DNA from: Bacteroidales bacterium
GTDB taxonomy: Bacteria > Bacteroidota > Bacteroidia > Bacteroidales > UBA12077
NCBI GenBank assembly: GCA_019038645.1
Contig: JAHOYT010000036.1
Coordinates: 1 to 64,000 of the forward strand
Direction: 5' to 3'
Length of the DNA stretch: 64,000 nt
In this document: piece after piece, positions 1-64,000 of the stretch
Numbering within the stretch: the stretch's first letter is position 1
Layout: the number at the start of each line of letters is the position of its first letter
Position numbers and translations under genes: made by a program
Notes under the pieces: generated by a model
Database searches by the model: none
What the model saw: the letters and a program-made list of their open reading frames with translations, nothing else
Told to the model about the DNA's origin: nothing

Positions 1-29
1 TTAGTCAGCACTATTTTAATCTATGTTTT

Positions 30-752
30 TCAACCTATCTGGTCAAGAAATTGTGCCTGAAAATCTCTCCACACCTCATTAGGCATGTCTGACAGTGGAT
101 TGTCTGATAATTCACCACCTTCCTGCATAATTACTTGTGACATTTCAGGTGATAGCTTTTTTACAGATATGGCCGCAAAATCCTTGAATCTTGCTAACTC
201 TTCTTTTGCCCATTTTTCTGCATCTTCAGCAACTAAACATGAATTAGTTTCTGCAATCCATTTTTCGGGTTTTATTTTTAAAATCCATCCTTTTCCATAT
301 GGATCTTCATTCATAATCCCCGGATTTTCATTAATAGATGTATTTACACTTTTAATTTCGCCGGAAATAGGAGACGATATATTCAACTGTTTCCCATCTT
401 GTTCAATTTGTGCAATTATATCTCCGGGACTAACTTTATCACCAGGTTGTTTAATGTTGCTTAGATTCACCTCGCCCGTAATATGCATAAGTAGATCATC
501 TAATCCTACTTTAGCATTACCTGATTTTTCCAATTGCATCCATGTGTGATTTTTACTATAAAATAACCCTAGTGGTATTTTAAGGATTTTTTCAGAGAGT
601 ATACCAATAACCTGTTTAAATTTTTCTTTTACAGCCATTGGGTTTTTAAGATATAACCAAAATGGAATTAGAATAGCAAAAAATGCTATTGTCATTAAAT
701 ATTCAATTCCTTTTGTTTCGAAAATGTTTACATAACTAAAGCTTTCTTCCAT
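30..752 (-). CDS. Membrane-anchored GcvH-like lipoyl-domain protein
   Basis: The 240-residue product has one membrane helix (about residues 17-35) followed by basic residues, so the rest should lie in the cytoplasm. Residues about 65-165 resemble glycine cleavage H protein: an HTWMQ start, VGLDDLLMHITGEV, and a hairpin GKQLNISSPISGEI in which K121 sits at or one residue away from the usual lipoyl-lysine position. The C-terminal tail (GGE, D, P, then EVW..FQ..F) is shared with the lipoyl fusion protein at 2995-4677, so the two are paralogues. The gene ends the visible part of a redox operon, 32 bases after the HybB-like gene. Family knowledge: GcvH-like proteins carry lipoate for glycine cleavage, and some (LbpA) serve sulfur oxidation. 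The role here is not known, and lipoylation is inferred. Confidence 0.8.
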   Translation of the reverse strand: MEESFSYVNIFETKGIEYLMTIAFFAILIPFWLYLKNPMAVKEKFKQVIGILSEKILKIPLGLFYSKNHTWMQLEKSGNAKVGLDDLLMHITGEVNLSNIKQPGDKVSPGDIIAQIEQDGKQLNISSPISGEIKSVNTSINENPGIMNEDPYGKGWILKIKPEKWIAETNSCLVAEDAEKWAKEELARFKDFAAISVKKLSPEMSQVIMQEGGELSDNPLSDMPNEVWRDFQAQFLDQIG

Positions 753-784
753 AATATGTGTTTTTAATGTGAATAGTATATGTT

Positions 785-2014
785 TTAATGTGAATCTTTT
801 ACCCAGGATGGAGATTTACGAAGAACAGGCATTCGCCTTATAATCCATCGAAATACCCAAATTTCAATAAGAATAATTGTGAATGTAACAATAAACTCTT
901 TCCAATCAGGAACGTATCTTACAACAGCATCCCACTTATAAGCAATAATTGAGACATTCATCCTGTTAAGGATAATTCCAACTAAGGTCATTATAGATGC
1001 AACTTTAATCCAGAGTATTTTTTTGTTTCTATAACTGTAATAAAATAAGATCATAGGTAATAATACAAACCCAATGACTTCTACTAAAAACCACAGTCCC
1101 ATTTTAGTTGACAGATATTGCCAGTTTTGTTCATGTACAAAAATAAGGACCAATAAAAACAGGTATACAAACATACCTCCGGTGCAAATTTTAGATAGGC
1201 CATGTAAGATGCTATTATGTTTTTCATGGCTGCCTTCTTCAAATTGGTCTGAAAATACCTTGTGGCTAATGGAACCTTCAAAGATTACCATGGAGATTCC
1301 ACCAAAAACACTGGATACAACAAACATTAATGGCATATATGAATTATACCATAAAGGATGTATTTTTTCTTTAGCCATTAAAAACAATGCACCGATACCG
1401 GATTGGTGTAAAACAGATAATGTTATTCCAAAGATAACTGCAGCCAGAGTCAATCCGGAAAGTGCTTTTCTTAATTTACGAGCACCAAGCCATTCTGCTA
1501 TTGCAGGCGAAAATTCCAGAAATAAAGCGAGCATATACAATAAAAAATGCCAACCTACCAGGAATAGGACAGAGCTAACACCGAAGTTATTTCCAATAAT
1601 GACATTTACAATACTTAATGGTCTACCTAAATCAAGTAGTAATGCGCCTGAATAAAATAAATAAGCTAAAAATCCATTAAGAACCGTAACCCGTACAATT
1701 GGCTTATACTTTTCCATGTTTAATATATAAACAAGAAATACCAATACATAAGCACCACCGGCAAAAGCAACTCCGGTTACAACATCAAATCCAATCCAGA
1801 GTCCCCAGGGAACATCTTGTGACAAGTTTGTTACTGAACCTATTCCGTTCCAGAATCTTAAAAATATAATTATAATTCCCACCAACATTATTGGTGCACT
1901 TATAATATTGAATGGTGTAAAAATTTTACCTTTTGGCTTTAATTCACTTAATATAAAAGGCCAAATTTTATTTTCACGCTTTTCTTTTGATTGTACATTT
2001 ATTGCTTGACTCAT
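785..2014 (-). CDS. hybB: HybB/NrfD-family integral membrane quinone-interacting subunit
   Basis: The 409-residue protein is almost entirely hydrophobic, with about ten predicted membrane helices. It matches the HybB branch of the NrfD superfamily: segments such as GSVTNLSQDVPWGLWIGFD, LLDLGRP, SVLF and HQSGIGALF..KIHPLWY are closely like E. coli HybB, the membrane anchor that passes electrons between hydrogenase-2 and the quinone pool. Its start overlaps the stop of the upstream Fe-S gene by four bases (ATGA), indicating translational coupling. No hydrogenase large or small subunit is visible, so the electron donor or acceptor is unknown and could lie left of the window. The symbol denotes family resemblance only. 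Confidence 0.88.
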   Translation of the reverse strand: MSQAINVQSKEKRENKIWPFILSELKPKGKIFTPFNIISAPIMLVGIIIIFLRFWNGIGSVTNLSQDVPWGLWIGFDVVTGVAFAGGAYVLVFLVYILNMEKYKPIVRVTVLNGFLAYLFYSGALLLDLGRPLSIVNVIIGNNFGVSSVLFLVGWHFLLYMLALFLEFSPAIAEWLGARKLRKALSGLTLAAVIFGITLSVLHQSGIGALFLMAKEKIHPLWYNSYMPLMFVVSSVFGGISMVIFEGSISHKVFSDQFEEGSHEKHNSILHGLSKICTGGMFVYLFLLVLIFVHEQNWQYLSTKMGLWFLVEVIGFVLLPMILFYYSYRNKKILWIKVASIMTLVGIILNRMNVSIIAYKWDAVVRYVPDWKEFIVTFTIILIEIWVFRWIIRRMPVLRKSPSWVKDSH

Positions 2015-2904
2015 TGTTCGTCCTCCGTTTTTGTTTTATTAGACTTGGTTGCTTCATAAATTCCCAAAAGGGCTGCCGGAAGCAAGATATCTACAGGAGC
2101 AATGGCTCCAATAAAACCTTTTGTCAGTGAAGGGTATGATTTATTCTGAATATTAGTTTTAAATCCTATTTCTTTAAATGGTACAGGTGATAAATATAGA
2201 AATCCCGCGCCACCAGCTTCATGTTCACCATAAATATGATCATAATATAAATCCGGGTTTTCTACTATTCTCTTCCTTGCTTCCTTTAGAAGTTCTTTTC
2301 TTGTACCAAACATTAATGCTTCTGCAGGACAATTTTCGACACAAGCAGGAATTCCACCTTCTTGTAACCTCTCATTACACATTGTACACTTAACAATCTC
2401 AGGATTAGTACTATGATACTCGAATTTAGGAACATCAAACGGACATGATATCATACAGTATCGACAACCCATACATTTATTTTCTCTCCAAATTACAGGT
2501 CCCTCATAAGTTTTATGCATAGCTTCTGTTAGGCATGCGGCACCGCATGCAGGTTCGTTACAATGCATACATTGCATTTTAGCATAAACCTCACCTTTTG
2601 ATGTGTTATATGCATTAATTACAGTGCGTCGATTTTCATTTGATTTTCTAACAACTTCAGTTGTTGGATAGTCGTCTGGATCAGGTTCTGGTAGCCCGTG
2701 CTCTTTCGCACAGACTATTTCACATTCCTGGCAGCCAACACAGCGGGTTGAGTCATAAAGGACTCCAACGAACTCTTTTTCTTTTTCTTTTTTGTACCCT
2801 GTTAGCTTTCCTTTTTCCTGACTTGCATTTAGTTTTTTGCCAAAAGCAAGTGAGGCACCTGTTAAGCCAAGTACTTTGAAAAAATTTAATCTATTTATTC
2901 CCAT
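2011..2904 (-). CDS. hybA: HybA-like periplasmic 4Fe-4S ferredoxin subunit
   Basis: The 297-residue protein has four groups of cysteines typical of four [4Fe-4S] clusters: C55/C58/C61/C65, C112/C115/C120/C124, C144/C147/C150/C154 and C173/C176/C188/C192. The N-terminus (NRLNFFKVLGLTGASLAFG) looks like a Tat-type signal but has only one of the two arginines. A hydrophobic stretch near residues 262-282 would anchor it to the membrane, as in E. coli HybA. It should relay electrons to or from the HybB-like protein, with which it is translationally coupled. Catalytic subunits are not present in the window. The degenerate Tat motif leaves the export route uncertain. Confidence 0.88.
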   Translation of the reverse strand: MGINRLNFFKVLGLTGASLAFGKKLNASQEKGKLTGYKKEKEKEFVGVLYDSTRCVGCQECEIVCAKEHGLPEPDPDDYPTTEVVRKSNENRRTVINAYNTSKGEVYAKMQCMHCNEPACGAACLTEAMHKTYEGPVIWRENKCMGCRYCMISCPFDVPKFEYHSTNPEIVKCTMCNERLQEGGIPACVENCPAEALMFGTRKELLKEARKRIVENPDLYYDHIYGEHEAGGAGFLYLSPVPFKEIGFKTNIQNKSYPSLTKGFIGAIAPVDILLPAALLGIYEATKSNKTKTEDEQ

Positions 2905-2949
2905 ATCATGTTATTTGTTTGGTTAATAATACTTTATTGTTGTTATATT

Positions 2950-3000
2950 GATATTCTATAGTTATTCTATTGTTATTCTATTGTTATTCTATTGTTATTT
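2950..3000. repeat. 11-bp tandem repeat between two redox genes
   Basis: The unit GTTATTCTATT occurs three times perfectly (2961-2993), preceded by one imperfect copy and followed by a partial copy. It occupies the short gap between the Fe-S gene and the lipoyl fusion gene and runs over the fusion gene's stop codon (2995-2997). Confidence 0.85.
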
Positions 3001-4677
3001 TACCCGATTAATAAATCCGGATTGAAATTCTTCCCAAACCTCTGGTCCAAAACTTTCCATTGGACTATCATTCATTTCTCCACCATCCTGAATTACAAGT
3101 TGTAGATTATTGGCAACTTTTAGCTTGATCGTGGAAGAAAAGAAAAACTTCAGACGGGAAAACTCATTTTTAAGCCATGATTTATATGTTTTACCCATAA
3201 AAAAGGGTTGAATCTCTTTCAGCCAGTTATTGGACTCAATAACATAAACCCAACCTTCTGAGTACGGAGAAGAATTTATTATGGATGAGTCAGCATTAAG
3301 TTGAACATTATTTTCTTTAATCATTCCGGAAACAGGTGAATGAATATTCAGTTGCTTACCATATTGGATGAGCGTAAGGAAAGGCTCTCCTTTTTTTACC
3401 ATTTCACCGGGGTTCTTCATTTTTACCTTTGTAATTTGACCCGTCACATGCTGAAGGAAATCAGCTATCCCTATTCTTACATATCCATCCTTCTCCATAA
3501 AGGCCCAGGTATGCGATTTGTCAAAGAAAATTCCATTTGGTGCCACCACAGAGGATTCTATAAAAACTTTTGGAATGTTTGCATTGTCAACAACAGTATC
3601 CAGTTTCTTAACTTTAAGATGCCAAATTGATATAAACATTATGAAAGCACCGGTAACTATTAGTACAATTACCAATAACGGGGTTATAGCACGCGCTGGT
3701 TTATGAACTTCAATTATCGTTTTCTGATTGTCATATAATCCTTGCACTTCACGTTGTCTCTCGCTAAGAATAAGTCCGGAATAGCCCCCGGCAGAGAGGT
3801 ATTCCTGTCCTTCAGTAACTACCCACTTAAGAAATTTCTGTTCATTACTATTTATCGGTTGATTACCTGTGATTGTGTAAATATTACTGTATAATACCTT
3901 TGGGTATTTTCCAATCCAAACCCCTCTTTCCAAATCATTAGGATTATTATAGATATTCTCAACAAAATCTACTTTATCGTTCCCATTAATATCAATAGGG
4001 ATAAGACTTATACCTTCTTTTATTTTATGACTCTCAGAATCCACAATATCTACCAACTTACAGAATCCCAGCGAGTATTTATCATTATGAATTTCTTTTA
4101 ACATTTCATCAATTCCATTGACATTCTTTCCATTTATGTTACGCATATCAATTTGCATAAATTCAGCCATGTAAAGCTTAATTGATTCATTGTTAATGCT
4201 GTAGCAATTTACAGGAATTGAAAGTTCATTATTAAGCAAGGTTCCCCAGGTTAAGTTACCTGTATTTGTAAATAGATCAGCAAATTCTTCGGGTGAAATG
4301 CCCCTTCTGAATATCTCTTCCAGGAATGGATTTTCCGGGTTCATTACGGGTACAATTATATCCTTGCCTACTGTCATTTTCCAAACAGATTTGTGATTCG
4401 CAACAGGAAGGTAATTTTGTGTGATTAAGCCAATATTTCCAGGCGCATCTGTCATAGAGATTACCCTGTTTGCAGGGACATTGGAAACCTTAATTTTAGC
4501 TTCCGGATTGTTTCTTACATATGCACTTGCCCAGGTTGTGGTAATGTCAAGCAGGTCCGGACTGGCCCAAACATGAATTGAATCTTCCACCGTTGTGCTG
4601 TGCACTGATGACATAGTATTCGTAGAAAAAACTACAAGGAATGTCACCGAACTGATTAATACAATTAAATTTTTCAT
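2995..4677 (-). CDS. Periplasmic-binding domain fused through a membrane helix to a GcvH-like lipoyl domain
   Basis: The 560-residue protein starts with a signal peptide. Residues about 30-310 resemble PstS-type periplasmic substrate-binding proteins (SIHVWASPDLLDITTTWA, later KFLKWVVTEGQEYLSAGGY). A membrane helix follows (about 330-352), then a GcvH-like domain (about 375-490) with GKQLNIHSPVSG, where K441 is the candidate lipoyl lysine. The C-terminal tail (GGEMNDSP, EVWEEFQ) matches that of the 240-residue protein at 30-752. The predicted topology places the binding domain in the periplasm and the lipoyl domain in the cytoplasm, where lipoylation happens. It is the first gene of the HybA/HybB-like operon. 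The ligand is unknown; phosphate or another oxyanion is only a family-based guess. Confidence 0.82.
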   Translation of the reverse strand: MKNLIVLISSVTFLVVFSTNTMSSVHSTTVEDSIHVWASPDLLDITTTWASAYVRNNPEAKIKVSNVPANRVISMTDAPGNIGLITQNYLPVANHKSVWKMTVGKDIIVPVMNPENPFLEEIFRRGISPEEFADLFTNTGNLTWGTLLNNELSIPVNCYSINNESIKLYMAEFMQIDMRNINGKNVNGIDEMLKEIHNDKYSLGFCKLVDIVDSESHKIKEGISLIPIDINGNDKVDFVENIYNNPNDLERGVWIGKYPKVLYSNIYTITGNQPINSNEQKFLKWVVTEGQEYLSAGGYSGLILSERQREVQGLYDNQKTIIEVHKPARAITPLLVIVLIVTGAFIMFISIWHLKVKKLDTVVDNANIPKVFIESSVVAPNGIFFDKSHTWAFMEKDGYVRIGIADFLQHVTGQITKVKMKNPGEMVKKGEPFLTLIQYGKQLNIHSPVSGMIKENNVQLNADSSIINSSPYSEGWVYVIESNNWLKEIQPFFMGKTYKSWLKNEFSRLKFFFSSTIKLKVANNLQLVIQDGGEMNDSPMESFGPEVWEEFQSGFINRVK

Positions 4678-5093
4678 ATCTATATGGTTTTAAATTATCC
4701 GCATTGTTTTACTATTATGCAGTTTCGTTATTGCCAAGACAAACTGTGTGCCAAATCAAGAAAATGAGTTATAAGGATCAGTAAATCAGCTAAATAAAAG
4801 ACCGACGAGTTTATATAAACATACATTTACTGTTGAATATTACTACACAGTATTATGACGACCACTGTGAACAATATAATATACAACTACATACAAAGCC
4901 TGTTGAATTATACATCACATGATGTATAATTCAACAGGCGCCTTTGTATGCCTTGTTGCTTGTACGTCGTGGCGAGCTTATTAAGAGTTTTGCCATAATA
5001 AGATTTTAGAAGTCTTAAGGCATTGCATTAACCTTTTTTCAGTTCTGTTCTTTTTTATTAAATATTTTTATTCTTATCTTCATCTTAATAAAA
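4678..5093. other. Intergenic region between redox operon and restriction-modification genes
   Basis: No gene is visible in these 416 bases. It separates two divergent units and holds a long palindrome (4890-4950) and, just after it, a patch richer in G+C than its surroundings (about 4938-4982). Promoters for both units must lie here, but I see no convincing TAnnTTTG element. Confidence 0.6.
4890..4950. repeat. 61-bp near-perfect palindrome upstream of the R-M genes
   Basis: Inner arms of 19 bases (4899-4917 and 4920-4938) are perfectly complementary around a 2-base spacer. Outer arms of 9 bases (catacaaag at 4890-4898, ctttgtatg at 4942-4950) extend the stem, with a three-base bulge (cgc, 4939-4941) on one side. 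No T-run follows, so a simple terminator is unlikely. It may be a mobile-element remnant or a binding site. Confidence 0.8.
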
Positions 5094-6095
5094 ATGGATT
5101 TGCTTTTAACGTTATTCATGAATAAAACAGAGTTAATATCTAATTTGCATCAATTGGTAAGCTTGAATGTTATTGGAGATAAACAGCTTTTTAACAGATA
5201 TAAAGGATTTTATACAGAGCTTTTATTTGAAGAAAAAATAAGTTCATTCAAAAATTTTGAAAATTTTTCAGGTGGATACATGATTCCTAAAACCAGTAAT
5301 GAATCATCATTAAGGGATTCTGTTTATTTTACATGTATTCATATCAGATCAGACCTTAAACGATATGAGGAGTTATATACAATTCTTGCGGAAGTTGGAT
5401 TTGCTGAAATGTTTTTGATCAAATATGATACAAATATACTCAATTGCAAGGAAGTAATAAAGCTTGAAAATAAGACATATAGCTTTCCTGTGCCGGAATT
5501 TAGAATTTTTGCATTTAATTATAAATTATTAAAATTTGAATACCAGTCAAATGATATCGAGATACTTTCAGGTTTGTTTAAAAGCAAAAAGATTCGTAAT
5601 AAAAATAAACACCAGATAAATAAAGAAACTAAGAATTGGTTGCATAATAAACTTAATGATTTCTGTTACGAGGAGTTATTCAAAATTTATGTTAACCGGC
5701 TAATCTTTGATGGTTATATTGGGTTTTCAAAATATAAAGGAAAGCCCGCTGATATAGATTATATAATTAAAAAGTCTGATGGTAAATATAAACTTCTGGA
5801 AATAAAAGAAAAAGATTTGCCTAAACGTAGTAAAACAGGATTTGGACTTGATACAGGAAGATTAGATGATTTTAGAAAAATGCAGAATAAAACCGGATTG
5901 GATTATATATTAATTGTCAGACATATTAATAACCAAAAAGACAGAGAATTAATTAACTGGAAATATATAACAGTTAATGATTTTAATAATGATTGTAAAG
6001 ATGAAAAACCAATACAGGGTGGAACAGGAATGAGAAGTGTAAATTCTTCCAATCCAACTTTAATTTGCTCTTTGGATAAGTTCGGTGTTTTATAA
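5094..6095 (+). CDS. Probable type II restriction endonuclease (PD-(D/E)xK fold)
   Basis: The 333-residue protein is not closely recognisable, but residues 220-238 show a candidate nuclease site: ADID (D220/D222), then a short loop, then LLEIKEK with E236 and K238 in E-x-K spacing. It lies 38 bases upstream of a DNA cytosine methyltransferase on the same strand, the usual arrangement of a type II restriction-modification pair. The protein is lysine- and asparagine-rich. A second in-frame ATG at 5118 is an alternative start. Recognition sequence cannot be inferred. I see no controller (C) protein gene. Assignment rests on motif plus neighbour. Confidence 0.72.
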   Translation: MDLLLTLFMNKTELISNLHQLVSLNVIGDKQLFNRYKGFYTELLFEEKISSFKNFENFSGGYMIPKTSNESSLRDSVYFTCIHIRSDLKRYEELYTILAEVGFAEMFLIKYDTNILNCKEVIKLENKTYSFPVPEFRIFAFNYKLLKFEYQSNDIEILSGLFKSKKIRNKNKHQINKETKNWLHNKLNDFCYEELFKIYVNRLIFDGYIGFSKYKGKPADIDYIIKKSDGKYKLLEIKEKDLPKRSKTGFGLDTGRLDDFRKMQNKTGLDYILIVRHINNQKDRELINWKYITVNDFNNDCKDEKPIQGGTGMRSVNSSNPTLICSLDKFGVL

Positions 6096-6133
6096 TTATC
6101 TTTGTAAACTTCATAAATAACTATTAAAAATTA

Positions 6134-7066
6134 ATGAATAATAAAGTTAAAATAATCGATTTGTTTGCCGGAATAGGAGGTATTAGAATTGGTTTTGAAA
6201 AGGCTTCCGGCAATAATGTAGATTGTGTTTTTACAAGCGAGCTTGATAAATTTTCGATTCAGACTTATAAAGCAAACTTTCCTGATGAAGAAATTTATGG
6301 AGATATAACGCAAATTAATGCTGTAGATGTTCCTGACCATGATATTTTATTGGCAGGTTTTCCGTGCCAGCCATTTTCACAGGCTGGTTTAAAGAAGGGT
6401 TTTGCAGATACAAGAGGAACCTTATTCTTTGATATAGAAAGGATTCTTATTGCTAAAAAACCAAAAGCATTTTTACTCGAGAATGTAAAACAACTGAAAG
6501 GACACGATAAGGGAAGAACATTAATAACGATTATTAAACATTTAAAAATGATTGGATATGAGAATGTTCAGTATAAAGTTTTAAGAGCAAGAGATTTTGG
6601 TTTGCCACAAAACAGAGAAAGAATTTATATTGTTGGATTTCTCGATAAAAGTATAAACTTTGGATTCCCTGAGCCTACAAACGACCTGGTAAGTGTTGGA
6701 AATATCCTGGAGGAATCAGTAGATCCCAAATATACAATATCGGATAAATTATGGTCAGGACATAAGAGAAGGAAAAAAGAGAATAAACTGAACGGAAAAG
6801 GGTTCGGTTATGGAATTGTTAATAAGCATTCAGAATACACTAATACAATATCTGCAAGATATTACAAGGATGGCAGTGAAATTCTTGTGGAACAAAAAGA
6901 AGGGAATCCCCGTAAATTAACACCTCGCGAAGCTGCAAGGCTACAAGGCTTTCCTGAAAATTTTGAAATTCCGGTTTCCGATACTCAGGCATACAGACAA
7001 TTCGGGAATAGTGTCCCGGTAAAAGTGATCGAGAAAATTGCACAAAAGATTTTAAAGCACCTGTAA
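6134..7066 (+). CDS. DNA (cytosine-5)-methyltransferase
   Basis: The 310-residue protein carries the ordered C5-methyltransferase motifs: SAM-binding DLFAGIGGIRIGFE (motif I) near the start, GFPCQPFSQAG with catalytic C78 (motif IV), ENV (motif VI), QNRERIYIVGF (motif VIII), then a short target-recognition region, RKLTPREAARLQGFP (motif IX) and QFGNSVPVKVIEKIA (motif X). It should methylate cytosine in the recognition site of the preceding nuclease and protect host DNA. The compact length fits single-target type II enzymes. The specificity is not deducible from sequence alone. Confidence 0.95.
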   Translation: MNNKVKIIDLFAGIGGIRIGFEKASGNNVDCVFTSELDKFSIQTYKANFPDEEIYGDITQINAVDVPDHDILLAGFPCQPFSQAGLKKGFADTRGTLFFDIERILIAKKPKAFLLENVKQLKGHDKGRTLITIIKHLKMIGYENVQYKVLRARDFGLPQNRERIYIVGFLDKSINFGFPEPTNDLVSVGNILEESVDPKYTISDKLWSGHKRRKKENKLNGKGFGYGIVNKHSEYTNTISARYYKDGSEILVEQKEGNPRKLTPREAARLQGFPENFEIPVSDTQAYRQFGNSVPVKVIEKIAQKILKHL

Positions 7067-7437
7067 AATCGATTTTTATTCTTAACAGTTATATCCATTT
7101 GGTAAATTATTAAATAATAATACTGTTCTTTATGCTGTGATTAACAGCGTTATAGAGATTGCAGAATGTATATTTAAATATTGCTGATGAATTACGTAAA
7201 AATAACTGTAGAAAAGATAATAATAAATGTATTATAAATATCGAAATTGCTTTATTAACAGAATTTTAATTAGTTTTATCTAAAGTATTATGATATTGAT
7301 CAAAATTATAAAGTTAATTACACATATTATTGTGTCTAAACGCAACAATTAGTGGTGTTTTAATGTAAACATATTAAATTTGTACTTTTATTATCAAGAT
7401 TTTGGGATATTAATGAATTAATAGCCGGTATATTATT
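7067..7437. other. AT-rich intergenic region before the giant surface protein gene
   Basis: These 371 bases contain no recognisable gene. They are very AT-rich and hold the candidate promoter for the 3013-residue protein near the right end (7375-7382). No terminator hairpin was found after the methyltransferase. Confidence 0.6.
7375..7382 (+). promoter_or_regulatory. Candidate Bacteroidota -7 promoter element (TAnnTTTG)
   Basis: TAAATTTG matches the Bacteroidota -7 consensus exactly and lies 55 bases before the start of the 3013-residue protein gene. The -33 region is only a partial match, so this is a candidate. Confidence 0.4.
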
Positions 7438-10400
7438 ATGAAAAAATACAATAGAATTATAGGGAAATTAGCACTGATAATAATATTACTTACAAATATT
7501 TTAGTGCTTAATATATATGCTCAGACCGGACCAGGTGGTGTTGGTAATAATAGTGGCGCTGGTAATTTAAAATTTTGGCTGAGAGGAGACTCGGTAAGTA
7601 TCGACACAGGAGTTGATACTCTTTTTGATTTAAGTGGGTACAATAATCATTTTGTGCAATCGAATACGACTTACCAACCAGCGATTACAACTATAAATGG
7701 ATTCGATGTGTTGGATTTTGATGGTGCAGGAGATTTCTTACTGGATGATGATGGTGAAAGTTATATCAATGGACAATCTGCATTTTCATTATTATTTGTT
7801 ATTAAATCAGATAATGCATCTACTGATAAAGGATGGTTTATTACCGAGACTCCAACAGGAGCAGATGATAGCTTGTCAATTAGATATGATGCTGCTGGAG
7901 CACTTGGTGGGCAATCTAATGTTATAAGAGCTGGATCAGGAGCAGGTGGGATAGTTGAAAGTTCAGCAAGTTCTCAATCAACATCAAATCAATTAGTTAC
8001 GTTTTCCTGGATTTCAAATGCAACGCCTGAATTATATATTGATGGAACTCAGGATGCATTATCTTATGGTAACCTTATAGTTGGATCTGTAAGTGGATCT
8101 GATAGGGTAATACTTGGAAAAGGCGGCTTAGATACAGGAGTTGGTGATGGATGGGACGGGATAGTTGCTGAGGTTATATATTTTAACAAGCAGATTAACA
8201 GTGCAGAAAGAACAGTGGTTGAAAATTATTTAGCAACAAGATATAATCTTACAATCTCAAATGATGAATATACACCAGATGATGCAGGATATATTTATGA
8301 CGTTGTAGGTATTGGGGTTGAGTCTGATGGAGATCATAATGGTTCGGTATCAGCAGGGTTTGGAATAAACGAAGATAACTCGACTCTGGATACTGATGGT
8401 GAATATATATTTGCTTCGCATGATAATACAACAAATGATATTGCATCCATTAAAACAGATGTTGAAGTAACAACTAATTTAGGCGCTAGCGGTGCAGCAT
8501 GGAATAGAAGTTGGTATATGGCAAAATCTGGCGGTGCAAACATCGATTTAAGAATTTATTTTGATTTTGGTGATGGAATAGAAGGAGGAGGGATTCCTCA
8601 AAATATAACGAATTACAGATTATTATATCGTGTAGGTACTTCAGGTAACTATTCAATAGTGACAACAAGTTCGCAGGGAATACAAAGTGGTGATCAAATG
8701 TATTTTGAAGTATCAAACGCTAATATAGCAAATGGATACTACACAATTGGAACAATTGATCAAACTAACAGTCCGGTTGAAGGTAGTTCGACACAAACAT
8801 GGTACACTTTGGTTTCCGGAAACTGGAAAGACAAGGGGGAAGATAATATTTGGACTCTGGACGCGTCCGGAGCATTACCAAATAATCCTAATGATGAAAT
8901 TCCCGATGAAAATGATAACGTTGTTGTTTTATCAGGAAAAACTGTTACAGTAAGTGAAAGTGGTTACATTTTAAAGTCAATTGAAGTTGAAGGAAGATTA
9001 TACCTTGGATCAACCAATAGCCATGATTTTACTGATATTGGAGGTAATGGTCGTATTTATATAGAAGAAGATTATTTTCCGGCGGGTGATTCAACAGACT
9101 TCATTACTGCTGGTTTAGATGAGGGTACTGTGGTTTATAGTGGTAGTAGTAATTACAGTATAACTACATCCATAACTTTCTATAATATGGAAATTATTAT
9201 GAATAATACTACTGATACTGTAACATTAATGTGTGATTATATTTTAAATGGAAATTTAAAAGTTGAAAAAGGAACTTTTAGAATTAATGATAATGATGCT
9301 GGCAGTACAACACCATTAGTATTAGATATTGAAGGTGATGTGGATGTTTACTCAGCAGGAATATTTACCGTTGGAACTGGTAATGCATATAGTGCAGTGG
9401 CAGCTTCAGGATATGGAAACTATCATAAAGGAATCCACCAGATTTATGTAGGTGGAGATTTTACTAATCAGGGAATAGTTCGTTTTACAAATCAACCCCT
9501 TCCTGATTATGAAAATTTAACTACAACAGGTGGAGTATCATTAGTTTTTGATGGGGCAACAAACAATACATTTACTTGTGAAGATACTACTGATTTATAT
9601 AATTTAGTAATAGATAAAGGGACTGATCAGACTTATGCATTAGAGATTTATGCTGAAGATACCAGTCATTTTGCCATGTATGGACAAAATGATGATACGT
9701 GGAATAATACGGATGCAGCAAATCCTGAAAACAGAAAAGCATTATGGATAAAAGCAGGTACATTAAGATTGTCTGGCGAATTATATATCCCTTCATTAGT
9801 TGAAGGTAGCCGTGACTTTACAATTGGAGAAAATGCCAGATTATATTTGGATGGTCCAAATGTTTTTGTAAGTAATACAGCAAATGAATCATCAACATAT
9901 ACAGACTTGTCTCATGGTTCTCCGAATGGAGTTGATAACGACCAGACTGATCAGGGGCTATATATTCTTGGTAAATTGCAGGTGGATAATGGAAAATTTC
10001 TTTTAGGAGAAGCGGAAGCAATTAATTTCGGAACCGAAGCTGCCGGGGTAATTGTTGTAAACGGTGGAGAACTGGAAGCAAATCAAATAAGCTCTGCAGC
10101 AAGTGGCGATTTTTCCTATATCCAGACAGGAGGTATTGTGAGACTAACGTCAGAGTATATTGCTGATGCTGATAAGGCATTATTGCATTTAAATAACGGC
10201 GATATGGTTTTCACAATGAGTGATGGTGAAATTATTATTGAAGGTGTTGCACCGACAGATCCGGGTACTGAAACCAACGGTATTCTTATAGCAAGTGATG
10301 AGGGTAATTATAGTGTTACAGGTGGTACCTTAACAATTAATTACACCGGAGGAACAAATGTAGAAATAAATTCAACTGCTAATTTTTATGATTTAACAAT

Positions 10401-13400
10401 AAAACAAAATACGGATGTGCTTTGTGAAAATGCCTTGGAGGTTTCTAATGATTTAACAATAGAAAATGGAGCTGATCTTAATACTGCCGGACTTAAATTA
10501 ACAATTGGAGAGGATTTTTACTTTAACGACGGAGCAACCTATACACATGGTACAAATACAACAATATTTAATGGTAGTTCAAATTCATCTATTTATGTTG
10601 GAAATACAACAACTGCATCAATATTAACATTTAATAATTTAGAGATAGAAAAAGACCAACGATATAATCCTTTATTATTCAGGTCGGTAAATGTTAGTAG
10701 TTCAGGACGAACTACAGATGATACAGATGCATTAAATACAGTTATTGATATTCAAAATGATCTTACAATTATTAGAGGTGAATTTGATACTTATAGGTTT
10801 ACAGTTAATCTGCATGGAAATATTGATATTACTGATGGTAAGCTGGATGCAAGTACAACTAATCCTGGTCGAATTAATTTAACCGGAGGTTCTGCTCTAC
10901 ATACAATAAATACAAGTTCATCTACAGCATCTTTTGGTCATATTGAACTTGATGATGCTAATGGTGCTCAACTTCAAAGTAATTCTGATTTTGCAGATTT
11001 TACCTTAACTACTGGTATAATGGATATTGGAATTTATAGCATGAGTGTTGATTCAGGTAGAATAAGCGGAAGTAGTTTTGGTAGCACAAAAATGATAAAA
11101 GCTGCAGGAAATTATTCTGATAGAGGTCTTCAATACACCATTAATCTAGATGGCGCATATACAAATGAAACTATTGCTTTTTATCCAATTGGTACAGGAA
11201 CAGATTATACGCCAGTTGAAATATTTGCAAATGGATCACCCGGAACCGTTTCAGGGACATTCAGAGTTTCTCAGGGCAGTTCTTCTCACCCGGCAGTTAA
11301 TACACCGGCAGATGTTATTCCTTATTATTGGAGATCTGAGGCAACAGGATTTAGTGGAATTGATGAAACTACAATTTCCTTACAATTTACACATCATACG
11401 GCTGGCGATTTTTCGGGAGGATTTAATGCTGCATGGATAACAGATGACGAATCTGAATGGAATGAGGGAGCAAGTACAAATACAACAAAGCCTGATATTC
11501 CCTTTAGTGGTGTTGGATTTTTAAATGCTGATTGGACTGCTGGTAAGCATTCAGCATTTAGAAAGATTTTTACGTATTATTCAAGACAAGATGGTGATTG
11601 GGATACTAAAAGCACATGGTCAATTGTAGATATTGATGGTGCTGAAGTTGCAGGAACAGGTGCAGAACCTTTCCCATTTAGTTCAACAGATAGAATTGTT
11701 GTAGCACATAATGTAACAATATCTTCTTCAACAACTAATACTGATGTTGCTGGTGTTAAAACATATGGTGCTCATCCATCAACTGGTACTCAGGCAATTC
11801 TTAATGTTGGATCAGCAACAGGCTTAACTTTTATATCAGTTTCCGGGGGAGGTCATCTGATCGACTCTACTAATACTTTGCCAAGCGCTGATTATCAGGA
11901 TTTTATTGATAATGACACTGCTATTATAGAATTTTCTGGTGGTGATTATACATTACTAACTACTTTATCAGAATATCCAACATTATTAATAACAGGAAAT
12001 GCAAACAATACTTCAAAGACTTTACCTATTCAGGATATAACAGTTAACAGGGATCTAATTATTAATAATACTAATTTTACAGGCACAACTTTAACACTTA
12101 GTAGTGGAGCAACCGGGGATATTACTATTGAAGATTCTTTAGTCATGTATAATCAAGGTAAATTAGTTTTTCCGGCTACAGGAACTGAAAGAATTGTAAC
12201 AGTTTATGATAAAATAAATTGTGACCCTGATGGATTAGAAAGTGCCAACGCTATTGAAGTTGAAGATGGTGTATCCGCATTAACTTCGCATGAACTTGTA
12301 GTTTATGGTGATATAGATATTGGAGGTTCTTCAATTACATTTTGGAGAGATGCTACAAAACGAAATGCCAATTTGATCTTCATGGGAACAGATAACTCAG
12401 ATATTGCAAATGCCACTCCTGATGCGGCATATAATATTGCTCTTAACAGATTAATAATTGAAAAATATTCAGGATCTCAGGTAAACTTTTACGAAGAACT
12501 TACCTTAAACGGCGAAACTGATGGATTAACAAAAGCTTTAGAAATAACATCAGGTAACGTGAATTTTGATAATTCAAATACTGATATTACACTATCAAGT
12601 GGAGGTAGTGATTTTTTACTTCCTTCAGGATCTGAACTTATTATAAAAAATGGTATTTTAAGAGTCTCTGGTAATAATACAGGTATTAAGCTGGACGGAA
12701 AATTACAACTAAATTATAATGGTCAGGTTTTGGTAAATGGTGGTACAAATAATTACATCGAATATACATCTTCCGGAACTTCAGAAATTTATATTAATCA
12801 AGGAACATTGAAAGTAGGTTCTCAAATTCGCCGGCAAACATATACTACAGATGGAGTACTTAAATTTACTCAAAACCATAGTAATAGTACTGTTGTAATT
12901 GGTGAAACTGATGCAATTGAAGGTGCACGTGGTATATTTGAAATATTAAATACCGGAAGCGAATTTACTCAAGTAGCTGATGCGAACATTACTATTGTGC
13001 GCCAGCAAACAAGTCCATCAATTGCTGCTTTGTATTTAAATCCCGAAACTCCAATTATTGGAGCCGGTGCTTCATTTACTTTTGGTGATGATACTAATAC
13101 ACCGATAGATCAAATCATAGGATTAAATTCAAGTGTAAATCTGAAAAACATTATTGTTAATTCAACAAATAGTCCAACAGTACAAATGCAGATACAGACT
13201 TTAACACTTGAAGAAGATTTAACCATTGAAAGTGGATCTACTTTTGATGCAAATACCTTAGCTTTAAATATTCAAGGAGATTTTACTAATTCGGGTACGT
13301 TTGAGCCAAATGAAAATACAACTACATTTAGTGGTTCATCAGATCAGAAAATTACAGGTAAAACAACTTTTTATAATTTAACCAAATCAACTTCAAATGC

Positions 13401-16400
13401 ACTTAGTTTAAGTGAGACATCAACCGATACAGTTTTTATCGAAAATGATTTTAGAATCGAGAATGGAATATTCCGTGATAGTAGTAATGCTGTTAGTGTT
13501 AAAGGTGATATGTTAAATAACGGAACACACATTTATGGAGGTACAGGTAACGGAATAGAGATGCTTGGTATTGTTGAGCAGGATATGACTGGAGATGGCA
13601 GTGGGATTTTTGGTATGTTAACTATAAGCAATGCATCAGGAGTTGGTGTTCATGTTGATATTGGTAATGAATTATTTATCGAGGATGGATTAAATTTAAA
13701 TGGAGGCGTACTTGATGTTGGTAATAATCTTCTTGATTTATCTGTTAATGCACAAATTATTGAAGGATCTACTTTTAGTAGTAGTAATATGATTCGAACA
13801 AATATCTCATTTACAGATAATGGTGTTCGCAAAACACTCCCTTCAACAGCCGATGCCGGTGGCCCATATGATTATATAATACCTATTGGATCCGGTGATA
13901 AATATACACCTGTTGAATATAAAATCACTGAAAACGATAACAGTACTGGGACAATAATTACAAAAGCTGCTGACGAAAGGCATCCAAGTATTGTTAACGA
14001 TTTTGACGACCCTGAAATAGCTGATTCAATTAATGTTTTACAATACCACTGGGTTGTTAAATCAAGCGGTATTTCAGGCTTTTCTGCCGATGTTGAAATG
14101 AAGTATTATCCCGCTGATATTTATGCAATTGGTCCTTATGATGTTACAGATTATATTACAGCGCGATTATTAAATGATGGTTCAGGAAACTGGAATAAAT
14201 ATGATGCAGATGATTTTGATGAAGCAAACAGCTTATGTCTTTTTAATTTCGACAATGTTGGTGATGAAGAGATTGAAGGTGATTATACAGCAGGAATTGA
14301 TGATGCAATTCCTGATCAGGTTCCATTTTACGAGACAAATAACTCCGGAAGCTGGACAGATGGTTCAATCTGGACGCCAAACGTTGCAGGAGGGCCTCGT
14401 GGTGCAATGGTTCGTATAAATACTGATGACACTGTATACATACCTTCTAATTTTAAATCTTCTTATACAACAACAATCAATGGAAGACTTGAAGTAGACA
14501 GTACGTTTGGGCATCGTGCTGGTGAAGTGTCTGGAACAGGTACTTTATACACTAAAAGGGCAAGTTTACCTGCAGGATATTATACAGATTTCTTTGCATC
14601 AACGGGTGGTACATTAGAGTATGGAGGCTCTGCAAATTATGATATATTAGCTGGATTTACACAGGTTAATAATTTAAAATTGAGTGGAACTGGAGAAAGA
14701 AGATTTCCTAACCAGGATGTCACTCTTTTAGGAGATATAACAATTGATGGAGATGATGCTACACTAAATGTAATAAATGACCACGATCAGAAAATTAGTA
14801 TTGGAGGAGATATAAGTTTTGTAACAGGATCGTTTGATGCAGGTGATGGTGCAAATGCTATTATAGAACTGAATGGTACATCTGCCCAATCAATAACAGG
14901 AAACTTTACAGGTACAAATAACTTCTATCATTTTACTTTAAATAATGCTAATGGAGTTACATTAAGTGGTCCAATTGATATTGATGGGGATTTAACCTTA
15001 ACTTCAGGTGTGATAACAACATCTGTCGCAAATATTTTGTCAATGACAGATGTCTTTAGTTCTGTTTCAGGGTATAGTTCTTCAAACTATGTTGATGGAC
15101 CAATGAAAAAGAACCTTTCAAATGGAAGTACATTTATTTTTCCGCTAGGTGACGCAACCAGATATGGGAAGGTCGAAATAATTAATACATTAACATCCGG
15201 ACCTCAATATTGGGAAACTGAATATTACAATGCTAATCCAGATGCATCTATGGATACCAGCTTTAGAGAAGCTGGCCTTGAAATGGTGAGTGGTAATGAA
15301 TATTGGAGGGTTAAAGGCCCTGCAAGTGGAACATCACCATTGCAAATTAGGTGGGATTCTAATAGTATGTTACCTGCAATGACAGATGACCGACCTAATA
15401 ACCTTAAAATGGTAGAATGGATACCTGATCAATGGGAAATAGTTACTCCCGCCACGGTTACAGATGGCGGTGTAAACTCCGGGTCTATAATATCTGATAA
15501 CAGCTTAGATTTAGATGATGATCATTATTTTACAATTGGTACAACAGAGTCTGCTCCACTACCTACTGCCGGATTTACAAGTTCTGATACTTCAATTTGT
15601 GCCGGGGGAACAGCATCCTTAATTGTTGAATTAACAGGAACAGCACCATGGACTATTAAAGTTGATAGTGCTGGAATTAACTGGACACATACCGCTATTG
15701 CTGCGAGTCCTTATACTATTAATACAAGTCCTGCAGATAATACAACTTATACTATAACAGAAGTGACTGATGATACACCAACAACATCCACAACAACTAT
15801 TTTTGGAAGCCCCGTTACAGTAACGGTTATCCCTGTGCCTGATAATTCGTTTACTATTACTCCTTCGGGTACTGATTCGTATTGTGCTGGTGGTACTGGT
15901 GTTGCTGTTGGACTTAATAATTCAGAAACGGGTGTAAATTACGATTTATATAGAGACGGATCTCCGGCAGGTAGTTCAGCAGCAGGTAGTACCGGATCCT
16001 CAATAAGTTTCGGAAACCAAACGGTAGCAGGTTTGTATGAAGTATATGCAACAGATGCAACAGATGCTTCCGGCACTTGTACTGTATTAATGGCAGGAAA
16101 CCTGACTATTTCAATTAATCCGCTACCTGACGCAACGCTTACTGCAAATGCAGCACTTGATTCAATTTGTGACGGGAATAATACACAAATTTCGATAGAT
16201 TTTACTGCAGGAACAGGACCTTTTGATTTTACAATTACGGATGGTACAACTCCTGAAAATTTAGTTGGTATTGCGGCTGATCCTTATACTTTTAATCCGG
16301 TAACAGCTCCGGTTTGGGTCGATGATGGTTCTCCGGATACTGATTACTATTATACTATTACAACTATTACAGATACAAATGGTTGTACCAATACAAACAT

Positions 16401-16479
16401 TGGAAATGAAAAAGTGACATTATTTAAAATTCCTGAAACCGGAGCAGGTTATCATATTCCGAATGACAGTGAAAAATAA
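7438..16479 (+). CDS. Giant secreted multi-module surface protein (LamG-like and repeated beta-rich modules)
   Basis: The 3013-residue protein begins with a signal peptide ending near NIYAQ. Residues about 45-280 resemble a LamG/concanavalin jelly-roll (LKFWLRGDSV, LFDLSGYNNHF, LDFDGAGDFL). Then follow three repeated modules starting at about residues 452, 1379 and 2297, each opening with a W-rich SGxWxxxxxW segment, continuing with long strand-turn repeats (NGDL.IE.G type), and ending with an IG.G..YTPVE segment (about 1256, 2156 and 2574). Residues about 2710-2995 hold three Ig/PKD-like repeats with ICAGG/YCAGG/ICDGN cysteines. There is no type A or type B T9SS domain; instead it ends in a short tail, PETGAGYHIPNDSEK. 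It is probably a surface or extracellular adhesin exported with its T9SS neighbours. Confidence 0.85.
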   Translation: MKKYNRIIGKLALIIILLTNILVLNIYAQTGPGGVGNNSGAGNLKFWLRGDSVSIDTGVDTLFDLSGYNNHFVQSNTTYQPAITTINGFDVLDFDGAGDFLLDDDGESYINGQSAFSLLFVIKSDNASTDKGWFITETPTGADDSLSIRYDAAGALGGQSNVIRAGSGAGGIVESSASSQSTSNQLVTFSWISNATPELYIDGTQDALSYGNLIVGSVSGSDRVILGKGGLDTGVGDGWDGIVAEVIYFNKQINSAERTVVENYLATRYNLTISNDEYTPDDAGYIYDVVGIGVESDGDHNGSVSAGFGINEDNSTLDTDGEYIFASHDNTTNDIASIKTDVEVTTNLGASGAAWNRSWYMAKSGGANIDLRIYFDFGDGIEGGGIPQNITNYRLLYRVGTSGNYSIVTTSSQGIQSGDQMYFEVSNANIANGYYTIGTIDQTNSPVEGSSTQTWYTLVSGNWKDKGEDNIWTLDASGALPNNPNDEIPDENDNVVVLSGKTVTVSESGYILKSIEVEGRLYLGSTNSHDFTDIGGNGRIYIEEDYFPAGDSTDFITAGLDEGTVVYSGSSNYSITTSITFYNMEIIMNNTTDTVTLMCDYILNGNLKVEKGTFRINDNDAGSTTPLVLDIEGDVDVYSAGIFTVGTGNAYSAVAASGYGNYHKGIHQIYVGGDFTNQGIVRFTNQPLPDYENLTTTGGVSLVFDGATNNTFTCEDTTDLYNLVIDKGTDQTYALEIYAEDTSHFAMYGQNDDTWNNTDAANPENRKALWIKAGTLRLSGELYIPSLVEGSRDFTIGENARLYLDGPNVFVSNTANESSTYTDLSHGSPNGVDNDQTDQGLYILGKLQVDNGKFLLGEAEAINFGTEAAGVIVVNGGELEANQISSAASGDFSYIQTGGIVRLTSEYIADADKALLHLNNGDMVFTMSDGEIIIEGVAPTDPGTETNGILIASDEGNYSVTGGTLTINYTGGTNVEINSTANFYDLTIKQNTDVLCENALEVSNDLTIENGADLNTAGLKLTIGEDFYFNDGATYTHGTNTTIFNGSSNSSIYVGNTTTASILTFNNLEIEKDQRYNPLLFRSVNVSSSGRTTDDTDALNTVIDIQNDLTIIRGEFDTYRFTVNLHGNIDITDGKLDASTTNPGRINLTGGSALHTINTSSSTASFGHIELDDANGAQLQSNSDFADFTLTTGIMDIGIYSMSVDSGRISGSSFGSTKMIKAAGNYSDRGLQYTINLDGAYTNETIAFYPIGTGTDYTPVEIFANGSPGTVSGTFRVSQGSSSHPAVNTPADVIPYYWRSEATGFSGIDETTISLQFTHHTAGDFSGGFNAAWITDDESEWNEGASTNTTKPDIPFSGVGFLNADWTAGKHSAFRKIFTYYSRQDGDWDTKSTWSIVDIDGAEVAGTGAEPFPFSSTDRIVVAHNVTISSSTTNTDVAGVKTYGAHPSTGTQAILNVGSATGLTFISVSGGGHLIDSTNTLPSADYQDFIDNDTAIIEFSGGDYTLLTTLSEYPTLLITGNANNTSKTLPIQDITVNRDLIINNTNFTGTTLTLSSGATGDITIEDSLVMYNQGKLVFPATGTERIVTVYDKINCDPDGLESANAIEVEDGVSALTSHELVVYGDIDIGGSSITFWRDATKRNANLIFMGTDNSDIANATPDAAYNIALNRLIIEKYSGSQVNFYEELTLNGETDGLTKALEITSGNVNFDNSNTDITLSSGGSDFLLPSGSELIIKNGILRVSGNNTGIKLDGKLQLNYNGQVLVNGGTNNYIEYTSSGTSEIYINQGTLKVGSQIRRQTYTTDGVLKFTQNHSNSTVVIGETDAIEGARGIFEILNTGSEFTQVADANITIVRQQTSPSIAALYLNPETPIIGAGASFTFGDDTNTPIDQIIGLNSSVNLKNIIVNSTNSPTVQMQIQTLTLEEDLTIESGSTFDANTLALNIQGDFTNSGTFEPNENTTTFSGSSDQKITGKTTFYNLTKSTSNALSLSETSTDTVFIENDFRIENGIFRDSSNAVSVKGDMLNNGTHIYGGTGNGIEMLGIVEQDMTGDGSGIFGMLTISNASGVGVHVDIGNELFIEDGLNLNGGVLDVGNNLLDLSVNAQIIEGSTFSSSNMIRTNISFTDNGVRKTLPSTADAGGPYDYIIPIGSGDKYTPVEYKITENDNSTGTIITKAADERHPSIVNDFDDPEIADSINVLQYHWVVKSSGISGFSADVEMKYYPADIYAIGPYDVTDYITARLLNDGSGNWNKYDADDFDEANSLCLFNFDNVGDEEIEGDYTAGIDDAIPDQVPFYETNNSGSWTDGSIWTPNVAGGPRGAMVRINTDDTVYIPSNFKSSYTTTINGRLEVDSTFGHRAGEVSGTGTLYTKRASLPAGYYTDFFASTGGTLEYGGSANYDILAGFTQVNNLKLSGTGERRFPNQDVTLLGDITIDGDDATLNVINDHDQKISIGGDISFVTGSFDAGDGANAIIELNGTSAQSITGNFTGTNNFYHFTLNNANGVTLSGPIDIDGDLTLTSGVITTSVANILSMTDVFSSVSGYSSSNYVDGPMKKNLSNGSTFIFPLGDATRYGKVEIINTLTSGPQYWETEYYNANPDASMDTSFREAGLEMVSGNEYWRVKGPASGTSPLQIRWDSNSMLPAMTDDRPNNLKMVEWIPDQWEIVTPATVTDGGVNSGSIISDNSLDLDDDHYFTIGTTESAPLPTAGFTSSDTSICAGGTASLIVELTGTAPWTIKVDSAGINWTHTAIAASPYTINTSPADNTTYTITEVTDDTPTTSTTTIFGSPVTVTVIPVPDNSFTITPSGTDSYCAGGTGVAVGLNNSETGVNYDLYRDGSPAGSSAAGSTGSSISFGNQTVAGLYEVYATDATDASGTCTVLMAGNLTISINPLPDATLTANAALDSICDGNNTQISIDFTAGTGPFDFTITDGTTPENLVGIAADPYTFNPVTAPVWVDDGSPDTDYYYTITTITDTNGCTNTNIGNEKVTLFKIPETGAGYHIPNDSEK

Positions 16480-16926
16480 TTTAATACTTTTTAACAAAGG
16501 ATGATAATTTATTGTATAAAGAAATACAAATGTTAATAAGATAAATGTAATAACCAAGATGTTTGACTTAACAGATATTAGATTGATTTACAAATAATTA
16601 ATAGTATTATGGTGTCGAAACATCTTGTTAAATTAAATTCTTACTGTAATATGAAAAATAAATATATCAATTAATGAGGTTAGTTTATGTATAGAATAAG
16701 GTTCCTGACAAAATCTCTTTTGGCATTAATCATTTAAAATGATACTTTTACGGGCAATTTTAGAATTTTTATCAAAGTAAAAAAAAATATTGAAACCAAA
16801 GAGCTGTAGGAACGTTAAATATTAAAATACAGTAACAAATAAACTAAAATATATAATCAAGACTGATGTGTCTTTATTAAAAGTAAAATCAAAATTTAAT
16901 TAAATATTAACTTAAACTTTTAGATC
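16480..16926. other. AT-rich intergenic region with a 16-codon signal-peptide-like ORF
   Basis: These 447 bases separate the giant protein gene from the 309-residue protein gene. The only coding-like item is an ATG at 16687 giving MYRIRFLTKSLLALII and then a stop; it looks like the beginning of a signal peptide and may be a remnant, a leader peptide or chance. No exact TAnnTTTG promoter was found. Confidence 0.5.
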
Positions 16927-17856
16927 ATGAAAAAAATGAACATTTTAAAAATTGCTTTTACACTTGTATTAGCATTTGTATTTTATGGTGCTTCAGCACA
17001 AATTTTAGCTGTTGGTGAAGCAGTTGATTATGAAGATGCAACTACTGTTGCTGTAACTTCATATATGACAGAAGGTACAACTATGCCTTTTTGGGCATTG
17101 CCGGATGCGAATTACCATCCTGCATATGATCCTGAGACTGATGATATTTCAGCCGATGGATTTACATGGGCATGGACAGCAGTAGGTTTAACTATTGGAT
17201 CAGATGACGATGATAACTATGTAACTCTTGCTGCTCCTTCGCCTGGGGCAACAACTGATTATACAGTTACTGTTGCTGAAACTGCGCCTGTTGCATGGGG
17301 TGGTTGTGCTGATGTTACACCAGTGTCGCTTACTGTTAGAACTGTTGTTGCTCCTACAATTAATGTAGCAACAGCTGACATTATTAATTATTGTGGTGAT
17401 CAGGCTGCTGAAAGTATTGTTTTAAATATTGCAGAAGATGTTCCAACAGCTATAGCTGCCTATGCATTCCTTGTTGAGGAAACTATAGAAGAAATTGATG
17501 CTACTGATGCTGTTGTTGCAACACCTACTCCTACTCATACTTTTGTTGAATATACTACAGCTGTTAAATTAATTGATACAGATGCTGACTGGGGTGGTGC
17601 TCAACCTGCTTATACTTACACTTTTAATTCGACTGCTTTAACTGTAAGTAGTGGTAATCGTACTAGATATACTTATACATTATTAAATGATGCAACTCAT
17701 GGAATAGTTTCGGGTATTTCTCACAAGTCAGATTATTTAGCTGGTGCAATTACCTACAATGCTGCCGGAGATACTGATGCAACAGTAATTTTTATTGTTA
17801 ACCCAACTCCGGTTACTGGTCCTATTTATCACATACTTAATGATTTAGAGATTTAA
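16927..17856 (+). CDS. Secreted acidic protein with the same C-terminal tail as the giant protein
   Basis: The 309-residue protein has a clear signal peptide (MKKMNILKIAFTLVLAFVFYG, cut near ASAQ). The mature part is rich in alanine, threonine, valine and aspartate, with predicted beta strands and few cysteines (GGCADV, YCGDQ), like PKD/Ig-type extracellular domains. I do not recognise a named family. Its last residues, PVTGPIYHILNDLEI, match the end of the 3013-residue protein upstream (PETGAGYHIPNDSEK), although the rest of the two proteins differs. It lies between that gene and a type B T9SS protein, and is followed by a strong palindromic terminator. It is probably a structural partner in the same surface assembly. 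Confidence 0.8.
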   Translation: MKKMNILKIAFTLVLAFVFYGASAQILAVGEAVDYEDATTVAVTSYMTEGTTMPFWALPDANYHPAYDPETDDISADGFTWAWTAVGLTIGSDDDDNYVTLAAPSPGATTDYTVTVAETAPVAWGGCADVTPVSLTVRTVVAPTINVATADIINYCGDQAAESIVLNIAEDVPTAIAAYAFLVEETIEEIDATDAVVATPTPTHTFVEYTTAVKLIDTDADWGGAQPAYTYTFNSTALTVSSGNRTRYTYTLLNDATHGIVSGISHKSDYLAGAITYNAAGDTDATVIFIVNPTPVTGPIYHILNDLEI

Positions 17857-17877
17857 TAATATATTTAAATATGCTTT

Positions 17878-17910
17878 AACTGGTTTAGGGTAATTACCCT
17901 AAACCAGTTT
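17878..17910. terminator. Perfect palindrome / terminator after the 309-residue protein gene
   Basis: AACTGGTTTAGGG and CCCTAAACCAGTT flank TAATTA, making a 32-base perfect palindrome 21 bases after the stop codon. It could end transcription in both directions. The T-run is short, so termination may be partial. Confidence 0.7.
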
Positions 17911-17958
17911 ATTACAAGTAAATGCATAATAGGTTCTAAAATTAAAGACGAAATTAAA

Positions 17959-18963
17959 TTGAGCAGAGGTCTTAAAATATTAATAGTCATATGTCTAATT
18001 GTATTAGGACTTAAAAGTTATGCTCAGACATTACCTGTTGCTTGCGGTAGCGACGAAGTATTATATGGTGTTATTGGCAATAACGGAAACTCTGTTTTCG
18101 ACTGGGAAGTTACAGGTGGTACCATTGTTGCCAATTACAACGATTCTATCCTTGTTAGGTGGAATGATGTTGCCGGAGTGCACTATATCAGAGTTACAGA
18201 AACAAATATTTATAGTTGTGTTGGCGAACAGTTAGAAGAAACAGTAATGGTAGCATTACCATTTATAGATATAGGGCTTGATGTTGGAATTTGTCGTGGA
18301 GAAAATTACGAATTTATTGCTGCAGGTTCTGATGTAACATCTTATTTATGGGATGACGGAAGCAGTGGCGAAACATTTATTACTACTGAAAGCGGAGATT
18401 ACTGGGTTAGAGTGGAAGATGAATATGGATGTACTAATGCAGATACCGCTTCGTTAACGGTACATGATATACCAATAGTTGACCTTGGTCCTGACACTAC
18501 ACTCTGCGATGATATTAACGGTATTTTATTTGATGTTTCTGATGCAGGGATTAGTTTTGACTGGTTTAATGGTGATATTGCATCAAGTTATACAGCATAC
18601 ACTCAGACTAGCGATCAGGAAATCTGGGTAAATGTTACCGATGAAAATGATTGTGTAGGATCTGATACAATAGTGATTCGTTTTTGCGGTAATTTTGAGA
18701 TTCCTAACGCATTTACACCAAATGATGATGAATATAATCCAACATGGGAAATAGAAAGTTTATTTGTATTTCCTGATGTTACTGTTGATGTGTATAACCG
18801 ATGGGGAGAAAGAGTTTTTCATTCAGATGGTTATTCAGCTGATAAGTACTGGGATGGTACTAATCAAAATGGCAAGAAGCTGCCTATGGATACTTATTAT
18901 TATGTAATAGATTTGCATAATGATGATGAACCAATTGTTGGTACAGTGACAATAATCAGGTAG
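17959..18963 (+). CDS. T9SS type B (CHU_C, gliding-motility-associated) C-terminal-domain protein
   Basis: The 334-residue secreted protein has a signal peptide ending at SYAQ and PKD/Ig-like repeats in the middle (GLDVGICRGENYEF, LGPDTTLCDD). The last ~88 residues are a type B T9SS sorting domain: PNAFTPNDDEYNPTW, VDVYNRWGERVFHSDGY, YWDGTNQNGKKLPMDTYYYVIDL. Family knowledge: such domains route proteins through the type IX secretion pore and often depend on an adjacent PorP/SprF-like protein, which is exactly the next gene (42 bases away). The start is a TTG at 17959, since no in-frame ATG lies upstream or early in the gene. It is likely the anchor or cap for the surface proteins encoded before it. 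Confidence 0.9.
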   Translation: MSRGLKILIVICLIVLGLKSYAQTLPVACGSDEVLYGVIGNNGNSVFDWEVTGGTIVANYNDSILVRWNDVAGVHYIRVTETNIYSCVGEQLEETVMVALPFIDIGLDVGICRGENYEFIAAGSDVTSYLWDDGSSGETFITTESGDYWVRVEDEYGCTNADTASLTVHDIPIVDLGPDTTLCDDINGILFDVSDAGISFDWFNGDIASSYTAYTQTSDQEIWVNVTDENDCVGSDTIVIRFCGNFEIPNAFTPNDDEYNPTWEIESLFVFPDVTVDVYNRWGERVFHSDGYSADKYWDGTNQNGKKLPMDTYYYVIDLHNDDEPIVGTVTIIR

Positions 18964-19005
18964 ATTTTTGGAAATCTCAAAGAGATTAATTTGTTTTGTA
19001 TTGAA

Positions 19006-19980
19006 ATGAAAAAAAGATTAATAATACTATTTATCATAATGTTGACTGTTTTTTCTGCGAAAAGCGGGGAGCCTGTTTTTAGTCAGTATATGATGAATCA
19101 ATTCCTTATTAACCCGGCGTTTGCAGGGAGTGAAGGATTTACCTCTTTTAATCTCACTGCGCGTCAACAATGGCTTGGTTTTGAAGATGCGCCTATGACA
19201 CAGGCAATCAGCGGTCAAACCCGAATAACTAAAACCAGTTACGTTTCAAAGTCAAGATCAGTAAGAAAGAATACAAGAAAACGCCGGCCAAGCGGAAAAA
19301 TTGGTTTAGGCGGATATATATATAATGATCAGAACGGACCTATTGGAAGAACAGGTCTGGAGTTTTCCTATGCTTACCATTTATTCGTTAATGACGGACA
19401 GCTTTCGTTGGGAATGTCTTTATCTGCTTATCAGTTCAGAGTAAATACAAGTGATTTGGAAACATTTGAAGGATACGACCCATTAATTGATGAAGCAAGA
19501 GAAAGTATGTTTATTCCTGATGGAAGTATTGGTATATATTACACATATCACCCATTTTATATAGGATTATCTGCAAAGAATTTATTCCAGGCTTCCGTGA
19601 AATTTGGTTCAGATAATAGTTTTACTGATTATCAGGAAGTGAGAAATTATTATTTGATAACAGGATATAGATATGATATGGATAATGATTTTGAAATTGA
19701 ACCTTCTATTTTAATAAAAACTACTGAGGCATTTAATTTACAGACTGACGTTTCCGTAAAAGGTTATTATAAAAGAGATTATTGGATTGGATTCTCGTAC
19801 AGAACAGGAAACGCCTTTATTACTATGGTTGGCATAAAAGTAGACAAACTATACTTTGGTTATGCTTTTGATTATTCATTAAATGATATTCAGCGGATTA
19901 GTTATGGTTCACATGAAATAATGATTGGATTGAAATTTGGTGATAGTAGCGGACGTTACAGATGGCTAAACAGATTTTAG
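19006..19980 (+). CDS. PorP/SprF family type IX secretion outer-membrane protein
   Basis: The protein (about 325 residues from the ATG at 19006; a TTG at 18991 is less likely) has a signal peptide and the family hallmark PVFSQYMMNQFLINPAFAGSEG, followed by GLGGYIYNDQNGPIGRTGLEFSYAYH and a C-terminus rich in alternating beta strands, as in the TIGR03519 PorP/SprF family. These outer-membrane proteins help export or hold T9SS cargo that has type B sorting domains. It is co-directional with and 42 bases after the type B protein, and a terminator follows it, so it closes the locus. Confidence 0.93.
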   Translation: MKKRLIILFIIMLTVFSAKSGEPVFSQYMMNQFLINPAFAGSEGFTSFNLTARQQWLGFEDAPMTQAISGQTRITKTSYVSKSRSVRKNTRKRRPSGKIGLGGYIYNDQNGPIGRTGLEFSYAYHLFVNDGQLSLGMSLSAYQFRVNTSDLETFEGYDPLIDEARESMFIPDGSIGIYYTYHPFYIGLSAKNLFQASVKFGSDNSFTDYQEVRNYYLITGYRYDMDNDFEIEPSILIKTTEAFNLQTDVSVKGYYKRDYWIGFSYRTGNAFITMVGIKVDKLYFGYAFDYSLNDIQRISYGSHEIMIGLKFGDSSGRYRWLNRF

Positions 19981-20001
19981 TTAATTTTCATCCTGAATGA
20001 T

Positions 20002-20028
20002 TGCTTTGCTTTTGCAAGGCATTTTTTT
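20002..20028 (+). terminator. Rho-independent terminator after the PorP/SprF gene
   Basis: TGCTTTGC and GCAAGGCA (one G-T pair) form a stem with a TTTT loop, followed by seven T residues. It marks the end of the T9SS surface locus. Confidence 0.8.
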
Positions 20029-20096
20029 ATCTTGTGTTTTACCTTTATATTTTTAGTTGCAGAGAAAATAATTGATATATATTAATACAGAAACAA

Positions 20097-21440
20097 ATGA
20101 AAAAGTGGATCTCGTTTATAGTAGCTTTGATTATAATTATTATAGGATTTTTAGTGTTAAAACCTATTATTTCAGATAATTACTATAAAAAAGGATTAGT
20201 TTATACTGATTCTTTAAAATTTAACATTGCTACAGATTACTATAGAAAGGCACTAAACTTTAACAAAAAAAATACACAGGCAATTTTGAAACGTGCACAA
20301 GCATATTATCAGTTAGAAATGGAGCAAGAGGCACTATCTGATTTTAATAAATTACTGGAACTTGATTCAGATAATTATGAAGGGTATTTTGGAAGAGCAT
20401 TATTATTTATACAAAAGAATGAATTTGATAATGCTCTGAAAGATTTAAATGGGGCAATAAAAATTAATAATGAAAATCCTGAGGTTAATTATTTTTTGGC
20501 GTATGTAAAGTCTAATTTGAAAGAATTTGATTCTGCTCTGGAATATTTAAATAGCGCAATTCTATTGGACTCTACCTATGCTGAAGCCTACTATCAGCGG
20601 GGTATCGTTAGAGCAAGTCTGGGTAATCTCGAAGGTTCGGTTAAGGATTTTAACAAATCACTGGAACTGGATAAAGATAATTTGGATGCTTATCAGCGAA
20701 GAGTTAAATATCGTATTGATAAGGACGATTATAATGGAGCAATAGCAGATTATGATGCTATTATTGAACTTGATGCTGACAATCAGGATGCCTATTATCA
20801 GAGAGGATATTTTAAACTGCAAATCAGAGATTTTGATGGTGCTATTATTGATTTTAATAAATCTATAGGAATTAACCCAAATGATGCAAAGTCATATAAA
20901 AAGATGGGGAATGCAAAAGCAGCATTAAAAATGTTTAATGAGGCATTATTGGATTATGATAAAGCAATTAATTTGAACAGTTTCGATTCGGAACCTTTTT
21001 ATCGAAAAGGAATGGTTTATATGCGTAAATCAGAACATGTTAAAGCATTAATTAACTTTAATTCTGCTATAAAATTAAAAAGTGATTATGTTGAAGCATA
21101 TTATATGCGTGGTGTAGCAAGAGCAATGCAGCAGAAATATGAGGAGTCAATACGTGATTTTAGCTTAGCAATAAAATTTAATAATAATTTTCCTGATGCT
21201 TATCTGGGGAGAGCGGTTTCTTTAGGGGTCCTTAATAATCATACGGAAGCACTTTTAGACTATAATAGATATATAAGTAAAGTTAAAGATAACGGGAGCG
21301 CCTATTTAAACAGAGGGATATCTAAAATAAATTTAAATGATAGCGATGGAGGCTGTGCTGATTTTAAAAAAGCTCTTGAATTAGGGGTTAAGAAAGCTGA
21401 GGAGATGCTGAAAATATATTGTAATTCCAATAATAATTAA
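20097..21440 (+). CDS. Membrane-anchored tetratricopeptide (TPR) repeat protein
   Basis: The 447-residue protein has an N-terminal membrane helix (residues about 5-24) and then about twelve TPR units of 34 residues to the C-terminus, with the usual A..YY.RG....G....A..D....LELD pattern. The repeats should sit in the periplasm as a protein-binding scaffold. The start codon of the next gene, a beta-lactamase-fold protein, follows by three bases, so the two are probably cotranscribed and may act together. No enzymatic domain is seen. Confidence 0.9.
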   Translation: MKKWISFIVALIIIIIGFLVLKPIISDNYYKKGLVYTDSLKFNIATDYYRKALNFNKKNTQAILKRAQAYYQLEMEQEALSDFNKLLELDSDNYEGYFGRALLFIQKNEFDNALKDLNGAIKINNENPEVNYFLAYVKSNLKEFDSALEYLNSAILLDSTYAEAYYQRGIVRASLGNLEGSVKDFNKSLELDKDNLDAYQRRVKYRIDKDDYNGAIADYDAIIELDADNQDAYYQRGYFKLQIRDFDGAIIDFNKSIGINPNDAKSYKKMGNAKAALKMFNEALLDYDKAINLNSFDSEPFYRKGMVYMRKSEHVKALINFNSAIKLKSDYVEAYYMRGVARAMQQKYEESIRDFSLAIKFNNNFPDAYLGRAVSLGVLNNHTEALLDYNRYISKVKDNGSAYLNRGISKINLNDSDGGCADFKKALELGVKKAEEMLKIYCNSNNN

Positions 21441-21443
21441 CAC

Positions 21444-22523
21444 ATGAAAAAATATTTGTACAGAGTTTTATTTGGTTTTTGCTCCATTATTCTTTTTTCC
21501 CAGTTAAATGTTAATGCTCAGGATGCTCTGGATATCAAAAGGATAGAACAAGCAGTAGATAAATATTTAACCTATTTTTCCAATGATAATCCAGGAGCAG
21601 TTATTTCTGTTATAAATAAAGGAGAAATTATTTTTAATAAAGCTTATGGATTATCCAATATTCAGGAAAAAGAAATTATGACGGTTAATCAGATTTTTAA
21701 CCTGGAAGAATTATCGAAATCTTTTACAGCGCTTGCTATACTGAAATTGGTTGAAAAAAACAGACTAAGTCTTGATGATAATCTTATTGATATTCTTCCG
21801 GACTTCCCTGAATATGGTAATAATATAAAGATTCGAAATCTTTTAAATCATACGTCAGGCCTAAAAAGTTATGATGAGCAAAACTTTTCTTCAAATGAAC
21901 AGGTTCTTGAATTTTTGAAAAAACAGAATGAATCGAATTTCCCTCCTGGTTCTAAATGGAAATCAAGTAATTCTGATTATGCATTGTTAGGAAAAATTAT
22001 AGAAGAAGCCTCTAAAATGTCGTACAGAGATTTTTTGAGTAAGCATATTTTCGATAAACTGTCTATGAACAATACTTTTTTAGCTGAAGACATTAACAAA
22101 ATAACTTCTTTAGCATATGGTCATTTTAAAGAAGGAGATGAATATATTGTAAAAAACGAAGTAAATAAGATTTATGGTGAACAAGGTATTTACATGAATA
22201 TAGAAGATTTTGTTAAATGGGATTTGGCATTATATTCAGATAAATTAATAAAGTGTGAAAGTTTAAACAAGATTTTTACGGTTAGTAAATTAAATAATGG
22301 TAAAAATACTCCATACTATGGATTTGGTTGGATCTTAATGGAGAAAAATGGAGTAAAGTATTATTGGCATGGAGGTTCCGGGAACGGTTACTCTAATTTA
22401 ATCTTTCATTTGCCAGACACTCAAATGACAATTTTAATCTTAACAAACAGAAATGATGGTTATGATTTTTTGAGATTAGCAATTATTATTTCAAAACAAT
22501 TTAACAGAGATTTAAAATTATAG
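21444..22523 (+). CDS. Beta-lactamase-fold (class C/serine hydrolase-like) protein lacking the catalytic serine
   Basis: The 359-residue protein has a signal peptide (cut near VNAQ) and the class C beta-lactamase/DD-peptidase fold: LLNHTSGL, LSMNNTFLAE, YGFGWILM and a C-terminal HGGSGNGYSN. The SxxK site is altered: residues around K92 read LEELSKSFTALAIL, so the nucleophile position (K-3) is E89, encoded by GAA. The YxN motif is also altered to S174-S175-N176 (KWKSSNSDYALLG). HGG is kept. The fold is intact and the reading frame open, so it is likely a non-hydrolytic binding protein rather than a decayed gene. It probably works with the TPR protein just upstream. Confidence 0.87.
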   Translation: MKKYLYRVLFGFCSIILFSQLNVNAQDALDIKRIEQAVDKYLTYFSNDNPGAVISVINKGEIIFNKAYGLSNIQEKEIMTVNQIFNLEELSKSFTALAILKLVEKNRLSLDDNLIDILPDFPEYGNNIKIRNLLNHTSGLKSYDEQNFSSNEQVLEFLKKQNESNFPPGSKWKSSNSDYALLGKIIEEASKMSYRDFLSKHIFDKLSMNNTFLAEDINKITSLAYGHFKEGDEYIVKNEVNKIYGEQGIYMNIEDFVKWDLALYSDKLIKCESLNKIFTVSKLNNGKNTPYYGFGWILMEKNGVKYYWHGGSGNGYSNLIFHLPDTQMTILILTNRNDGYDFLRLAIIISKQFNRDLKL

Positions 22524-22555
22524 TTTGAAATTTAAAAATTTGAATTTTATAATGT

Positions 22556-23899
22556 TTAAAAAGTTAAAGTAAAAGTTGCTCCTTTTTCTATTTCGGAAGT
22601 TGCTGTAATCGATCCTGCGTGCAAACGCATAATTTGTTTTGAAAGGCTTAATCCAATTCCTGAACCTTTAGGCTTGGTTGTGAAAAATGGAATAAATATT
22701 TTATCAAGTACTTCTTTTAATATTCCTTGTCCGTTATCAGAAACCTGAATTGTAACTCTGCCTCGTTTATTATAAAAGGATTTTATTTGTATAATCGGTT
22801 TTTCACTGTTTTCGAGCGCATGAATCGCATTTTTTATCAGATTAATCAATACTTGTTCTATAAGTTTAGTATCAGCATTAAATTCAATTGATTCAGGTTC
22901 TAATGATACCTGATAATCAACATTGCTTGCCTTAATTTCTTCTTTTAATAACTGCTGTATATCACTAAAAACATCTTTAACTTTGGCAACTCTAAAGTTT
23001 GGTTTTGGTATTTTTGTCAGATTCCGGTACGTATTTACGAAATGCAATAAACCGTTACTTCTATTATTAATAGTTTTTATGGCTGTATGAATTTCTTCCA
23101 CAGAGTCCTTGTCTGGCAGAGTCTCATTATTCTCATTATCTTTAAACATTAAATCTAAAGTAGAAGTAATCGAAGAAATAGGTGTTATTGAATTCATAAT
23201 CTCATGTGTGAGCACACGGATTAATTTTTGCCAGCTTTCTGTTTCCTGATCCTCAAGAACACTTTGAATATTTTTAATTGTAACAAGCTTAATGCTCTTA
23301 TTAAGTATTTTAAATTCAGTTCCTGATATTGCTAGTTGTAAAATGTCATCATCTTCCTGAATTTTAACCAGACAACTTTTTCCGGGTTCAAAACGGATCA
23401 GAGTCTCAACTAATTCAGGGCTAATTACTTTCAGGTCATTTATATTGTTTACAGAATTAATCTGAAAAAGTTTTTTAAAAGCATGATTCACCATATCAAC
23501 GGTACCGTTGTTTTGATAAGTTATAATACTTACATCGATATTGCGCACCAGATTTTGAAAGTACTGGTATTGTTCTTCTTTCTCAGACCTAACTTTCTGA
23601 AAATCCTGAATAACATCATTAAACGCCTTATTAAGTTCATCAAAAGATGATCCCATTCCTTCAATTTTAAACGAACGTGTAAATTCCGAAAATCGAATGG
23701 ACTCAAGGAAGCTGGCCAGATCGCGGTTGGTTTTATCGAGGTATTTAAAAATAAGATAAATCTGGAATACAATAATTAACCCAATCAGGAAAGGGGTAAT
23801 AAGATATTCTAAGGTTAGTGTGTAGAAAAAAAGAAATATTGTTGCAGTTAACAACAATATTCTGAATATTGCGACAAGTCTAAAATTTCTAAAGATCAT
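22556..23899 (-). CDS. NtrB/NtrY-like sensor histidine kinase
   Basis: The 447-residue protein has two N-terminal membrane helices (about residues 9-50), a linker, a PAS-like region (about 110-215), and a kinase core with the H-box RVLTHEIMNSITPISS (H232), N-box NLIKNAIHAL, DNGQGI and GSGIGLSLSKQIMRLHAGS. It overlaps the end of the upstream response-regulator gene by 11 bases, so the pair is translated together. It should phosphorylate the sigma-54 activator next to it. The stimulus is unknown; the short periplasmic segment suggests membrane or cytoplasmic sensing. Confidence 0.93.
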   Translation of the reverse strand: MIFRNFRLVAIFRILLLTATIFLFFYTLTLEYLITPFLIGLIIVFQIYLIFKYLDKTNRDLASFLESIRFSEFTRSFKIEGMGSSFDELNKAFNDVIQDFQKVRSEKEEQYQYFQNLVRNIDVSIITYQNNGTVDMVNHAFKKLFQINSVNNINDLKVISPELVETLIRFEPGKSCLVKIQEDDDILQLAISGTEFKILNKSIKLVTIKNIQSVLEDQETESWQKLIRVLTHEIMNSITPISSITSTLDLMFKDNENNETLPDKDSVEEIHTAIKTINNRSNGLLHFVNTYRNLTKIPKPNFRVAKVKDVFSDIQQLLKEEIKASNVDYQVSLEPESIEFNADTKLIEQVLINLIKNAIHALENSEKPIIQIKSFYNKRGRVTIQVSDNGQGILKEVLDKIFIPFFTTKPKGSGIGLSLSKQIMRLHAGSITATSEIEKGATFTLTF

Positions 23900-25265
23900 A
23901 CTTTTCCATTCTTCGGTATAAAGATGTTCTTGTTAGTCCTAATACGGTTGCAGCCTGAGTAACATTTCCCTGGTTTTGTTTTAAGATCTTAACAATAATA
24001 TTTTTTTCCACTTCTTCCAGATTGTAAGTATCAATTGCAATTTCAGCAGCTTTTTCACTTCTTGTTGAGAGTGAAAAGTCATCGGGTTGAATAACATCAG
24101 AATCACTCATTATAATTGCTCTTTCAAGTGCGTGTTGTAATTCTCTAACATTACCCGGCCATTGATACTGAGTTAGTTTTTTTAGTGCATCTGCATTTAT
24201 TCCTTTAATTTTTTTACGATATTTTTTTGAATAAATAGATAAAAAATGCTCTGCCAGCAATGGTATATCTCCTGTTCTTTCTCTTAGCGGTGGTAAGTAA
24301 ATTTCAACCGTGTTTACCCTGTAAAGTAAATCCTGCCTGAATGATTCGTCCTGAATCATTTGATGTATATCATTGTTAGTGGCGCATATTAATCTTACAT
24401 CAATTTTATTAGCCTTATTCGCGCCAACACGCGTAATTTCCCGTCGTTCAAGCACAGTTAATAATTTAACCTGCATTGGAAGTGATAAGTTTCCTATTTC
24501 ATCCAAAAACAGGGTTCCCCCGGAAGCAATCTCAAAACGTCCTGGTTTATCTTTTTTAGCATCTGTAAATGCACCTTTCATATGTCCGAAAAGTTCACTT
24601 TCAAATAAGGTCTCTGTAATTGACCCAAGATCAACACTAATAAAAACTTCGTCTTTTCGCAATGAATCTCTGTGTAGCGCTCTTGCTACTAGCTCTTTAC
24701 CTGTTCCGTTTTCTCCCAGAATAAGTATGTTAGCATCTGTTTTTGCAACTTTTTTAATAGTCGAAAATACTTGTTGCATCTCCTGGGAATTTCCAATAAA
24801 TTCATGAAACGGTTGATCCTGTATTGCGCTTATTTCTTTTTGTTTCTTTCTTAGATCAGTTGCTTCGCTTTTGGATCTGCTTAATTTTATAGCAGATGAA
24901 ATAGTAGCCAGAATCTTTTCGTTTTGCCAGGGTTTTAAAACAAAGTCCGTAGCACCTGATTTTATTGCCTTAACAGCTTTTTCTGCATCGCCGTACGCTG
25001 TAATGAAAACAACCACTGCGTCAGGATCAATCTCTAATATTTTGTTTAACCAATGAAACCCTTCCTGACCGCTTATAGCATCTTTTGTAAAATTCATATC
25101 GAGCAAAATTACATCGTAATTATCGCTGTGTAAAAGTTCAGGAATTTTTTCCGGACTTGTTTCTGCATGTATTACTTCAACATGATTTTTTAAAAGAAGT
25201 TTTAATGCGAACAATATATCTTCATTATCATCTATAGCCAGTATCTTTCCAACCTTTTCGTTCAT
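23889..25265 (-). CDS. NtrC-family sigma-54-dependent response regulator
   Basis: The 458-residue protein has a receiver domain with phospho-acceptor D56 (VILLDMNF), a sigma-54 AAA+ domain with Walker A GENGTGKE, a GAFTDA loop near residue 230 (variant of GAFTGA), Walker B GGTLFLDEIG, and a C-terminal Fis-type helix-turn-helix (VTQAATVLGLTRTSLYRRMEKY). It is the first gene of a two-gene operon with its kinase and is divergent from the efflux adaptor gene. The shared intergenic region holds two tandem dyads and a sigma-54-like promoter facing the adaptor; these are the natural candidate binding sites of this protein. Confidence 0.95.
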   Translation of the reverse strand: MNEKVGKILAIDDNEDILFALKLLLKNHVEVIHAETSPEKIPELLHSDNYDVILLDMNFTKDAISGQEGFHWLNKILEIDPDAVVVFITAYGDAEKAVKAIKSGATDFVLKPWQNEKILATISSAIKLSRSKSEATDLRKKQKEISAIQDQPFHEFIGNSQEMQQVFSTIKKVAKTDANILILGENGTGKELVARALHRDSLRKDEVFISVDLGSITETLFESELFGHMKGAFTDAKKDKPGRFEIASGGTLFLDEIGNLSLPMQVKLLTVLERREITRVGANKANKIDVRLICATNNDIHQMIQDESFRQDLLYRVNTVEIYLPPLRERTGDIPLLAEHFLSIYSKKYRKKIKGINADALKKLTQYQWPGNVRELQHALERAIIMSDSDVIQPDDFSLSTRSEKAAEIAIDTYNLEEVEKNIIVKILKQNQGNVTQAATVLGLTRTSLYRRMEKYDL

Positions 25266-25342
25266 TTTAGGTAGTTATTAATCAGATTTAATTAATCGGT
25301 TAATTTATTTTAAATGTAAATATACAATTTAATTTCAATTGG

Positions 25343-25383
25343 ACTGTACGATATCGTACTCTCCCTGTTTCGTTATCGAACAG
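25343..25383 (+). promoter_or_regulatory. Tandem activator dyads upstream of the efflux adaptor gene
   Basis: Two related dyads: GTACG-ATAT-CGTAC (25346-25359, perfect) and TTTCG-TTAT-CGAAC (25368-25381), 22 bases apart. Extended 19-mers start at 25343 and 25365. The second dyad ends 66 bases before the TGG of a sigma-54-like promoter. The same arrangement occurs at 27616-27655 and 46771-46811. They are probably enhancer sites for the adjacent NtrC-like regulator. Confidence 0.75.
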
Positions 25384-25447
25384 TTTCGTCACAGAATTGA
25401 TTAATGAAGTGATTGTAAATAGCAGAATATCAGCGTAAAACGGGTTT

Positions 25448-25463
25448 TGGCATAATTAATGAA
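25448..25463 (+). promoter_or_regulatory. Sigma-54-like promoter for the efflux adaptor/ATPase operon
   Basis: TGGCATAATTAATGAA has the -24 TGGCA box and GG-N10-GA spacing; the usual -12 GC is GA. It lies 44 bases before the ATG at 25508 and downstream of the tandem dyads. Confidence 0.65.
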
Positions 25464-25507
25464 TAAAATAGTTCTGAATCTAAATAAATCTTACAAAAAT
25501 TTAAATA

Positions 25508-26761
25508 ATGGATAGAGCAATAGAAAAAAAGTATAAATGGCTAAACAAAAAAACTATTTGGCTTACTGTTGGGGGGATTCTTATTCTCCTTGTTGCGTAT
25601 AATATAATATTTGGCGATAAAAGTTCAAAATTAAATGTTGAAAAGGAAAAAATTACAATTGAATCTATAATTGAAAATGAATTTAAGGATTATATTGCTG
25701 TTATTGGTACTGTTGAACCTATTACAACTGTTTATCTTGATGCAATTGAAGGAGGTAGAGTAGAAGAGATTATAATTGATGAAGGTAATATGGTAAACAA
25801 AGGCGATGTAATTATGCGTATGAGTAACACCAATCTTTTACTGGATATTTCAAACAACGAATCTAATGTATCCCGTTCAATTAATGAGTTTGAGAATACG
25901 AAAATTAATCTTGAAATACAGACGATTACAAGAAAACAAACACTTATTAATACTGAAATGAATCTTAAAAGAGAGAAAAGACAGTATGAATATAATAAGC
26001 AATTGTTTGAAAATAATCATATTTCTAAAGAAGAATTTAATCAATCGCGTGAGCAATATGATGCTTCATTAGAGCAATATGAATTACTTATTGCTGCATT
26101 AAAAAGTGATTCTTTGTACAGAGTGAATACGCTTTCTTCTATGGAAGCAAATGTTGAAAGAATGAAACAAAACCTGATAGTTGTTCAGGGGCGACTGGAT
26201 AATCTTAATGTAAAAGCTCCGGTAAATGGAGAATTAGCTAGTTTGAATCAGGAAATTGGTCAGGTTATTAATTATGGAACACGAATCGGAACAGTTAATG
26301 TTCTTGATGATTATAAACAAAGAATAGAAATTGATGAGCATTATATTGCAAGAGTCAGAAAAGGACTTCCAGGTAGTTTTGAATTTGCAGGATCCACTTT
26401 TAAATTAAAAATTGATAAGGTCTATCCTGAAGTAAATAATGGTCGTTTTGCAGTCGACATGACATTTACTTCTGATAAACCAGATCAAATAAGAATTGGC
26501 CAGACATTCAGGATTAAACTGGAACTGGGAGAATCAAAACAGGCAGTTTTAATACCACGTGGTGGATTCTATCAGAGTACTGGAGGTCAGTGGGTGTATG
26601 TAGTTGCCGAGTCAGGCGATCTGGCTATAAAACGTAATATCTCAATCGGACGTCAGAATCCTAAGTATTATGAAATCCTTGAAGGATTAAATCCGGGAGA
26701 ACAGGTTATAGTTTCAAGCTATGATAACTTTAATGATGTTGATCAGTTAATTTTAAAATAA
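25508..26761 (+). CDS. HlyD/MacA-type periplasmic adaptor (membrane fusion protein)
   Basis: The 417-residue protein has an N-terminal membrane anchor (about residues 18-38), a lipoyl/barrel-sandwich half-motif (VYLDAIEGGRVEEIIIDEGNMVNKGDVIMRM), a long coiled-coil hairpin (about 115-235), the second lipoyl half (NLNVKAPVNGELASLNQEIGQVI) and a C-terminal beta-barrel/membrane-proximal domain. It should link an inner-membrane transporter to a TolC-type outer-membrane channel. The next gene is an ABC ATPase of the MacB/LolD group. The promoter region contains sigma-54 and dyad signals shared with a distant TolC-like gene (45297-46643). No permease gene is nearby. Confidence 0.93.
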   Translation: MDRAIEKKYKWLNKKTIWLTVGGILILLVAYNIIFGDKSSKLNVEKEKITIESIIENEFKDYIAVIGTVEPITTVYLDAIEGGRVEEIIIDEGNMVNKGDVIMRMSNTNLLLDISNNESNVSRSINEFENTKINLEIQTITRKQTLINTEMNLKREKRQYEYNKQLFENNHISKEEFNQSREQYDASLEQYELLIAALKSDSLYRVNTLSSMEANVERMKQNLIVVQGRLDNLNVKAPVNGELASLNQEIGQVINYGTRIGTVNVLDDYKQRIEIDEHYIARVRKGLPGSFEFAGSTFKLKIDKVYPEVNNGRFAVDMTFTSDKPDQIRIGQTFRIKLELGESKQAVLIPRGGFYQSTGGQWVYVVAESGDLAIKRNISIGRQNPKYYEILEGLNPGEQVIVSSYDNFNDVDQLILK

Positions 26762-26797
26762 TATTAATCTAACAATAGTAATCTAAATCTAACAGTC

Positions 26798-27481
26798 ATG
26801 ATTAAAACTAATGAATTAGTAAAAGTTTTCAGAACAGATGAAGTAGAAACAACTGCTCTGAACAAAGTAAATTTGAATATTGAAAGTGGAGAGTTTGTAG
26901 CAATTATGGGCCCTTCAGGTTGTGGAAAATCAACTTTGCTGAATATTATTGGATTGCTTGACAATCCAACATCAGGCGAATTACATTTTACCGATCAGGA
27001 AATTTCAAAATATTCAGAAAGACAAAGAACTAACCTTAGAAAAGGTAATATTGGGTTTGTTTTTCAAAGCTTTAACTTAATAGACGAACTTACAGTGTAT
27101 GAAAATGTAGAGCTTCCATTGCTATATTTAAATATGCCGTCTTCGGAAAGAAAGAAAAAGGTTGAGGCAGTGCTTGACAGAATGAAAATGTCACATCGTA
27201 AAAAGCACTTCCCACAACAATTATCGGGTGGTCAGCAACAACGTGTGGCTATTTCAAGAGCTGTTGTTACAAATCCAAAATTAATTTTAGCCGATGAGCC
27301 AACAGGTAACTTAGACTCTGCAAATGGTGAAGAGGTTATGAATTTGTTATCTGAGTTAAATAACGAAGGAACAACTATTGTAATGGTAACACACTCACCA
27401 TCGGATGCTGAAAAATCTCACAGAATTGTTCAGTTATTTGACGGACATATTGTTACTGAGAATATTAAGAAAGTTCTTTAA
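26798..27481 (+). CDS. MacB/LolD-type ABC transporter ATP-binding protein
   Basis: The 227-residue ATPase has Walker A GPSGCGKSTLLN (from about residue 38), Q-loop FVFQSFNL, signature LSGGQQQRVAISRAV, Walker B LILADEPTGNLD and the switch histidine VTHSPSDAE. Length and sequence fit the LolD/MacB/FtsE group, which pairs with FtsX-like permeases. It follows the adaptor gene by 36 bases. A terminator ends the operon 110 bases later and no FtsX/MacB-type permease is present in the window, which is unusual for such clusters. Confidence 0.95.
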   Translation: MIKTNELVKVFRTDEVETTALNKVNLNIESGEFVAIMGPSGCGKSTLLNIIGLLDNPTSGELHFTDQEISKYSERQRTNLRKGNIGFVFQSFNLIDELTVYENVELPLLYLNMPSSERKKKVEAVLDRMKMSHRKKHFPQQLSGGQQQRVAISRAVVTNPKLILADEPTGNLDSANGEEVMNLLSELNNEGTTIVMVTHSPSDAEKSHRIVQLFDGHIVTENIKKVL

Positions 27482-27590
27482 TTTAAACAGGAAATTAAGA
27501 AAGACAGGAGTGAATATTCCCCTATACTTTCCCGATTTTTGAGTATATAAGATCCCCAATTGAAGTTCACTTCTGATCTTTCTTAATAAA

Positions 27591-27618
27591 AAGAAGCTTT
27601 AATAAGCTTCTTTTTTTA
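27591..27618 (+). terminator. Rho-independent terminator of the adaptor/ATPase operon
   Basis: AAGAAGCTT and AAGCTTCTT form a perfect 9-bp stem with a TAAT loop, followed by a T-run. It lies about 110 bases after the ATPase stop codon. Confidence 0.85.
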
Positions 27619-27655
27619 GTTCGTAATCGGACGCTTTATGAACGTACACGTACAA
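27616..27655 (+). promoter_or_regulatory. Tandem activator dyads upstream of the 98-aa gene
   Basis: Dyads GTTCG-TAAT-CGGAC (27619-27632) and GAACG-TACA-CGTAC (27640-27653) have centres 21 bases apart. The second ends 67 bases before the TGG at 27721. Spacing matches the copies at 25343-25383 and 46771-46811. The second dyad is the weakest of the six sites in its 4-base centre. Confidence 0.6.
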
Positions 27656-27720
27656 AAATGTCGAATAATAGAATATTTTAATATTGCCTAATCTGCAGTA
27701 AAACAGAATATTGACGTGAT

Positions 27721-27736
27721 TGGCATATATCTTGAA
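27721..27736 (+). promoter_or_regulatory. Sigma-54-like promoter upstream of the 98-aa gene
   Basis: TGGCATATATCTTGAA has TGGCA at -24 and GG-N10-GA spacing. It is 67 bases downstream of a dyad pair and faces the gene at 27872. Confidence 0.55.
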
Positions 27737-27871
27737 ATTATATTATAAGTGTTAATAATTGTTAATTGATTTTTATTTTTAATAATATCGAAAAACCTGA
27801 ACCAAATTATATAAAGTTGACCACTCAGGCCAGAATGATAGAATAATAATTAAAAAAGAAAGGACAATATT

Positions 27872-28168
27872 ATGTTAAAAGATTTATGTATTCCTGTTCC
27901 CGGATTTGCTGAAAATGAAATTGCTGAACTGCATCTTAAAGTAGGCAATAAAAAAATATGTTATGATTTTAGGGTTGAGTCATTTCCCTGGGATGTTGAT
28001 GATGAATTAAATGATGAATCCGACCATATAACTTTATCCCTGGCAAGAATAAGCAGACTTAGAAAAGCAATTGCAGATTATGATAAAAGCTGGGAACTAA
28101 TTCAAATTTTCACACCTGCTGATCATTCAAAATACATTCAGGTGTTATATCGTAAAAAAACAAGTTAA
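27872..28168 (+). CDS. Small conserved-looking cytoplasmic protein of unknown function
   Basis: The 98-residue protein has no signal peptide or membrane helix. It is rich in charged residues (FPWDVDDELNDESDHITLSL, then a basic RISRLRKAIADYDKSW helix and a C-terminal strand IQVLYRKK). I do not recognise a family. AGGA lies 10 bases before the ATG, a better ribosome site than most here. It is followed after 18 bases by a secreted NTF2-like protein, and the pair sits under a composite sigma-54-like promoter shared with the efflux genes, so it may belong to the same response. Confidence 0.72.
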   Translation: MLKDLCIPVPGFAENEIAELHLKVGNKKICYDFRVESFPWDVDDELNDESDHITLSLARISRLRKAIADYDKSWELIQIFTPADHSKYIQVLYRKKTS

Positions 28169-28186
28169 TAATAAATTAAGCCTAAA

Positions 28187-28636
28187 ATGAAGAAAATAAT
28201 TGTTCTGGTAGTATTTGCATGTATTACTACAATGTCAATATTTGCTCAGGAAACTGAGAAAGAACAAAATGCTATAAAAAGCATAATTCAAACTGCTTAC
28301 GTTGATGGATTACAAAACAAGGGTGAATTAAAGGATATAGAAAACGGATTTCATCCGGGCTTTAATCTTTTAGGCATTAACCATAATATGCTTACAAAAT
28401 TTCCAATTTATAGCTGGATTGAGTCTTTTGAAAAAAGAAAAAGCGAAAACCCGGAACCTCCAAAAGATGATCAGAAAATTACCTGCGATTATATTACGAT
28501 TGATATTACAGGCAACGCTGCAATGGCAAAAATCCAACTAAAAAGAAATAATGAATTACTTTTTACAGATTATCTGCAACTGTATAAGTTTGAAGAAGGA
28601 TGGAAGATCGTAAGTAAAATATATTACCGACATTAG
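28187..28636 (+). CDS. Secreted NTF2-like (putative lumazine-binding family) protein
   Basis: The 149-residue protein has a signal peptide (MKKIIVLVVFACITTMSIFA) and a single NTF2-like cone fold typical of the putative lumazine-binding/DUF4440 group: an N-terminal helix AIKSIIQTAYVDGL, a central GFHPGFNLLGI, and C-terminal strands (AMAKIQLKRNNELLFTDYLQLYKFEEGWKIVSKIYY). Family members are mostly uncharacterised small-molecule-binding proteins. It is the second gene of the unit at 27872 and is closed by a terminator. Confidence 0.82.
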   Translation: MKKIIVLVVFACITTMSIFAQETEKEQNAIKSIIQTAYVDGLQNKGELKDIENGFHPGFNLLGINHNMLTKFPIYSWIESFEKRKSENPEPPKDDQKITCDYITIDITGNAAMAKIQLKRNNELLFTDYLQLYKFEEGWKIVSKIYYRH

Positions 28637-28662
28637 ATTAGTTAATTTGTATTGTTAGATTT

Positions 28663-28708
28663 AATGAGTATTTGCCAGGTATTCCAAAAAGCAAATACTC
28701 ATTTTTAT
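28663..28708 (+). terminator. Terminator after the NTF2-like gene
   Basis: AATGAGTATTTGC and GCAAATACTCATT form a perfect 13-bp stem (28663-28675, 28691-28703), followed by a T-run. Confidence 0.85.
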
Positions 28709-28752
28709 TTTATTAGGTTTTATATCTAACTTTACATAAAATACTAAATATT

Positions 28753-29118
28753 ATGAGAGTAGATAAAAAAACTTTGATCAGATGGAAAGTTTATCTTGAT
28801 CGTTCTAAAATGTACATTGGATATGTAAATCTTTTAATGATGGTAACTATTTTTTTAGGAGCCATTAAAAATACAGAGGTTGGAAAGTTTTTGTTAACAA
28901 ATGTTTACATCGCAATTCCGGTTCTGATTGTAGTATTTGTTTTTTTCGCACTTTTATTGGGATACTGGGATTCCAAACTTGGTATTAGAAGCGAGGAGAT
29001 GAGAAATTTATCATTACAGAATCCGGTTCAAAAGGAAATTCTTGAAACAATAAGGGAATTAAAAAGTAATCAGGAATTATTGCTTAACAAACTTAGTAAT
29101 ACAGAAAATGACAAATAG
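28753..29118 (+). CDS. Small membrane protein, two helices and a C-terminal coiled coil
   Basis: The 121-residue protein has membrane helices at about residues 21-40 and 50-72, then a charged helical tail (KEILETIRELKSNQELLLNKLSN) that may form a coiled coil. I do not recognise the family. Its stop codon lies inside a 22-base tandem duplication that extends towards the next gene. Confidence 0.68.
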   Translation: MRVDKKTLIRWKVYLDRSKMYIGYVNLLMMVTIFLGAIKNTEVGKFLLTNVYIAIPVLIVVFVFFALLLGYWDSKLGIRSEEMRNLSLQNPVQKEILETIRELKSNQELLLNKLSNTENDK

Positions 29119-29164
29119 TTATTTTAGATGCATCAAATAGTTATTTTAGATGCATCAAATAGTA
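29112..29164. repeat. 22-bp tandem duplication across a stop codon
   Basis: CAAATAGTTATTTTAGATGCAT is repeated exactly at 29112-29133 and 29134-29155, followed by a 9-base partial third copy. It covers the TAG stop of the upstream gene. Confidence 0.9.
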
Positions 29165-29202
29165 GTTTTGTTCGTCTTTTAATAAATCTAAAAATGATTA
29201 TT

Positions 29203-30099
29203 ATGAAAAACTTATTATTTACATTCATTTTAATGACTTTTCCTTTAATGGGGTTTATGCAGGTTAATGTTGATGCTAACGAAATAATCTCGAAACTTAA
29301 TAAAGGAGAGGCTGTACACTATGAAAACGTTACTATAACCGGAGATCTTGATTTCAGACTTATCGATGATAAAGAAAGAGAGAAGCATATGGAAGTAATT
29401 TTTAACAATGACGTTACTATTAAGTATCATGTGAATGCCCCGATGAAATTTTCGGGTTGTACATTTAATGGTAAAATTATTGGTTATTATAATGATGATG
29501 ATGAAGATGAACTTCATATTGCATTGTTTCACGAAGAAGTTATTTTCACTAAATGTACTTTTAAAAAAGAATTTCTGGTAAAGTACTCTGAATTTGACAA
29601 ACTGGCTTCTTTCCCGGAAAATATATTTGAGGAATTAGCATTATTTAAATATGTTGAATTTGAATCGGATATAGATTTTTCAAATTCTGTATTTGAAGAA
29701 GATGCAAACTTTAAATATACAGAATTCCCCGGACTTACTGATTTTAGTAATTCAAAGTTTATGGAGGAAGCAAATTTTAAATACGCCGAATTTGATGATA
29801 ATACTAAGTTTATAAATTGCGAATTTATTGGACTGGCTAACTTTAAATACACTGAATTAGATGAATATATAGATTTTAGTAGTTCAAAATTTCAGTCTGA
29901 TGCTATTTTCAAATACATAAAATTCCGTGACGGAGTTAGTTTTGAGAATGTTTTGTTTGACGATTTTGCTGATTTCAAATACGCAAAATTTTACAATCCT
30001 GTAAATTTAGATAATGTTTCCTTTGAAGGTGAAACTTCTTTTAAATATACTCAGATTGAGGGCAAGGAATTTATTACATATATATTGAAAAACAGATAG
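29203..30099 (+). CDS. Secreted pentapeptide-repeat-like protein with 20-residue super-repeats
   Basis: From the ATG at 29203 (another at 29194) the protein has a signal peptide (MKNLLFTFILMTFPLMGFMQ). The second half consists of about eight repeats of roughly 20 residues with the core ANFKYAEF....DFSNSKF, that is four pentapeptide (A-D/N-L/F-x-x) steps per unit, which should build a right-handed beta-helix. Charged and aromatic FKY positions recur in register. Pentapeptide proteins vary in role; a secreted form suggests a scaffold or binding role. The longer frame back to 29128 would place 22-25 extra residues before the signal peptide and is unlikely. Confidence 0.83.
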   Translation: MKNLLFTFILMTFPLMGFMQVNVDANEIISKLNKGEAVHYENVTITGDLDFRLIDDKEREKHMEVIFNNDVTIKYHVNAPMKFSGCTFNGKIIGYYNDDDEDELHIALFHEEVIFTKCTFKKEFLVKYSEFDKLASFPENIFEELALFKYVEFESDIDFSNSVFEEDANFKYTEFPGLTDFSNSKFMEEANFKYAEFDDNTKFINCEFIGLANFKYTELDEYIDFSSSKFQSDAIFKYIKFRDGVSFENVLFDDFADFKYAKFYNPVNLDNVSFEGETSFKYTQIEGKEFITYILKNR

Positions 30100-30120
30100 A
30101 TAATTTGTTAATTTTATTTA

Positions 30121-30150
30121 AAAAGAGGCCGTCCAAAAAGCCTCTTTTTT
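30121..30150 (+). terminator. Terminator at the left edge of an intergenic repeat
   Basis: AAAGAGGC and GCCTCTTT enclose a CGTCCAAAAA loop and are followed by a T-run. It lies 22 bases after the pentapeptide-like gene's stop codon and its left arm is also the left inverted repeat of the element at 30122-30278. Confidence 0.75.
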
Positions 30151-30278
30151 CTTGTCTACACTTCGACAAGCCTGCCTGACGGCAGTCAGGCTAAGTGTGA
30201 CAGCCAGATTATGTGACAGTTGTCATGTTGAGCCTGTCGAAACATGAACAATCATAAGACTTTTTGGACAGCCTCTTT
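30122..30278. repeat. 157-bp intergenic element with 19-bp terminal inverted repeats
   Basis: Ends AAAGAGGCCGTCCAAAAAG (30122-30140) and its reverse complement with one mismatch (30260-30278) bound the element. Inside are a GCCTGCCTGACGGCAGTCAGGC-type hairpin and TTCGACA...TGTCGAA half-sites, with higher G+C than the surroundings. The TTCGACAGGCTCAACATGACA motif resembles an interspersed intergenic repeat common in Bacteroidota genomes. The right end abuts the stop codon of the minus-strand kinase gene. Confidence 0.75.
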
Positions 30279-33200
30279 CTATTTTGGAATAAAAATCTCA
30301 ACCCTTGTACCACGTGGTAATTTTTGCTCATTATATAAATCAATAGTATTTGTTCTATAACCTTTTCGTTGCATTGTCTGGTTTAAGAGTGCCAGCCTCT
30401 CTGCAATAATAAATGTTCCTTTTGATTTCTGAGATTTATTATTTTTATTGAATTCTCTGGATTTTTCCCTACCCATTCCGTTATCTTCAATAATACATTT
30501 TAGAATTTTATCATTAGAAAGATTAAATTCTATTTTAATTTTTCCTCCCTTGTTAATATTAGCAAAACCATGTTTAATCGAGTTTTCAATATATGGTTGA
30601 ATAATCATTGACGGAATAAGAACTTTTAGGTTGTCAGTATCTTTGGGTAGAACAATTTCAGTTTCGAATTTTTTATCAAATCGCATTTGTTCCAGACTCA
30701 GGTAATATTTTAAGTACTCAAGCTCTTCCTCCAGTGTAATTCGTTTTTTTGATACATTATCAAGTGTTAACCTAATAAGTTTTGCAAAATCGGATAAATA
30801 GCCTAGTGCAGTATCTATATCATCGTCAAGCATGTAATTTTGAATCGAATTAATTGCATTAAAAATAAAATGCGGATTCATTTGTGCACGTAAAGCTTTC
30901 ATTTCAAATTCAGTAATTCGTTCTGCTATTTCTGTACGCTGACGTTCTTTCCTTTTAACTGACTTTATTCTTATTTTCATTAATAACCATATTGAAAAAA
31001 GAAAGGTTAAGCTTAACGAAACAATAAACCACCATTTTAACCAAATTGGTGAGGATATTTCGAACGCTATTGATAATTCCTGATTACTTTCAAAATAATA
31101 TTTTTCAAAAGCTTTAATTCTTAACCTGTAATTTCCAGGCTCTAAGTTCTGAAAAACAATTTTTTTGTCTTTGGTTTCATTGGACCAGTCATTATTATAT
31201 CCTTCAAGTTTGTAGCTAAAACCTATGTTTTCATGATCCAGATACCTTATTATATCAAAATGGAAAGTCACAGAATTTTTATTGTAAGGCAATTTAAAGG
31301 CAGAAACCGGTATTTTAGTCCAGAAATCAACAATATTTGATTTTTCAAATTCTAAGGTAGAACCGTTTACTTCAACCGATTTAATATAAAAATCAAAATA
31401 TTTATTATTTGATTCGTAAAGCTTCTTCAGATCAATATTAATTAGATTTTTATTAGACCCAATCCATAGATTATTATTGTGCCCCAAAACTGAAACAACA
31501 CCCGCATAATCCGTAAAACCATTCGATTTATCAATAGTACGGATTGAATAAATGTTTCTGTTGTACAAATCATTAAGGTTAATAATATTTAAGCCTGCAT
31601 TGGTTCCGGCAATAAGTATATTTTCATCTGTACAGCTTAACCATTTAATACTTGATCCTGATAAACCATTAAAAGCGTTTATTATAAATTTATTTTTAAG
31701 CGTATCTTCTGAAAACTGGTTTATATATATATTCCCATTGTTACCGCCTTTAATAATATTATTTAAGTTGTCAAAACAAATATCATTGAAGGAATTTGCA
31801 GTAGCATCTTTCTGGTCGTATGCTGAAAAATATCCGTCTTTGTTATATGTATATACTCCCCGATTGAGGCTTAAGAACCATAATTTGTTATCATTAATTT
31901 TAATTTTACTTATGTTTCCTGTGTTCTTATTATCATAAAAATTACAGACTGAATAATTTGAATTCCCTTCAATATCATAATATACAAGTAGTTCTTCCCA
32001 GCATACAGCGTGCAACTTATTTTCGGAATCAAATGCAAAATCTGAAAAATAGATTCCTGCCAGATCATAATATTCTACTTTATCGTTATTTCTAATTTTG
32101 AATATTCCAACATTGCTTCCAATCCAGATATTACCTTTTTGATCCTGACAAATACTATTTAAATCATTAAGTTCCTTATTTATAAAAACATCATATTTTA
32201 AAGGTTTATATTGGCTTTTAGGAGGCAGTATTTCGGATTTGTTTCCATTAGATTTTTGATAAGGATTAGGGAAAGGATATTTTCCTGATATAATTAGGTT
32301 ACGGTATTTTTCATACGAACCGGATTTATCTTTAAGGTAACTGTATTTGATTTTAATACTGTTTTTTAAATATGCATTAAAACTTGTCTGGAATGCTTTA
32401 AAATGAATCACTTTATAACTTCCGTCAGCATATTTCTTAATAACATTTTCCTTTGTAACAATCCATAAAGTACCTGATTCATCATAGAATAAATCATTTA
32501 TATTAAGCTCATTTAAGTTAAAATCACTCGCCTGGTAGTATGAATAGTTAGTCTGTATATATAAAAACAAACCATCTTCTTTTGTCCCAATCCATAATAT
32601 ATTCTCATTGTCATCAAATTCAAGGGAAAAGATGTTTTCAGAATTAATACCTAAAAATTTGTTGAACTTTTCAGTTTTATTGTTACCAAATTTGAAAAGT
32701 CCGCCATTTTTAAAATAATTATTATTCCAGGCTGCTATCCAAACATTATTATCGGAATCTTCAGCATATTCTTTTACAAATCCTATATTGGGATTCGTTC
32801 CTGATTTATTATTATTAATTATTTTAAGTTTGGTTCTGTTATAATTAATTAACGTATCATTTAACCGACTAATAAACACAGAGTTAACAGTATTATAATT
32901 TAAAGGATGGTTTGACGGAATTCGTATTAAATTTCTTAAATCGGGAACATATTTATACAAACCATGCCCGTTTGTAAATACGTATATGAAGTTTTCCTGT
33001 TCTAAAAATCCTGTAATACTGAGCCTTTTATCAACATTGTTTACTTTCTCCTGAAAAGATGTAAACTTCCCGTTTTCGTATATGCTCAACCCATTTTCAG
33101 TACCAATAAGAAGAATATTTAATTTTTCAGAATTATATAGTTTATTTACATCATTTGAAACAATTCCGGATTCTGAATTAAATGATACAATTTCTTCACC

Positions 33201-33515
33201 ATTTAATTTTGAGATACCTCCATTGTGACATCCAATCCATATATTTCCTTCATTATCTTCAACAATTGACCGGATTTCGTCGCCCCCTAATCCATCCTGT
33301 GATGAATAAATAAGGAAATTTTCGCCATCGAATCTTGCCAGTCCGGCATTGGTTCCAATCCACAAAAATCCTCTGCTGTCTTTAAATAATTCATGAATAC
33401 AGTTGTCCGGAAGACCATTGTTTATGGTGTAATTTCTTGTAAAGTACTGCTGGCTCAATGAAGAATGAACATTTATAACTGAAAATATCAATATTAATAA
33501 CAGAGCTTTTTTCAT
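30279..33515 (-). CDS. Two-component propeller sensor with LytS-type histidine kinase
   Basis: The 1078-residue protein has a signal peptide, about fourteen two-component-propeller blades (residues about 25-720, with recurring WIGTNAGL, IWIGCHNGGI, LWIGTKEDGL), a Y_Y_Y domain (about 740-810, YNNDWSNE...LEPGNYRLRIKA), one membrane helix (about 830-850), and a LytS/YpdA-type kinase: QMNPHFIFNAINSIQ with H882, then NSIKHG and EDNGMGR. This matches the extracellular-propeller sensors of Bacteroidota, here without the AraC domain seen in hybrid versions. It follows its LytTR regulator by 20 bases on the same strand. The sensed ligand is unknown. Confidence 0.95.
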   Translation of the reverse strand: MKKALLLILIFSVINVHSSLSQQYFTRNYTINNGLPDNCIHELFKDSRGFLWIGTNAGLARFDGENFLIYSSQDGLGGDEIRSIVEDNEGNIWIGCHNGGISKLNGEEIVSFNSESGIVSNDVNKLYNSEKLNILLIGTENGLSIYENGKFTSFQEKVNNVDKRLSITGFLEQENFIYVFTNGHGLYKYVPDLRNLIRIPSNHPLNYNTVNSVFISRLNDTLINYNRTKLKIINNNKSGTNPNIGFVKEYAEDSDNNVWIAAWNNNYFKNGGLFKFGNNKTEKFNKFLGINSENIFSLEFDDNENILWIGTKEDGLFLYIQTNYSYYQASDFNLNELNINDLFYDESGTLWIVTKENVIKKYADGSYKVIHFKAFQTSFNAYLKNSIKIKYSYLKDKSGSYEKYRNLIISGKYPFPNPYQKSNGNKSEILPPKSQYKPLKYDVFINKELNDLNSICQDQKGNIWIGSNVGIFKIRNNDKVEYYDLAGIYFSDFAFDSENKLHAVCWEELLVYYDIEGNSNYSVCNFYDNKNTGNISKIKINDNKLWFLSLNRGVYTYNKDGYFSAYDQKDATANSFNDICFDNLNNIIKGGNNGNIYINQFSEDTLKNKFIINAFNGLSGSSIKWLSCTDENILIAGTNAGLNIINLNDLYNRNIYSIRTIDKSNGFTDYAGVVSVLGHNNNLWIGSNKNLINIDLKKLYESNNKYFDFYIKSVEVNGSTLEFEKSNIVDFWTKIPVSAFKLPYNKNSVTFHFDIIRYLDHENIGFSYKLEGYNNDWSNETKDKKIVFQNLEPGNYRLRIKAFEKYYFESNQELSIAFEISSPIWLKWWFIVSLSLTFLFSIWLLMKIRIKSVKRKERQRTEIAERITEFEMKALRAQMNPHFIFNAINSIQNYMLDDDIDTALGYLSDFAKLIRLTLDNVSKKRITLEEELEYLKYYLSLEQMRFDKKFETEIVLPKDTDNLKVLIPSMIIQPYIENSIKHGFANINKGGKIKIEFNLSNDKILKCIIEDNGMGREKSREFNKNNKSQKSKGTFIIAERLALLNQTMQRKGYRTNTIDLYNEQKLPRGTRVEIFIPK

Positions 33516-33535
33516 TCTTCAGTTTGTTACAGATT

Positions 33536-34288
33536 TTAACGTTTTGTAAGAGCTTTTAAAAACTCGTCAATTCTTCGTGTTGCAACATCCAGCTCAATAC
33601 CATTTTCCAGAATGATTCTGTAACCATCGGTTTTGCTATATGATTTGATGTAGTTCATATTTACAAGATGCGATTTATGTATTCTGAAAAATAATTCATC
33701 GGGTAATAACTCTTCAATACTTTTTAATGTTCTGGCAACTAAGATTGCCTCGTTTCTGGTGGTGAAAATTTTACAATAATTTTCTTCGGCCTGACAGTAA
33801 ACAATATTGTTTACTTTCTCCATCTGGAATCCATCTAAAGTAGGTAAAGCTATTTTATTAAAGTTAGCTGATTCACTAGTCATGTTGTTAAGAAATGCTT
33901 CGATCTGATCAGTATTTGAAATCCTGTTTTCTTTCTTTTCAATACGTACCAGCACATCTCTTAAATCAATATAATTAATTGGTTTTAAAAGATAATCCAA
34001 TGCAGCAAATTTAATAGCGTCAATTGCATATTGTTTATATGCTGTAGTAAAAATTACTTCAAAGTCATAAATATCAAAATAATCGAAAAGTTTAAAGCCA
34101 TTTTCTTCAGGCATTTCAATGTCAAGAAAAACAATATCAGGACGGTATTTATTAATAGCAAAAACTCCTTCCTTAACAGAGTCAGCTAATTGTAAAATTT
34201 TGATTTTATTATTAAAATACCTTTCAATGATTTTCGACAGAGCTTCTCTGGCATTTTTTTCATCGTCAATTATTATACAACTTTTCAT
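33536..34288 (-). CDS. LytTR-family response regulator
   Basis: The 250-residue protein has a CheY-like receiver with D56 (DIVFLDIEMPEENG), conserved TTAY and LLKPI, followed by a LytTR DNA-binding domain (about 145-245: IVYCQAEENYCKIFTT, FFRIHKSHLVNMNYI). It should accept phosphate from the propeller kinase encoded next to it and control target promoters. Target sites are not evident in the window. Confidence 0.96.
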   Translation of the reverse strand: MKSCIIIDDEKNAREALSKIIERYFNNKIKILQLADSVKEGVFAINKYRPDIVFLDIEMPEENGFKLFDYFDIYDFEVIFTTAYKQYAIDAIKFAALDYLLKPINYIDLRDVLVRIEKKENRISNTDQIEAFLNNMTSESANFNKIALPTLDGFQMEKVNNIVYCQAEENYCKIFTTRNEAILVARTLKSIEELLPDELFFRIHKSHLVNMNYIKSYSKTDGYRIILENGIELDVATRRIDEFLKALTKR

Positions 34289-34379
34289 TTATGCTTTTCA
34301 TTTATTCGAATTACTAATTTAAAGATACTTGTTAAATAATAGATATCAAAACTATTTAATTTTCAAACAGGACATAAAT

Positions 34380-35225
34380 TTATGGGTTTAAAAGATGAAA
34401 CTGAGCAAGTCGTAAAACCGGATTTTTTTCAACATGATCAATTTTTAAATTAAATTCAGATGCAACTTCAGTCAATTGTTTTTTAAAATGAAACCCAACA
34501 GAACCTGTTACTCTGATTTTCTTATTCTCATAATCCTGGTATTTACAAATATGAATTTCGAATAGCTTACGGAATGTTTTTTTAATAATATTATTCATGT
34601 AAGAATTAGTTTTATGTAATGATATAAATTCACTGAATGATGCTAAAAATCTGTTGGGAAATGATTCTTTATATATTTTATGTAATATAATACTGGTTGA
34701 AAGCTTATATTTATCTGAAAATTTACTTGAAATATCTTCCGGAATATTTCCGTAAAGAAAATCAGTAATAAAAAGTTTTCCCATATAATCGCCTCCGCCT
34801 TCATCGCCAAGTATGAACCCAAGCGAAGGAATATTTTCGACAATTTCTTTTCCGTTATACAAACAAGTGTTTGCTCCGGTTCCTAATATCACTGCAATGC
34901 CGGATTCGTTCATAAATAGAGCCCTGGCTGCTGCTAATAGGTCATGGTTTATCTCTATAATAGATTTTGTGAAGAATTGTTTTAAACCATCATAAACGAT
35001 TTTATTCATTTCATCAGATGAGCAACCAGATCCATAAAAATATATATTAGTGATTTCATTAACTTCAAAAATTTTTGGTGTTTTGGATTTTACTTCTTTA
35101 TAAATATCCTGACTTTGAATAAAATAAGGATTGAATCCACTGGTTTTAAAAGATGAAATAATTTTTTCATGATCAAGCAAAACCCAGTCTGTAGTTGTTG
35201 AACCACTATCTGCAACAAGTATCAT
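34380..35225 (-). CDS. BadF/BadG-type ATPase, N-acetylglucosamine kinase-like
   Basis: The 281-residue protein has the sugar-kinase/actin-like ATPase fold: phosphate-1 loop ADSGSTTTDW, a central VILGTGANTCLYNG, and GFILGDEGGGDYMGK. The family covers N-acetylglucosamine and related amino-sugar kinases in Bacteroidota. The phospho-acceptor sugar cannot be named. Its start lies two bases after the stop of the substrate-binding lipoprotein gene, so the two form an operon, consistent with uptake and phosphorylation of wall-derived material, although that link is inference. Confidence 0.85.
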   Translation of the reverse strand: MILVADSGSTTTDWVLLDHEKIISSFKTSGFNPYFIQSQDIYKEVKSKTPKIFEVNEITNIYFYGSGCSSDEMNKIVYDGLKQFFTKSIIEINHDLLAAARALFMNESGIAVILGTGANTCLYNGKEIVENIPSLGFILGDEGGGDYMGKLFITDFLYGNIPEDISSKFSDKYKLSTSIILHKIYKESFPNRFLASFSEFISLHKTNSYMNNIIKKTFRKLFEIHICKYQDYENKKIRVTGSVGFHFKKQLTEVASEFNLKIDHVEKNPVLRLAQFHLLNP

Positions 35226-35227
35226 AG

Positions 35228-36850
35228 TTATTGTATTTTTCTTACGTTTTTAAGTATTAATAAATTCATTGGATTACTTTCTAAACCAGCAATATCATTT
35301 TTTACAAATCTAACAACTTCGTCGTAATATAAAGGCACAACAGCAGCATCCTTAGTCAGTAAACGATTCATTTTTTGATATATGCTATATCTTACAATAT
35401 CATTAGTTTCAAGCATTGCTTGTTCATATAATAAATCGTACTCAGAATTACTATAATGTGTATAATTCGGCCCCGATGGACTAAAATTTTTACTATAAAA
35501 TAAAGCAAGATAATTTTCAGCATCCGGATAATCTGCAATCCATGAACCACGAAAAAATTCTAGTTTTGAGTCAGCTACCATATCACGGAATGATGCTCCT
35601 GTACTAACATCAATATTGATTTCTATACCAAATTGCGATAATTGTTGTTGTATATATTCACATAAATCCAGATAATCGTTTGTTGTTGTAAGGGTAATTG
35701 GCTGTAAACCCTTTCCATCAGGATATCCGGCTTCTTTTAATAAGTGGCGGGTTTTATCAGGATTATAATAAAAACCTTTATGTTTTTCAGAATACGAAGG
35801 AAGACCTTTTGGAATAAAACCATGAAATGCAGGCGAGCCGATGTTATTTCTAAGATATTTCATCATTTTTTCACGATCGAAACCATAATTTATCGCTTGG
35901 CGTATTTTTTTATTTAAAACGGGTGATGATGGATCATTTATTTTTGCTGAATCAAGTAAAAAACCTAAATATTCAGTATTGAGGTAAGGTTGATTAATCA
36001 TTTTAATCTTTCCTGAATACTCAGGATTTAAATTCCCGCTTTTTGTTATTAGTTCATCTTTGTTGGCCGGACTTAAACCAGATATAAAATCAACATTTCC
36101 TTTTAGAAATTCCAAAAATTCCGATTGTTTATCATTAATAAAGCTTACAGAAACAGCATCAAGATAGGGAAAAGAGTATCCTAAAGTATCCTTTTCGAAA
36201 TAATGTGGGTTTTTCACTAAAATTAGTTTTTCTCCTTCTTTCCACATTTTAAACATAAAGGGTCCTGTACCAACAGGATTATTTCTAAAATCTACACCAT
36301 AAAAATCGATGGCTTCTTTTGGCACTACAGAGCAATATTGCATAGTTAATAATCCTGTAAATGCAGGAAAAGGGCTTTTTAAATTGATTAGCAAAATACT
36401 ATCATTAATTGCTTTTATACCATTTTCGACTATATTATTGAAAATCCAGGCACCGGGAGATGCAGTTTCCGGGTCAATTATACGGTTTAAACTATATTCA
36501 AAATCCATGGCGGTTACTTTCCGGCCTTTCCCGTTTGTAAATACCTTGTGATCATGAAAGTAGATGTCGTTTCTTAATAAAAACTTATATGTTTTACCGG
36601 AATCCTGAATTTCCCATTTTTTTGCAATACAAGGCTGAATTTGTAGATTGTTATCCATTTGCAACAATCCATTAAATAACTGATTTGTTGGCCAAATAAG
36701 TACCTGACTTTTTGCAAAAGCCGGATCAAGTGTCGATATTCCTTTTGATTCGTTGTACCGGAATACATTTTTTTTAATTTCGGGTTTTTGGTTCTGACAG
36801 GAATTAAATATAATAAACAGAAAAAAGAATATTATTAGTTTTATTCGCAT
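35228..36850 (-). CDS. Family 5 (Opp/Dpp-type) ABC substrate-binding lipoprotein
   Basis: The protein (about 540 residues from the ATG at 36850) has a lipoprotein signal, MRIKLIIFFFLFIIFNSC, with the lipobox cysteine before QNQ. It has family-5 features: LDPAFAKSQ, LFNGLLQMD, a KWEIQDSGKTYKFLLRNDIYFHDHK segment, NPHYFEKDTLG, and ADYPDAENYLALFYS near the C-terminus. Such proteins bind oligopeptides or related solutes. No permease or ATPase gene is beside it; instead it shares an operon with a BadF-type sugar kinase. In Bacteroidota the lipidated protein may act without a full neighbouring transporter. Confidence 0.92.
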   Translation of the reverse strand: MRIKLIIFFFLFIIFNSCQNQKPEIKKNVFRYNESKGISTLDPAFAKSQVLIWPTNQLFNGLLQMDNNLQIQPCIAKKWEIQDSGKTYKFLLRNDIYFHDHKVFTNGKGRKVTAMDFEYSLNRIIDPETASPGAWIFNNIVENGIKAINDSILLINLKSPFPAFTGLLTMQYCSVVPKEAIDFYGVDFRNNPVGTGPFMFKMWKEGEKLILVKNPHYFEKDTLGYSFPYLDAVSVSFINDKQSEFLEFLKGNVDFISGLSPANKDELITKSGNLNPEYSGKIKMINQPYLNTEYLGFLLDSAKINDPSSPVLNKKIRQAINYGFDREKMMKYLRNNIGSPAFHGFIPKGLPSYSEKHKGFYYNPDKTRHLLKEAGYPDGKGLQPITLTTTNDYLDLCEYIQQQLSQFGIEINIDVSTGASFRDMVADSKLEFFRGSWIADYPDAENYLALFYSKNFSPSGPNYTHYSNSEYDLLYEQAMLETNDIVRYSIYQKMNRLLTKDAAVVPLYYDEVVRFVKNDIAGLESNPMNLLILKNVRKIQ

Positions 36851-36868
36851 AACTACGCTTTTATGCAA

Positions 36869-37237
36869 AAATAGATAAAAAAAAAGATAATAATTTTGAT
36901 AAATTATTATTAATCGTTTTTAAAAACAGTTCGAAGAGAAGCACATAAATAAGTAAATTAAAAAAGCCAGAAACCTGCTGCCCCTGACTTTCTTAATACC
37001 CTAAAAATTAAACCTAAAATTTAAATGAAAAAACTGTCTTGTAATTTTAATTACTTAGCTTAATTTAATAAGCTTATTTAGAATCAGTTTCTATCTAATA
37101 AACGATTTAACTTTGAAATTGTTTCAGAAAAAGTTGTTTTTTTAAAGAAAAATCTTAAGGCTAATCTGTATCTTTTATACACCCGACTTTTCAGAGTGAA
37201 AAAAAATGAAGAATTTCCCCCCCCCGTATCCTTTAAA
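36869..37237. other. Intergenic region with a nine-C tract
   Basis: No gene is visible in 369 bases. A run of nine C residues (37217-37225) stands out in this AT-rich DNA, 12 bases past the stop codon of the TonB receptor gene on the minus strand. Confidence 0.6.
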
Positions 37238-39682
37238 TTAAAATTTCAGCGTAATTCCACCCAATAAGTTAATTCCTGCCTGTGGAAAATAACCATCCAT
37301 TAAGTATTCCGTATTACCAAGTAAATATCTGTAAACCCATGCGTTGGATTCATATTCATGATTAAAAATATTATTGATTAACAGGTTAAATCCAATCTCT
37401 TTTATTGCATCCGTATGTAGGGTAAATGACAATTTCAGATCATTTACAAAATATGGATCAATATATCTATTAATACTTGAAGTATTGTCGATATATTGTT
37501 TTCCTACATATTTTGAGATTAATTCTATATTTAAGCTTTTGAAAATATCATATGATATTTTCCCGTTCGCAATTACATTTGGAGAAAATGAAAGATCTGT
37601 TTCACCCAGGTTTTTTGATTCCTGTCCCCATGTGTCCCAGTTATCGACATATTCGGTAAAATCAGAAATTTTATTCCGGCTAAATGTTGCATTAGCACTA
37701 ATATCCAGTTTCTCAAAAACTTTAATTCCTGCAGAAACTTCTAATCCTAATCGATAACTTTTATCGACATTTGTCATAATTGCTGCCCCAACATCATTTA
37801 TTTCTCCGGTTAAAACCAACTGGTCAATATAATACATATAATAAAGATTTGAACTGAAATATGTTCTTGTTGAGTTGTAATTATAACCCAACTCAAGATT
37901 ATATAAGGTTTCAGGATTTGGTAATGGTCTGTCAGGACGGGCATCTGTATAATTGCTTCTGTTAGGTTCTCTGTTTGCTATTCCAAAAGTAAGATAACCT
38001 GCATGTATATCGTTAATCTGATAAAACAATCCCAGTTTAGGATTAAAGAAATCAAACTGATGTGTTTGTGATATGTCTCTTAAATCATCATCATTACCGT
38101 TTATGGAATAATTTATATGCCGGTATTGCAAATCAATAAATGTATTTAATTTATTGAATAAAAGATATTTTGCTTTTGTATATATGTTTAAATCAGTTTT
38201 TTCACCAGTACTTTCATACCATTTATGCCTGATGTTGCTGTTACTGGCAAATTCAGCCCATATTATCTCTCCAAAATGATCGCCGTCGTATTTATTCCAA
38301 CCGCCACCGGCAGTTAAGCTTAATTTCCCTGCTTGGTAGCTCAGCGAAAAAACTCCCCCGTAAAAATGATTGTCGAGCCATTTTTGTTGAATAAGGTCAG
38401 TGCTGGTTATGGTATCAGTTGTAAGAATAATGTCTTCAAGTTGATAATCAGCTAAGTCACGATCTTTTTTATACTGTTCGTAGTTTCCTTTTCCTTTTGT
38501 GTAATGCAAAGCAGTATTTAAATGTAAATCCGGATTAAATTCATAAGAATAAAAAAGCTGATAATGGTCCTGACGGTAGTTGTCGGTTTCATTATCATAA
38601 GTATAATAATTGTAAGTTCGGTTGTCCGAATTAATCATATGATCATATTCTTCCTGATCTATTAACCAATGATCCAGGTATTGCTGCATTCCGGCATAAT
38701 CATTTTCTAATCTCACTTTTGGAACACCGTTCCATGCCTGGTATGTTTTTTCTTTACCTGTTATAATATTAGCCTTTACAATACTTTTGCTTGTATAATA
38801 TGTCCCTGATAAATAAAACGATTCCAAATTAGATTCTGCTCTGTCGATAAAACCATTAGATGTAATTTTTGATAAACGGCCATCGAAAGAAAATTTATCA
38901 TTTATTAATCCGGTTCCGAAACATACTGAATTTCTGAAAGTATTATATGAGCCTGCAAATGTGTTAATTTCTGAGTAAGCATCTTTGTTAAATGTTTTTG
39001 TTTGTAAATTGATTGTTGCACCAAAAGAAGATGATCCGTTCGTTGAGGTTCCTACTCCACGTTGTATCTGAATATTATCAACCGAAGATAAAAAGTCCGG
39101 CATGTTTACAAACCAAACACCATGCGATTCTGAATCGTTTAATGGTATTCCGTTAACAGTAATATTGATTCTGTTTTGATCAGTTCCGCGAATCCGTAAA
39201 TAAGTATAACCAATTCCGGCACCAGCATCGGAAGTAGATACAATCGAAGGTGTTGCACTCAATAAATAAGGAATATCCTGTCCGAAATTATTTTCTTTTA
39301 TTTCTGAGTTATTAATATTCGTATAGGATACAGGATCGTTTTCTTTGGCCCGTGTTGCTGTAACAATAACTTCATCAGATAATATGCTTGCAGGCTCAAG
39401 TATAAAAGTAAGATTGTCGGTTAATTCACCTGTAATTTCTTTTTCCAGTGTTTTATATCCTAAATAGGAAATAATAAAAGTGTAATTATCGGATTTGATT
39501 TTTGTAAACTTAAATTCACCTTTTGAATTTGTAGCTGTTCCTTTAAAGGTTTCCTTTATAACTACATTTGCGCCAATTAAAGGTTCACCATTGTGATTTT
39601 TTATAACTCCTGTTATTGTTTTCTGGGAAAACAGAGTGAGTGATAATGCTATTAATAAGATTAAAATTCCTATCCTTTTCAT
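37238..39682 (-). CDS. TonB-dependent outer-membrane receptor, probably for thiamine
   Basis: The 814-residue receptor has a signal peptide, a carboxypeptidase-regulatory-like domain (about residues 22-105: GVIKNHNGEPLIGANVVIKE, SYLGYKTLEK), a TonB plug (about 115-225: YLRIRGTDQNRINITVNGIPLND) and a 22-strand barrel ending in a terminal phenylalanine (GGITLKF). A TPP riboswitch lies in its leader (39862-39945), so expression should fall when thiamine pyrophosphate is abundant. Family knowledge: riboswitch-controlled TonB receptors (OMR1/OMthi) import thiamine in Bacteroidota. No PnuT-type permease or thiamine pyrophosphokinase gene is adjacent. Confidence 0.92.
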   Translation of the reverse strand: MKRIGILILLIALSLTLFSQKTITGVIKNHNGEPLIGANVVIKETFKGTATNSKGEFKFTKIKSDNYTFIISYLGYKTLEKEITGELTDNLTFILEPASILSDEVIVTATRAKENDPVSYTNINNSEIKENNFGQDIPYLLSATPSIVSTSDAGAGIGYTYLRIRGTDQNRINITVNGIPLNDSESHGVWFVNMPDFLSSVDNIQIQRGVGTSTNGSSSFGATINLQTKTFNKDAYSEINTFAGSYNTFRNSVCFGTGLINDKFSFDGRLSKITSNGFIDRAESNLESFYLSGTYYTSKSIVKANIITGKEKTYQAWNGVPKVRLENDYAGMQQYLDHWLIDQEEYDHMINSDNRTYNYYTYDNETDNYRQDHYQLFYSYEFNPDLHLNTALHYTKGKGNYEQYKKDRDLADYQLEDIILTTDTITSTDLIQQKWLDNHFYGGVFSLSYQAGKLSLTAGGGWNKYDGDHFGEIIWAEFASNSNIRHKWYESTGEKTDLNIYTKAKYLLFNKLNTFIDLQYRHINYSINGNDDDLRDISQTHQFDFFNPKLGLFYQINDIHAGYLTFGIANREPNRSNYTDARPDRPLPNPETLYNLELGYNYNSTRTYFSSNLYYMYYIDQLVLTGEINDVGAAIMTNVDKSYRLGLEVSAGIKVFEKLDISANATFSRNKISDFTEYVDNWDTWGQESKNLGETDLSFSPNVIANGKISYDIFKSLNIELISKYVGKQYIDNTSSINRYIDPYFVNDLKLSFTLHTDAIKEIGFNLLINNIFNHEYESNAWVYRYLLGNTEYLMDGYFPQAGINLLGGITLKF

Positions 39683-39861
39683 TTTTTCAATTTTTATTGT
39701 TTAACATGCGGATAGTTGAAAGTAAAACTTGTTTTTGCAAATTAACCTGAGCTCGTTATAAATCATTGTTTTTATTAAAAAATGATTTCTGTTCACTTGT
39801 AAAATAGCAAACTATACTTATCAACTTTAATGAAAAACAATGGGAAATTTTTGATTTACTC

Positions 39862-39945
39862 TTTTCCCTATCCGGCATTATCCGGACGAGGTTCGAAGGG
39901 TATGATCTCAGCCTGTATATTTGGCACCCCATTGATCGGAACAAA
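39862..39945 (-). ncRNA. TPP (thiamine pyrophosphate) riboswitch, THI element
   Basis: Read on the minus strand, the sequence contains the conserved THI-box blocks in order: GGGGTGC, GCTGAGAT, ATACCCTTCGAACCT and GGATAATGCCGGATAGGGAA. These are the TPP-binding core segments. It lies about 180 bases upstream of the TonB receptor start. A weak 8-bp stem (AAATCATT/AATGATTT, about 39762-39790) between the aptamer and the gene may belong to the expression platform. Confidence 0.95.
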
Positions 39946-40017
39946 TGTAGATCAAAATTTTTATAATACAAAAAAAGCCGGTAAAATACCGGCTAATTCT
40001 TTTGGCTAAAGATTATA

Positions 40018-40383
40018 TTAGTTTTCAAGGCTAACCATTAAAACATCTTTAATTGCATTTTGGAATGAATCTTTTGGTAAAGCTCCTTGTGCCATTTGTG
40101 GTTGTCCGTCCATAGGAACGAATAGTAAAGAAGGTATACTTTTAACTCCAAACATTCCGGCTAATTCCTGTTGGTCTTCAGTATCAACTTTATAAATGTT
40201 AATTTTCCCATCATATTCTTTAGATAACTCTTCTAAAATAGGAGCAACCATTTTACAAGGCTGACACCAATCAGCATAAAAGTCAATTAAACAAGGTTTG
40301 TCTCCTTCAAATTTCCAATCTTTATTATCTTCAAAGTTGAAAACTTTTTCCTTAAATGTTTCTTTTGTTAAATGTTCAAGCAT
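40018..40383 (-). CDS. trxA: Thioredoxin
   Basis: The 121-residue cytoplasmic protein has the thioredoxin fold: LIDFYADWCQPCKMVAPILEEL with a CQPC active site (the usual CGPC has Q in place of G), KVDTEDQQELAGMFGVKSIPSLLF with the cis-proline, and a short N-terminal extension of about 20 residues. It reduces disulfides in cytoplasmic proteins. There is no signal peptide. The CQPC variant could shift its redox potential slightly. It appears monocistronic. Confidence 0.93.
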   Translation of the reverse strand: MLEHLTKETFKEKVFNFEDNKDWKFEGDKPCLIDFYADWCQPCKMVAPILEELSKEYDGKINIYKVDTEDQQELAGMFGVKSIPSLLFVPMDGQPQMAQGALPKDSFQNAIKDVLMVSLEN

Positions 40384-40526
40384 TTCGTTTAAATTTATGT
40401 GTTATTAATATTATTTTCTTTTCCAAAAATCAGTTTCTGAATTTAAATACATCATATCAAACTATATTCCAAACATGAAAAAGGCTATAATAGTTCTGAA
40501 TAACTGCAAATAATTGTAATTTTGTC

Positions 40527-41966
40527 ATGAATTTTAATGAATTGTCATATATACATATGAAGAAATGTCTTAATGATCCGATTTTTAATATTATATCTCA
40601 GGTTGGCGAATCAGAAAAAACGCTGGTTTTTGTAATTGGCGGATTTGTAAGGGATGTTTTATTAAAAAGATTATCAAAAGACATTGATATAGTAGCACTT
40701 GGCAGCGGTATAAATATAGCAGAAAAGGTTGCCCAAAAACTTGGACCAAAAGTTAAGGTCAGCATTTTTAAGAATTTCGGAACCGCAATGTTACGTCACG
40801 GTGATTACGAAATTGAATTTGTTGGCGCCAGAAAAGAATCTTACAGGCAAAATTCGAGAAAACCAATTGTTGAAAATGGTACACTGGAAGATGACCAGAA
40901 CAGGAGAGACTTTACCATAAATGCTTTAGCAATTTCGTTGAATAAGAATGATTATGGCAAGTTAATAGACCCATTTGATGGAGAACAAGATTTAAAAGAT
41001 AAATTAATAAGAACTCCACTGAATCCTGACAGAACTTTTTCTGATGATCCGCTAAGAATGTTTAGAGCTATTCGGTTTTCTTCTCAACTAAAATTCACTA
41101 TCGAAGAAAAAACATATAAATCAATTAGTAAAAATAAGGAAAGAATAAAAATATTATCGGAAGAAAGAATTGTTGATGAGTTAAATAAAATTATTCTTTC
41201 GCCAAAACCATCAATAGGTTTTAAAGCACTAGAAAATACGGGTTTGTTAGGTGAGTTTTTTCCTGAGCTTCAGGAATTAAAAGGAGTTGATAAGAAGAAT
41301 GGGAAAGCGCATAAGGATAACTTTTACCATACTATGGAAGTTGTTGATAATGTAAGAAATAAAACAGATAATTTATGGCTGTTATGGGCTGCATTATTGC
41401 ATGATATTGCTAAACCAATAACCAAAAGATATAGCGAAGAAGTTGGCTGGACATTCCATGGACATGAGCATATTGGAGCAAAGATGATTCCGTCGATTTT
41501 CAAAAGATTAAAGCTTCCTTTGAATGAAAAAATGAAATATGTCCAGAAGCTGGTACAGCTTCATTTACGACCAATTGTTTTATCACAGGATATAGTTACA
41601 GATTCTGCTGTACGAAGATTGTTATTTGATGCAGGAGATGAAATTGATGATTTAATGTTGTTATGTGATGCTGATATTACTTCTAAAAACGAATATACCG
41701 TTAAAGAGTATTTAAATAATTTTAAAATTGTTAGGAAAAAGTTAATTGAAATTGAAGAAAAGGATGCTTTACGAAATTTTCAGCCACCAATTTCAGGTGA
41801 ACTCATAATTGAAACTTTTAATATTAAACCTTGTAAAACTGTTGGAGATATTAAAAATGCAATTAAAGAAGCGATTCTTGAAGGTGAAATCCGAAATGAA
41901 TATAATGAAGCATACGCTTTTATGATTAAGAAAGGGCAGGAGCTTGGCCTTAAGACAATAGAATAA
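40527..41966 (+). CDS. cca: CCA tRNA nucleotidyltransferase (HD-domain type)
   Basis: The 479-residue protein has the class II nucleotidyltransferase head [27 protein letters not shown]-like [32 protein letters not shown], and [15 protein letters not shown], followed by an HD phosphohydrolase domain ([21 protein letters not shown]). It adds or repairs the CCA end of tRNAs. A TAATTTTG element at 40517-40524 is only two bases before this ATG; if it is the promoter, the in-frame ATG at 40557 would be the real start. Poly(A) polymerase is the alternative family member. Confidence 0.92.
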
Positions 41967-41967
41967 T

Positions 41968-42999
41968 TTATTTGTTAAAATTCAGAATTAAATAAGTTGG
42001 TAAATGATCACTGAATCCTCCATTATATTTATATCCAATAAATGTCCGGTTTGGCTTATATCCAAAAAATCCATCATCGGGTTCAAGTAAAAAGTCAGCA
42101 TTAAAAATATGAATATCATTCAGCGAAGTAAAAACCTTATTTTCTGTATTAAGAAGATGCCCTGATACAATAAACTGATCAAGAACTCCCCATTCTCCCT
42201 GGTATTTATTCGAGCCAATATTTTTGGTTTTATAAAGATGAGATGATAGATTATACAGCTGGTTATCAGTAATTTGATTATACTCCTGAGTAGCATTCAA
42301 AACATTATTTAAGCTTTTATTGTCAGGGTAATCATTAAAATCACCCGTGATAATTATGTTTGATTGTGGATTTAACATGAAAACTGAATCAACTTTTGCT
42401 TTTAAAACTGAAGCAACAAATAATCTTCGGTCTTCTGATTCAAGCTGACCTCCCCATCGCGATGGCCAATGATTAATAAAGATATTCAGCGTATCAGATT
42501 TATTGGTTATTCCTTTTACAAATAAAATATCACGGGTTTTACTTTCAGGGTTATCAGGGAAATTAATTGGAATGGCTTCATAATATAATGGTTGGAACAG
42601 CTCTTTGCGATATAAAAGGCCAACGTCAATTCCCCTGCGATCCGGCGATTCTTTGTGTACAATCTGATATTCAAACTTAACTAAAGGTGTGTTATTAACT
42701 AAATCTTCAATTACCTTTCTATTTTCAATTTCGCACAAACCAATTATGGCAGGAGGATTCCATTCGCCAATTGCAATAATTACTTTGTAAATTTGGTTAA
42801 GCTTTGTATAATATTTACGATTACTCCAAAAACGATTTCCTTCGGGCAGGAACTCTTCATCATTTTTTAAGCTATCATCAAAGGTATCGAAGAGATTTTC
42901 GACATTGTAAAACATTATTTTATAGCTGTCTGCATTTTTTTGAGAATAAGCTGAAATAACAACTAACGTTAGAATGGCAATAAATATATACTTTTTCAT
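41968..42999 (-). CDS. Secreted endonuclease/exonuclease/phosphatase-fold hydrolase
   Basis: The 343-residue protein has a signal peptide (MKKYIFIAILTLVVISAYSQ) and the EEP fold: MFYNVENLFDT, an ICEIEN-like IIGLCEIENRKV with the metal-binding glutamate, NHWPSR, TGDFNDYP and a final SDHLPTYL with catalytic D-H. It should cleave phosphodiester bonds outside the inner membrane; extracellular DNA or a lipid phosphodiester are possible substrates. It follows a beta-helix lipoprotein gene by three bases, so the two form an operon. Confidence 0.88.
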   Translation of the reverse strand: MKKYIFIAILTLVVISAYSQKNADSYKIMFYNVENLFDTFDDSLKNDEEFLPEGNRFWSNRKYYTKLNQIYKVIIAIGEWNPPAIIGLCEIENRKVIEDLVNNTPLVKFEYQIVHKESPDRRGIDVGLLYRKELFQPLYYEAIPINFPDNPESKTRDILFVKGITNKSDTLNIFINHWPSRWGGQLESEDRRLFVASVLKAKVDSVFMLNPQSNIIITGDFNDYPDNKSLNNVLNATQEYNQITDNQLYNLSSHLYKTKNIGSNKYQGEWGVLDQFIVSGHLLNTENKVFTSLNDIHIFNADFLLEPDDGFFGYKPNRTFIGYKYNGGFSDHLPTYLILNFNK

Positions 43000-43002
43000 A
43001 AA

Positions 43003-44427
43003 CTAAGGAATTTCAATACGTTCAAAAGCACCTAAATCAGGTCCTGAATCAGTATTTCTGTTTTGTTGATTTATATCTAAAGGGAACATAAATCCGTACT
43101 CTGCTTTCCCTTCATTTATTGCCGTGGATGTAATATCTAATTCAAAATCACCTTCGTATGGATTTATGAAATCCGGATCAATATTAATAATAACACTTTC
43201 GAAATTGGCCGGATCTGAAACAGGGAAATCAGGATCAATTTTTATTAATGAATAATCAAATTTGTAGCTTAATTCAGTGTATTCATCTTTATCAATATAA
43301 ATTTCTGATTCTTTATTTCCATAAATAATACAATTTCCAAAAAGAGCCTTGTTTATTGGTCTTCTTTGAATATTGCCATTAACATCGAAATAATAATTGT
43401 TAAGCAGGAGTGAAGGAGTCGTTCTTGTTGAAAATCCCCAGTAATTTCCAATAGTGCAGTGATAAAACTCATAAGATCCACCAATAGTGAGAGCTAATGC
43501 AAATTGTCCGCAGTTAGTAATTATAGTATTAAATGCTTCAATTGTTGATCCTTGTGCATAAATACCTGCTGAGGTCATATTTTCAATTATGCTGTTTGAA
43601 AGACGTAATGTTGGATTAATTAAGCTTGCTAAAGTATCTGTCTGAATACCAATTATTGCATTTTGAATTTTACTGTAATTAAAAACATTGTCTTTGCTGC
43701 CGGCCATAAGCCAAATTCCATCCCATTGTCCGGGAATATTCGAATAATCATCCTCTAATCTATCTCCCTGAAAAATAATCGGAGATTCAAATGTCCCGTT
43801 TGCAACTATTGTTCCTGCTACATACAATCTTGAGTTTTTATGAAAATGTAATATTGCTCCAGGATCTATTTGTAAAGTAGTATTAGTGTCGATAAATAAA
43901 TAGTCATAAATTAAATAAGGTTTGTCATTAATCCAATTTGTATTACCGCTTATTGTATTATTCGCACTTTTTAGGTTGATTAAATGAACGTCTTGTCCAA
44001 AAGCTATAAGATTAACATCCTGTTGTTTATTATTAAATGAAAATACAATTGAATCATTAACAACCATTGGCAGGCTTGATCCGTTTGGGTCAATAGTTAC
44101 TTCAACAAAAATGTACAGACTGTCTTTTCCTTTTAGGTCAATGTCATTTAATCTAATACCGGGATACCCGTCAATATTTAATCTGTACCGGGAGTTTTCT
44201 CCACCCGCTAAATAAATTGATGAAATATTAATATTGTTACTGTAAGGATTCTTTACTGTAAATCTTTGTGTTGAAGACCCAATTGTAGTGAAAACTGTGT
44301 CGAATAATATAGTATCAGTTGAAAACACCAGACTTGCATTTCCTGAGGTATTAAATTCTTCTTTTTCGCACGAAAAAAAAATAAGAACTAATAAAAGAGG
44401 AATAATATATTTAAATATCCTGTACAT
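43003..44427 (-). CDS. Beta-helix lipoprotein of unknown function
   Basis: From the ATG at 44427 the protein begins MYRIFKYIIPLLLVLIFFSC, a lipoprotein signal with the cysteine before EKEE; twelve residues upstream (to 44463) are less likely to be coding. The N-terminal third looks like a beta-sandwich (FDTVFTTIGSSTQRFTVKNP), and the rest fits a right-handed parallel beta-helix (GAILHFHKNSRLYVAGTIVANGT, QWDGIWLMAGS, NSIIENMTSAGIYAQG). Such proteins are cell-surface exposed. Cotranscribed with the EEP-fold hydrolase downstream. Confidence 0.8.
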   Translation of the reverse strand: MYRIFKYIIPLLLVLIFFSCEKEEFNTSGNASLVFSTDTILFDTVFTTIGSSTQRFTVKNPYSNNINISSIYLAGGENSRYRLNIDGYPGIRLNDIDLKGKDSLYIFVEVTIDPNGSSLPMVVNDSIVFSFNNKQQDVNLIAFGQDVHLINLKSANNTISGNTNWINDKPYLIYDYLFIDTNTTLQIDPGAILHFHKNSRLYVAGTIVANGTFESPIIFQGDRLEDDYSNIPGQWDGIWLMAGSKDNVFNYSKIQNAIIGIQTDTLASLINPTLRLSNSIIENMTSAGIYAQGSTIEAFNTIITNCGQFALALTIGGSYEFYHCTIGNYWGFSTRTTPSLLLNNYYFDVNGNIQRRPINKALFGNCIIYGNKESEIYIDKDEYTELSYKFDYSLIKIDPDFPVSDPANFESVIINIDPDFINPYEGDFELDITSTAINEGKAEYGFMFPLDINQQNRNTDSGPDLGAFERIEIP

Positions 44428-44569
44428 GCAATTCATTTCCGGTTTTGGCTTGCTAAATAACATAAAATAAACGATATAATCTATGTTAAATTTTAAATTA
44501 TCAGGGTTTTTTATTAAAATAGATACAGTTTTTATAATTATATTTGAAGACGAAAATTAAATAAATGTT

Positions 44570-44577
44570 TACATTTG
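44570..44577 (+). promoter_or_regulatory. Candidate -7 promoter element for the GNAT gene
   Basis: TACATTTG fits TAnnTTTG, with a TTG 23 bases upstream (44544-44546). It lies 34 bases before the ATG at 44612 and argues against the TTG start at 44585. Confidence 0.45.
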
Positions 44578-44611
44578 TTTTTAATTGATATTAACGTATT
44601 CCTTTCATAAC

Positions 44612-45112
44612 ATGAAGGTAGAAAAAGCAAAAGCAGGTAATATTCTGGAAGTAATGTACTTATTGCAACATTGTATTGACGATTTTAATGATAATAGTGT
44701 TTATCAGTGGAATACTTCTTATCCTGATTATTTTAGGCTACTTCGTGAAGTTGAAAACGGGACGTTATATATTATTAAGTACAAAGGAGTTTGTATAGGA
44801 ACAATTACTTTTGATGAACAGCAGGAAGAGGCTTTTAATGAAATTGAATGGGAAAACAAATCAGACAAATTCATAGTAATTCACCGAATAGCGGTTTTTC
44901 CATCATGGCAGAAAAAAGGAGTTGGACGTATGCTTATTGAATTCGCAGAGAAATTTGCAAAGGAAAACAATTACCAATCTATTCGTTTAGATGTTGCCAG
45001 TTCAAGCAGCCATTTAATTAAACTATATGAAAGTATTGGATATGCTTGTGCAGGTGATATATTATATCCGAAACAAAAGGAAACGTTTAAATGTCTGGAA
45101 AAAGTAATATAA
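44612..45112 (+). CDS. GNAT-family N-acetyltransferase
   Basis: From the ATG at 44612 the protein has about 166 residues and a GNAT fold: IVIHRIAVFPSWQKKGVGRMLIEFAEKFAKEN is the acetyl-CoA-binding motif A (V.P..QKKGVGR.L), followed by IRLDVASSSSHLIKLYESIGY. It transfers an acetyl group to an unknown amine. A candidate promoter precedes it and a terminator follows. Residues encoded before 44612 are not family-like. Confidence 0.88.
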   Translation: MKVEKAKAGNILEVMYLLQHCIDDFNDNSVYQWNTSYPDYFRLLREVENGTLYIIKYKGVCIGTITFDEQQEEAFNEIEWENKSDKFIVIHRIAVFPSWQKKGVGRMLIEFAEKFAKENNYQSIRLDVASSSSHLIKLYESIGYACAGDILYPKQKETFKCLEKVI

Positions 45113-45135
45113 CATATGAAACAAAGAATTAAGAG

Positions 45136-45158
45136 AAGGAGCTTTAAGCTCCTTTTTT
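45136..45158 (+). terminator. Terminator of the GNAT gene
   Basis: AAGGAGC and GCTCCTT flank a TTTAA loop, followed by a T-run, 24 bases after the stop codon. Confidence 0.85.
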
Positions 45159-45164
45159 ATTTTA

Positions 45165-45195
45165 TATAAAAAAGTCCGGGTTTCAACCCGGACTT
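45165..45195 (-). terminator. Terminator of the TolC-like gene
   Basis: AAGTCCGGGTT and AACCCGGACTT (45172-45182, 45185-45195) form an 11-bp stem. On the minus strand a T-run follows, so it ends transcription of the TolC-like gene about 100 bases past its stop. Confidence 0.85.
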
Positions 45196-45296
45196 GTAGA
45201 AAGCAAATTTTAATGAAAAACCAACTATTAATCCTAAACTATAAATAAATCCTTGAAATTTAAACCCTAAAATTTTACCATGAAAAATGATTTTGT

Positions 45297-46643
45297 TTAT
45301 AGTGTAATTTGCTCTCCTCTATAAAATTCTAATATTTTTGTTCTGAAAATATATTCATATTTTGCTTGTGATAAATCGGACTTTGTCTGATTTAAATTAT
45401 TTTTTGCCATATTATACTCTAAAACGTCGACTAAACCAACCTGGTATTTTTGTTCAGTATATCTGAATGCTTCTTCCATAGATTTAACAGCTTCCGTATT
45501 CGCAATATATCTTTCCATTGCAGCAATCGCCTGTGTTCTTGCCAGTTGAATACTTTTATAAAGGTTTTGTTTTTGTAAATCAAGATTTAACTTTGAATCA
45601 GAAAGGCTTATTTTGGCATGACTGATAGCAGTTCCAGTTTGCCAGTTGTTAAAAATAGGTACCCGTAATGCAACATATAATACCTGAGAAGCATTATCAG
45701 TTATCTGGTCCATATATGGATAATTTGAGGTTGGATCAGTTATATTTGTTGCTAATTCATTGTATCTTGATTGATATTGATATCCAAAAAACACACTAGG
45801 ACTTATCCTTCCATAAGAAATGGCAAGATTTTTTTCTGAACTTTTTAACATTAGTTCAGCACTTTTTATTTCAGGTAAAAAGTTAACCGCTTCGGAAAAT
45901 ACAGTGTTTACTTCTGAAATTTCATCTGATAGTGTAATATCCGGGATTTCAGGAAACATAATTTTAAAATTTTCAGTTTCTGCCAGATTTAAAAGTTGAG
46001 TTAAGTCCAGATAAGAAATTTTTAAATTATTATTGGCATCTGTTAAAGAGGCCTTTTCCATAGCTGCCTGAGATTCGATTTGTAATAAATCGCCTTTGGC
46101 AGCATTACCAATTTCCACTAATTTTTTAGTTTTTTCAATTTGCTCCAGTGTTACATCCAGTTGATGTTGTGCATTATCCCTTAATTCTTTATTAAGAAGA
46201 ATCTGAAGATAAGCGGTAGAAACATTTAACGTAATGTCGTTTTTTACTTTATCTACAGTTTGTAACTGAGATAATAGATCATATTTATTCTTTTTTATAG
46301 TATTAAAATTTTGTAAACCATTAAAAAGTGTTATTTCAGTTGAAACATTAACACTTCCTCCCTGGAAACTCTGATTCTCGTATGTATACGTTTCTGTATT
46401 CAATGTTTTACCAGAATTCAGGTAATGGTTTCCGTTTGCATTTGCATTTGGAAGTAACTCCATTAATGATTGAAAATGTGTTTTACTAGCAGTTTCAGCT
46501 GATAGTTCCTGCCTTTTTACTGTAATATTATTTTCAATTGCATAATTAATACATTCTTCCAGTGTCCATACTTTTTGAGCATTAGAAACAGAAAAGAAAC
46601 TTGTTGATGCAATTAATATTAATAATATTTTGATTGATCTCAT
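45297..46643 (-). CDS. TolC-family outer-membrane efflux protein
   Basis: From the ATG at 46643 the protein begins with a signal peptide, MRSIKILLILIASTSFFSVSNA, then QKVWTLEECINYAIENNITVK, the standard TolC/OEP opening. Two long coiled-coil repeats follow, with KKLVEIGNAAKGDLLQIESQAA and RYTEQKYQVGLVDVLEYNMAKNNL at equivalent places. It should form the outer-membrane channel of a tripartite pump. The upstream region has the same dyads and sigma-54-like promoter as the efflux adaptor operon at 25508, with a leader of similar length, which also favours this start over 46673. Confidence 0.93.
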   Translation of the reverse strand: MRSIKILLILIASTSFFSVSNAQKVWTLEECINYAIENNITVKRQELSAETASKTHFQSLMELLPNANANGNHYLNSGKTLNTETYTYENQSFQGGSVNVSTEITLFNGLQNFNTIKKNKYDLLSQLQTVDKVKNDITLNVSTAYLQILLNKELRDNAQHQLDVTLEQIEKTKKLVEIGNAAKGDLLQIESQAAMEKASLTDANNNLKISYLDLTQLLNLAETENFKIMFPEIPDITLSDEISEVNTVFSEAVNFLPEIKSAELMLKSSEKNLAISYGRISPSVFFGYQYQSRYNELATNITDPTSNYPYMDQITDNASQVLYVALRVPIFNNWQTGTAISHAKISLSDSKLNLDLQKQNLYKSIQLARTQAIAAMERYIANTEAVKSMEEAFRYTEQKYQVGLVDVLEYNMAKNNLNQTKSDLSQAKYEYIFRTKILEFYRGEQITL

Positions 46644-46689
46644 CTTTGTAAACTTTATTTTTATATTCAACATAATTCGATTTCAATTT

Positions 46690-46705
46690 ATCATATATTG
46701 TGCCA
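46690..46705 (-). promoter_or_regulatory. Sigma-54-like promoter of the TolC-like gene
   Basis: Read on the minus strand: TGGCACAATATATGAT, a full TGGCAC -24 box with GG-N10-GA spacing. It lies 46 bases before the ATG at 46643. Confidence 0.65.
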
Positions 46706-46770
46706 GGTATATTAAGATTCAGTAATTCAGCACATAGTATTCAAATGTTTCAATTACTGCATTATGCAGG

Positions 46771-46811
46771 GTGAACGATAATGAAACACACTGTGTACGA
46801 TAATGAACAAC
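46771..46811 (-). promoter_or_regulatory. Tandem activator dyads upstream of the TolC-like gene
   Basis: On the minus strand: GTTCA-TTAT-CGTAC (46795-46808) and TTTCA-TTAT-CGTTC (46773-46786), exactly 22 bases apart. The nearer one is 67 bases from the TGG of the sigma-54-like promoter. Same order, orientation and spacing as at 25343-25463. Confidence 0.75.
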
Positions 46812-47026
46812 ACAAATTCCCCTTTCACATTTATTAATTATGACGTTAAATTAAGAAAATCATACGATAATCTTATAAATCGATACGATAAAAAAGTATT
46901 AAAAAAATAATTGTTCATTAAATATATTTTAGTACTGTCAAAAATGATTACGGGAATCTTATTATATTTTTTATTTCAATATTAAAACAAATTTTTTTAG
47001 ATCAAAATTACTTAACGTCTGGTGTA

Positions 47027-47034
47027 TAGTTTTG
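47027..47034 (+). promoter_or_regulatory. Candidate -7 promoter element for the 94-aa/trypsin-fold unit
   Basis: TAGTTTTG fits TAnnTTTG and lies about 115 bases before the ATG at 47150; the -33 element is weak. Confidence 0.35.
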
Positions 47035-47149
47035 TTGTTCGTTATTATTGAAATTTCATTGTTTCCGTTAGTAGATTTTAGTTATACTGACATCATTGTC
47101 AAGTATAAAGGAAGAGGCATCTAATATAAGAATTGAATTTTAGTATAGA

Positions 47150-47434
47150 ATGAATACAATTAATGTAAATGTACAAATAAAGAACAGAGCTGAAAAAGTT
47201 AAACTTTTACTTTATCAGAAAATTTATTCAACACCTTATGGTATTGTTAATCACTGGTCAACTGATTTGCGTTCTGAGTATAGGCTGGAGGTCATTATTG
47301 ATGAGGAAGATATAACTGTAAATCCGTCCAAAATTACCAAGGCAATGAATATCATGACAGACGAGTTGGAAATTGCAGATCAAATGATGATTGAATTATA
47401 CGAAGCAAAAAGTTTTATAAAACTAAATATTTAG
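47150..47434 (+). CDS. Small protein of unknown function, partner of a trypsin-fold protein
   Basis: The 94-residue protein has no signal peptide or membrane helix. It appears to have an alpha/beta pattern, with strand-like segments (INVNVQIK, RLEVIID) and a helical C-terminal half (KITKAMNIMTDELEIADQMMIELYEA). I do not recognise the family. It lies 24 bases upstream of a cytoplasmic trypsin-fold protein, so the two are probably cotranscribed. Confidence 0.7.
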   Translation: MNTINVNVQIKNRAEKVKLLLYQKIYSTPYGIVNHWSTDLRSEYRLEVIIDEEDITVNPSKITKAMNIMTDELEIADQMMIELYEAKSFIKLNI

Positions 47435-47458
47435 TATAAATACTGTTAAATAAGAACC

Positions 47459-48295
47459 ATGTATAGAAATATCTGGAAAAAATGTCAAAAATCTGTATGT
47501 CAACTTAGCTTTTATAGTGCTGAAGGTATAAAGCTTATTTCAATGACTGGATTTAAGGCATATGGTGATTTTTTGATAACTGATGATTATATTAATAAAA
47601 TCTATAAAGCTGCAGATGTAGTTTTAAGATTTGTAGACTCAGACGGATACACAGAAACAGCGTGTGTAAAGATGTCGATGGAAGAGCTTAAGAAGCGAAT
47701 TGTTAAAGACATTGATAACAAATCTGATGGTTTTGTTGCCATAAATATTAATTTTGACGCCTTAAAAAACATTCCTTCACTTAATTTAAGTAAAAATAAA
47801 ACTGTTGATATTGGTCAGCCAATTGCATTACTTGGTTATCAATTGGAGCAAGATAATCTTTCAATAAAAACAGGTATTGTTTCTTCGGCATTTAAGCAAA
47901 ATAACAATCTAAAATATTTGCAGATTAATTCGGGTGTAAAACAGGGCAATTCAGGTAGCCCTTTGGTAAATTCCGAAACAGGAGAAGTAATAGGCATTAT
48001 TGGACATAAACTGGCTTCTATTACTCAGTCGCATAAAAGAATGAAGCAAATTATTAACAATAATCTCGCTATTCTGAAAAAATCGCAGGGGAAATTTAAT
48101 GTTGAAGAAATAGATCCGATTCAGGTATTAATTGCAAATCAGAATCAGATAAAACATATTACAAATGAGATATATAAAACAGCAACCATGACTACCGGGT
48201 TTGCCTTAGATATTTTACACGTTCATAATTTATTTGAAGATTTCACTGATGCTGAGGTTTCGCAATCCTCAATGGAACCTCAGGTTGGTGTATAG
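47459..48295 (+). CDS. Trypsin/HtrA-fold protein with a missing catalytic histidine
   Basis: The 278-residue protein has a chymotrypsin-like fold: GFKAYGDFLITDDYI, SDGFVAININFD, then KQGNSGSPLVNSETGEVIGIIGHK with nucleophile S165. In HtrA-type enzymes the first motif reads ITNxHV; here it is TDDY, so the catalytic histidine is Y44. D90 may fill the acidic position. There is no signal peptide or PDZ domain, so it would be cytoplasmic. It is either a pseudoprotease that binds peptides or an enzyme using an unusual dyad. The C-terminal ~80 residues are helical and unrecognised. Confidence 0.8.
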   Translation: MYRNIWKKCQKSVCQLSFYSAEGIKLISMTGFKAYGDFLITDDYINKIYKAADVVLRFVDSDGYTETACVKMSMEELKKRIVKDIDNKSDGFVAININFDALKNIPSLNLSKNKTVDIGQPIALLGYQLEQDNLSIKTGIVSSAFKQNNNLKYLQINSGVKQGNSGSPLVNSETGEVIGIIGHKLASITQSHKRMKQIINNNLAILKKSQGKFNVEEIDPIQVLIANQNQIKHITNEIYKTATMTTGFALDILHVHNLFEDFTDAEVSQSSMEPQVGV

Positions 48296-48321
48296 TTCCT
48301 TAATGTAAGATGGTTTAGGTT

Positions 48322-48355
48322 AAAGGGCTGTTTCTATGAAACAGCCCTTTTTAAT
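48322..48355. terminator. Bidirectional terminator between convergent genes
   Basis: AAAGGGCTGTTTC and GAAACAGCCCTTT form a perfect 13-bp stem with a 3-base loop, followed by TTTT on the plus strand. It lies between the trypsin-fold gene and xseB. Confidence 0.85.
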
Positions 48356-48375
48356 ACAATTTAATGGAATGTAAT

Positions 48376-48579
48376 TTATTCTGTAGCGATATTGTCCAGA
48401 ATTTTTTGAACTTCATCTTCGGTATTTTTTAATTTCTTTTTGCATAAATTAATTAAAACAGAAACCCTTTTAACTTTTTCAGATAAATTATCAATATCAG
48501 GTTCATCGTTTTCAAATTCCTTTAAAATATTTTCCAGTTCATTAATTGCTTCAGAATATGTTATTTCTTTTTTAGCCAT
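48376..48579 (-). CDS. xseB: Exodeoxyribonuclease VII small subunit
   Basis: The 67-residue protein matches XseB: ITYSEAINELENILKEFENDEPDIDNLSEKVKRV and a final helix CKKKLKNTEDEVQKILD. It forms exonuclease VII with XseA, degrading single-stranded DNA in repair. Its start overlaps the stop of the upstream kinase gene by eight bases. The xseA gene is 5.3 kb upstream in the same run of genes, separated by two histidine kinase genes. Confidence 0.92.
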   Translation of the reverse strand: MAKKEITYSEAINELENILKEFENDEPDIDNLSEKVKRVSVLINLCKKKLKNTEDEVQKILDNIATE

Positions 48580-51505
48580 TTTTATTATTTTTTGGTATTG
48601 TAAATTTAAAAGTACTTCCTTTATTTATTGTACTGCTTACCCAAATTTTCCCATTGTGTTTTTCAACAAATTCACGGCAAAGAATTAATCCCAGACCACT
48701 ACCTTGTTCTGCTGATGTTCCGGAAGTCGAATGGTGAACATCAATTCGGAATAGTTTTTTAATGTTTTTAGCACTAATTCCAACACCATTATCCATTACT
48801 GATATCTCGGTATATTCTTCAGAATCTTTTTTACTAATTCTTATAAAATTGTTTTTGTTTGAGAATTTTATTGCATTTGAAATTAAATTTCTGAGGATTA
48901 TTGTCAACATATCGTAATCGGCAATAATTATATTATCAGAAGGAATTTCGTTAATTAAATTTATTTCCTTCTTATCTGCGTTCATTTTTAGCAGATTAAA
49001 TATATTAATAATAATTTCAGAAAGATTAACTTCTATAGGTGAAAATTCTATATTACCCCGTTGCGTTCTTGACCAATGAAGAAGATTTTCCAATAATTCT
49101 AACAAATCATCAGCAGAATTGTAAACTAATTCAAGCGATTCTTTTATTTCATTTTCACTAAAATCCATAAAGTTTTCTAATAAATACTTAGTTAAACCGT
49201 GTAAAGCATTAAAAGGATTTCGTAAGTCGTGCGCAATAATTGAGAAAAACTTGTCTTTTGTTGCGTTGAGAATTTTAAGATCTTCTTCTGATTCTTTAAG
49301 TAATTTATTTGATTTATCCGCTTCGTTTATTTTTTCTTTTAAAAGAACGTTAGTTATTCGTTTAGATAAATACTGATTAAAAATTAAGATACCTGAAATT
49401 AAAGTTATTAATACTATTACAAACAAAAGATTTCTTACATTTTTTTGTTTCTTTAATTCCAGCTCCCTAAACTTTTTTTCGATGGTTAATTCAGTAATTT
49501 CATCCTCAATTCTTGAAATTTGGTTATAACTTTCTTCCAACTCAAAATTCATTTGGATTTCAACTAATCTTTGTGAATTTAATTTAGAAGTTATCGAGTC
49601 TTTAAAAATTGTATAGTTCATATAGTTTTCCAGAGCTATATCTTTTACTCCTAATTTATTGTAGTATTTAAAAAGCTCAAAATAGGAGTTTTTAATAATC
49701 TCGAGGTTGTTTATTGCCTGTCCGATTCGTAACGAATTATTAATGTTATTTAACCCCTCATTCTCGAATCCTTTATTTAATAGAATAACACCAATCTTTT
49801 TATTACAAACTGCAGTTAAACTCTGATCTCCTGTTTTTTTACATATTTCTATGGTTCTGTTAAAATATTCTAGTGCTTTGTCATTATTATTGACAGTACT
49901 ATAATAATTGCCAATATCATTTAATATATCACTTTCTCCTTTAATGTCTCCGGTTTCTTTTCTTAATTCCAGTGCATCATTCAGAAATTTTAATGAATTA
50001 TCATAATCGCTCATTTCCAGATATAAATTTCCAATACTCTTTAACGAATTAGCAATACTAACTTTGTCACCGACTTCTTTCCTGAGATTTAGCGATTCAG
50101 TATAATAATTTAAGGCTTCAGAGAAATTCCCCAATTTAAGGTAGGCATTTCCGATAATGTGTAGAGAGTAGGCTATTTCTTTGTTATTTCCCAGACTTCT
50201 TTTTATTTTGAGACTTTTTGAAAAAGATTCCAGTGCTTTTGTATAATTACTTATATCTTCATAAATAAGTCCAATATTGGTAAGTATAGACGCAACTTTA
50301 TCTTGCTCTCCCTTGTCTTGCCATATTCTCAATGCTTTCAGATAGTTTTCAAGAGCCAGATCGTATTTATTTAATATTTTATTAATAGTACCAATCTGGT
50401 TAATAGAACCAGCAATAAACGAAGAGTTCCCAATTTTCTTATAATTATTGAGTGATTTGTTAAAATATTCCAGAGCTTCCTGATAATTACTCTGTCTTCG
50501 ATAAACCAAAGCAATATTATTCTGTGATTGAGCTATTCCCAAAATGTCGTTTATGTTTTCACGGATTTTTAATGACGATAAGTAAAAGTCAAGTGCATTT
50601 TGGTAGTCATTTATTGATAAGTAAATGCTTCCAATATTATTATATGAATCAGCAATTTGGTTTCTGTTACTTGATTCTGTTCTTATATCCAGCGCTTTAG
50701 CGTTGTAATCAAGTGCTTTTGTATATTCACCAATATCTTTATAAACTATACCAATATTAGCTAATATTGTTGCTTCTCCATCCAGGTCGCTATTTTCACG
50801 ATAAATTTCCAAAGCCTTTTCATTATAGTAAATAGAACTGTCGTATTTGCTGCTTGTCCAATACAGGCTACCAATATATTTTAAGGTATTTGCAATTTCT
50901 TTCTGATCAAGCGCAAGATTTGAAGCTTCAAGAGCTTTCTGGTGGTAATTAAATGCTTCGTTATATTGCCCAAGCAATTTGTGAATGATCCCTATATTAT
51001 TATAAGCTTCAGAAATCCGATTATTTTTTTCGGCCAGATAAAGATTTAGGGGTTTTTGATAGTAAAATAATGCATTATTAAAATTATTTAGTGATCTCTC
51101 CGAATCACCCAGTTTTGTATAGATATATATTTTATAATCAGATGTGCGTTGGTCGTAAAAATAGTCAAGTGCTTTTTCATAAAATTCAATGGCAGGCAAA
51201 TAGCGGCTCATTTCATAATAAGCATCAGCAATATGTATTTGGGAAATTGCAAGAGAATATTCGTTTTCGTATTGAGTTGAAAGTTCGAGAGACTTTCCTG
51301 CATAAGTAAGACTTTTATTTACATCAGTTAAAAGATAATCTTCGGAAAGTTTCCATAATAAGGGAATAGATTTTTCTCCTTTTGTTTTTTTTAAGATATT
51401 TTCAAGACTGTCAATTTTTGTTTGATTGTTGTTGACAGCATTAACAATATTAAAATTTATTACTAGTAAGGATAATATGATGATCCTGATAAAACTCATG
51501 CACAA
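48572..51505 (-). CDS. TPR-repeat histidine kinase (977 residues)
   Basis: The protein has a signal peptide or membrane anchor, about fifteen TPR units (residues about 30-600; the YNNIG/ANIG..Y...G.Y..AL.Y pattern), a coiled coil, one membrane helix (about 686-708), and a HisKA/HATPase core with FFSIIAHDLRNPFNALHG (H759), NLISNAIKFS, DNGVGIS and GSGLGLILCREFVEKHNGK. TPRs should lie in the periplasm. No receiver domain or adjacent response regulator is present. It is a paralogue of the next gene upstream (51557) and sits between xseA and xseB. Confidence 0.93.
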   Translation of the reverse strand: MCMSFIRIIILSLLVINFNIVNAVNNNQTKIDSLENILKKTKGEKSIPLLWKLSEDYLLTDVNKSLTYAGKSLELSTQYENEYSLAISQIHIADAYYEMSRYLPAIEFYEKALDYFYDQRTSDYKIYIYTKLGDSERSLNNFNNALFYYQKPLNLYLAEKNNRISEAYNNIGIIHKLLGQYNEAFNYHQKALEASNLALDQKEIANTLKYIGSLYWTSSKYDSSIYYNEKALEIYRENSDLDGEATILANIGIVYKDIGEYTKALDYNAKALDIRTESSNRNQIADSYNNIGSIYLSINDYQNALDFYLSSLKIRENINDILGIAQSQNNIALVYRRQSNYQEALEYFNKSLNNYKKIGNSSFIAGSINQIGTINKILNKYDLALENYLKALRIWQDKGEQDKVASILTNIGLIYEDISNYTKALESFSKSLKIKRSLGNNKEIAYSLHIIGNAYLKLGNFSEALNYYTESLNLRKEVGDKVSIANSLKSIGNLYLEMSDYDNSLKFLNDALELRKETGDIKGESDILNDIGNYYSTVNNNDKALEYFNRTIEICKKTGDQSLTAVCNKKIGVILLNKGFENEGLNNINNSLRIGQAINNLEIIKNSYFELFKYYNKLGVKDIALENYMNYTIFKDSITSKLNSQRLVEIQMNFELEESYNQISRIEDEITELTIEKKFRELELKKQKNVRNLLFVIVLITLISGILIFNQYLSKRITNVLLKEKINEADKSNKLLKESEEDLKILNATKDKFFSIIAHDLRNPFNALHGLTKYLLENFMDFSENEIKESLELVYNSADDLLELLENLLHWSRTQRGNIEFSPIEVNLSEIIINIFNLLKMNADKKEINLINEIPSDNIIIADYDMLTIILRNLISNAIKFSNKNNFIRISKKDSEEYTEISVMDNGVGISAKNIKKLFRIDVHHSTSGTSAEQGSGLGLILCREFVEKHNGKIWVSSTINKGSTFKFTIPKNNKNG

Positions 51506-51556
51506 AACTGTCTATAAGATACTTAAGGTGTAATTTAATACCAATTTCAATTGTTT

Positions 51557-53854
51557 TTATTCCTGTAAAGGTAAAGTAAATCTGAAATCACTACCTTTTC
51601 CTAAAATACTATTTACTGAAATATCTCCTTTGCTTTGAGTTATAAGTTCCTTGCAAAGTATTAATCCTAATCCTGTTCCGGTTTCATTTTCAGTTCCTTT
51701 AGTAGAGAACTCCTGATCAATTCTGAACAATTTTTCTATATTTTCTTTACCAATTCCTTTGCCATTATCTTTTATTGAAATTGTAATATCCTTTTCTGTT
51801 ATTGTTGAAGAAATTATAATTTCACCTCCAATGTTTGTAAATTTTACAGCATTACTTAGTAAATTTCGAAGTAATGTTGATACTACGTGTTTATCGGCAA
51901 AAACTACAGTATCATCAGAAATATGATTATTAATTGTTATATTTTTCTTTTCAGCAGAAATATTCAACAGCGATAAAACATCATCAAGCGATTCATATAA
52001 GTTAATATCTTTTGGAGATAAATTCATGCTACCCAACTGAGATTTTGCCCATTGTAAAAGGTTACCCAGCAAATCAAAGAGGTTTTGGGACGACACGTAA
52101 ATAAGTCGTGAGTATTCAACAACTTCATCTTTTTCCAGATCATCTAGCTGATTGAATAGTGTTTCGGAAAAACCTAATAGTGACTGAAACGGATTTTTTA
52201 GATCATGTGCAATTATTGAGAAAAATTTGTCTTTTGTAGCATTAAGTTCTTTTAAATTATTTTCTGATTCAATAAGTTTTTTATTTGCATCTCTTAACTG
52301 ATTGTTTTTTGACGCAAGTAAGTTGTTTGTTTTTTTCTTTAATCTTACCTGATTAAACCCTAAACCTGCCATAGCAAAGATGAGAATAGAAAATGCAATC
52401 CAGTAATTTTTAATATTCTTTTGTCTTTGTAGTTCCAGAAGATGAATTTCATTATCCTTTTTAAGTATTTTATTTTCAGTTTCAAGAAATTCGGTTTCAT
52501 ATTTTATTTTCATTTCTGCCATCTTATTGGAACTGGCTCTTTCATATATGCTATCTTTTGTTTCAGAATATAATTTGTAATATTCCATTGCATTTTTATA
52601 GTCGTTTTGCTCCGTATATAGTTTAGAATATAGATCGTACGATTCAGACAGCCATTCTTTTGAGTTAACTTTTTTAGCAAGATCAGAGGCCAATTCCAAA
52701 TAATTCTTAGCCTCATTGTATTGTTTCTGGTGAAGGAAAAGATTTGCCAGATTATTGTAATTATTAGACAAACTGTACAAATCATTTAACTCTTTACTAA
52801 TTTCTGTCGATTCCCAAAGATTTTTATATGCTTTATCGTATTCGCCCAAATCAAGATATATTAAACCAATATTATTCAGAGCAGTAGCAATTCCATCGGT
52901 AATGTCAAGTTCTTTATTTAAATCGAGAGCTTTATTATAGTACTCAAGAGCTCTTACTTTATCTCCTTTTTCGTCATATGCTGTACCTATATTGTTATAA
53001 GCAGTAGCTTGTCCTTCTTTAAAACCACTTTCCATATCCATTTCAAGTGATTTTTCATAATAGCTCAGGGCTTTATCGTTTTCCTTTATACTTTGATATA
53101 CTATCCCTAAATTATTGTATATCATCGATATGCCATCTTTTCGATCGTGTTTTTCAAATAGCTCCAAAGCATCTAAAAAGTATTTTAATGCTTCTTCATA
53201 ACTCGAAATTTCATGATAAATATTACCTAACCTGTTATATATAAGAGCTTGTGTATTTTCGTCATTAATTTCTATTGTAATTTCCAGAGATAACAAAAAG
53301 TTCTCAATTGCATTTTTATAATCCGGGAGTTGTTCATATGTATTGGCAATTGCATTATAATATAAGGAAATATCTACTTTATCATTTCGTTCTTTACTTT
53401 CTTTGAGTGCCTTGAAATAGTACTCAAGCGCAATGCCAAGCTGATTTTCAGCACTATATGCAACAGCAAAATTATTATAAATATTAGAAACCCCTTTTGA
53501 ATCGTCTAATTCTAATCTAATATCCAGACACTTTTGATAAAATTCAAGTGCCAGTTCATTTTCATTCTGAAAAGAATATACATTTCCTATTCTGTTGTAA
53601 GCGTCTGATATTCCTTTTTTATCCTGGACAATATGTGCCATATTCAATGCTTCATTAGCAAAATAAAGACTACTGTCCAGTGAGAAGTTCCAGTACTTCA
53701 ATGATAACTCATTAAGGATTTCTATTTTATTTTCATCATCTGCACTTTCCAACTCATTTAACAGACTGTCAATTACTGTTCTTTCATTTTGAGAAAATGA
53801 AAGTGATGATATGAATGTTAATGTTACTAACAGGATGAATTTAACTTTATGCAT
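51557..53854 (-). CDS. TPR-repeat histidine kinase (about 765 residues)
   Basis: From the ATG at 53854 it begins MHKVKFILLVTLTFISSLSFSQN, a signal peptide; the longer frame to 53884 lacks one at its start. About ten TPR units follow, then a coiled coil, a membrane helix, and a kinase core: FFSIIAHDLKNPFQSLLGFSE (phospho-acceptor H550 counted from 53854), NLLSNAVKFT, DNGKGIG and GTGLGLILCKEL. It shares its layout with the kinase at 48572. No partner regulator is encoded nearby. Confidence 0.93.
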   Translation of the reverse strand: MHKVKFILLVTLTFISSLSFSQNERTVIDSLLNELESADDENKIEILNELSLKYWNFSLDSSLYFANEALNMAHIVQDKKGISDAYNRIGNVYSFQNENELALEFYQKCLDIRLELDDSKGVSNIYNNFAVAYSAENQLGIALEYYFKALKESKERNDKVDISLYYNAIANTYEQLPDYKNAIENFLLSLEITIEINDENTQALIYNRLGNIYHEISSYEEALKYFLDALELFEKHDRKDGISMIYNNLGIVYQSIKENDKALSYYEKSLEMDMESGFKEGQATAYNNIGTAYDEKGDKVRALEYYNKALDLNKELDITDGIATALNNIGLIYLDLGEYDKAYKNLWESTEISKELNDLYSLSNNYNNLANLFLHQKQYNEAKNYLELASDLAKKVNSKEWLSESYDLYSKLYTEQNDYKNAMEYYKLYSETKDSIYERASSNKMAEMKIKYETEFLETENKILKKDNEIHLLELQRQKNIKNYWIAFSILIFAMAGLGFNQVRLKKKTNNLLASKNNQLRDANKKLIESENNLKELNATKDKFFSIIAHDLKNPFQSLLGFSETLFNQLDDLEKDEVVEYSRLIYVSSQNLFDLLGNLLQWAKSQLGSMNLSPKDINLYESLDDVLSLLNISAEKKNITINNHISDDTVVFADKHVVSTLLRNLLSNAVKFTNIGGEIIISSTITEKDITISIKDNGKGIGKENIEKLFRIDQEFSTKGTENETGTGLGLILCKELITQSKGDISVNSILGKGSDFRFTLPLQE

Positions 53855-53933
53855 GGTATTTAAGGTCAATTTATAATTTATCAAGTTATGAAATAATTGT
53901 TAAATTTAAAAAAATGATGCAAATAATTGTTAA

Positions 53934-55334
53934 TCAGTTTTTTAAAATATCTTTTAGTATTTTTGATTTTTCTTTAACAGTACTACGGATAAACCCTGAA
54001 GAAAGTTTAGTTATTATTATATCATTTTTATTAATATTATTAGTGTTACTTATTCTTTTGCCATGCAACCAGGTTAATGAAAAGCCTCTTTTTAATATAT
54101 TTTCCGGATTTACTAATTCAGCTGTATTATTTAACTTATCCAATAGTAATTTATTTCTTTGGATCAGGAATAAGGCCTTATATGATAAATTATACTCCAA
54201 TTTACTGATCTTATTTAATTTAGAGTTAAAATTCTTCTGTAGTTTATTCTCGAATAATTTTACATATTGAGTTAATTTAACATAACTCCTTGTTGTTAGC
54301 TTGTTTATATTGTTGGTACACTGGTCTTTATATCTGTCTAAATGATTATTGTATTTTTCTAAAATAATTTTAACCGAAGGGAGCATAAGTTTACTGATTC
54401 CAATGAATTTGGTTTTCTGATCATTAATAATTCCGGCACTTATATCTTTTATTTGTTCTTCAAATAAAAATAGGTTTTCTTCATACAATGAAACCTTCTC
54501 AATAATATATTCTGCAGCAGCAGTTGGTGTTTTTAGCTTTTTATGTGCAACAATATCAACTACTGATTCGTCCTTATCGTGCCCGATACCTGTAATTATC
54601 GGTAACGGAAACTGAGCAATATTTGAGGCTAAAAGATAATTGTTAAAACACTGCAGATCAGATTGTGATCCACCACCACGTATTATTACTACAAGATCAA
54701 AATGGTTTTCATTTTCATATATTCTTTCCAGCGATTTTATTATAGATTCTTCTGCCTGCATTCCCTGCATTATAGTTGGGAAAAGTTTTGTGTAGAATTT
54801 ATAGCCATTATAATTATTAGTAAGCTGATTAATGAAATCCTGATATCCGGCAGCAGTTTCAGAAGATATTACAGCAATTTTTTGTGGAACAACAGGAAAC
54901 GGAAGTTCTTTATTCATATTTATAACTCCTTCAGATTCCAGCTCCCTGATAGTTTGTGCTTTTTTCTGTGCCAGATCTCCTACGGTATAATTTGGGTCAA
55001 TATCAGTAATGTTCAGACTTAAACCATACAATTCGTGAAACTCAATATTCACATGAATTAACACCTTTAATCCTTGGCTAAGTTCATGCTTTGCAGCATT
55101 TTCAAAATAAGGTTTTAACATGCGGTAAGTGAAAGCCCATATAGTTGCACGTGTTTTTGCAATAATGTTTTCATTTACAGCGTCTTTTTCTATTAATTCC
55201 AGGTAACAATGACCATTGCGATTAACGTTTATTTCGCTAATTTCGGCTACTACCCATATAGATTCAGGAAAACTATTATTAAGTTTTTCCTGTATATTTT
55301 TATTTAATTCCAGTAAAGTAATTTTCTGTATCAT
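53934..55334 (-). CDS. xseA: Exodeoxyribonuclease VII large subunit
   Basis: The 466-residue protein has an N-terminal OB-fold (SIWVVAEISEINVNRNGHCYLEL), the catalytic core (IAVISSETAAGYQDFINQL, VVIIRGGGSQSDLQCFNNY, ITGIGHDKDESVVDIVAHKKLKTPTAAAEYI), and a long coiled-coil C-terminal part. It is the catalytic subunit of exonuclease VII. Its start lies three bases after the stop of a secreted subtilase gene. The partner xseB is last in the same gene run. Confidence 0.95.
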   Translation of the reverse strand: MIQKITLLELNKNIQEKLNNSFPESIWVVAEISEINVNRNGHCYLELIEKDAVNENIIAKTRATIWAFTYRMLKPYFENAAKHELSQGLKVLIHVNIEFHELYGLSLNITDIDPNYTVGDLAQKKAQTIRELESEGVINMNKELPFPVVPQKIAVISSETAAGYQDFINQLTNNYNGYKFYTKLFPTIMQGMQAEESIIKSLERIYENENHFDLVVIIRGGGSQSDLQCFNNYLLASNIAQFPLPIITGIGHDKDESVVDIVAHKKLKTPTAAAEYIIEKVSLYEENLFLFEEQIKDISAGIINDQKTKFIGISKLMLPSVKIILEKYNNHLDRYKDQCTNNINKLTTRSYVKLTQYVKLFENKLQKNFNSKLNKISKLEYNLSYKALFLIQRNKLLLDKLNNTAELVNPENILKRGFSLTWLHGKRISNTNNINKNDIIITKLSSGFIRSTVKEKSKILKDILKN

Positions 55335-55337
55335 GTT

Positions 55338-56981
55338 CTATTTATTTTTACAGATTCTTTTACTTATATTTCTATTGCCGGTTTGTATCTTAAGAAGATA
55401 AATTCCTGAAGGAAGATTCTCCAGGTTGTCAGATATTTCTATCGTATTGAACTTACCCGAAATTTTTTCCGATTGATAAACTTTTCTCCCTGTAATATTA
55501 AATAATTCAATAGTGACAATAGTTTCTGATTTTTGAGATATTTCTACATAAATATTTGAATAAAAAGGATTTGGGTAAACTTTGATAAATATATTTTTCT
55601 GTAAAATAGAAATATCGGAACTTGTTAGCCCGGATGCTCTGCCAAAATCGGGTATGCCATATCCGGTTTTATAATCGGGACTTGAATACTGATTAGAACT
55701 TTCCTCAATTTTTTTTAGTATTTCCATATTAGTTAATTCCGGATATGACTGCCATAAACAGGCTGCTAAACCTGAAATTAAAGGAGTGGAGAATGAAGTG
55801 CCATTTCCCGTTGTTATACTTCCGTCGATTCCCTGAAGAGCTGTCTGATAACCCATTGCAGAAATGTTAGGTTTTACTCTGCCATCGGCTGTTGGTCCTA
55901 AACCACTAAAATATGCATATGAAGCATAAGAATCAACTGCTCCAACAGTTAATACACTATCTCCATCTGCCGGAGCAGAAATATGTTCCCATTGATCATC
56001 GCCAAGATTTCCTGCACTTGTAATAACCAAAATTCCTTTTGATGCTGCAATATCAGCAGCCTGAGTAATAAACGCAGTATTACCATCCAATTCATTATAA
56101 GTATAATTCTGAGTTGTATCATCAAATTCAGTATAACCTAATGAAGAGTTTATGATATCAACTCCAATACTATCGGCAAATTCAGCTGCAGCTACCCAAT
56201 TATCTTCTTCAATGGCGAATTCCGATGATGCATCTTCGCTTCTTAATAACCAATAATCCGCTTTAGGAGCTGTTCCGATTAACTCTCCAGGGATGTTTCC
56301 TCCCATTATTGAAAGAACTTTCATTCCATGACTTGAGGCATCAAAAAGCTGTCCATCTTTGTCAACAAAATCTTTAACTCCTAAAATTTGATTATTTAAC
56401 CATAAACTATCAAATGATGGTAATAAATCAACATTATAAAAACCGGCATCTATAACTGCAATGGTCATTCCAGAACCTAAATACCCACTTTGATGCAGAA
56501 CATGACCGTTTAACATACTAATCTGAGTTATTGCATCACCGTAATCCGGACTACTTTCAGTTAGGAATGTCAGGTTCTGTCTTTCCAAAGAGTTTTTATA
56601 TATAGAAGTTGATAAGCCTGAGTGAGTTTTATATTTTGATTTAATAAATTCCAGGTTAGTTATAGTATCAATTAGAATTGTATTGGTTGAATATATAACC
56701 ACACTGTTAAACCACCTGGATCGGTTAAGAATTTTGAGTCCTAATGATTTAAGACTGTCAATATAAACTCCGGATACCGGCAAGTCGTTTATAGCAATAG
56801 AAATATTTTGTTTAATTCGCCGGTCAATTGATTCATGACTCAAAAATTCTTCCGGCTTATCAATTGTAAATCCGTTATCATTTTTATCGGTTAGAAATAA
56901 CCTATAGCAATTTTCAGCAACCTGAGAATAACTGCTAATAAAAAAAATAAAAGAAAGAATGATTGTATATAAATATTTCAT
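55338..56981 (-). CDS. Secreted S8 subtilisin-like protease with T9SS type A sorting domain
   Basis: The 547-residue protein has a signal peptide (cut near SSYSQ) and an S8 catalytic domain with D178 (GMTIAVIDAGF), H218 (DASSHGMKV) and the serine in GNGTSFSTPLISG (about residue 395). The last ~80 residues are a type A T9SS domain: VYPNPFYSNIYVEI, FNITGRKVYQSE, LPSGIYLLKI. It is exported by T9SS and should be cell-surface or extracellular. It is first in the run subtilase-xseA-kinase-kinase-xseB, three bases from xseA. Confidence 0.95.
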   Translation of the reverse strand: MKYLYTIILSFIFFISSYSQVAENCYRLFLTDKNDNGFTIDKPEEFLSHESIDRRIKQNISIAINDLPVSGVYIDSLKSLGLKILNRSRWFNSVVIYSTNTILIDTITNLEFIKSKYKTHSGLSTSIYKNSLERQNLTFLTESSPDYGDAITQISMLNGHVLHQSGYLGSGMTIAVIDAGFYNVDLLPSFDSLWLNNQILGVKDFVDKDGQLFDASSHGMKVLSIMGGNIPGELIGTAPKADYWLLRSEDASSEFAIEEDNWVAAAEFADSIGVDIINSSLGYTEFDDTTQNYTYNELDGNTAFITQAADIAASKGILVITSAGNLGDDQWEHISAPADGDSVLTVGAVDSYASYAYFSGLGPTADGRVKPNISAMGYQTALQGIDGSITTGNGTSFSTPLISGLAACLWQSYPELTNMEILKKIEESSNQYSSPDYKTGYGIPDFGRASGLTSSDISILQKNIFIKVYPNPFYSNIYVEISQKSETIVTIELFNITGRKVYQSEKISGKFNTIEISDNLENLPSGIYLLKIQTGNRNISKRICKNK

Positions 56982-57051
56982 TTGTATAACCTGACACCTG
57001 AATTTTTCTTCATTTATTGTATACTAATATTTCAGAATAAAGTTAATGGAT

Positions 57052-58071
<1,020 letters not shown>

Positions 58072-58130
58072 ATTTATATCTTTTTTACAATATTAAAAAG
58101 AATATTTTACATTTAAGTTTTGGTTATATA

Positions 58131-58160
58131 AAAAAAAGAGCTCTCATTTGAGAACTCTTT
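58131..58160 (-). terminator. Terminator of dnaK
   Basis: On the minus strand AAAGAGTTCTCA and TGAGAGCTCTTT (one mismatch) form a stem followed by a T-run, about 20 bases past the dnaK stop codon. Confidence 0.8.
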
Positions 58161-58181
58161 CTTTATAGAAAAATATAAATT

Positions 58182-60098
58182 TTACTTAACTTCTTCAAAA
58201 TCTACGTCAGTTACTTCTTCATCCTTACTGTCAGATGTTGGCTGTCCGGCATCCTGAGGTCCTTCAGGTCCTCCGGGCTGCTGTGCACCAGCTTCCTGAC
58301 TTGCTTTATACATTTCTTCAGATGCTTCTTTCCATGCATTATTAAGAGCTTCCGTTTTAGCTTCAATTTCTGCTAAATCTTCTTTTTTATGAACCTCTTT
58401 TAAATCTGCTAAAGCTTTTTCAATATTTACTTTTTTATCGGCAGATAATTTATCTCCAAATTCTTTTAATTGCTTTTCAGTGGAGAAAATTAAACCGTCT
58501 GCAGCATTTATCTTATCAACTCTTTCGCGAACTTCTTTATCAGCATCTTCATTTGCTTTTGCTTCATCACGCATCTTTTTAATCTCGTCATCGGTTAATC
58601 CTGATGATGATTCAATGCGGATACTTTGTTCTTTATTTGTCGCTTTGTCTTTAGCTGTTACATGAATAATACCATTTGCATCAATATCAAAAGCAACTTC
58701 AACCTGAGGAACTCCTCTTGGAGCTGGTGGTAAACCATCTAAATGGAAACGGCCAATAGTTTTATTATCTTTTGCCATTGGTCTTTCACCCTGTAAAACA
58801 TGTATTTCAACTGAAGGCTGATTATCAGCTGCGGTAGTAAAAGTTTCTGATTTTTTAGTAGGTATAGTTGTATTTGATTCTATTAACCTGGTTAATACAC
58901 CACCCATAGTTTCAATTCCTAATGATAACGGAGTAACATCCAGTAATAAAACGTCTTTAACATCTCCGGTTAAAACACCTCCCTGTATTGCAGCACCAAC
59001 TGCAACAACTTCGTCAGGATTAACTCCTTTTGAAGGCTTTTTTCCAAAAAATTTCTCAACAACTTCCTGAATTGCAGGAATACGGGTTGATCCACCAACT
59101 AAAATAACTTCGTCTATATCAGATGGTTGCATATTAGCATCTTTTAGTGCTTTTTTACAAGGATCGAGTGTAGCCTGAATTAATTTATCTGCTAACTGTT
59201 CAAATTTCGATCTCGATAATGATTTTACAAGATGCTTTGGAACACCATCAACAGGCATAATATAAGGAAGGTTGATTTCTGTGCTTGTTGAACTTGATAA
59301 TTCAATTTTGGCCTTTTCTGCAGCTTCTTTTAATCGTTGAAGAGCCATAGGATCTTTTCTTAAATCAATACCTTCATCTTTAAGAAATTCTTCTGCTAAC
59401 CAATTAATCACCATCTCATCAAAATCATCTCCGCCTAAATGTGTATTACCATTTGTTGATTTTACTTCAAATACTCCATCACCAAGTTCAAGAACAGAAA
59501 TATCGAAAGTACCACCACCTAAGTCAAATACAGCAATTGTAATTTCTTTGTCTTTTTTGTCAAGTCCGTAAGCCAGTGCAGCAGCAGTTGGCTCATTTAT
59601 AATTCGTTTTACTTCAAGACCGGCGATTTCTCCGGCTTCTTTTGTGGCCTGACGCTGAGAATCACTAAAATATGCAGGTACAGTAATAACAGCTTCTGTA
59701 ACTTCCTGTCCAAGATAATCTTCAGCAGTTTTCTTCATTTTTTGAAGAACCATTGCAGAAATTTCCTGAGGAGAATATTGTCTGTCATCAATCTGTACTC
59801 TTGGAGTATTATTTTCTCCTTTTACAACTTTATAAGAAACCCTTTTTATTTCTTTTGACATCTTATCATGAGTTTCTCCCATAAATCTTTTAATAGAAGA
59901 AATAGTTTTTGTTGAATTTGTTATTGCCTGACGTTTAGCAGGATCCCCAACCTTACGTTCTCCATTCTCAACAAAAGCTACTATAGAAGGTGTAGTTCTT
60001 TTCCCTTCGCTATTTGGTATAACAACAGGCTCGCTACCTTCCATTACGGATACGCATGAGTTTGTTGTTCCTAAATCTATTCCAATTATTTTACCCAT
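58182..60098 (-). CDS. dnaK: Chaperone DnaK (Hsp70)
   Basis: The 638-residue protein is a full-length DnaK: nucleotide-binding domain with [46 protein letters not shown] and [13 protein letters not shown]; substrate-binding domain with [15 protein letters not shown] and [15 protein letters not shown]; helical lid; and a G/Q-rich tail ending in VDFEEVK. It folds client proteins with DnaJ and GrpE, which are not encoded nearby. No CIRCE-like inverted repeat was found in the upstream 280 bases. Confidence 0.98.
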
Positions 60099-60346
60099 TT
60101 TATTATTTTATTTAATGATATTTTGTAAATCTTTTTTCAGTAATTTAATTCGATATTTATTTAAACAATCATTATGCCAATAGAAAATGGAGTGGTTTTT
60201 ATGAAATTATGACACCTGTTGGTTCTGATTTTCCTATTGTTTGTTCTTCTTTTATGACAAAAAGACATAATGACAGTTCCATAATAATATATATTTTATT
60301 ATCATGTTTGTTTATTAAATTTTGAGTATTTGTTTTGTATTATTTG

Positions 60347-60354
60347 TAGCTTTG
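60347..60354 (+). promoter_or_regulatory. Candidate -7 promoter element for panB
   Basis: TAGCTTTG fits TAnnTTTG, with TTTG at 60321-60324 as a -33 candidate (22-base gap). It lies 25 bases before the panB ATG. Confidence 0.45.
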
Positions 60355-60379
60355 TCGTGTGAATTAAATAAATATCATT

Positions 60380-61195
60380 ATGTCAGTTCATCAAAAAGTT
60401 AGAAGAGTAACAACACATGTTCTAAATGAAATGAAGCTTCAGGGTATCAAAATAGCAATGTTAACAGCTTATGATTACTCTATGGCCCGAATTCTTGATC
60501 AGGCAGAGATAGATGTTATTTTAGTCGGGGATTCAGCATCGAATGTTATGGCAGGTAATGAATCTACGCTGCCAATAACAATGGATGAAATGATTTATCA
60601 CGCCAAATCTGTTGTTAAAGGGGTAAGCAGGGCTTTGGTTGTTGTAGATTTACCTTTTGGATCATATCAGGGTAATTCAAAAGAAGCTTTAACCAGTGCT
60701 ATTCGAATGATGAAAGAAACAGGTGGTCATGCTGTTAAGATTGAAGGCGGAAGTGAAATTATTGAGTCGGTTCAGAGAATTTTATCCGCTGGAATACCGG
60801 TAATGGGACATTTGGGATTAACTCCACAATCAATTCATAAATTTGGAACTTATGTTGTAAGAGCACGGGAAGAGGAAGAAGCAAAGAAACTTATTGAAGA
60901 TGCTCATAAATTACAGGATGCAGGCTGTTTTGCTATTGTACTTGAAAAAATACCTGCTAGTTTAGCTGCTAAAGTGGCTAATGAACTTACTATCCCAATA
61001 ATAGGTATAGGTGCAGGACATGAAGTTGACGGGCAAGTACTTGTACTACATGACATGCTGGGTATTACACAGGAGTTCTCCCCAAGATTTTTACGTCGTT
61101 ATCATAATTTATCTGAAGAGATTAAAGGTTCGGTAAAATCATATATAAATGATGTTAAATCGCTTGATTTTCCGAACGAGAAAGAGCAATATTAA
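60380..61195 (+). CDS. panB: 3-methyl-2-oxobutanoate hydroxymethyltransferase
   Basis: The 271-residue protein matches Pan[34 protein letters not shown], the Mg-binding DSAS and [32 protein letters not shown] and [20 protein letters not shown]. It makes ketopantoate in pantothenate/CoA synthesis using methylene-THF. It is divergent from dnaK and not beside panC in this window. A terminator follows. Confidence 0.97.
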
Positions 61196-61224
61196 GCATT
61201 AATTAAATATTGTATAAATTTTGT

Positions 61225-61252
61225 TCCGGGTTTGATCCCGGATTCTTTTTTT
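61225..61252 (+). terminator. Terminator of panB
   Basis: TCCGGG and CCCGGA flank a TTTGAT loop, with a T-run after GATTC. Confidence 0.8.
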
Positions 61253-61272
61253 AAAATAGTAAAAATAAGAAC

Positions 61273-61950
61273 ATGGAAATTCTGTTTGAAGATAATCACA
61301 TAATTGCTGTAAATAAAAAAAACTCCGATATTGTTCAGGGTGATAAAACCGGTGATGAGCCTCTCTCTGAGAAAGTTAAATCATACATAAAAAAGAAGTA
61401 CAATAAACCCGGAGAAGTATATCTGGGCGTAACTCACAGACTTGATCGTCCAGTGAGCGGTGCAATACTGTTTGCAAGAACAAGTAAAGCTCTTACACGT
61501 TTGAATGAAATGTTTTTAAAAAAAGAAGTTCAGAAAACCTATTGGGCAATTGTAAAAAACAGACCTCAAAAAGATTCAGATTATTTAGAACATTACATTG
61601 TTCGTGATCAAAAAAAGAATAAATCGTTTGCTTACGATAAAGAAGTTAAGAACTCAAAATTAGCAGAGTTATCTTATAGATTAATTGCCTCGGCTGATAA
61701 TTATTATTTGTTAGAAGTTGATTTGCTTACAGGACGACATCACCAAATTCGGTGTCAGTTAACAAAAATTGGATGCCCGATAAAAGGTGACTTAAAATAT
61801 GGATTTCCAAGATCTAATCCCGATGGTGGAATTAGTTTGCATTCCCGTAAAATAGAACTTATTCACCCTGTAAAAAAAGAAAAGATGAATGTAATTGCAA
61901 ATCCTCCAAAGGATCCTTTATGGGATTATTTTCTTTCAATTCTCGCATAG
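61273..61950 (+). CDS. RluA-family pseudouridine synthase
   Basis: The 225-residue protein is a compact RluA-type enzyme without an S4 domain: LFEDNHIIAVNKKNSDIVQGD, HRLDRPVSGAILFARTSKAL with the catalytic aspartate, VQKTYWAIV, LLTGRHHQIRCQLTKIGCPIKGDLKYG and SLHSRKIELIHPVKKE. It isomerises uridine in rRNA or tRNA; the site is unknown. The absence of S4 resembles short family members such as RluA or TruC. Confidence 0.93.
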   Translation: MEILFEDNHIIAVNKKNSDIVQGDKTGDEPLSEKVKSYIKKKYNKPGEVYLGVTHRLDRPVSGAILFARTSKALTRLNEMFLKKEVQKTYWAIVKNRPQKDSDYLEHYIVRDQKKNKSFAYDKEVKNSKLAELSYRLIASADNYYLLEVDLLTGRHHQIRCQLTKIGCPIKGDLKYGFPRSNPDGGISLHSRKIELIHPVKKEKMNVIANPPKDPLWDYFLSILA

Positions 61951-62068
61951 TATAATACTGTTATTTTCGTTTTGATTTAGCAACATTGGAACCTCTTTAA
62001 AATTATAAAGTAAATAAGTAAAAAAAATATTCTAATTTAGAGCAATCAAAAAATATTATTCTTTTGCT

Positions 62069-62905
62069 ATGTTTGAATTTTTAAGAAAGCCTTTTCCATT
62101 TAATGATGATCTAAAATATAATAGTAAACTTATATTTTTCTTAAGTTTAGGAGTTTTAGCCTTTTTATATCTTTTTCAACCGCTTGATGTAAGTTCTATG
62201 GCTAATAAACAAAAGATATATGTTGTTACTGGTTTAGGTGTAATTACATTTCTTTCTTTAAGTTTAAATTTATTAATACTTCCCAGTTTATTTCCAAAAA
62301 TATTTTTGAAGCGTATTTGGAATATCAAAAAAGAGATTATATGGAATATTTGGATTTTATCTACTATTTCGGTTGGTTATTTTCTTTATTACAAGGCTTT
62401 AGGCATATTTAATATTGATTTTAAAATGATTCTGGGCTTAATACTAATTGCGGTTATACCAATCACAGGACTAATAACCGTTAATCAAAACAGGAAGTTA
62501 CGTTCATATCTTAATCTTGCCGAAGGAATTAATAGGAAACTTCAGGAAAATAAATCAATCGAAGAAAAATTGGTGCATTTCCAATCAGATTATGTTAAAG
62601 ACAATCTTTCAATAAAAGTTAGTTTTTTATTGTTGATTCGTGCAGCTAATAATTACATTGAAGTGTTTTGGAAAGAAGGTGAAAAGATAAAAAACCAGAT
62701 GATAAGAACTAGTTTAAGTAAAGCAGAAGAATTATTACATGAGCATAAGTTTATTTTTAAATGCCACCGATCATTTATGGTAAATGTAAATTATATTGAT
62801 AAAATCGAAGGAAGCATTCAAGGATATAAACTATTTTTTGAAAACCTGGATTTTTCTATACCTGTTTCTAAAAATTTCGCATATAAATTAAAAGAACTTA
62901 TTTAG
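62069..62905 (+). CDS. Membrane-embedded LytTR DNA-binding regulator
   Basis: The 278-residue protein has four membrane helices in its first half (about residues 22-145) and a LytTR DNA-binding domain in the last ~100 (IRAANNYIEVFWKEGE, RTSLSKAEELL, FKCHRSFMVNVNYIDKIEGSIQGYKLFF). It has no receiver domain, so it may sense a membrane signal directly. It is monocistronic and no partner is visible. Confidence 0.9.
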   Translation: MFEFLRKPFPFNDDLKYNSKLIFFLSLGVLAFLYLFQPLDVSSMANKQKIYVVTGLGVITFLSLSLNLLILPSLFPKIFLKRIWNIKKEIIWNIWILSTISVGYFLYYKALGIFNIDFKMILGLILIAVIPITGLITVNQNRKLRSYLNLAEGINRKLQENKSIEEKLVHFQSDYVKDNLSIKVSFLLLIRAANNYIEVFWKEGEKIKNQMIRTSLSKAEELLHEHKFIFKCHRSFMVNVNYIDKIEGSIQGYKLFFENLDFSIPVSKNFAYKLKELI

Positions 62906-63057
62906 TTCACGTCAGAAATATGCTTAATTCGCCCCTGAATAAAGAATTTTCATCCCTAAACGAGTTATTTTAAACCTAACTTATACTATTAGCACCTATT
63001 TTTTCCTGAATACAGTGTTTCCAATTAATTTTGCCTTGTTTTAAACTATATTGAATC

Positions 63058-64000
63058 ATGAATCCATTAAACATAGGAAACTTAAAAGTTAATTTGCCAA
63101 TAATTCAGGGAGGCATGGGAGTTGCTATTTCATTGTCCGGATTAGCATCAGCAGTTGCAAATGCGGGAGGAATAGGTATTATCTCTGCAGTGGCAATAGG
63201 AATGACCGAGCCTGATTATATGAAAAATTACCGTGAGGCAAATAAAAGAGCATTGCGAAAAGAAATACGAAAAGCCAGAAGCTTAACAAATGGCGTTCTT
63301 GGTGTAAATTTAATGGTTGCAGTAACAGATTACGAAGAGTTACTTACTGTTGCTCTTGAAGAAAAAATTGATGTGATCATTTTAGGTGCAGGTTTGCCAT
63401 TAAGAATGCCACAATATGTTACGGAAAAAGGATTTGATAATATTCATACCAAATTTATTCCTAAAGTATCGTCGGCAAAAGCGGCTAAAGTAATTTTTTC
63501 ATATTGGGCAAAAAACTTTAATTATATACCTGATGCAGTTGTTGTTGAAGGACCCATGGCAGGTGGACATCTTGGATTTAAAAAAGAAGATCTTTTAAAT
63601 GATGTTGTACCTTTGGCTGATTTAGTTGAAGAAACAGTTTTAGAAATCAGTCATTTTGAAAAAGAATTCAAAAAAGAGGTACCTGTAATTGCTGGTGGAG
63701 GGGTGTATTCTGGCCGCGATATGTATGAAATTATGCAAAAGGGAGCAAAGGGAGTAAAAATGGGAAGTAGATTTGTTCCAACTCATGAATGTGATGCATC
63801 AATAAAATTTAAAGAAACTTACATTAATAGCAAAGAAGAAGATATTACAATAATTAATAGTCCTGTAGGGCTTCCGGGACGAGCAATACGAAATAAATTT
63901 GTTGATCAGATTAACTCAGGCAAGACCAAACCGTTTAAATGTTATTGGAAATGTCTCAAGTCGTGTGATTCTAAAAATGTTCCTTACTGTATAGCACAAG
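63058..64000 (+). CDS. Nitronate monooxygenase family protein (partial, runs off the window)
   Basis: The frame opens at ATG 63058 and stays open through the window end (at least 314 codons), so the C-terminus is missing. It matches the FMN-dependent nitronate monooxygenase/2-nitropropane dioxygenase family: LPIIQGGMGVAISLSGLASAVANAGGIGIISA, LGVNLMVAVTDY, VVVEGPMAGGHLGF, VIAGGGVYSGRDMYEIMQKGAKGVKMGSRF. A cysteine cluster near the end (KCYWKCLKSC, PYC) is unusual and could bind a metal. FabK-type enoyl-ACP reductase is the main alternative. Confidence 0.9.
   Translation, partial: MNPLNIGNLKVNLPIIQGGMGVAISLSGLASAVANAGGIGIISAVAIGMTEPDYMKNYREANKRALRKEIRKARSLTNGVLGVNLMVAVTDYEELLTVALEEKIDVIILGAGLPLRMPQYVTEKGFDNIHTKFIPKVSSAKAAKVIFSYWAKNFNYIPDAVVVEGPMAGGHLGFKKEDLLNDVVPLADLVEETVLEISHFEKEFKKEVPVIAGGGVYSGRDMYEIMQKGAKGVKMGSRFVPTHECDASIKFKETYINSKEEDITIINSPVGLPGRAIRNKFVDQINSGKTKPFKCYWKCLKSCDSKNVPYCIAQ

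Follow-up and report, generated by a model that had tools for sequence, protein, structure and literature searches.

The window, the whole 64,000-nucleotide stretch of Bacteroidales DNA analysed here, carries three dispersed promoters that share one composite signature because they belong to one conserved gene set. Sequence comparisons across relatives indicate that the sigma-54 activator encoded beside the first of these promoters almost certainly switches this gene set on. The genes very probably form a single sigma-54 regulon built around an efflux machine and driven by that adjacent activator.

The activator (23889-25265, minus strand) is of the NtrC type. Its translation and Pfam matches show a receiver, an AAA+ domain with a GAFTDA loop and a Fis-type helix-turn-helix, and Response_reg, Sigma54_activat and HTH_8 all score above the Pfam cut-off within this one protein. 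The contact loop reads GAFTDA rather than GAFTGA in the window activator and in the two orthologs inspected, and is a variant of the motif. A G[AS]FTDA loop also occurs in 13 of the 15 own-genome paralogs examined, alongside -12 boxes that are mostly TGA. All 80 orthologs share the recognition helix TRTSLYRR, which none of the own-genome paralogs examined has. The genome also encodes rpoN (Sigma54_DBD match, E-value: 9.7e-54). The activator gene is accompanied by a sensor histidine kinase gene (22556-23899, minus strand; 447 aa, Pfam HATPase_c), an ortholog of which adjoins the activator in 79/80 loci. By sequence inspection, the kinase lacks a periplasmic sensor and has two N-terminal hydrophobic helices joined by a loop of about five residues; this predicted topology is that of the intramembrane-sensing type. 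Kinases of this type often watch the cell envelope.

The genes behind the three promoters are as follows. The first promoter precedes a 417-aa periplasmic adaptor of the HlyD/RND_mfp type (25508-26761, plus strand), with a single match in its own genome at E <= 1e-60, and a 227-aa ABC ATPase of the DarD/LolD/MacB type (26798-27481, plus strand). The second precedes a conserved 98-aa protein without a Pfam family (27872-28168, plus strand) and a 149-aa protein with a signal-like N-terminus and a Lumazine_bd_2 domain (28187-28636, plus strand). The predicted fold of the 98-aa protein is of modest quality (pLDDT 77.6) and gave no PDB match at E <= 0.001. The third precedes a 458-aa TolC-family outer-membrane channel (45297-46673, minus strand).

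All three composites named in the preliminary description were found in the window at its positions, each consisting of two dyads 21-22 bp apart and, 66-67 bp further on, a TGGCAY-N7-TGA element. At the adaptor promoter (plus strand), dyad 1 (25346-25359; GTACGATATCGTAC, GTACG-ATAT-CGTAC) has no mismatches to GTWCG-N4-CGWAC, while dyad 2 (25368-25381; TTTCG-TTAT-CGAAC) has one and lies 22 bp from dyad 1; the -24/-12 element is at 25448-25462 (TGGCATAATTAATGA). The promoter of the 98-aa/149-aa pair (plus strand) has one mismatch in each dyad (27619-27632 and 27640-27653, 21 bp apart) and its -24/-12 element at 27721-27735 (TGGCATATATCTTGA). On the minus strand, the tolC promoter has dyad 1 at 46795-46808 (GTTCA-TTAT-CGTAC, one mismatch), dyad 2 at 46773-46786 (TTTCA-TTAT-CGTTC, three mismatches, 22 bp from dyad 1) and the -24/-12 element at 46691-46705 (TGGCACAATATATGA). 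The dyad centre spacings first reported for the adaptor, 98-aa/149-aa and tolC promoters (22, 21 and 22 bp), the gaps from the second dyad to TGGCAY (66, 67 and 67 bp) and the invariant letters of four aligned 19-mers were all recovered. The described likeness to GTWCG-N4-CGWAC holds for five dyads, with zero or one mismatch each, but one tolC dyad is off by three letters. This deviation is kept in its orthologs and is therefore a promoter-specific variant.

The promoters are conserved in relatives. Among 59 genomes, 34 have an adaptor ortholog, and the composite is found at the adaptor gene in 18/18 genus members that have this gene and in 4/4 genomes of a second genus, always with 65-68 bp to TGGCAY. 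It is present at tolC in 16 genus members (simple scan), at the 98-aa gene in 10/16 genus orthologs and at the gene of a GRAM-domain protein, described below, in 19/19 genus orthologs (scan or profile). Each promoter keeps its own dyad variant; that of tolC is GTTCATTATCGTAC / TTTCATAATCGTTC in species after species. In an alignment of 63 orthologous promoters the dyad and -24/-12 letters are invariant and the spacer is otherwise unconserved. The TGG of the -24 box is invariant in 63/63 aligned promoters, and TGGCAY is kept in 70 of 71. The TG of the -12 box is likewise invariant and at the right distance; its third base is A in 51, T in 14, C in 5 and G in 1 (n = 71), so that the box is mostly TGA (51/71) as opposed to the canonical TGC. 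The dyads stand 66 or 67 bp from TGGCAY in 65 of the 71 promoters and 65-68 bp over all 71. All three promoters, with their spacing, are thus kept in the genus and the family, the conservation that the preliminary description had proposed to look for.

A sequence profile built from the 63 orthologous promoters was run on the 3.39-Mb genome from which the window comes (E-values from a shortened calibration). It gave seven matches with E < 1e-6 (67.7, 60.3, 52.1, 51.9, 42.3, 37.1 and 33.6 bits), each upstream of a gene; four of the seven are in the training set and the other three are not. The units matched are the adaptor/ATPase operon, tolC, the GRAM protein, the 98-aa/149-aa pair, a 135-aa secreted protein (contig C64), an FtsX-type permease (contig C62) and an ABC ATPase operon (contig C4). 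The 102-aa GRAM-domain protein (L187:6702-7010, equivalent to contig C48:15701-16009, minus strand) is the fourth regulon member, with a composite conserved in genus and family. Orthologs of the 135-aa gene, fast-evolving but recognisable, lie behind a composite in several members of the genus. The C4 operon encodes an ABC ATPase, two smaller permeases and an adaptor-like protein, and ATPases of this type have a composite in several relatives. The match at C62 lies in a paralogous module; it may reflect dyad similarity rather than membership. Weaker profile matches, with more FtsX permeases among them, are regulon candidates only. The three-unit regulon first described is therefore right in that all three units carry the composite, but too small: the GRAM protein, the small secreted protein and the ABC ATPase operon are new. 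Several small secreted proteins behind composites (L366 on contig C64, L343-L349 and L356) are fast-evolving, contain repeated E-x-WM motifs and have no Pfam family above cut-off.

Gene order in relatives also joins these genes. In 26 loci outside the genus (for example L183), the adaptor, ATPase, 98-aa and TolC genes form one operon behind a single composite, beside the activator-kinase pair, and the 98-aa gene sits between the ATPase and TolC genes in the operons of many relatives. In the genus of the window, TolC stands apart by about 20 kb and a separate promoter often precedes the 98-aa gene; every piece has a composite. The one-operon relatives provide independent grounds for the earlier proposal that the adaptor, ATPase, TolC and 98-aa genes belong to one response. 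One operon has been split into separately promoted units that kept the same control element, a clear example of regulation that persists when an operon breaks up. In Marinifilum, the adaptor and ATPase genes have an FtsX permease gene between them. An own-genome ortholog of this permease was sought and no candidate was accepted, as about 20 paralogs (27-37% identity) gave no clear best match.

The composite and the regulator are closely linked. Eighty regulator orthologs were collected from named genome records, including Marinifilum, Labilibaculum and Ancylomarina isolates, and a composite of 38 to 71 bits lies within the locus in 78 of the 80. About 62 of these 78 loci are outside the main training family of the profile. 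Of the two loci lacking a composite, one (L267) is at a contig edge and the other (L333, Perlabentimonas) has the activator and kinase with no composite or pump genes nearby. In a set of 59 genomes, all 32 with a regulator ortholog also have a strong profile match (E <= 1e-5), and such a match is absent from 23 of the 27 without one (Fisher p = 1.2e-12, shared ancestry ignored). For the 34 genomes outside the family, the composite/regulator split is 11/0/0/23 (Fisher p = 3.5e-9, shared ancestry ignored). The 78 loci, this co-occurrence and the invariant recognition helix support the earlier suggestion that the adjacent NtrC-like regulator would be the natural activator of these promoters.

The chief alternative is that another paralogous sigma-54 activator, or several with overlapping specificity, binds the composites and that the adjacent activator is only one user. 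This is unlikely, although it has some points in its favour. The genome has 18 strong Sigma54_activat matches, 17 besides the window activator, and composites can occur where the adjacent activator is missing. G013, a genome of the same genus with an estimated completeness of 100%, lacks orthologs of the activator, kinase, adaptor and 98-aa genes together with the left flank, and nonetheless retains strong composites at both tolC and the GRAM gene. The same discordance is seen in three incomplete genomes (G002, G010 and G024). The right-flank contig of G013 begins within a leucine-rich-repeat-like gene, about 2 kb away from the expected junction. Either loss of the cluster or an assembly gap may account for the absence in G013. 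On its contig C7 (L181:1-2270), the end at which one would look for the regulator cluster is occupied by this leucine-rich-repeat-like gene.

The promoter layout is also shared with paralogs. Most of the other activators are encoded beside a kinase gene, with the gene of an FtsX-type permease (about 790 aa) transcribed divergently. At least a dozen modules of activator, intramembrane-type kinase and FtsX permease were seen (C2:97 kb, C5, C16, C19, C26, C29, C30, C32, C43, C50, C55 and C62). The top-scoring pair of similar dyads was determined for 13 module intergenic regions; in 10 of them, the two dyads are spaced by 21-23 bp and a TGG-type box lies at a distance of 59-74 bp (binomial p = 7.7e-5 relative to shuffles, with a simple scoring of our own making). 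The two-dyad/-24 layout is generic to the paralogous activators, and therefore only the dyad letters point to the window regulator. These letters differ among modules (TGTCCA...TGGACA at C2:97 kb, TGTAAA...TTTACA at C26) and score lower against the profile. The closest paralog, at C62, has an activator 55% identical to that of the window and somewhat similar dyads (37 bits), and cross-talk with it is possible. Against use of the composites by other activators, the out-of-family genomes have a strong profile match only together with a regulator ortholog, and the recognition helix of the window activator is both unique and invariant. Control by the adjacent activator is the better reading.

The modules also raise a further, rather unlikely idea. 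The window adaptor, ATPase, TolC and 98-aa protein could be the hub of a hub-and-spoke arrangement, a shared chassis for at least a dozen orphan FtsX-type permeases elsewhere in the genome, most with their own kinase, activator and same-layout promoter with different dyad letters. Within a few kilobases of the paralogous modules, relatives of the window adaptor and TolC are absent, as are close relatives of the ATPase, and the 98-aa protein has no relative near the modules either. Other adaptors, ATPases and TolC proteins may exist elsewhere in the genome; the C4 ABC operon, for one, has its own adaptor and ATPase. If true, it would mean insulated parallel sensing-and-export lines in one genome with a common exit duct.

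It is very improbable that the dyads are repressor operators, or autoregulatory sites of the activator gene, with an incidental TGGCAY downstream. The adaptor dyads are near-symmetric and only some 80 bp separate them from the start of the activator gene, so that they could serve both sides. However, 71 promoters preserve a distance of 65-68 bp to TGG-A/TG while their spacer letters vary, and the tolC, GRAM and 98-aa copies have no neighbouring activator gene. Three loci (L290, L303 and L307) have the adaptor or ATPase operon downstream of the kinase; here the composite stands at that operon rather than next to the activator gene. Because it stays with the pump operon in these loci, the composite is a target-operon promoter.

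The composite is rare. A scan of the window that allowed up to 4 mismatches over both dyads and demanded an exact TGGCAY with a gap of 60-72 bp returned exactly three composites, those of the preliminary description; the same scan of 150 dinucleotide-preserving shuffles of the window returned none. In the whole 3.39-Mb genome, a 22-bp dyad pair with up to 2 mismatches occurs in three places. Two are sites already described, and the third, on contig C48, has TGGCAC 66 bp downstream and lies upstream of the 102-aa GRAM gene. A reversed control pattern of the dyad pair had 3 matches in the whole genome at up to 3 mismatches. Two dyad pairs with three mismatches (L005 and L006) were dropped, as they had no placed -24 box. 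Single dyads (up to 1 mismatch) are not enriched genome-wide (114, versus 228 for the reversed control) and, as they are not commoner than the control, the specificity lies in the composite and not in the dyad. Rather than being common at random intergenic positions, the pattern is confined in its strong form to the seven profile matches, all placed as promoters. A plasmid search with the promoter region gave no match. That the three arose by chance, or by recent duplication of a single intergenic segment, can be dismissed: single consensus-like dyads are common, but the shuffles yield no composite, the spacers from dyads to -24 box are unrelated among units, and the genus-wide conservation of unit-specific dyad variants refutes it.

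The proposed model for the regulon is as follows. On a signal from the cell envelope, presumably envelope stress, the intramembrane-type kinase (22556-23899) would phosphorylate the NtrC-type activator (23889-25265). Activator dimers would then bind the two dyads, which lie on one face of the helix at a distance of two turns, and the bound activator would assemble its AAA+ ring. By DNA looping over about 67 bp, it would open the sigma-54 polymerase predicted to be held at TGGCAY-N7-TGA. The output would be a tripartite ABC exporter (adaptor, ATPase and TolC), together with additional ABC genes and small proteins that are secreted or belong to the envelope.

This arrangement resembles NtrBC, ZraSR and AtoSC in having a receiver/AAA+/Fis-HTH activator with a cognate kinase, paired upstream dyads and a -24/-12 promoter, with activation predicted from about 60-110 bp upstream. 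It differs from them in its targets, a dispersed tripartite ABC exporter, in its GTWCG-N4-CGWAC dyads and in its -12 box, mostly TGA and not TGC. Of the NCBIfam activator models listed, none reaches its curated cut-off with the window activator. A 2025 in-silico survey based on -24/-12 matrices found sigma-54 promoters enriched at FtsX-like/COG0577 ABC permeases in Bacteroidia (PMC12316311). As far as the available part of that survey goes, it agrees with the present system in predicted sigma-54 control, ABC class and bacterial class, and that part does not name the window adaptor or TolC genes, the dyads, the activator or the regulon. Nothing closer was found in the literature on sigma-54, kinase and FtsX systems in Bacteroidota, of which coverage was incomplete.

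The exporter itself is similar to the darobactin exporter DarC/DarD and to MacAB-TolC. DarC and DarD are the models that come closest to the adaptor and ATPase, and the outer channel is of the TolC family; unlike these systems, the window operon has no permease. The curated DarC and DarD cut-offs are not reached (adaptor 186 of 450 bits, ATPase 278 of 375 bits). As both proteins are far below these darobactin-export cut-offs, no substrate should be assumed. The Bce-type modules of Firmicutes, as outlined in PMC10314905 and PMC7038271, likewise pair a kinase lacking a large periplasmic domain with FtsX-type ABC permease genes. The present system differs from those accounts in being Gram-negative, in having a sigma-54 activator as its output and in its dispersed genes. 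The resemblance is confined to kinase topology and gene neighbourhood, and a sensing role of the permease here is only an analogy.

For an export response spread across Bacteroidales/Marinilabiliales, the analysis names a binding site, a regulator and a set of genes that can be tested. The literature searched contains little on sigma-54 enhancer sites in this group. Marinifilum, Labilibaculum and Ancylomarina include cultured strains that carry the system. The fixed layout and varying dyad letters among modules could help to read the DNA-recognition code of Fis-type activators.

Elsewhere in the window, one open reading frame of 3013 aa spans 7438-16479. Other signalling genes include a Reg_prop/Y_Y_Y histidine kinase adjoining a LytTR response regulator (30279-34288) and two neighbouring TPR-repeat histidine kinases of 977 and 775 aa (48572-53884).
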